The notes under the pieces: model-generated
Seen by the model: only the letters and a program-made list of their open reading frames with translations
The model's database searches: none
Told to the model about the DNA's origin: nothing
Source: Candidatus Omnitrophota bacterium
GTDB lineage: Bacteria > Omnitrophota > Gorgyraeia > Zapsychrales > Fredricksoniimonadaceae
Assembly: GCA_016789035.1 (NCBI GenBank)
Contig: JAEUSC010000098.1
Location: 1 to 18,185, forward strand
Direction: 5' to 3'
DNA: 18,185 nucleotides
Made by a program: the position numbers and the translations under genes
Shown: one piece after another, positions 1 to 18,185 of the stretch
Position numbering within the stretch: the stretch's first letter is position 1
Layout: each line of letters begins with the position of its first letter

Positions 1-643
1 CTTTAGCATCGCGACAGCCGAAATACCCGGTGCCGATCTGCCAGATCACATCCCCGCCCTGACGATGATAGTTAGTCAGTCCGCCTTCGCCCGTATTCTG
101 AGCAAAGCCGCCCATTTTGGCCCCTTGATTTAAAGCCATGACGGCATTCTTGCTCAGGGACCCGAAACTCATCGCCCCGATATTAAAAATACTCGCCGAA
201 TACGGCTTGGCCCTGGTGCTACCAATCACAACCCGCAGAGTCTGCGGGTCAACATGCACCGGCATGATTGAATGAGTCACCCATTCGTAGCCGACATCAT
301 AAACATTCTTCTGCGTTCCGAACGGCAGCGTATCAAGCTCGCCTTTGGCACGCTGATAAATCAGTGAGCGATCCAGCCGGTTAAAGGGTGTGCCCGATGT
401 GTTGGATTCCACAAAGTACTGATTGATCTCTGGACGGAAAAATTCAAGCATGTAACGGAAATTGCCGATCACAGGGAAATTGCGACGGATGGCTTGGCGT
501 TTCTGGACCATGTCGACTAATCCGATGACGATCACGGGGCCGAAAAGAACCATCGACCACCAGATCTTCGGATGATCAAATCCGAAATAATAATTACCAA
601 AAACGATCAGAAAGGAAATCAGAAGAAATACCAGACGAGCCAT
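1..643 (-). CDS. FMN-binding glutamate synthase family protein, N-terminal part (runs off left edge)
   Basis: The first 214 residues are present; the C-terminal catalytic bulk lies outside the window. Two hydrophobic segments (about residues 3-22 and 28-45) precede a linker, as in membrane-associated YerD-like relatives of the glutamate synthase large subunit. From about residue 150 the sequence matches the start of the Glu_synthase FMN-barrel domain: FNIGAMSFGSLSKNAV, then GGFAQNTGEGGL, then IGTGYFGCRD at the edge. Family members lack the glutaminase domain of GltB, and their physiological reaction is often unproven, so ammonia- or glutamine-dependent glutamate synthesis is a family inference. 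The ATG at 643 is the first in frame before the hydrophobic segment; no strong ribosome binding site is visible. The gene lies outside the proposed mobile island, whose left end is about 65 bp upstream of its start. Confidence 0.85.
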   Translation of the reverse strand, partial: MARLVFLLISFLIVFGNYYFGFDHPKIWWSMVLFGPVIVIGLVDMVQKRQAIRRNFPVIGNFRYMLEFFRPEINQYFVESNTSGTPFNRLDRSLIYQRAKGELDTLPFGTQKNVYDVGYEWVTHSIMPVHVDPQTLRVVIGSTRAKPYSASIFNIGAMSFGSLSKNAVMALNQGAKMGGFAQNTGEGGLTNYHRQGGDVIWQIGTGYFGCRDAK

Positions 644-706
644 GCCAACATCTTAAACGGCGGAGTGTTTAAATCAAGAACATCTTGGATTTTGTGAATG
701 GAGAGT

Positions 707-728
707 TTTGGTAGTCCAAAACGGATTT
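707..728. other. Candidate left attachment site: imperfect copy of tRNA-Glu 3' end
   Basis: This 22-bp stretch matches 6450-6471 (T-arm 3' side, acceptor strand and CCA of the tRNA-Glu gene) at 19 of 22 positions, in the same orientation. The mismatches are at 715, 718 and 721. It lies between the chromosomal glutamate-synthase-type gene and the leftward cargo operon, which is where the distal end of a tRNA-integrated element is expected. Duplication of a tRNA 3' end is a standard sign of integration. The match is imperfect, so the site may be degraded or an attP that was never identical. Confidence 0.55.
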
Positions 729-784
729 ACTTGGAATCAGATACTAGCAGAGATCGAGAATATATTCAAATTTAAGGACTTAGT

Positions 785-811
785 GCCTATACCAGCTGAA
801 GCGGCATAGGC
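785..811 (-). terminator. Weak stem-loop downstream of the leftward cargo operon
   Basis: GCCTAT at 785-790 pairs with ATAGGC at 806-811, with two further inner pairs past a mismatch. It lies 36 bp beyond the stop codon of the last cargo gene. Read leftward, the stem is followed only by a short mixed A/T stretch, not a clean U-run, so intrinsic termination is possible but unproven. Confidence 0.3.
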
Positions 812-846
812 ATTTGTAGAGTAAATATTCCCCAAAAGGCATGGAA

Positions 847-1446
847 TCACTTTGCGGGCGCTTGGTATTGCCGGGCTTTGGCCTTTAAAAGCTTTTCTCT
901 CTCCTGTTTAAACTGTGTAATTAATGCTTCTCTCATGCCGCTATGAAAAGTTCCCCTTGCGGCAAAATGACCGTTTATATGATCTAGTACGCGCTGAAAA
1001 AGTATGCCTTCCGTACTACTCCATTCCTCCCAATTATAAAAAGAGGGAATGCTCGCAATTTCATTAAAATAAGACGTGAGGTATTGTTCTTTGATTAAAT
1101 TTCCCTGATTCTTAAGCGTAATATTCAAACTTTCTAATTCAAGACTTATACGGCTTAAGTAGTCCTTATCGCTAAATAGGCCTTTCTTTTCTTTAGCATC
1201 CAATTCATCAATCTTTTGAGTTATTTCCCTTGCACGTTGCTCTGATCTAAATTCAGTCATCATCTTATTTCGTTCATCAATCTTCTTCTCAATGTGCTGA
1301 TATGCAATAGAAAGAACAAGAGCAATCAATGCGAGGAGGCCCAGAGTAAGTTTCCAGAACCAATGCAACTTAGTAAGGTCTACGCCCAATGCTATCGTGG
1401 CGAGAATACCTAAATAAAACGATGAAATGTAATAAATCCAGACCAT
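847..1446 (-). CDS. Two-TM coiled-coil membrane protein of unknown function
   Basis: I do not recognise a family for this 199-aa protein. Two hydrophobic segments (about residues 4-22 and 29-49) are separated by a short loop. They are followed by a long charged helical, probably coiled-coil, stretch (about 50-120) and a C-terminal globular part rich in aromatic residues (WEEW near 143). The topology suggests an inner-membrane hairpin with a cytoplasmic C-terminal domain. The ATG at 1446 is preceded by AAGGAA a few bases upstream. It starts 7 bp after the stop of the Mrr-type nuclease gene and is the last gene of the RT-nuclease operon, so co-expression is very likely. In anti-phage systems such small membrane proteins often act as effectors or anchors, but that role is inferred from context only. 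Confidence 0.75.
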   Translation of the reverse strand: MVWIYYISSFYLGILATIALGVDLTKLHWFWKLTLGLLALIALVLSIAYQHIEKKIDERNKMMTEFRSEQRAREITQKIDELDAKEKKGLFSDKDYLSRISLELESLNITLKNQGNLIKEQYLTSYFNEIASIPSFYNWEEWSSTEGILFQRVLDHINGHFAARGTFHSGMREALITQFKQEREKLLKAKARQYQAPAK

Positions 1447-1453
1447 TTATTCC

Positions 1454-2548
1454 TTATAAATAATTTTTTATGTTTTTCAAAGAGTTGCCGTCTATCAACT
1501 TTATTTTACCTTTTTGCGCAAGCGCCTTTGCGGAGGTTGTAAAAGAAGAATTAGTAATAACCCATCCCTCATCGCCACCGTAATAACTCAAAGCGCTTAT
1601 CACTTCTTGTACAGCTTTGTTCGAAACAGGTCCTTGATAACGCTTAGCTTGAATAATTATTGTTTTGCCATCTTTTTTCGCTATTAAGTCTGCCCCTTGA
1701 TCGCCGGAACCGGGAGTTCCTCTAATATCCTCATATCCATTACTTTTTAAAATCTTGACCAAATGTGTTTCAAACTCAACGCCGGAAAGTTCATTCAACT
1801 CTTCAGTTAATGTAGTCTTTTGTTTCCCATGATAATCACGAAACATTTCTTCTAATCTATTCTTAAGATAATGGATCTTTTCTAAATTCTCGGTTTGAAA
1901 GAATAATCGCCCTTTTCCGTATTCTTTCCAATTAATTTCTATCCCTTCCTTAAAGAATAACTTCTTAATACATGCCAGTATTTCATCGGAAAGCTCTTCC
2001 CAGCTTTCATCGCCATATTCGTCAATAAAAGATACTTTTCTTTCTGCAATTTCAAGAAACTTCGATATCAAATCTTGGTTTCTCGTTAGAATTTTCTCTC
2101 CCTGACTGGCGATTAAGTCTTTATGCTCTTTAACTCTCACCTCTTGTTCATTTTGTTCTTTCTCAATCAATTCTTTATGCTTCGTCGAGAATATCAATTT
2201 CAAATGATCTTTCAACTGAACATATTCTTTGGGTAAATCAGATCGCTGTTCCCAATCAGATAACCACTCTCTATATTTTGGAACTAAATCAGAGAGCCCC
2301 TCCCGTTGAGCAATTACGCCTATGCAATCGCGGACTTCATTCTCAATGTAATACGCTCTTTCCTTAGCATAAATCTGGCTTAAATGTTTTTGGATAATTT
2401 CATTGTTCCGCTCAATAATATTCTTACTTTTGTCCACAGAAAGCCTAGCGGAGGTTTCTTTTGTTGCCTTTCCAATCGCCTCAAATAATGCTTGAAGCCC
2501 CCAGAAAATACCGACGAGTATTAAAATGCCTATGGCAAGGTAGCTCAT
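1454..2548 (-). CDS. Membrane-anchored Mrr-type restriction endonuclease domain protein
   Basis: This 364-aa protein has an N-terminal hydrophobic segment (about residues 3-20), a long charged coiled-coil region (about 25-165), a middle region without a recognised family, and a C-terminal Mrr_cat nuclease domain (about 256-364). The PD-(D/E)xK core is clear: Glu258 in GVEFE, Asp287 in GSGDQGADLIA, and Gln300-Ala-Lys302 in IIIQAKRYQ, followed by the conserved AVQEV, VITNSSFT and IKLIDG motifs. Mrr-type domains cut DNA, classically methylated DNA, and occur as effectors in many defence systems. The ATG at 2548 follows an AGGAGAG ribosome binding site. The gene starts 14 bp after the RT stop and ends 7 bp before the next start. 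Fusion of a nuclease to a membrane anchor through a coiled coil is unusual for a classical type IV enzyme. Confidence 0.88.
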   Translation of the reverse strand: MSYLAIGILILVGIFWGLQALFEAIGKATKETSARLSVDKSKNIIERNNEIIQKHLSQIYAKERAYYIENEVRDCIGVIAQREGLSDLVPKYREWLSDWEQRSDLPKEYVQLKDHLKLIFSTKHKELIEKEQNEQEVRVKEHKDLIASQGEKILTRNQDLISKFLEIAERKVSFIDEYGDESWEELSDEILACIKKLFFKEGIEINWKEYGKGRLFFQTENLEKIHYLKNRLEEMFRDYHGKQKTTLTEELNELSGVEFETHLVKILKSNGYEDIRGTPGSGDQGADLIAKKDGKTIIIQAKRYQGPVSNKAVQEVISALSYYGGDEGWVITNSSFTTSAKALAQKGKIKLIDGNSLKNIKNYL

Positions 2549-2562
2549 AAAATTTTACTCTC

Positions 2563-3885
2563 CTACTGAACCAGAGCTGGAGCGCCGACTTTTGTGATGG
2601 CCTGAGGTGTTTGTGTCCATAGACCAGAAAAATTTGCCCTCTGTTCAATGTTCAACTTTTTTCGTTGGAATTCAAGCGCAATAACCATCGGTTGGATGCC
2701 GGAGCTTGCTAGCTGTGCCGGAGAAAGAGCCTGGCGTTTTGCATTCCAATCAATGGAATGGGTAAAGATACCCAGCTTTTCTTTCAGTTCTGCTTCCAAA
2801 GTCTGCATGTACGGTTCAACATCGGTGTGGCAATAGGCTGAAACCCACCCTTCGAGCTGGGCCTTTAATTTGCTAAGTACGCCCAACAGCGTCTTGCTAT
2901 CGCCTTGTTCCGTAATCTCTCTTAGCCGCGCGTTAAAAATTTGTATTTTCTTATCGCTTGGCCATAATCTTCTACCATTAAATCTTGTCCCTAAGAATTC
3001 AAAATGATCTTGGGTTACTTTTAAAATCCTGGTCTTACTTTCCGCATTAAGTTTATGCATAGTTAGGCCTAGACGGCCCTCAATCTCTTCCTGTGCAATA
3101 TTGTGAGCTCTGAGTGCTTCTGCTTTGTCCTTGCACATTACAATGAAATCGTCGGCGTACCGGATCAGCTTAAAACTTTCCTTTAACATTCTTTTATCAA
3201 AATTGTGGAGGTATACGTTAGCAAAAAGAGGGGAAAGTCCACCGCCTTGAGGTATTCCCCCGTCGGGGAAGAGTGAACGATCCGCTTCCGGGATAGCATC
3301 TTTATTTCCAATTTCCTGGTTTAAAGCCGCTGTGATTAACTCATTTATGGATTGATCGGGCAGGGCTGGAAAAACCATCTCGTTAAGCAACTTGTCCCTA
3401 TTCACAGTATCAAAAAATTTCTCTATATCCGCCTCGAATACGACGGGGTTACCCTCGCGGTAATGTATAACCATTTGATTTAAGGCGCTTCTTACCCCCT
3501 GACGGGGAAGATATGCGAAACTGACGCCATTATTCAATTGAAACTCTTCGATTAAAATCGGCTCAATAACCCGCGTAATGGCGCGCTGGACAACGCGATC
3601 GGAAACCTCCGCAACACGAATCCCTCGTTTCTTAGGCTTGCCTTCTTTGGTAAATTGTCCTTTCTTAATAATAGGCACACCTTTGACCGGACGGAAGAGA
3701 TATTTCCCCGCCTTCACCTGTCGTCGGATATTAGCTAAATTATTTTTTAAATTTAATGAAAAATCTTGGATGGAAAAAGAGGAAAGGCCCGATGAAAGCG
3801 GGTTAGACCGGTTAATCTCGGACCAAGCGGCCCGTAAATTGGACGGGGTCTGAACTTGTTGAAGAAGAGAAAGTTTGCGAGGCAT
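2563..3885 (-). CDS. Group-II-like reverse transcriptase, non-maturase context
   Basis: This 440-aa protein carries the ordered RT motifs: an NLRAAW fingers start (16-21), RGIRVAEVSDRVVQRAI (87-103), catalytic Asp153 in EADIEKFFD, IPQGGGLSP (211-219), the catalytic YADD (243-246), EFLGTRF (296-302), and a thumb-like segment ending LKAQLEGWVSAY (340-351). The thumb and PQGxxLSP motif resemble group II intron RTs, but there is no HNH/En domain, and no domain V-like RNA or intron boundary is seen on either side. The retron VTG-type signature and the DGR-type SQ motif are absent. It heads a tight operon with an Mrr-type nuclease and a membrane protein and is preceded by a structured repeat region. 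This suggests an exapted RT of the defence-associated or unknown-group kind; the exact clade cannot be named from the sequence alone. Confidence 0.9.
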   Translation of the reverse strand: MPRKLSLLQQVQTPSNLRAAWSEINRSNPLSSGLSSFSIQDFSLNLKNNLANIRRQVKAGKYLFRPVKGVPIIKKGQFTKEGKPKKRGIRVAEVSDRVVQRAITRVIEPILIEEFQLNNGVSFAYLPRQGVRSALNQMVIHYREGNPVVFEADIEKFFDTVNRDKLLNEMVFPALPDQSINELITAALNQEIGNKDAIPEADRSLFPDGGIPQGGGLSPLFANVYLHNFDKRMLKESFKLIRYADDFIVMCKDKAEALRAHNIAQEEIEGRLGLTMHKLNAESKTRILKVTQDHFEFLGTRFNGRRLWPSDKKIQIFNARLREITEQGDSKTLLGVLSKLKAQLEGWVSAYCHTDVEPYMQTLEAELKEKLGIFTHSIDWNAKRQALSPAQLASSGIQPMVIALEFQRKKLNIEQRANFSGLWTQTPQAITKVGAPALVQ

Positions 3886-3897
3886 CTAATTCTTTTC

Positions 3898-3945
3898 TGT
3901 GTTGAGCTTTCCACCTGGCACGCCAGTGCAACACACAACTCAACA
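3898..3945 (-). other. Stem-loop immediately upstream of the RT start
   Basis: Nested complementary segments lie 13-60 bp upstream of the RT start codon. TGTTGAG (3900-3906) pairs with CTCAACA (3939-3945); alternatively TGTGTTG (3898-3904) pairs with CAACACA (3929-3935). An inner CTGG-CACG-CCAG hairpin forms the tip. It may be translation control, the 3' end of a noncoding RNA, or an RT recognition structure. Confidence 0.45.
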
Positions 3946-4491
3946 ATAAGAAGGGATTGCCGTGATTACGCGGTTCATATCAAGGATTAATACACTTGAA
4001 ACTAGAACACAGGCAATCTTGGCTTTGGCAAATATACTGCCCGATAGCCGATTTAACAAGTAAAACTTAAGGCCGATCATGTTTTTCATGCCGTTCCAAA
4101 TCTTCCAATACAGTTGTTTGATGTTTCTCGACGGGAAAACCATTTTAATACTGAACTGGTTTCCTTCGCGCGCGCCGGTACAAAGTTGCATTTGTACCGA
4201 CCAGTATTGGTTGATTGAGGCACCCACCGCGCCCGACCTTTTTAAATGCCCCTTATCCGCCGAGATGGTTAATTTATAGTGTGTGTTGCTCCCGACGTTA
4301 GGGAAGTCGTGCGTTGCCGTGATTACGCGGTTCATATCAAGGATTAATACACTTGAAACTAGAACACAGGCAATCTTGGCTTTGGCAATTATACTGCCCG
4401 ATAGCCGATTTAACAGGGTTACCGGACGAAGTATGGTAGCATAAACTGCCTTAAAAGCAAATATCTCAAAATTTCCGCCCTTTTCTCCCAT
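3940..4491 (-). CDS. Repeat-containing ORF upstream of the RT, unknown function
   Basis: A 183-codon frame runs from the ATG at 4491 (GAGG lies 9 bases upstream) to TGA at 3940, 54 bp before the RT. A stop-free run of this length is unlikely by chance, so it is either a real gene or a template with coding constraint. No family is recognised. A 34-residue segment (LLNRLSGSI...DMNRVITA) occurs twice, encoded by the 102-bp direct repeats. Each copy holds a hydrophobic stretch, KIACVLVSSVLIL, that could be a membrane helix. The copies are 357 bp apart (119 codons), so the frame is kept and the interval has no stop. It could be a small repeat protein cotranscribed with the RT, a decayed duplicated cassette, or an open frame inside an RT-templating RNA. 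Confidence 0.4.
   Translation of the reverse strand: MGEKGGNFEIFAFKAVYATILRPVTLLNRLSGSIIAKAKIACVLVSSVLILDMNRVITATHDFPNVGSNTHYKLTISADKGHLKRSGAVGASINQYWSVQMQLCTGAREGNQFSIKMVFPSRNIKQLYWKIWNGMKNMIGLKFYLLNRLSGSIFAKAKIACVLVSSVLILDMNRVITAIPSYC
3957..4058. repeat. 102-bp direct repeat, RT-proximal copy
   Basis: It is identical to 4314-4415 except at one position (4032 is A here, T at 4389, + strand). Read leftward it starts TGTTAAATCGGC and ends ATCACGGCAA. The repeat length and the 357-bp spacing are both multiples of three, so the encoding frame is preserved. Confidence 0.97.
4146..4210. other. Extended hairpin inside the inter-repeat segment
   Basis: A perfect 9-bp stem (4176-4184 with 4191-4199, six-base loop GTTGCA) is extended by ACTGGT (4155-4160) pairing with ACCAGT (4200-4205) and by AATACT near 4146 pairing with the adjoining GTATT. 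This long imperfect stem lies between the two 102-bp repeats and upstream of the RT, consistent with a structured RNA, though no family is recognised. Confidence 0.5.
4314..4415. repeat. 102-bp direct repeat, RT-distal copy
   Basis: This is the second copy of the repeat at 3957-4058, in the same orientation, with 101 of 102 positions identical. It ends abruptly on both sides: the flanking bases differ completely from the other copy. That suggests a defined duplicated unit rather than a drifting homology. Confidence 0.97.
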
Positions 4492-4541
4492 TAGCTTTAT
4501 CCTCAATGACTTGCATCACTTAAATAATTTAAAACGCTCAA

Positions 4542-4566
4542 GTCGTTTATAGATCCTGTAAACGAC
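4542..4566. promoter_or_regulatory. 25-bp palindrome, copy 1 of a paired operator-like site
   Basis: GTCGTTT and AAACGAC arms of 7 bp flank an 11-bp centre, and an eighth pair is also complementary. Both this site and the one at 4619-4643 are followed by CCCC on the + strand and preceded by A-rich sequence. It lies upstream of the leftward repeat-ORF/RT cargo, in the region between divergent modules, so an operator or recombinase accessory site is plausible. Confidence 0.45.
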
Positions 4567-4618
4567 CCCCTTGATGGATTGCAAAGCCGTGCGAAAATTA
4601 GAAATATCATTTTCAAAA

Positions 4619-4643
4619 GTCGTTTCCAGAATCTGGAAACGAC
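4619..4643. promoter_or_regulatory. 25-bp perfect palindrome, copy 2 of a paired operator-like site
   Basis: GTCGTTTCCAG pairs perfectly with CTGGAAACGAC around a 3-bp centre. The outer 7-bp arms and overall 25-bp length are the same as at 4542-4566; centres are 77 bp apart. It lies 40 bp upstream of the small rightward gene. Read leftward, the stem is followed by TTTT, so it could also act as a terminator. Confidence 0.5.
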
Positions 4644-4682
4644 CCCATTGTCAGAAATACGGACCTATGTAAAAGTGAGATC

Positions 4683-4865
4683 ATGCTTTCCACGGCAGAG
4701 TGTAAAAAGCATTTAAACAACACCTTCACCGACGAGGAGGTTGAGCAAATCCGGGCCAGCCTCTACAGCCTCGCCGATCTGTTCATCGCCGAATACCAAA
4801 AGTCTAAAAAAGCGCGGGTCCTTCCATCGGGGGCCCCGGATGCGGGTCGGCAAGCGCGCACCTAG
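4683..4865 (+). CDS. Small acidic helical protein upstream of the recombinase
   Basis: This 60-aa protein starts at the ATG at 4683. It has a mostly helical N-terminal two-thirds (FTDEEVEQIRASLYSLADLF, then IAEYQKSKK) and a basic, Pro/Gly-rich tail. No named family is recognised. Small proteins of this style, with a DEE-x3-I-x2-LY-x-LA pattern, are often found just before serine recombinases in uncultivated bacterial lineages, so a role in recombination (directionality or copy control) or as an element-encoded regulator is a guess from position. It lies 128 bp before the recombinase start and 40 bp after a perfect 25-bp palindrome, which may control it. A possible TTGTCA/TAAAAG promoter precedes it, but would leave a very short leader. 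Confidence 0.6.
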   Translation: MLSTAECKKHLNNTFTDEEVEQIRASLYSLADLFIAEYQKSKKARVLPSGAPDAGRQART

Positions 4866-4913
4866 CCAGCGCCTATAAAATATTTTTTTGGCATTTCTTC
4901 TTCCGGTTTTAAG

Positions 4914-4919
4914 TATAAT
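4914..4919 (+). promoter_or_regulatory. Possible -10 box for the recombinase
   Basis: A perfect TATAAT lies 74 bp upstream of the recombinase start. The only -35-like hexamer (TTGGCA, 4888-4893) sits 20 bp away, which is longer than optimal, so the promoter is tentative. Confidence 0.4.
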
Positions 4920-4992
4920 GAGAGCACTCTGCCGACGAGGCACAAAATTCTTGGCACGGAAAACAGGAAATGTATAGAAAGGATAATTTCCT

Positions 4993-6492
4993 ATGAAAGC
5001 GGTTATCTACTGCAGGGTTTCAACAAAAGAGCAAGCCGAGAAAGGATACAGCCTCGAAGGTCAGGAGGACGCGTGCCGGAAGTTTGCCGCACAACAAGGA
5101 TTTGAGGTTGACCGGATTTTCATGGAGCGCGGCGAAAGCGCCAAGACGCAGGACCGGACCGAACTCAAGAATCTTGCCCAATATTGCGCCCTCAACAAGA
5201 AAAAAATTTCCGTCCTCATCATTTGGAAGTATGACCGCCTCGCCCGGAACCTCGCCGATCAAACCGATCTCTTAAAAGTCTTTGGGACTTTGGGAATCCG
5301 GATTCTTTCGGTTACAGAAAATAACGAAGATACCGCCGTCGGCAAGATGATCCGCAACATCATCGGCACGTTCGCGCAATTCGAGAACGATGTTAAGAGC
5401 GAACGGACTACCAACGGCATGAGACAGGCCATCCAGCAGGGCCGCTGGTGCTGGCGCGCGCCGTTTGGATACAAGCAATCCCGCGATTTAAACAATAAAC
5501 CGCTGATTACCCCGGCGGAAGACAGCAAACACGTTATAAAGGCCTTCCAGCTCTTTGAAACCGGCCTCCACAGACAAATCGAGATCGTCCAGAAATTACG
5601 CAAGGCTGGCGTGAAGAAAGCCAACCCTAATTTTATGAACAGGCTGTTGACCAATCCGCTTTACGCCGGGCTCATTGAGTGTAAATGGTTCCCCGGATAC
5701 ATCAACGCGATCCACGAACCCATCATTACTCAAGATACTTTCTTTAAAGCTCAACAGCTTCTAACCGGCAAGAAAGTCTCGCTTATGCCGCGCGGTCGGA
5801 ATCATCCGGATTTCCCGCTACGCCGATTTATGCGTTGCCCTAAGTGCGACGGTAAACTGACCGGCGCGTGGTCCACCGGACGGAACAAAAAGAAATACGC
5901 CCATTATCACTGCTTTACTAAAGGCTGTTCGTATAACGTCCGGAAAGCTGTTTTGGAATCGGCGTTTTTTGAATACCTGAAGTCCTTCCAGCCGCGACCT
6001 GATATTCTAAACCTCTTCGAAAAAATCGTTATTGATGTTTGGAAGGCTCAACAGTCGGAGCAGATCAAGGAAGAACTCCGGGTGGAAAAGGAATTGAAAG
6101 CGCTTCAGGAAAAGCAAAACCGGATTGATAAGCTAATGATTGAGGGGACGTTCAGCGAAGAAGCATATAAGCGCAACTCCGAAGACCTAAAAAACCAAAT
6201 CTTGATGAAGCAGATCGAGCTTAACGAAGTGAAGATTGATCTGAATGATGTGGAGGCGTGCTTGAACTACTGCAAGTTTTTTGTCTCGAACCTCGCCCAG
6301 CTTTGGGCCTCCTCCGAGGTTGACCTAAGACAACGGTTCCAAAGTCTGGTTTTTCCGGACAAAATCTATTATGAAAAAGGGACTTTTCGAACCACAGGAA
6401 CTGCTTTGATTTTCAAGCAGTTAGCGGCAAAAAGTCCCGAAGAATTAAATTTGGTAGCCCCAACCGGATTTGAACCGGTGTTTGATGGCTGA
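4993..6492 (+). CDS. Large serine recombinase (integrase) with C-terminus encoded by the tRNA antisense strand
   Basis: This 499-aa protein has an N-terminal resolvase domain (about 1-150) with catalytic Ser10 in YCRVST, YDRLARN near 79-85 and ERTTNGMRQAI near 138. A Recombinase domain follows (about 155-265, APFGYK...LLTNPLYAGLI). Next come a zinc ribbon (CPKC about 287, paired with cysteines in YHCFTKGC) and a long coiled coil (about 345-415), the usual large-serine-recombinase order. The ATG at 4993 follows AAAGG about 10 bases upstream. The last 12 codons (VAPTGFEPVFDG) and the stop are read from the antisense strand of tRNA-Glu, so the gene crosses the right attachment site. It would catalyse site-specific integration and excision of the island. 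The C-terminus would change on excision. Confidence 0.93.
   Translation: MKAVIYCRVSTKEQAEKGYSLEGQEDACRKFAAQQGFEVDRIFMERGESAKTQDRTELKNLAQYCALNKKKISVLIIWKYDRLARNLADQTDLLKVFGTLGIRILSVTENNEDTAVGKMIRNIIGTFAQFENDVKSERTTNGMRQAIQQGRWCWRAPFGYKQSRDLNNKPLITPAEDSKHVIKAFQLFETGLHRQIEIVQKLRKAGVKKANPNFMNRLLTNPLYAGLIECKWFPGYINAIHEPIITQDTFFKAQQLLTGKKVSLMPRGRNHPDFPLRRFMRCPKCDGKLTGAWSTGRNKKKYAHYHCFTKGCSYNVRKAVLESAFFEYLKSFQPRPDILNLFEKIVIDVWKAQQSEQIKEELRVEKELKALQEKQNRIDKLMIEGTFSEEAYKRNSEDLKNQILMKQIELNEVKIDLNDVEACLNYCKFFVSNLAQLWASSEVDLRQRFQSLVFPDKIYYEKGTFRTTGTALIFKQLAAKSPEELNLVAPTGFEPVFDG
6450..6471. other. Candidate right attachment site in the tRNA-Glu 3' end
   Basis: This segment covers the CCA end, acceptor 3' strand and part of the T arm of tRNA-Glu plus two flanking bases. 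It matches 707-728 at 19 of 22 positions. The recombinase gene reads through it. The intact tRNA lies on the side away from the element, as expected when integration regenerates the tRNA. Confidence 0.55.
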
Positions 6493-6528
6493 GAACCATC
6501 CGTCCTGACCAGGCTAGACGATGGGGCC
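6452..6528 (-). tRNA. tRNA-Glu (anticodon CTC), CCA encoded
   Basis: The full cloverleaf is visible. The acceptor stem GGCCCCA (6528-6522) pairs with TGGGGCT, with a G-U at the first pair. The D arm is GTC...GAC, and the anticodon stem is GATGG/CCATC with loop TTCTCAG. The anticodon CTC is at 6493-6491 (U33 and A37 in place). The T arm is ACCGG-TTCAAAT-CCGGT, then discriminator A and encoded CCA at 6454-6452. It serves as the integration target of the adjacent element. Confidence 0.96.
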
Positions 6529-6591
6529 AGATAGGTATCGGCACGCGGTAAGCCAGTCCTTCTAGATACTGAAACTGACCACTGGGCAATA

Positions 6592-6619
6592 AATATATCA
6601 TACCGACTTTCTCCGTCAA
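6592..6619 (-). promoter_or_regulatory. Promoter for tRNA-Glu
   Basis: Read leftward, TTGACG (6619-6614) and TATATT (6597-6592) are separated by 16 bp and lie about 64 bp upstream of the mature tRNA 5' end. This fits a sigma70-type promoter with a short 5' leader to be trimmed by RNase P. Confidence 0.55.
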
Positions 6620-6638
6620 TAAATATTATCCAGACCTA

Positions 6639-6667
6639 TTGACACCCCATCTGTCGACTTATAAAAT
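6639..6667 (+). promoter_or_regulatory. Sigma70-type promoter for the FIST-kinase-regulator operon
   Basis: Consensus TTGACA (6639-6644) and TAAAAT (6662-6667) are separated by 17 bp and lie about 55 bp upstream of the FIST gene. It is divergent from the tRNA promoter. Confidence 0.65.
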
Positions 6668-6720
6668 GTCAAACGAAAATCTATAAAGTACTCTGAACAA
6701 ATTACGAAAGATCAATTTCC

Positions 6721-7905
6721 GTGGCCACTCACATCGGTATCGGCTTTAGTTCTCTCGCTGACCCAGCCCAAGCCGCCAAAGAGGCAGCAGCACAGGCCAA
6801 AAAACAACTCAATACGCGCATCACACAGCTGGTTGTTGTCTTTACCAGCATGTCCCACGCATCCCCCATTATCCTGGATGCCATATTCGCTATTCTGCAG
6901 CCACAAAAAATTATCGGCTCCTCCAGCGCCGGTCTTATCATGCCGGATAAAATCGCCAGCCAAGGCATTTCAATTCTGGCGATCAGTTCGGATGAAATCC
7001 ATATGAACGTCGCGACCTTAGGCGATATCAAAGACAAAGACATGCGCTTTCTGGGATTTCAGATGGCGCGCGATATCAGCACCAATAAAAATCCCGGCCG
7101 GCAAATCCTGACGGTTTTCGCCGACAGCGGCCTGATCAGCGGCGCCCTATTTTCTCATGGCGCCAAAGAAGTCCTAGGAAGCACAACGCCCATCGTCGGC
7201 GGCATCAGCAGCGACCAATTTCAGTACAAAAAATCGGTTCAGTATTATCAGAGTCAAATGCTCACCAATTCCATGGTGGGACTCTTAATCAGCGGACAGA
7301 TCACCATCTCTGTCGGCAGCCGCCACGGCTGGAAACCGCTAGGCAAACCCCGCACCATCGATAAAGCCCACGGTTCCGTCATCCACACCATCGACGGAGA
7401 ACGGGCCGTAAAACTCTATGAAACCTACTTTGATGAAGACTTTAAAACCCTCAAAGATTCCCGGTTAGGGTCGATGGCTGTCCTTTACCCCATCGGGATT
7501 TACTTGGAAAATGACCGGACGTATTTACTGCGTAACGCCATTGACATTCTCGATGACGGTAGTATTGTATGTCAGGGAGAGGTTCCCGAGGGTGCTGAAA
7601 TGCATTTGATGATCGGAAGCAAAGACTCCTGCAAACAAGCCGCCCTTGATGCCGCGCTTGAAGTCCGCGACGGACTGTCCGGACATCAGGCCAAGCTCAT
7701 CCTGATTATTGAATCCATGACCCGTTATAAAATGCTGGGACGAAGCGCCGTCCAAGAGATCCAGGTCATTAAGGACATTTTAGGATACACCACTCCCATG
7801 ATCGGTATGTATTCTGCGGGCGAAATCGCCCCGCTTCAATCGATTGACCACACAAGAAACACCCAACTGCAAAACGAAAGCATCGTTATTATTGCGATCA
7901 GTTAA
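6721..7905 (+). CDS. FIST domain sensor protein (FIST_N + FIST_C)
   Basis: This 394-aa protein has no signal peptide or membrane segment, so it is cytoplasmic. It begins with the FIST_N pattern (IGIGFSSLADP, then VVVFTSMSH and IIGSSSAGLI; about residues 5-200), where family members have a GC/SSAG-type turn. It continues with FIST_C (about 215-385), with HTIDGERAVKLYETYF and the closing GMYSAGEIAPL. FIST domains are predicted small-ligand sensors, possibly of amino acids, and are found beside or fused to signalling domains. The start is GTG at 6721, chosen because the FIST_N strand begins at once; the ribosome binding site is weak (GAAAG). It is the first gene of a three-gene operon, ending 2 bp before the histidine kinase, and is probably the input module for that kinase. 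Confidence 0.9.
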   Translation: MATHIGIGFSSLADPAQAAKEAAAQAKKQLNTRITQLVVVFTSMSHASPIILDAIFAILQPQKIIGSSSAGLIMPDKIASQGISILAISSDEIHMNVATLGDIKDKDMRFLGFQMARDISTNKNPGRQILTVFADSGLISGALFSHGAKEVLGSTTPIVGGISSDQFQYKKSVQYYQSQMLTNSMVGLLISGQITISVGSRHGWKPLGKPRTIDKAHGSVIHTIDGERAVKLYETYFDEDFKTLKDSRLGSMAVLYPIGIYLENDRTYLLRNAIDILDDGSIVCQGEVPEGAEMHLMIGSKDSCKQAALDAALEVRDGLSGHQAKLILIIESMTRYKMLGRSAVQEIQVIKDILGYTTPMIGMYSAGEIAPLQSIDHTRNTQLQNESIVIIAIS

Positions 7906-7907
7906 CT

Positions 7908-9437
7908 ATGAACATTGATCCTTCCATTGTGCTTGGTGCCATTGTCCTTCTTCTGATCCTTGTTGTTGCCGGGATCTCATTTTATTTATTCAACAGATTA
8001 GAGGAAATCAAACAGCTCAAGGCGGCCAATGAAAAATTCATCCGTTCCTTCAATGATCTTGATGAACAGGCCCGACTGATCGTCAAAACCGATCTGGAAC
8101 TTAATAAAGCCCAAGAAGAACTGGAAAAGCGTCTCCAAGGATTAAACACGCTGCAGAAATTCTCCCGGGAACTCAGCAAAACCCTGGATGCCAAAGAAGT
8201 CTTTCAGAAAATAAACCCGGCGATGCTCACCGACCTGGGATTTTCCAGAGGAATTGTCCTAAGTTATGACGAACACAAAGCCCTGCGTCCCCGTATGAAT
8301 ATCGGATTTCCGGATGACAGACTGGTCAATATCATCTCCCAAATCAATCGCGACGAACATTTCAAGACCGCCCTGAAGGACGGTCATACATTTTCTTCGA
8401 TTAACAGCTCCAAACAGACCAAAGAAAAAATCATCCAACTGTTTGCCACGGAACATTTTATTCTGACGCCGATTCCAGCACAGAACAATATGGATGGAAT
8501 GCTGTTTGTCGGAAACCGTTATACCTCCCCTGCCGTGACCGAAGGCGATGAGGAATTGATTTCCATTTTAGCCAACCAGATCGGACAATCTCTGGAAAAC
8601 ACCCAGTTATTTGAACAGGTCTTTCGCTCCAGCCAGATGCTGGAATCCAAAGTCAAAGAACGAACCAAAGAACTTGAGTCCGCCCTCGAGAAAGTTAAGC
8701 TCATCAGCAAACAGAAATCCGAGTTTATTTCATCGGTCTCTCATGAGCTGCGTACGCCCCTGACATCTATCAAGGGTTATGCCTCCATTCTGATCGCCGG
8801 AAAAATCGGTGAGGTCCCACCCGCTGTTAAAGAGCGGCTTGCCAAAATCAACACGCATTCGGATAATCTGGTCAAGATGATCAATGATCTTTTGGACATT
8901 GCCCGCATTGAGTCCGGCCGCGCAGAAATGAAATATCTTGCCCAATCCATAAAACCGCTCATCGATAACATTGCCGATCTTCTGACGCCCCAACTCAAAG
9001 ATAGAGATCTGAACCTCCAAGTCGATCTGCCGGACAATCTTCCCGATGTGTGCATCGACCGTAACCATGTGGAACGCATTTTTATCAATCTCGTCGGTAA
9101 TGCGCTTAAATTCACGCCGGCCAAGGGCACTATCACCATTGCCGCTCAACCCAATTCCGACACCGACACGATCACCTTTTCGATTGCCGACACCGGAATC
9201 GGCATCCCTGAGGATGATTTGGAAAAACTTTTCGAAGAATTTTACCGAGTCGATAACGAAATCAACCAAAGCGTGAAGGGAACCGGGCTGGGATTATCAT
9301 TGGTTAAACAAATTACGGAGGCCCATGGAGGAAATGTTTGGGTCACCAGTAAAGTAGGAACCGGAACGACATTCTTTTTCACCCTCCCAACATCCATGGA
9401 AGCTGCAACAAAATCTTCCGCCAAGAAAGAAACTTAA
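7908..9437 (+). CDS. Sensor histidine kinase (TM - coiled coil - GAF - HisKA - HATPase_c)
   Basis: This 509-aa kinase has one N-terminal membrane helix (about 9-28) with almost no periplasmic part, a coiled coil (about 30-90) and a GAF-like domain (about 85-235). A second coiled coil leads into HisKA, with phospho-acceptor His279 in SSVSHELRTPL. HATPase_c follows, with the N box around NLVGNALKF (394-402), G1 DTGIGIP (428-434), F box FEEFYR (442-447) and G2 GTGLGLSL (458-465). All catalytic motifs are intact. The lack of an extracellular sensor suggests that the signal is cytoplasmic, through GAF or the FIST protein encoded 2 bp upstream. The response regulator starts 28 bp downstream and is the expected phosphate acceptor. 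The cognate ligand is not deducible. Confidence 0.93.
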   Translation: MNIDPSIVLGAIVLLLILVVAGISFYLFNRLEEIKQLKAANEKFIRSFNDLDEQARLIVKTDLELNKAQEELEKRLQGLNTLQKFSRELSKTLDAKEVFQKINPAMLTDLGFSRGIVLSYDEHKALRPRMNIGFPDDRLVNIISQINRDEHFKTALKDGHTFSSINSSKQTKEKIIQLFATEHFILTPIPAQNNMDGMLFVGNRYTSPAVTEGDEELISILANQIGQSLENTQLFEQVFRSSQMLESKVKERTKELESALEKVKLISKQKSEFISSVSHELRTPLTSIKGYASILIAGKIGEVPPAVKERLAKINTHSDNLVKMINDLLDIARIESGRAEMKYLAQSIKPLIDNIADLLTPQLKDRDLNLQVDLPDNLPDVCIDRNHVERIFINLVGNALKFTPAKGTITIAAQPNSDTDTITFSIADTGIGIPEDDLEKLFEEFYRVDNEINQSVKGTGLGLSLVKQITEAHGGNVWVTSKVGTGTTFFFTLPTSMEAATKSSAKKET

Positions 9438-9465
9438 ATCACATCCGTCGCCGACAGGGGTTTTT

Positions 9466-10395
9466 ATGCGAAGAGAAAAAATATTAACAATTGACGATGA
9501 TTCCGACATTCTAGACGTTCTCGCCATCACTCTTTCTGATACTTATGAGGTGATTGCCGCCAACAACGGCAAAGAAGGACTCGATCTGGTCCGTTCCAAA
9601 AACCCAGACTTGATTATCACCGACTACAACATGCCTGTCATGACCGGACCTGAATTCTGTAAAGAAGTCCGCAAGGACATATTATTTCGTCACATTCCGA
9701 TCATTATGCTCACAGGCAAAGGCGAAGTCAAAGACATGGTCTTTGGCATCGAATCGGGAGCCGATGATTACATCATCAAACCGTTTGAGCCCGACACGCT
9801 TTTGGCGCGCATCCGAATGATCCTGCGGCGGACAATTATGAGCCTGGACGCCAATCCCTTGACCCGCCTTCCCGGAAACACCTCCATCATGGATGAACTT
9901 CAGAGCCGGATTTCACTCGACAAGCCATTTGCCGTCGGGTACGCAGATTTGGACAAATTCAAAATCTATAATGACAAATACGGATTTGAGAAAGGCGACG
10001 AAGTCATCCGGACTACCGCCCGGATCATTGTTGAGAACACAAACCGCGCGGCAGGCAAAGATGCTTTCATCGGACACATCGGCGGGGATGACTTTGTCTT
10101 TATCTGCGATGATGCCATTGCCGATCAATTAAGCCAGACTATCATTGATGAATTTGATAAAACAGCGCCGGAATTCTACAACGAAACCGACCGCGCTGCC
10201 GGCTATATCATCGGCAAGGACCGCCAGGGCAATGAAACCAAGGCCGGACTGATGTCGCTTTCCATAGGGATCGTCTCAAGCGTTACACAAAAAATCACCC
10301 ACGTAGCCCAAGTCGGGGAAATCGGCGCGGAATTAAAAAAATTCGCCAAGAACATTGAGAAAAGCAATTACGTCCGGGACCAGCGAAAGACGTAG
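9466..10395 (+). CDS. Response regulator with REC and variant GGDEF (GGDDF) domains
   Basis: This 309-aa protein has a receiver domain (about 5-122) with acidic residues Asp10-Asp12, phospho-acceptor Asp53 (ITDYNMP), Thr83 and Lys105. A GGDEF-type domain follows (about 130-305). It keeps the metal and substrate residues (YADLDKFKIYNDKYGFEKGDE, 159-179), but the signature reads GHIGGDDF (203-210), with Asp for the usual second Glu, and the RxxD inhibitory site is absent. The entry motif is LTRLPGN rather than LTGLPNR. This is a recurring GGDDF subfamily whose diguanylate cyclase activity is uncertain; it may make or bind a cyclic dinucleotide. It is the last gene of the FIST-kinase operon, preceded by an AGGGG ribosome binding site. 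Confidence 0.92.
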   Translation: MRREKILTIDDDSDILDVLAITLSDTYEVIAANNGKEGLDLVRSKNPDLIITDYNMPVMTGPEFCKEVRKDILFRHIPIIMLTGKGEVKDMVFGIESGADDYIIKPFEPDTLLARIRMILRRTIMSLDANPLTRLPGNTSIMDELQSRISLDKPFAVGYADLDKFKIYNDKYGFEKGDEVIRTTARIIVENTNRAAGKDAFIGHIGGDDFVFICDDAIADQLSQTIIDEFDKTAPEFYNETDRAAGYIIGKDRQGNETKAGLMSLSIGIVSSVTQKITHVAQVGEIGAELKKFAKNIEKSNYVRDQRKT

Positions 10396-10529
10396 TTCAG
10401 ATTCAGAATTACTCCCTACCATCTGTCGCTATATCAATAATCTTCTTTTATTGTTCGAATTGCCGGCAACTTCATCAACAGACATTCATGTCCTTTGATG
10501 GAGCGCGCTGTGATGGCAGGAAAACACCC

Positions 10530-11459
10530 TTAATTGCAAAAGTTTGATGCTGGAGTAAAAGCGCCGTTGGAACAGATGGTCGTCATGGGCCCTCCTGAAC
10601 ATCCGGCAGGACACGGAACACTGACTGTTCGAGTGGGATCGTTAGGGGACAAGGGAAAGGTAATAGTTCCCGGCCCGCAAGGGATAGGAACTGACACGGC
10701 CGCACATTGTCCACACGTAGGATGCGGCCGCGGCTGAATCTTCTGCTCCGGAGTGCAGGAAGAATCACAATTGGCATTTGTAGAACATCTCTCAAACGGC
10801 GTAGGCGAGCAAGATCCCACAGCAACCCCGCAAGCACCGGAGGGCGTCCATGTGGCCGGATCGCAGGAACACGATCCCGAACACAGCCCCGTGTCTTGCT
10901 GGCACCGGGCCTGATATCCCGGACAGGTCGCGGCGCACTTGCTGGACATACACACTTCTAAGCCTGTGCAGATAACGGTTCCGCAAACAGCCCCGCACAA
11001 ATTTTCCGATTCCACCGTGGCGCAGCCGCCGCAATCCACAAAATCACAGTCATTCAAACAGGTTTGTTGTGTGTCCCCCGGCCCGCTGGGATGCCCGGCT
11101 TCTCCCGTTTCATTGCCGTTGCATGTGCCGTCTCCGCAATAAGCAGCTATGGGCGTACTCGAACCGGATCCTGATCCGGTACAAAATGCGCCGCCAAACG
11201 CCGGCTGAGGACACGCGCATTCCCGCACACCGTTTGGCTTGGGAGCACACCAACCGCCGTCAATCGGTAAGGGATTCTTACCCATAATGACTTCTGTTAC
11301 GGTGTTGTAATAACCTTCGGTGTCGGTTTGAGCCCTATTGAGAAGGGAGCGTGAGACGGTAGGTTTTAACGCCAGTAAAATCACAACAGCGACAACTGTT
11401 AAAAGCAACATATATTCGAGAGCTGCTTGACCACGCTGCTGATATTTTTGATTAATCAT
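10530..11459 (-). CDS. Cysteine-rich class III prepilin-like secreted protein
   Basis: This 309-aa protein begins with a class III prepilin signal: basic QQRG, then QAALEYMLLLTVVAVVILL. A prepilin peptidase would cleave after Gly10, leaving the hydrophobic helix as an assembly core. From about residue 70 it holds roughly 32 cysteines in 240 residues, with motifs such as CGDGTCNGNE and CGGCATVE and stretches of Pro/Gly. All of this implies a disulfide-bonded extracellular head far larger than that of a normal Flp pilin. The ATG at 11459 gives the shortest basic leader; the ribosome binding site is weak. It is convergent with the response regulator and lies downstream of a run of secreted beta-helix genes in the same orientation. 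A minor pilin or adhesin tip is likely, but no named family covers the head. Confidence 0.82.
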   Translation of the reverse strand: MINQKYQQRGQAALEYMLLLTVVAVVILLALKPTVSRSLLNRAQTDTEGYYNTVTEVIMGKNPLPIDGGWCAPKPNGVRECACPQPAFGGAFCTGSGSGSSTPIAAYCGDGTCNGNETGEAGHPSGPGDTQQTCLNDCDFVDCGGCATVESENLCGAVCGTVICTGLEVCMSSKCAATCPGYQARCQQDTGLCSGSCSCDPATWTPSGACGVAVGSCSPTPFERCSTNANCDSSCTPEQKIQPRPHPTCGQCAAVSVPIPCGPGTITFPLSPNDPTRTVSVPCPAGCSGGPMTTICSNGAFTPASNFCN

Positions 11460-11504
11460 ATCGGGTATTATTAATTTCTAACGATTCAGTTAAATTACGT
11501 CACA

Positions 11505-11532
11505 AATATAACATGACCCTTTTGCAATGCAA
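11505..11532 (-). promoter_or_regulatory. Possible promoter of the prepilin-like gene
   Basis: Read leftward, TTGCAT (11532-11527) and TATATT (11510-11505) are separated by 16 bp, with a TG just before the -10 box. This is 46 bp upstream of the start codon. Confidence 0.4.
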
Positions 11533-11673
11533 AGCGCAAATTTTCGATTGTATTTAGACACTTTTATACTTTTCGGTCACTAAAAATATCTTACTTGTTA
11601 TATATCAATCCACTTACTAAGCGGTAAATTGCCACTCTTTCTTCTTGCATACTCACAACTCCCAAACACCTTC

Positions 11674-11800
11674 TTAAATGCACGGAAAATTAGGATCACT
11701 GGGAGATCCGCCGCCGCCCAAAGGACCGCCGCCGCTTCCCGGCGGAGCTCCATATTCAAACGCGCCTACATCCGCCGCCGCGCCCACGGGCCGGGCTCCC
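11674..11800 (-). pseudogene. Out-of-frame remnant of the choice-of-anchor Q C-terminus
   Basis: This stretch encodes ARPVGAAADVGAFEYGAPPG, a Gly/Pro linker and the SPSDPNFPCI tail, nearly identical to the ends of the paralogues at 14569 and 16095. The upstream gene enters it in the wrong frame because 56 bp are missing between two copies of GCCGGGCTCCC, leaving one copy at 11790-11800. The stop that would end the intact gene is at 11674-11676. Confidence 0.85.
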
Positions 11801-12973
11801 CGCCTGCAGCATCGCATCCGCCGATGTACTTCCGTTGGGAGTGACCAGATTCGGATTGACCATCGTGTTCCCCCCAGGAACCGAACCTGTGATGTTGTAA
11901 AAAATATTGTCGTGGATGTTGGACCCCGTTTGAACAACCGGTACTGCAGAACTCGGATAGAAGATATTGTTGAAAATCTCAACCCTGTTTCCTCCACACT
12001 CTGACCACCAAGGAGCTATTAACCCAGAATTACTTTTGCCAATAATAGTGTTATTGTAAGCCTTGTTTCCGGGCCCCATCAAAGGGCCGCCGTTAGGACT
12101 ATTGCCACAATTAAAATCTAGAGGATATCCATAAAGGCCATGCCCCGTCTCTTTTTTAGATCCACCATTGAGAATAATATTATTAAAGAATTCATTACCA
12201 GAACACCCATCTGAGAAGACAACCGCTGCAGCTTGTCCGTTTGCTATGAAATTACCGTAAATTTTATTTCTGCTGGATAAACGATATTGCACTTGTATCT
12301 CTCGCTGATTCCAATATGCTCTACTTCCGTTTAGTGAATTGTACCTGTAAGTACCGCTACCAGCACTGATATAAAATCCATGAGATATCGTGCCGCTAAC
12401 TTTGCAATTTTCGACCAGCAGGTTTGAGCCTCCGTAAACACCAACGCCAACGCTAAAATTTTCAATACTACAATTGCGGATCTTTCCATTTGACTGCCAC
12501 GTAACCAATCCTCCTGGCACAACTCCGTTTCCTTTTATATTTTCTCCATTATTTGGCAGCTGGCCAAAACTTCGAGATCTTTCCGTGACCCGAAAATTAA
12601 GACCATCAATGGTGATACTGTCCGCATTGAGCCAAAGCATCCAGTTGTGGGTGGTTCTGCGGACCACTCGATCCCAAACGATGACGGGAACCTCTCCCGA
12701 GTAGTTTTTATATGTAACATTGGCGACAAGAACTCTGTACCGGCCGTTAACGTCAGAATCTGTAAGCATATAGTCCCCGCCCCGAAACCAGACCGTGTCG
12801 CCAGGCCGAAGGATGGCTTGCGCCACCTGCAGACGATCCATTGTCTTCCACGGAGCTGCCAAAGTACCGGGATTTGAATCATTCCCGAACGGAGACATGT
12901 AATACTCCGCCGCAAAGGCGTTCTGCGCCAGGCTTATCATGAGTGCAATCATTAATAGAATCCGCATTTTCAT
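11756..12973 (-). CDS. Secreted right-handed beta-helix protein, frameshifted C-terminus
   Basis: The 405-aa product starts with a signal peptide (1-21, cleavage after AQNAFA). A DUF1565-type entry follows (AEYYMSPFGNDSNPGTLAAPW, about 22-42), then repeated parallel beta-helix coils with NN-x-[IF] ladders (NKIYGNFI, NEFFNNII, VEIFNNIF). Such folds bind or cleave surface polysaccharides; no catalytic triad can be assigned. The choice-of-anchor Q end found in its paralogues is broken: after AMLQAGSP the frame shifts and ends in ARGRGGGCRRV. The true ATG is at 12973, with GGAGG 4 bases upstream; an upstream in-frame extension has no signal-peptide logic. It is the last gene in the array of paralogues, followed by the prepilin-like gene. 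The product may be secreted but lacks its normal C-terminal tail. Confidence 0.87.
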   Translation of the reverse strand: MKMRILLMIALMISLAQNAFAAEYYMSPFGNDSNPGTLAAPWKTMDRLQVAQAILRPGDTVWFRGGDYMLTDSDVNGRYRVLVANVTYKNYSGEVPVIVWDRVVRRTTHNWMLWLNADSITIDGLNFRVTERSRSFGQLPNNGENIKGNGVVPGGLVTWQSNGKIRNCSIENFSVGVGVYGGSNLLVENCKVSGTISHGFYISAGSGTYRYNSLNGSRAYWNQREIQVQYRLSSRNKIYGNFIANGQAAAVVFSDGCSGNEFFNNIILNGGSKKETGHGLYGYPLDFNCGNSPNGGPLMGPGNKAYNNTIIGKSNSGLIAPWWSECGGNRVEIFNNIFYPSSAVPVVQTGSNIHDNIFYNITGSVPGGNTMVNPNLVTPNGSTSADAMLQAGSPARGRGGGCRRV

Positions 12974-13080
12974 AATCCTCCGTTTAAGACGATAGACCAA
13001 AGACCATAGACCAAAGACTGAACCTACAGTGGAATGTCTTTTGTCCTCTTTCTAATCATCACCACTATACTGACCGCGCA

Positions 13081-14373
13081 TCACTGACAGCAGGGCGTGC
13101 CAGTTCCCCCGCCCGTCCCACCACCTCCTGGAGTCGGATTAGGTTGTGATCCAGATCCTTCAAAAGCCCCAATGTCATACGCCGGTCCGTTCGGACGGGC
13201 AGCACCGGTAAAATCTTGCGTCACTTCTGACAAAGTCGTTCCTGCATCAATAGCCGGTGATAACAGCTTCAAACCGAAGTCTCCATTGGCCGGGTCCCAT
13301 AAAAGAGGATCGGTATTAAGAGTATTGTTCGTATAAATAATCCCGCTGGACGGCTGGAGGTACGGGTTTATGAGCGTCGCTGCCGTGCTGTTGGAAAGAT
13401 TGTTCTCGATCACAAGATTATTGACCACGGAAGTGATATACCACCAGAAAACATAATCGGGCGGGTCGTTAAAGATGTTGTTCTTAATCTGTATATCGGT
13501 AGCTCTATTCGTGATGGCAATCTGTCCCTTTGGACTTCCCGTCGGACTCTTACCTGAAATCGTATTGTTGAAAATTTTTAATCTGCTCGTTACCCCGCTA
13601 TAAGCCTTAATGTTGATAGGAACGCCTCGATTAACGTCATAAAAAATATTATTGCGAATCATGGCATTATCTGACTCATCTAGGTAAATCCCATGATCAT
13701 GTTGAAACTTTGTGGTTACGCATCCGTTTTCTCCATTACGGAGCCGTCCGATCTTATTCAAAATATTATTTTCAAATAACAAATTCTTTGTCTGCCCGCC
13801 AAACACACCTGACTGCCCCTTGAGGCCTTCGTGACAAACATTGCGGCCGATATCATGAAAATGATTGTTTCGCACAGTGATGTTGGTTACTGAAAACATC
13901 GTAATGCCTGCCGATGATCCGAGATCCGCGTAGGAAGAACCGGGACGGGTAAACTGGAGCCCCTCTATCACGTAGTACTTGCTGCCAGAAATATAAATCC
14001 CGGCATAAGGGCACGCCGTCGTGTTACAATTGACGCCTGGGAATGTATCCGGCGCCTCGAGCGTTGCCCCGAACGGATTTGCCGCTCGAATGGTGATGGG
14101 ACTTCCCGCCGTTCCCTGCGGCGAGGAAGAGGTTATCGCCATGACGCGCCCCTTCACCGCGCTTGACGTATAAGTACCGTCTCCGATTTCGCAGATATCG
14201 CCTGCAACCAGCGGAGATCCAGGCTCAACGCATTTTTGCGGGTTGCGCCATGCCGTGGCAGCGCTGCTGCCGTTGTTTAAATCGTTGCCGCTGGTGGAAA
14301 CGTAGTAAGTCGCCGCCCACGCGCTGTTGGCCAGGCCCATCGTAATTAGAATTAACAATACTTTGAGTTTCAT
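13081..14373 (-). CDS. Secreted right-handed beta-helix protein, choice-of-anchor Q, PCCQ tail
   Basis: This 430-aa protein has a signal peptide (1-20, ANSAWA then ATYYVS), a DUF1565-like start (VSTSGNDLNNGSSAATAW) and beta-helix coils with asparagine ladders (VRNNHFHDI, LFENNIL, IRNNIFYDV, IKNNIFND). It ends in a complete choice-of-anchor Q motif, SPAIDAG...DFTG-ARPNG-YDIGAFEG. The end is a Gly/Thr-rich linker and GTPCCQ. The ATG at 14373 follows GGAGG. It diverges from the MKMRIL-type neighbours but matches the truncated gene at 17607 in its last third. Its 5' region contains nine GTCTTTT heptamers (read as AAAAGAC in the gene's sense), so expression may vary with repeat number. The role is probably surface adhesion or polysaccharide interaction. 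Confidence 0.9.
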   Translation of the reverse strand: MKLKVLLILITMGLANSAWAATYYVSTSGNDLNNGSSAATAWRNPQKCVEPGSPLVAGDICEIGDGTYTSSAVKGRVMAITSSSPQGTAGSPITIRAANPFGATLEAPDTFPGVNCNTTACPYAGIYISGSKYYVIEGLQFTRPGSSYADLGSSAGITMFSVTNITVRNNHFHDIGRNVCHEGLKGQSGVFGGQTKNLLFENNILNKIGRLRNGENGCVTTKFQHDHGIYLDESDNAMIRNNIFYDVNRGVPINIKAYSGVTSRLKIFNNTISGKSPTGSPKGQIAITNRATDIQIKNNIFNDPPDYVFWWYITSVVNNLVIENNLSNSTAATLINPYLQPSSGIIYTNNTLNTDPLLWDPANGDFGLKLLSPAIDAGTTLSEVTQDFTGAARPNGPAYDIGAFEGSGSQPNPTPGGGGTGGGTGTPCCQ

Positions 14374-14435
14374 ATGCCTCCGTTTAAGACTAAAGACCAC
14401 AAACCGAAGACCAAAGACTGAATGTACGGTGGAAT

Positions 14436-14498
14436 GTCTTTTGTCTTTTGTCTTTTGTCTTTTGTCTTTTGTCTTTTGTCTTTTGTCTTTTGTCTTTT
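14436..14498. repeat. Nine perfect tandem GTCTTTT heptamers
   Basis: Nine uninterrupted 7-bp units lie 63 bp upstream of the start codon of the beta-helix gene at 13081-14373. The matching positions in the sister spacers hold one unit (13036), two units (16009) or degenerate units (17550). The tract is non-coding in the sense of the flanking genes and is a candidate slippage tract. Confidence 0.97.
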
Positions 14499-14568
14499 CC
14501 CTCTTGCAAGATACTCTTTTGTTTCTCTGGCCTCTTCTCGGCTTAAAACCAAATCACCGGCCACTGTC

Positions 14569-15951
14569 TTAAATGCACGGAAACGTAGGATCACTGGGAG
14601 ATCCGCCGCCCACTGGACCGCCTCCGCTTCCCGGCGGAGCTCCATATTCAAACGCGCCTACATCCGCCGCCGCGCCCACGGGCCGGGCTCCCGAACGGTA
14701 ATCAAGTGTCGGTGCGCCGCTGGTGGCTTGGTCAATCGCCGGGCTCCCCGCCTGCAGCATCGCATCCGCCGATGTAATGCCGTTGGGGTTGACCAGATTA
14801 GGATTGACCATCGTGTTCCCCGCCGGAACCGAGCCTGGAATGTTATAAAATATGTTGTTTTTTATAGTGGATATATTTCCCATCGAATATTGCGGCGGTG
14901 AACTTGGATAAAAAATATTGTTATATATTGCTACATTCTCTGCTAACGCTCTTCCGCCCATCATTCCCAAACAGTATGTTCCCGCGGGGGTTCCAGTAAC
15001 GGTATCTACAACCCTACTTTTTATCCTACCAATGGCGGTATTATTGTAGAACTTGTTGCCCGGTCTCGCTGTTGCAGGAGATCCATCAAGGTTTTGTTGA
15101 CAAAACAAAGCAAGAGCAAACCCTCCAGAACCGCTCTTGTTATCACCAGAGTTAATAAGGATGTTGTTGAATACTTCATTGTTTGAAACACTGCCCGAAA
15201 AAACGACACCTGACATCTGACCATTTGCAAGAATATTGCCATAAATTTTATTCCCAATAGAGGTCTCATATTGTATTTGAATATCATTCTGTAATGGGTA
15301 CCCCCTAGAACCATCAATATAGTTATAACGGTACGTGCCGTCCTTGCCTGCGACATAGAAGCCATGAGAACCTAAATTTTTTAGAGTGTTATGTTCGACC
15401 ATAATATTCTCTCCGTGAACGTAGATAGCAGGAGCACTAAAATTATCGATAGTACAGTTTTTTATAGTAACATCACTTGCCCAAGTTGAAAAAGAGTTAG
15501 CGTTGCCACGCCTTGTTATAATCTCGTGACCGTTCATACCGGTGCTACGGGATGCCTCCGTCATTTTTAGAGACAAACCATCAACAGTGACCCCTTCCCC
15601 AAGAAAAATAAAGATCTTACCTCCGTCCACTGTATTTAACTTCCTTTTGTCATATATCAATACCGGTACTTCCGTGGCGTAGTTTTTGTAAGTAACGCCT
15701 TTCGCTCTCCAAGAGTAATTTTCAAACCTGCTCGCATCGGTTGCTAAATAATCCCCTGCCCGAAAATAAACAGTATCACCGGAGTGAAGAGAAGATTGAG
15801 CATCCTGCAACCTGTCCATTGTCCGCCACGGAGCCGCTAACGTTCCGGGATTTGAATCATTCCCGAACGGAGACATGTAATACTCCGCCGCAAAGGCGTT
15901 CTGCGCCAGGCTTATCATGAGTGCAATCATTAATAGAATTCGCATTTTCAT
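14569..15951 (-). CDS. Secreted right-handed beta-helix protein, choice-of-anchor Q, FPCI tail
   Basis: This intact 460-aa paralogue has the MKMRILLMIALM signal peptide (cleaved after about residue 21), then AEYYMSPFGND (DUF1565). Parallel beta-helix repeats follow (VTIKNCTI, IMVEHNTL, GNKIYGNIL, NEVFNNIL, VAIYNNIF), and the full anchor-Q motif SPAIDQATSGAPTLDYRSG-ARPVG-DVGAFEYG. It ends in a Gly-rich linker and SPSDPTFPCI. The first 40 and last 90 residues are almost identical to those of the genes at 11756 and 16095, while the helix core diverges, so the cores vary between constant ends. GGAGG precedes the ATG at 15951. No transmembrane helix or LPXTG/PEP-type sorting signal is present at the C-terminus. 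The function is inferred as a surface or secreted carbohydrate-interacting protein. Confidence 0.9.
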   Translation of the reverse strand: MKMRILLMIALMISLAQNAFAAEYYMSPFGNDSNPGTLAAPWRTMDRLQDAQSSLHSGDTVYFRAGDYLATDASRFENYSWRAKGVTYKNYATEVPVLIYDKRKLNTVDGGKIFIFLGEGVTVDGLSLKMTEASRSTGMNGHEIITRRGNANSFSTWASDVTIKNCTIDNFSAPAIYVHGENIMVEHNTLKNLGSHGFYVAGKDGTYRYNYIDGSRGYPLQNDIQIQYETSIGNKIYGNILANGQMSGVVFSGSVSNNEVFNNILINSGDNKSGSGGFALALFCQQNLDGSPATARPGNKFYNNTAIGRIKSRVVDTVTGTPAGTYCLGMMGGRALAENVAIYNNIFYPSSPPQYSMGNISTIKNNIFYNIPGSVPAGNTMVNPNLVNPNGITSADAMLQAGSPAIDQATSGAPTLDYRSGARPVGAAADVGAFEYGAPPGSGGGPVGGGSPSDPTFPCI

Positions 15952-16094
15952 AATCCTCCGTTTAAGACGATAGACAGAAGGCTACACACTAAAAATGTAT
16001 CGATGAACGTCTTTTGTCTTTTCCCTCTTGCAAGATACTCTTTTGTTTCTCTGGCCTCTTCTCGGCTTAAAACCACATCATCGGTCATACTTTC

Positions 16095-17492
16095 TTAAAT
16101 GCACGGAAAATTAGGATCGCTGGGAGATCCGCCGCCGCCCACCGGACCGCCCCCGCTTCCCGGAGGAGCTCCATATTCAAACGCGCCTACATCCGCCGCC
16201 GCGCCCACGGGCCGGGCTCCCGAACGGTAATCAAGTGCCGGTGCACCGCTGGTGGCTTGGTCGATTGCCGGGCTCCCCGCCTGCAGCATCGCATCCGCCG
16301 ATGTACTGCCGCTGGGGTTCACAAGGTTCGGATTAACCAAAGTATTTCCGGCAGGAAGGGAGCCTCGAATGTTAAAAAAGATATTGTTCTTCATCAAAGG
16401 TAACGACTCCAACGATCCATCCGGCAGAGCAATGGGATAAAAAATATTATTATAAATTTCCGTCTTATCCGCCAAAGGTCTTCCGCCATTTGTCGCGCCA
16501 CAGTTAGACCCGCTGGGAAGGCCAATTTTAGTGTCGATAACGTAGTAATACTTGCCGATCATAGTATTGTTGTAAAATTTGTTTCCACTCAATACTCTGG
16601 CTGGCGTCCCGTCGTAATTTTTCCAGCAAAAATAACCTAAACCGTTGCTGTAATCGCCATTCAACTTGGGAACGTTATTGATAAAAACATTGTTAAAGAT
16701 CTGGTTGTTGGCAACACTTCCGGATAAAACCACGTTTGCCGCCCGTCCGTTTTTTATCAGATTGCCGTAAATCAAATTTCCTATACAAGTCTCGTACTGA
16801 AGCTGGATCTCGTACTGGTTACTGTAGCCGCGGCTCCCGTCCAACTCGTTATACCGAAAGGTGCCTCCGTATCCCGCAACATAAAAACCGTGGGATCCCG
16901 TTCCGATGATCCTATTATTCTCAACAAGGATATTTCGGCCGTGATAAAAAATTCCCAACCCGGAGAAATTTTCAATTGTACAATTTCGTATTTCTACACC
17001 CGTTCCATACGACGAAAACACCGTTGGCGTCATATCCTTATTGACTGTTACACCATTTACCATACCCAGCGCCCGCGACGGTTCCGTCTGCAAAAAGGTC
17101 AAACCATCAACTTCAATATAATCGCCCAGACCGAATATATAACCCCAAGACTGCGGGTTGTTATACACTCTTCGATCAAACACAATCACAGGTACCTGGT
17201 TTTGATAATTTCGATATTTGATATGCGCAGACGCCGTTCCGTCCGTATTCCATCGGTAATAAAGAAAAGCAGCAGAATCATTGATAACATAATTTCCGCC
17301 AAGAAACCAAACCGTGTCCCCGGGCCGCAGGCTTGACTGAGCCCGCTGCAACCGGTCAAGCGTTCTCCACGGTGCTGCCAAAGTACCGGGATTTGAGTCA
17401 TTCCCGAACGGAGACATGTAATACTCCGCCGCAATGGCGTTCTGCGCCAGGCTTATCATGAGTGCAATCATTAATAGAATCCGCATTTTCAT
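16095..17492 (-). CDS. Secreted right-handed beta-helix protein, choice-of-anchor Q, FPCI tail
   Basis: This intact 465-aa paralogue has the same signal peptide with one change (AQNAIA for AQNAFA) and the same DUF1565-type entry. Its own core coils include VEIRNCTI, ILVENNRI, GNLIYGNLI, NQIFNNVF and TEIYNNIF. It carries the full anchor-Q motif and a GGGGSPSDPNFPCI tail. The remnant tail at 11674 is closer to this gene than to the one at 14569 (DPNF rather than DPTF). The start is ATG 17492, with GGAGG at the usual distance. The spacer to the next gene downstream shares a long block (TCTTTTCCCTCTTGCAAG onward) with the spacer after the gene at 14569, showing that genes and spacers were duplicated together. 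Confidence 0.9.
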   Translation of the reverse strand: MKMRILLMIALMISLAQNAIAAEYYMSPFGNDSNPGTLAAPWRTLDRLQRAQSSLRPGDTVWFLGGNYVINDSAAFLYYRWNTDGTASAHIKYRNYQNQVPVIVFDRRVYNNPQSWGYIFGLGDYIEVDGLTFLQTEPSRALGMVNGVTVNKDMTPTVFSSYGTGVEIRNCTIENFSGLGIFYHGRNILVENNRIIGTGSHGFYVAGYGGTFRYNELDGSRGYSNQYEIQLQYETCIGNLIYGNLIKNGRAANVVLSGSVANNQIFNNVFINNVPKLNGDYSNGLGYFCWKNYDGTPARVLSGNKFYNNTMIGKYYYVIDTKIGLPSGSNCGATNGGRPLADKTEIYNNIFYPIALPDGSLESLPLMKNNIFFNIRGSLPAGNTLVNPNLVNPSGSTSADAMLQAGSPAIDQATSGAPALDYRSGARPVGAAADVGAFEYGAPPGSGGGPVGGGGSPSDPNFPCI

Positions 17493-17606
17493 AATCCTCC
17501 GTTTGAGACGATAGACAGAAGGCTACACACTAAAAATGTATCGATGAACGTCCTTTGTGTTTTGTTTTTTCATCTTTCAAATCATCACCACCATATTAAC
17601 CGCGCA

Positions 17607-18185
17607 TCACTGACAGCAGGGCGTGCCGCTACCGCCCCCTCCCGGACCACCTCCAATTAAAGAAAGGGGATCAGGGTGAGAACCCGATCCTTCAAACGCC
17701 CCAATGTCATAATTAGGTCCGTTAGGGCGAGGATCGCCGGTAAAGTCTTGAGTGACTTCCGACACTGTTGCCCCCGCATCGATCGCCGGAGATAAAAGCC
17801 TCAGACCAAAATCGCCCGCAGCCGGATCGAAAAAGTCAGGATTGGCCGTATTTACGATGTTGCCCGATTGTGTGTAGTGAACCCCTTGAGTTGCGCCGCT
17901 GCCACCCATAAAAACTGTACCGCCGGGTGCGGTTGCATAGGAAATGTTATTATTGACCACGAGTCCGCTCGGTGGGGTTGCGGCAGAAAAAACAAAATCA
18001 ATTCCCTGAGCGTATGCGCCGGCGCGATTTCGTCCGTTCTCATAAAAAATATTGTTCACTATCCTTGAATTCTTGACGGCCCCCCACACAACAATAGCCG
18101 CCCGGTCGTTTTCGTTGGCAATCGTATTGTTGGCGATGATCCAACCGGTCGCCCCCCCATATTCCGGGCTTATATCGACCGAAGG
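17607..18185 (-). CDS. Beta-helix protein, choice-of-anchor Q, PCCQ tail (5' part outside window)
   Basis: The last 192 codons are present; the frame stays open to the right edge. Beta-helix coils are visible (WIIANNTIANEND, SRIVNNIFYENG, VVNNNISYA), followed by SPAIDAGATVSEVTQDFTG-PRPNG-YDIGAFEGSG, a Gly-rich linker and GTPCCQ. The end is closely related to that of the gene at 13081 and unlike the FPCI type. Apparent GTG starts near 18089 are internal, since the helix pattern continues upstream of them. Confidence 0.88.
   Translation of the reverse strand, partial: PSVDISPEYGGATGWIIANNTIANENDRAAIVVWGAVKNSRIVNNIFYENGRNRAGAYAQGIDFVFSAATPPSGLVVNNNISYATAPGGTVFMGGSGATQGVHYTQSGNIVNTANPDFFDPAAGDFGLRLLSPAIDAGATVSEVTQDFTGDPRPNGPNYDIGAFEGSGSHPDPLSLIGGGPGGGGSGTPCCQ

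Follow-up and report, generated by a model that had tools for sequence, protein, structure and literature searches.

A bacterial reverse transcriptase family with a direct-repeat leader that may act as an R-U-R template

The RT locus and its leader

The window that we analyzed is an 18,185-nt stretch of DNA from a Candidatus Omnitrophota bacterium (GCA_016789035.1, contig JAEUSC010000098.1). On its minus strand, a gene for a reverse transcriptase (RT) is followed by genes for an Mrr-type nuclease and for a protein with two transmembrane (TM) segments (Table 1). The gaps are 14 nt (RT to Mrr) and 7 nt (Mrr to two-TM), which is operon-like spacing. The three reading frames and their gaps are as given in a first-pass annotation of this DNA, and the features that it named are all there. 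The RT has EADIEKF from residue 151 (including D153), QGGGLSP from residue 213, and YADD from residue 243, and Pfam shows no endonuclease domain. The nuclease has an Mrr_cat domain (E = 3.7e-31), with GADLI from residue 285 (D287) and IIIQAK from residue 297; it has a single hydrophobic segment, near its N terminus. The small membrane protein has two hydrophobic segments, both within the first ~53 residues.

We found 722 relatives of the nuclease (E ≤ 0.001) and eight relatives of the two-TM protein (E ≤ 1). Neither Pfam nor NCBIfam yields a match above cut-off for the two-TM protein, PADLOC yields none, and the protein has no relatives in viral contigs or plasmids. Its predicted structure is all helix (pLDDT 76.8, pTM 0.42), and a fold search gave no match in the PDB with E ≤ 0.001.

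Directly upstream of the RT, a repeat search found a pair of 102-nt direct repeats with a spacing of 357 nt. (The pair was absent from the first-pass annotation.) We will call the RT-distal copy R1, the RT-proximal copy R2, and the unique stretch between them U. R1 and R2 are identical at 101 of 102 positions, and the sole difference is A/T. R1 has a predicted fold of -26.3 kcal/mol (z = -2.30), and the whole 540-nt leader has z = -1.95. There is no terminator-like site on the minus strand between R2 and the RT, no further copy of U in the source assembly, and no Rfam family that matches the leader.

Beyond the leader is a large serine recombinase, which is probably the carrier of an island. 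The first-pass annotation had placed the operon on a recombinase-borne island, and this is likely. The recombinase gene overlaps the end of a tRNA-Glu, and the DNA similarity to the locus of a related recombinase, L107 from another genome, runs through the same end. A tRNA fragment of at least 10 nt that could mark the left end of an island did not turn up within 601–900. The 34-nt palindrome-like element, present twice, is possibly a regulator or an attachment site.

Table 1. Features of the RT locus, with coordinates in the window.
Feature	Coordinates	Strand	Remarks
Two-TM helical protein, 199 aa	847-1446	-	locus-specific partner
Mrr-type nuclease, 364 aa, one N-terminal TM segment	1454-2548	-	locus-specific partner
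RT gene, 440 aa	2563-3885	-	fold like that of group II RTs; intact YADD
Leader stretch from R2 to the RT, with a predicted stem-loop	3886-3956	-	fold -19.2 kcal/mol, z = -1.48 (weak)
R2, RT-proximal repeat copy	3957-4058	-	ends 71 nt upstream of the RT's start codon
U, unique stretch, 255 nt	4059-4313	-	R+U unit is 357 nt
R1, RT-distal (5') repeat copy, 102 nt	4314-4415	-	repeat search, 99% identity
34-nt palindrome-like element, two copies (GTCGTTT...AAACGAC)	4540-4650		repeat search, 82%; between recombinase and leader
Large serine recombinase, probable island carrier	4993-6492	+	Resolvase, E = 6.9e-37
tRNA-Glu	6452-6528	-	its end is overlapped by the recombinase gene

Leaders of related RTs

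Four of the five loci from this RT family that could be scored have a repeat pair upstream of the RT (the window, L003, L138, and L109). The fifth, L004 from Pedobacter Hv1, has no such repeats. Outside the family, the pair is absent from all 113 distinct RT loci for which 450 nt or more of upstream sequence was available. Within each of the four loci, R1 and R2 are 98–100% identical. R is 107 nt in L003, with no mismatches and a period of 318 nt, and 109 nt in L138, with two mismatches (both C/A) and a period of 348 nt. In L109, the 91 letters that could be compared are all identical; the period is 424 nt as assembled, but the length of R and the period are uncertain because both copies contain runs of N. 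In the three loci without such runs, the R+U unit is 318–357 nt. R2 ends 55–71 nt before the RT in all four loci (counting L109 with its run of N).

The layout is present both on a deep branch of the RT group (L109) and in its core (the window, L003, and L138). The leaders of L003 and L138 are related: their R sequences are identical at 65 of 93 positions (z = 4.2), and U gives z = 6.7. Despite this divergence, R1 matches R2 at 107/107 positions within L003 and at 107/109 positions within L138, which suggests that the two copies evolve in concert. No likeness was detectable between the leaders of the window, L109, and the Bacteroidota-side pair (z up to 1.6).

In all four loci, R is predicted to fold more stably than the mean of shuffled sequences (z = -2.30, -2.83, -1.45, and -2.17). 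The predicted 3' stems are weakly supported (z = -1.48, -1.01, and -1.13, with -0.64 for the stretch from L108). Promoter-like elements precede R1: TTGACA-17-TAAATT (10/12) ends 10 nt before R1 in L109, TATATTTG ends 9 nt before R1 in L003, and TATCTTTA (5/6) lies 7 nt before R1 in L138. The window's element, which ends 17 nt before R1, scores 7/12 and is weak. The window also has a 9/12 site inside R2 (4059-4031), in a region where such sites are not enriched over shuffled sequences (9 versus 8.3). The predicted start of the transcript coincides with the start of R1 in two or three of the four loci.

The RT family and known systems

The window's RT matches RVT_1 (E = 6.1e-24). Its best NCBIfam profile is TIGR04416 (group II RT/maturase), with 214.5 bits versus a cut-off of 300, and the GIIM maturase domain scores 16.6 bits (E = 0.0076), which is below the cut-off of 23. 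The structural model (pLDDT 90.5) has the GsI-IIC RT and G2L4 as its nearest folds, and its top match in the PDB is the template-switching complex of GsI-IIC RT. In both fold and profile, group II intron RTs and G2L4 are closest. G2L4 is described with YIDD in the part of its report available to us (PMC4244168), while the window's RT has YADD.

In our tree, 37 family rows lie on one side of a branch with SH-aLRT support of 100 (stem branch 0.71), apart from the rows that represent group II-like and DGR RTs in it. Of the 15 rows labeled as group II, which are held together with support of only 51, three are annotated as ltrA and we labeled the other 12; another 29 rows are unlabeled, and the sampling includes no UG17 sequence. 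Within the window, Rfam reports only a tRNA at the gathering level; at E ≤ 5, positions 640–6800 contain only the tRNA and a sub-threshold match to CRISPR-DR, with no intron RNA. By these tests, the RT is not that of a group II intron, in keeping with the first-pass interpretation: it belongs to its own group, without intron RNA or a maturase domain above cut-off, and we reject a group II intron assignment.

The catalytic residues of the RT are invariant in 27 and in 19 aligned members (two alignments). One family protein, P0052, has an RNase H-like domain (PF13456); retroviral strand transfer requires RNase H activity.

Overall, six genomes contain family RTs, with profile scores of about 347 bits or more; the next best RT scores 256 bits. 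(The samples, of 384, 384, 395, 119, 49, and 87 genomes, overlap and were searched with different thresholds.) A scan of genome contigs gave three loci, among them L005, which falls outside the family. Metagenomes contain many more family RT proteins. We found no family RT in viral contigs (four scans with RT alignments, one of them covering the best 80 of 111), whose RT relatives do not exceed 33% identity in alignments longer than 100 residues and are more similar only over short stretches. Plasmids (E ≤ 1e-30) and phages (E ≤ 1e-20) also had no family RT, and the best match was 33% identical.

We compared the locus to other RT systems. The retron St85 model gives just 47 bits versus a cut-off of 235, so we reject a retron RT. 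Similarly, we reject membership in UG17/DRT10, as RT_UG17 gives 122 bits for the window's RT and 165 bits for an annotated LtrA control. Like the 199-aa protein of the window, SLATT proteins have two TM segments; however, the window's protein matches no SLATT model (no family at E ≤ 1 in a profile search, which leaves remote kinship possible) and is not a conserved partner. According to the accessible text of one report, the bacterial immune RTs of DRT2, DRT9, and DRT10 use a small RNA to produce repeated cDNA (PMC12632851). As described there, DRT10 consists of a UG17 RT, a noncoding RNA (ncRNA), and SLATT, and a template with direct repeats on either side (A-B-A') yields tandem-repeat cDNA (PMC12632851). 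R-U-R would follow the same logic, scaled up: in the DRT10 system shown there, the repeat is 9 nt and the ncRNA of 137 nt is upstream of the SLATT gene (PMC12632851), whereas here R is ~100 nt and the units of 318–357 nt are upstream of the RT.

A proposed role for the leader, and alternatives

That most of the relatives that could be checked share the layout suggests that the RT uses its own leader RNA, from one end to the other, as the template for repeated DNA. Specifically, we propose that the leader RNA is terminally redundant and is copied by the RT, and that the repeats let the cDNA jump, which yields tandem-repeat cDNA. We give this proposal a probability of roughly 40%. The conserved unit would be the RT and its leader RNA, arranged as R1-U-R2-stem-RT. 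The predicted start of transcription is at or just before R1, so R would be at the 5' end of the RNA and again near the start of the RT. The RT would initiate on the 3' part (the stem or R2), proceed through R2, U, and R1, and run off the 5' end of the RNA. The copy of R at the tip of the cDNA could then anneal to R2, on the same or another molecule, and synthesis would continue. This would yield cDNA of tandem R+U units (318–357 nt in the three loci without runs of N). R1 and R2 would be kept identical by this copying or by recombination with the cDNA. In the window, the Mrr nuclease and the two-TM protein may be local response genes; elsewhere, this part may be played by type I restriction genes or by nothing obvious. 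Judging by the neighboring genes, a role in phage defense is plausible.

Retroviral RNA is also terminally redundant, which lets cDNA that has reached the 5' end jump to the copy at the 3' end. This is a likeness of logic, and we do not claim kinship. We know of no earlier case of R-type strand transfer in bacteria, so if our proposal is correct, this would be the first, as far as we know. It would also provide a testable link between the layout of a template and the length of its product, and it would bear on why the RT heads restriction operons in some genomes. The full picture, of an undescribed group of bacterial RTs with an R-U-R leader template (R of ~100 nt), retrovirus-like R-mediated strand transfer to form long tandem-repeat cDNA, and restriction nucleases coupled to it in some genomes, is a tentative one, and we consider it rather doubtful as a whole. 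Because two identical copies of ~100 nt just before an RT are easy to search for, the layout can be used to find further members. Several things count against the template role: in the window, the promoter before R1 is weak and a promoter-like site lies within R2; L004 lacks the repeats; only five loci could be scored, and one of them, L109, has runs of N in both R copies; the 3' stem is weakly supported; and ordinary recombination could also give identical repeats. In bins built from short reads, moreover, repeats can be misplaced.

We also considered that R1 and R2 are an ordinary duplication, kept by recombination, and that the RT copies neither. They might be copies of a regulatory RNA element, or recombination between them might delete U and so act as an on/off switch for the RT operon. 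Direct repeats of this length (about 100 nt) are able to recombine, and recent exchange would suffice to explain the identity within each locus; also, the RT of L004 stands without repeats. However, a duplication does not readily account for the equal position and similar length of repeats whose leaders have no detectable likeness, for the lack of such pairs at the 113 other RT loci, or for the match between the start of R1 and the predicted start of the transcript. We consider this explanation unlikely.

Another idea is that the RT acts as in a DGR but without mutation, so that cDNA of one R copy is written back into the other. As with TR and VR, two near-copies of ~100 nt lie close to the RT, and the apparent concerted evolution of the R copies would fit. 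But the pairs have 0–2 differences with no adenine bias (A/T once in the window, C/A twice in L138, and none in L003 or L109), while the pairs at five viral loci that we labeled as DGR-like differ at 13–22 positions. The DGR-labeled rows, with the RTs from those loci, form a separate group in the tree. Nor does anything mark R1 as the end of a target gene. In L003 and L138, a small protein read from R1-U seemed similar on visual inspection. The frame common to the two loci is open over 64 codons in both and scores higher than the other five frames (column-shuffle p = 0.044), but it lacks a coding signal: substitutions are spread evenly over the codon positions (31/22/27), so we do not claim a small protein. 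We reject a DGR here, and we think that mutation-free copying is improbable.

The first-pass annotation had instead proposed a dedicated anti-phage system of RT, Mrr, and two-TM protein, with the cDNA sensed or guarded and the other two proteins as effectors. The tight spacing on one strand fits this, and the RT stands ahead of restriction genes at three loci from the window's phylum (Mrr in the window and type I in L108 and L109). The RT is not ahead of restriction genes in the three Bacteroidota-side loci. The partner pair is present at none of the five other family RT loci (L003, L004, L108, L109, and L138): the DNA fetched around them has no match to the two-TM gene, and no TM-Mrr gene adjoins the RT. 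(The Mrr-like gene of L004 is a different one, which lies about 2.5 kb from the RT and converges with it.) Furthermore, both partner families occur without an RT. The three other full-length two-TM matches from a search of the phylum (L104–L106) have no match to RT or Mrr within 13–18 kb, and both of the Mrr relatives checked in viral contigs lack an RT in the stretches that were fetched. As far as could be tested, the neighborhood of RT, Mrr_cat, and two-TM genes does not recur beyond the window, an outcome that the first-pass annotation had named as refuting its proposal. So of the earlier interpretation, an RT that is not from a group II intron and that stands before a nuclease gene survives; the trio does not seem to be conserved, and we see little chance that it is a dedicated system. 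The RT with its repeat leader is a better-supported core.

In the accessible text on DRT2, repeated reverse transcription involves template jumping between matching motifs, which are 3-nt ACA motifs there (PMC11100668), as opposed to ~100-nt repeats here. By analogy to its Neo product, concatenated R-U cDNA might form an endless reading frame that encodes the effector. The units of 357, 318, and 348 nt are all multiples of 3, and the units from the window (on the RT strand) and from L003 (on the other strand) each have one stop-free frame. In contrast, L138 has none, the period of L109 as assembled (with runs of N) is not a multiple of 3, the open strand is not the same between loci, and the chance of a stop-free frame is 2–4% per unit. 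The Drt2 model gives 58.5 bits versus a cut-off of 390, so we reject DRT2 itself, and Neo-like synthesis seems very improbable.

Finally, the best profile (TIGR04416, below cut-off) and the group II-like fold might be relics of a decayed intron with unrecognizable RNA, but given the lack of intron RNA in the window, in L108 and L109, and around the RT in L138 and L003, the RT group of its own with a stem branch of 0.71, and the invariant catalytic residues, this is extremely improbable.

RT P0086 and two-TM protein P0125 have the same value for the longest contig (6074), as do RT P0060 and Mrr P0209 (2531), which hints at shared contigs. We spotted these coincidences by eye, and between the RT and Mrr lists, about one is expected by chance (a rough estimate).

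Repeat leader upstream of the RT

The first-pass annotation described an operon of an RT, an Mrr nuclease and a two-TM protein; its three open reading frames, their gaps of 14 and 7 nt, and the motifs it named are confirmed in the sequence. The RT matches RVT_1 (Pfam) and also a group II RT/maturase model, with a score under that model's cut-off. Mrr_cat matches the Mrr gene strongly, and the product carries a single TM segment at its N terminus. The two-TM protein, of 199 aa, matches no family above cut-off in Pfam, NCBIfam, or PADLOC, and a structure search gave no PDB match with E <= 0.001. The source assembly has 517 contigs (2.17 Mb, 80.71% complete), and 2 of the 120 listed RT relatives have Candidatus Omnitrophota in their source name; we take the window's phylum to be Omnitrophota.

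The annotation overlooked a long direct repeat upstream of the RT. We call the distal copy R1, the proximal copy R2, and the stretch between them U; R+U is one unit.

Repeat leaders of family RTs, with the elements of the window's leader (RT orientation)
Feature	Position	Length	R1/R2 mismatches	Period	Distance before RT	Remark
Window, R1	4314-4415	102 nt				first
Window, U	between R1 and R2	255 nt
Window, R2	3957-4058	102 nt
Window, R2 to RT		71 nt				predicted stem
Window, pair		R 102 nt	1	357 nt	71 nt
L003, pair		R 107 nt	0	318	68 nt
L138, pair		R 109 nt	2	348	55 nt
L109, pair		91/91 letters alike		424	57 nt	period and distance as assembled

In the window, R1 and R2 differ at one position only (A/T, within 4031-4059), inside a hexamer that resembles a -10 element: TATAAT in R1, TATATT in R2. 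Between the recombinase and the leader are two copies (82%) of a 34-nt palindrome-like element, GTCGTTT...AAACGAC (4540-4573 and 4617-4650).

On reading the locus of a Pedobacter relative (L003), we noticed an ORF made of the same kind of repeat, and other loci were then tested. We defined the RT family by a profile built from 27 RT relatives, which gives 592 bits for the window, 347-505 for fetched family loci, and at most 256 for other fetched RTs. Six genomes have a family RT: the window's, G035 (L108), G050 (L109), G388 (Pedobacter KBW06, L003), G389 (Pedobacter Hv1, L004/L139), and G619 (L138; sampled from G388's class). Five family loci had the at least 450 nt upstream of the RT that made them scoreable (L108 was excluded because its sequence starts 158 nt before the RT). 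Four of these five have the repeat pair, and L004 lacks it upstream of its RT. As a control, 113 distinct non-family RT loci with at least 450 nt upstream were searched over 1 kb for pairs of at least 80 nt with at most 3 mismatches, spaced by 150-700 nt, and none has one. Taken as a simple table, this has a chance of about 6.5e-7 by our own arithmetic, with the window and L003 pairs known before the test was framed and the L109 and L138 pairs found after. For L109, the R length and period are uncertain because both copies end in N runs (an alternative count, 100 nt with 1 mismatch, arises from N matched with N). Outside the family, the 1.36 Mb of DNA fetched (140 loci, partly overlapping) has such pairs at four places: L018, L029, L058, and L133. 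By eye, the L133 pair is a duplicated cold-shock-like gene.

The R1-U-R2 architecture is well supported. In listings of open PMC papers, we recognised no description of a bacterial RT preceded by long direct repeats, nor of this RT group with restriction genes.

Kinship of the RT and drift of the leader

In a tree of 86 RTs, 37 family rows fall on one side of a branch of length 0.71 (SH-aLRT 100), apart from the DGR and group II rows; only 3 of the 15 group II rows are annotated ltrA, the rest carry our own label, and they join with a support of only 51. Retron, UG, Abi, CRISPR, and G2L4 sequences were outside this tree. The predicted fold of the window RT (pLDDT 90.5) is closest to GsI-IIC RT and G2L4 RT. 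Among solved chains, those closest to it in sequence are a group II intron RT/maturase (7uim), GsI-IIC RT, two group II RT domains, and G2L4. G2L4 is described with YIDD (PMC4244168); the window RT has YADD. The PADLOC UG17 model does not discriminate, since annotated LtrA (165 bits) outscores both the window RT (122) and the other family members scanned in full (132-160). Catalytic residues are invariant across aligned family members. P0052, a family RT of 591 aa, also has an RNase H-like domain (PF13456). KBW06 has a second, unrelated-looking RT of 518 aa about 5.7 kb from its family RT (L003 744-2300, minus strand), which matches the window RT weakly (E 8.8e-8).

L109 and L108 lie on a deep branch of the tree, and the window and L003/L138 lie in the core. 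As the repeat layout is found in both, it is probably ancestral to the family and lost in L004. The leaders of L003 and L138 are related (65/93 identical in R, z 4.2; U, z 6.7), and similarity is undetectable between the window, L109, and the L003/L138 pair (z up to 1.6). Within a locus, R1 and R2 match at 107/107 (L003) or 107/109 (L138) positions. So the leader sequence drifts between loci, yet R1 and R2 stay matched within a locus, in concerted evolution.

A proposed tandem cDNA

Three loci have a promoter-like element that ends 7-10 nt upstream of R1. It is TTGACA-17-TAAATT in L109, TATCTTTA (5/6 fixed letters) in L138, and the Bacteroidota-type TATATTTG in L003. The best such element before R1 in the window is weak (7/12, 17 nt away). 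On the RT strand, no terminator-like site was found from R2 to the RT in the window or anywhere in L109 1-960, which makes co-transcription of leader and RT probable. In each of the four repeat loci, the predicted fold of R is better than the mean of its shuffles (z from -1.45 to -2.83). Taken alone, the 3' stem is not significant (z -1.0 to -1.5; L108 stretch, z -0.64). Rfam searches of the window, L108, L109, L138, and L003 gave no meaningful family match for the leader; sub-threshold matches were CRISPR-DR25 (E 0.27, within the recombinase gene) and a snoRNA model (E 0.93, L003).

An RT with its own template RNA is a known kind of system, and we propose that the R1-U-R2 leader is a variant used as template. 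In DRT10 (UG17), the template is A-B-A': on reaching the 5' edge of the template, cDNA synthesis stops, and the cDNA anneals again at A' and is extended, yielding tandem repeats (PMC12632851). DRT2 jumps between 3-nt motifs to give repeated cDNA (PMC11100668). The logic of R1-U-R2 is alike, with an R of about 100 nt. By this analogy, cDNA would jump repeatedly from R1 to R2, and the family RT may make tandem cDNA of R+U units (probability about 0.4).

The window has another promoter candidate inside R2. R1 and R2 might instead be a recombination switch or a duplicated regulatory element, which we consider unlikely; such pairs recur upstream of this RT family. DGR-like copying without mutation seems less likely still. 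No additional R or U copy was found in the assemblies of G000, G050, G388, or G619 (searched with their own or a related leader). In G619, the L003 leader hit nothing beyond 29 nt of that genome's own U; in G035, the sole match of the L109 leader was the leader upstream of the RT there.

We also considered that tandem R-U cDNA might encode a Neo-like product. The unit has an endless frame in the window (RT strand) and L003 (other strand); this frame is missing in L138, so the idea is not supported in general.

Neighbouring genes

Restriction genes follow the RT in all three loci of the window's phylum and in none of three others. In the window, Mrr is the next gene on the RT strand, 14 nt on. 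In two genomes from different families, the RT stands directly before type I restriction-modification genes (L108 159-6540, L109 943-8888). The L108 RT overlaps by 4 nt a gene like those for type I R subunits, and HsdM- and HsdS-like genes come next. The L109 RT is followed after 64 nt by an HsdM-like gene and then by HsdS-like, DUF4145, and HsdR-like genes. On the Bacteroidota side, the RT is followed by a protein kinase-like gene after 212 nt (L003), by a thioredoxin-like gene (weak match) after 206 nt (L138), or by a convergent gene (L004).

The first-pass annotation's defence system of RT, Mrr, and two-TM protein is about as unlikely as the DGR-like reading: the trio is not conserved among the six family loci, and Mrr follows the RT only in the window. 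Of 384 genomes of the phylum, 5 have a two-TM family member: that of the window, three with full-length matches (L104-L106), which lack RT and Mrr nearby, and one with a weak partial match. The Mrr family is large, and fetched DNA around its two relatives from viral contigs lacks an RT. Nor is an RT with such a small membrane protein a new combination, since 82% of UG17 RTs are paired with SLATT_5 (PMC8934634).

Within L106 8911-15192, a two-TM relative adjoins genes whose products look, by eye, like a TIR-domain protein, a UvrD helicase, and an OLD ATPase. By eye, P0129 and L106 8911-9510 resemble the other two-TM relatives in the soluble part and differ from them in the membrane part, which suggests swapped TM segments. 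In L107 4407-9213, a recombinase that closely matches the window's (phmmer 4e-189) adjoins a different membrane-protein set; this may be another island with the same carrier and other cargo. Finally, window 11756-18089 (minus strand) encodes a tandem run of secreted-looking proteins, beta-helix-like by eye; several are near-identical at their N- and C-terminal residues and differ in the middle, as if their centres had been exchanged.
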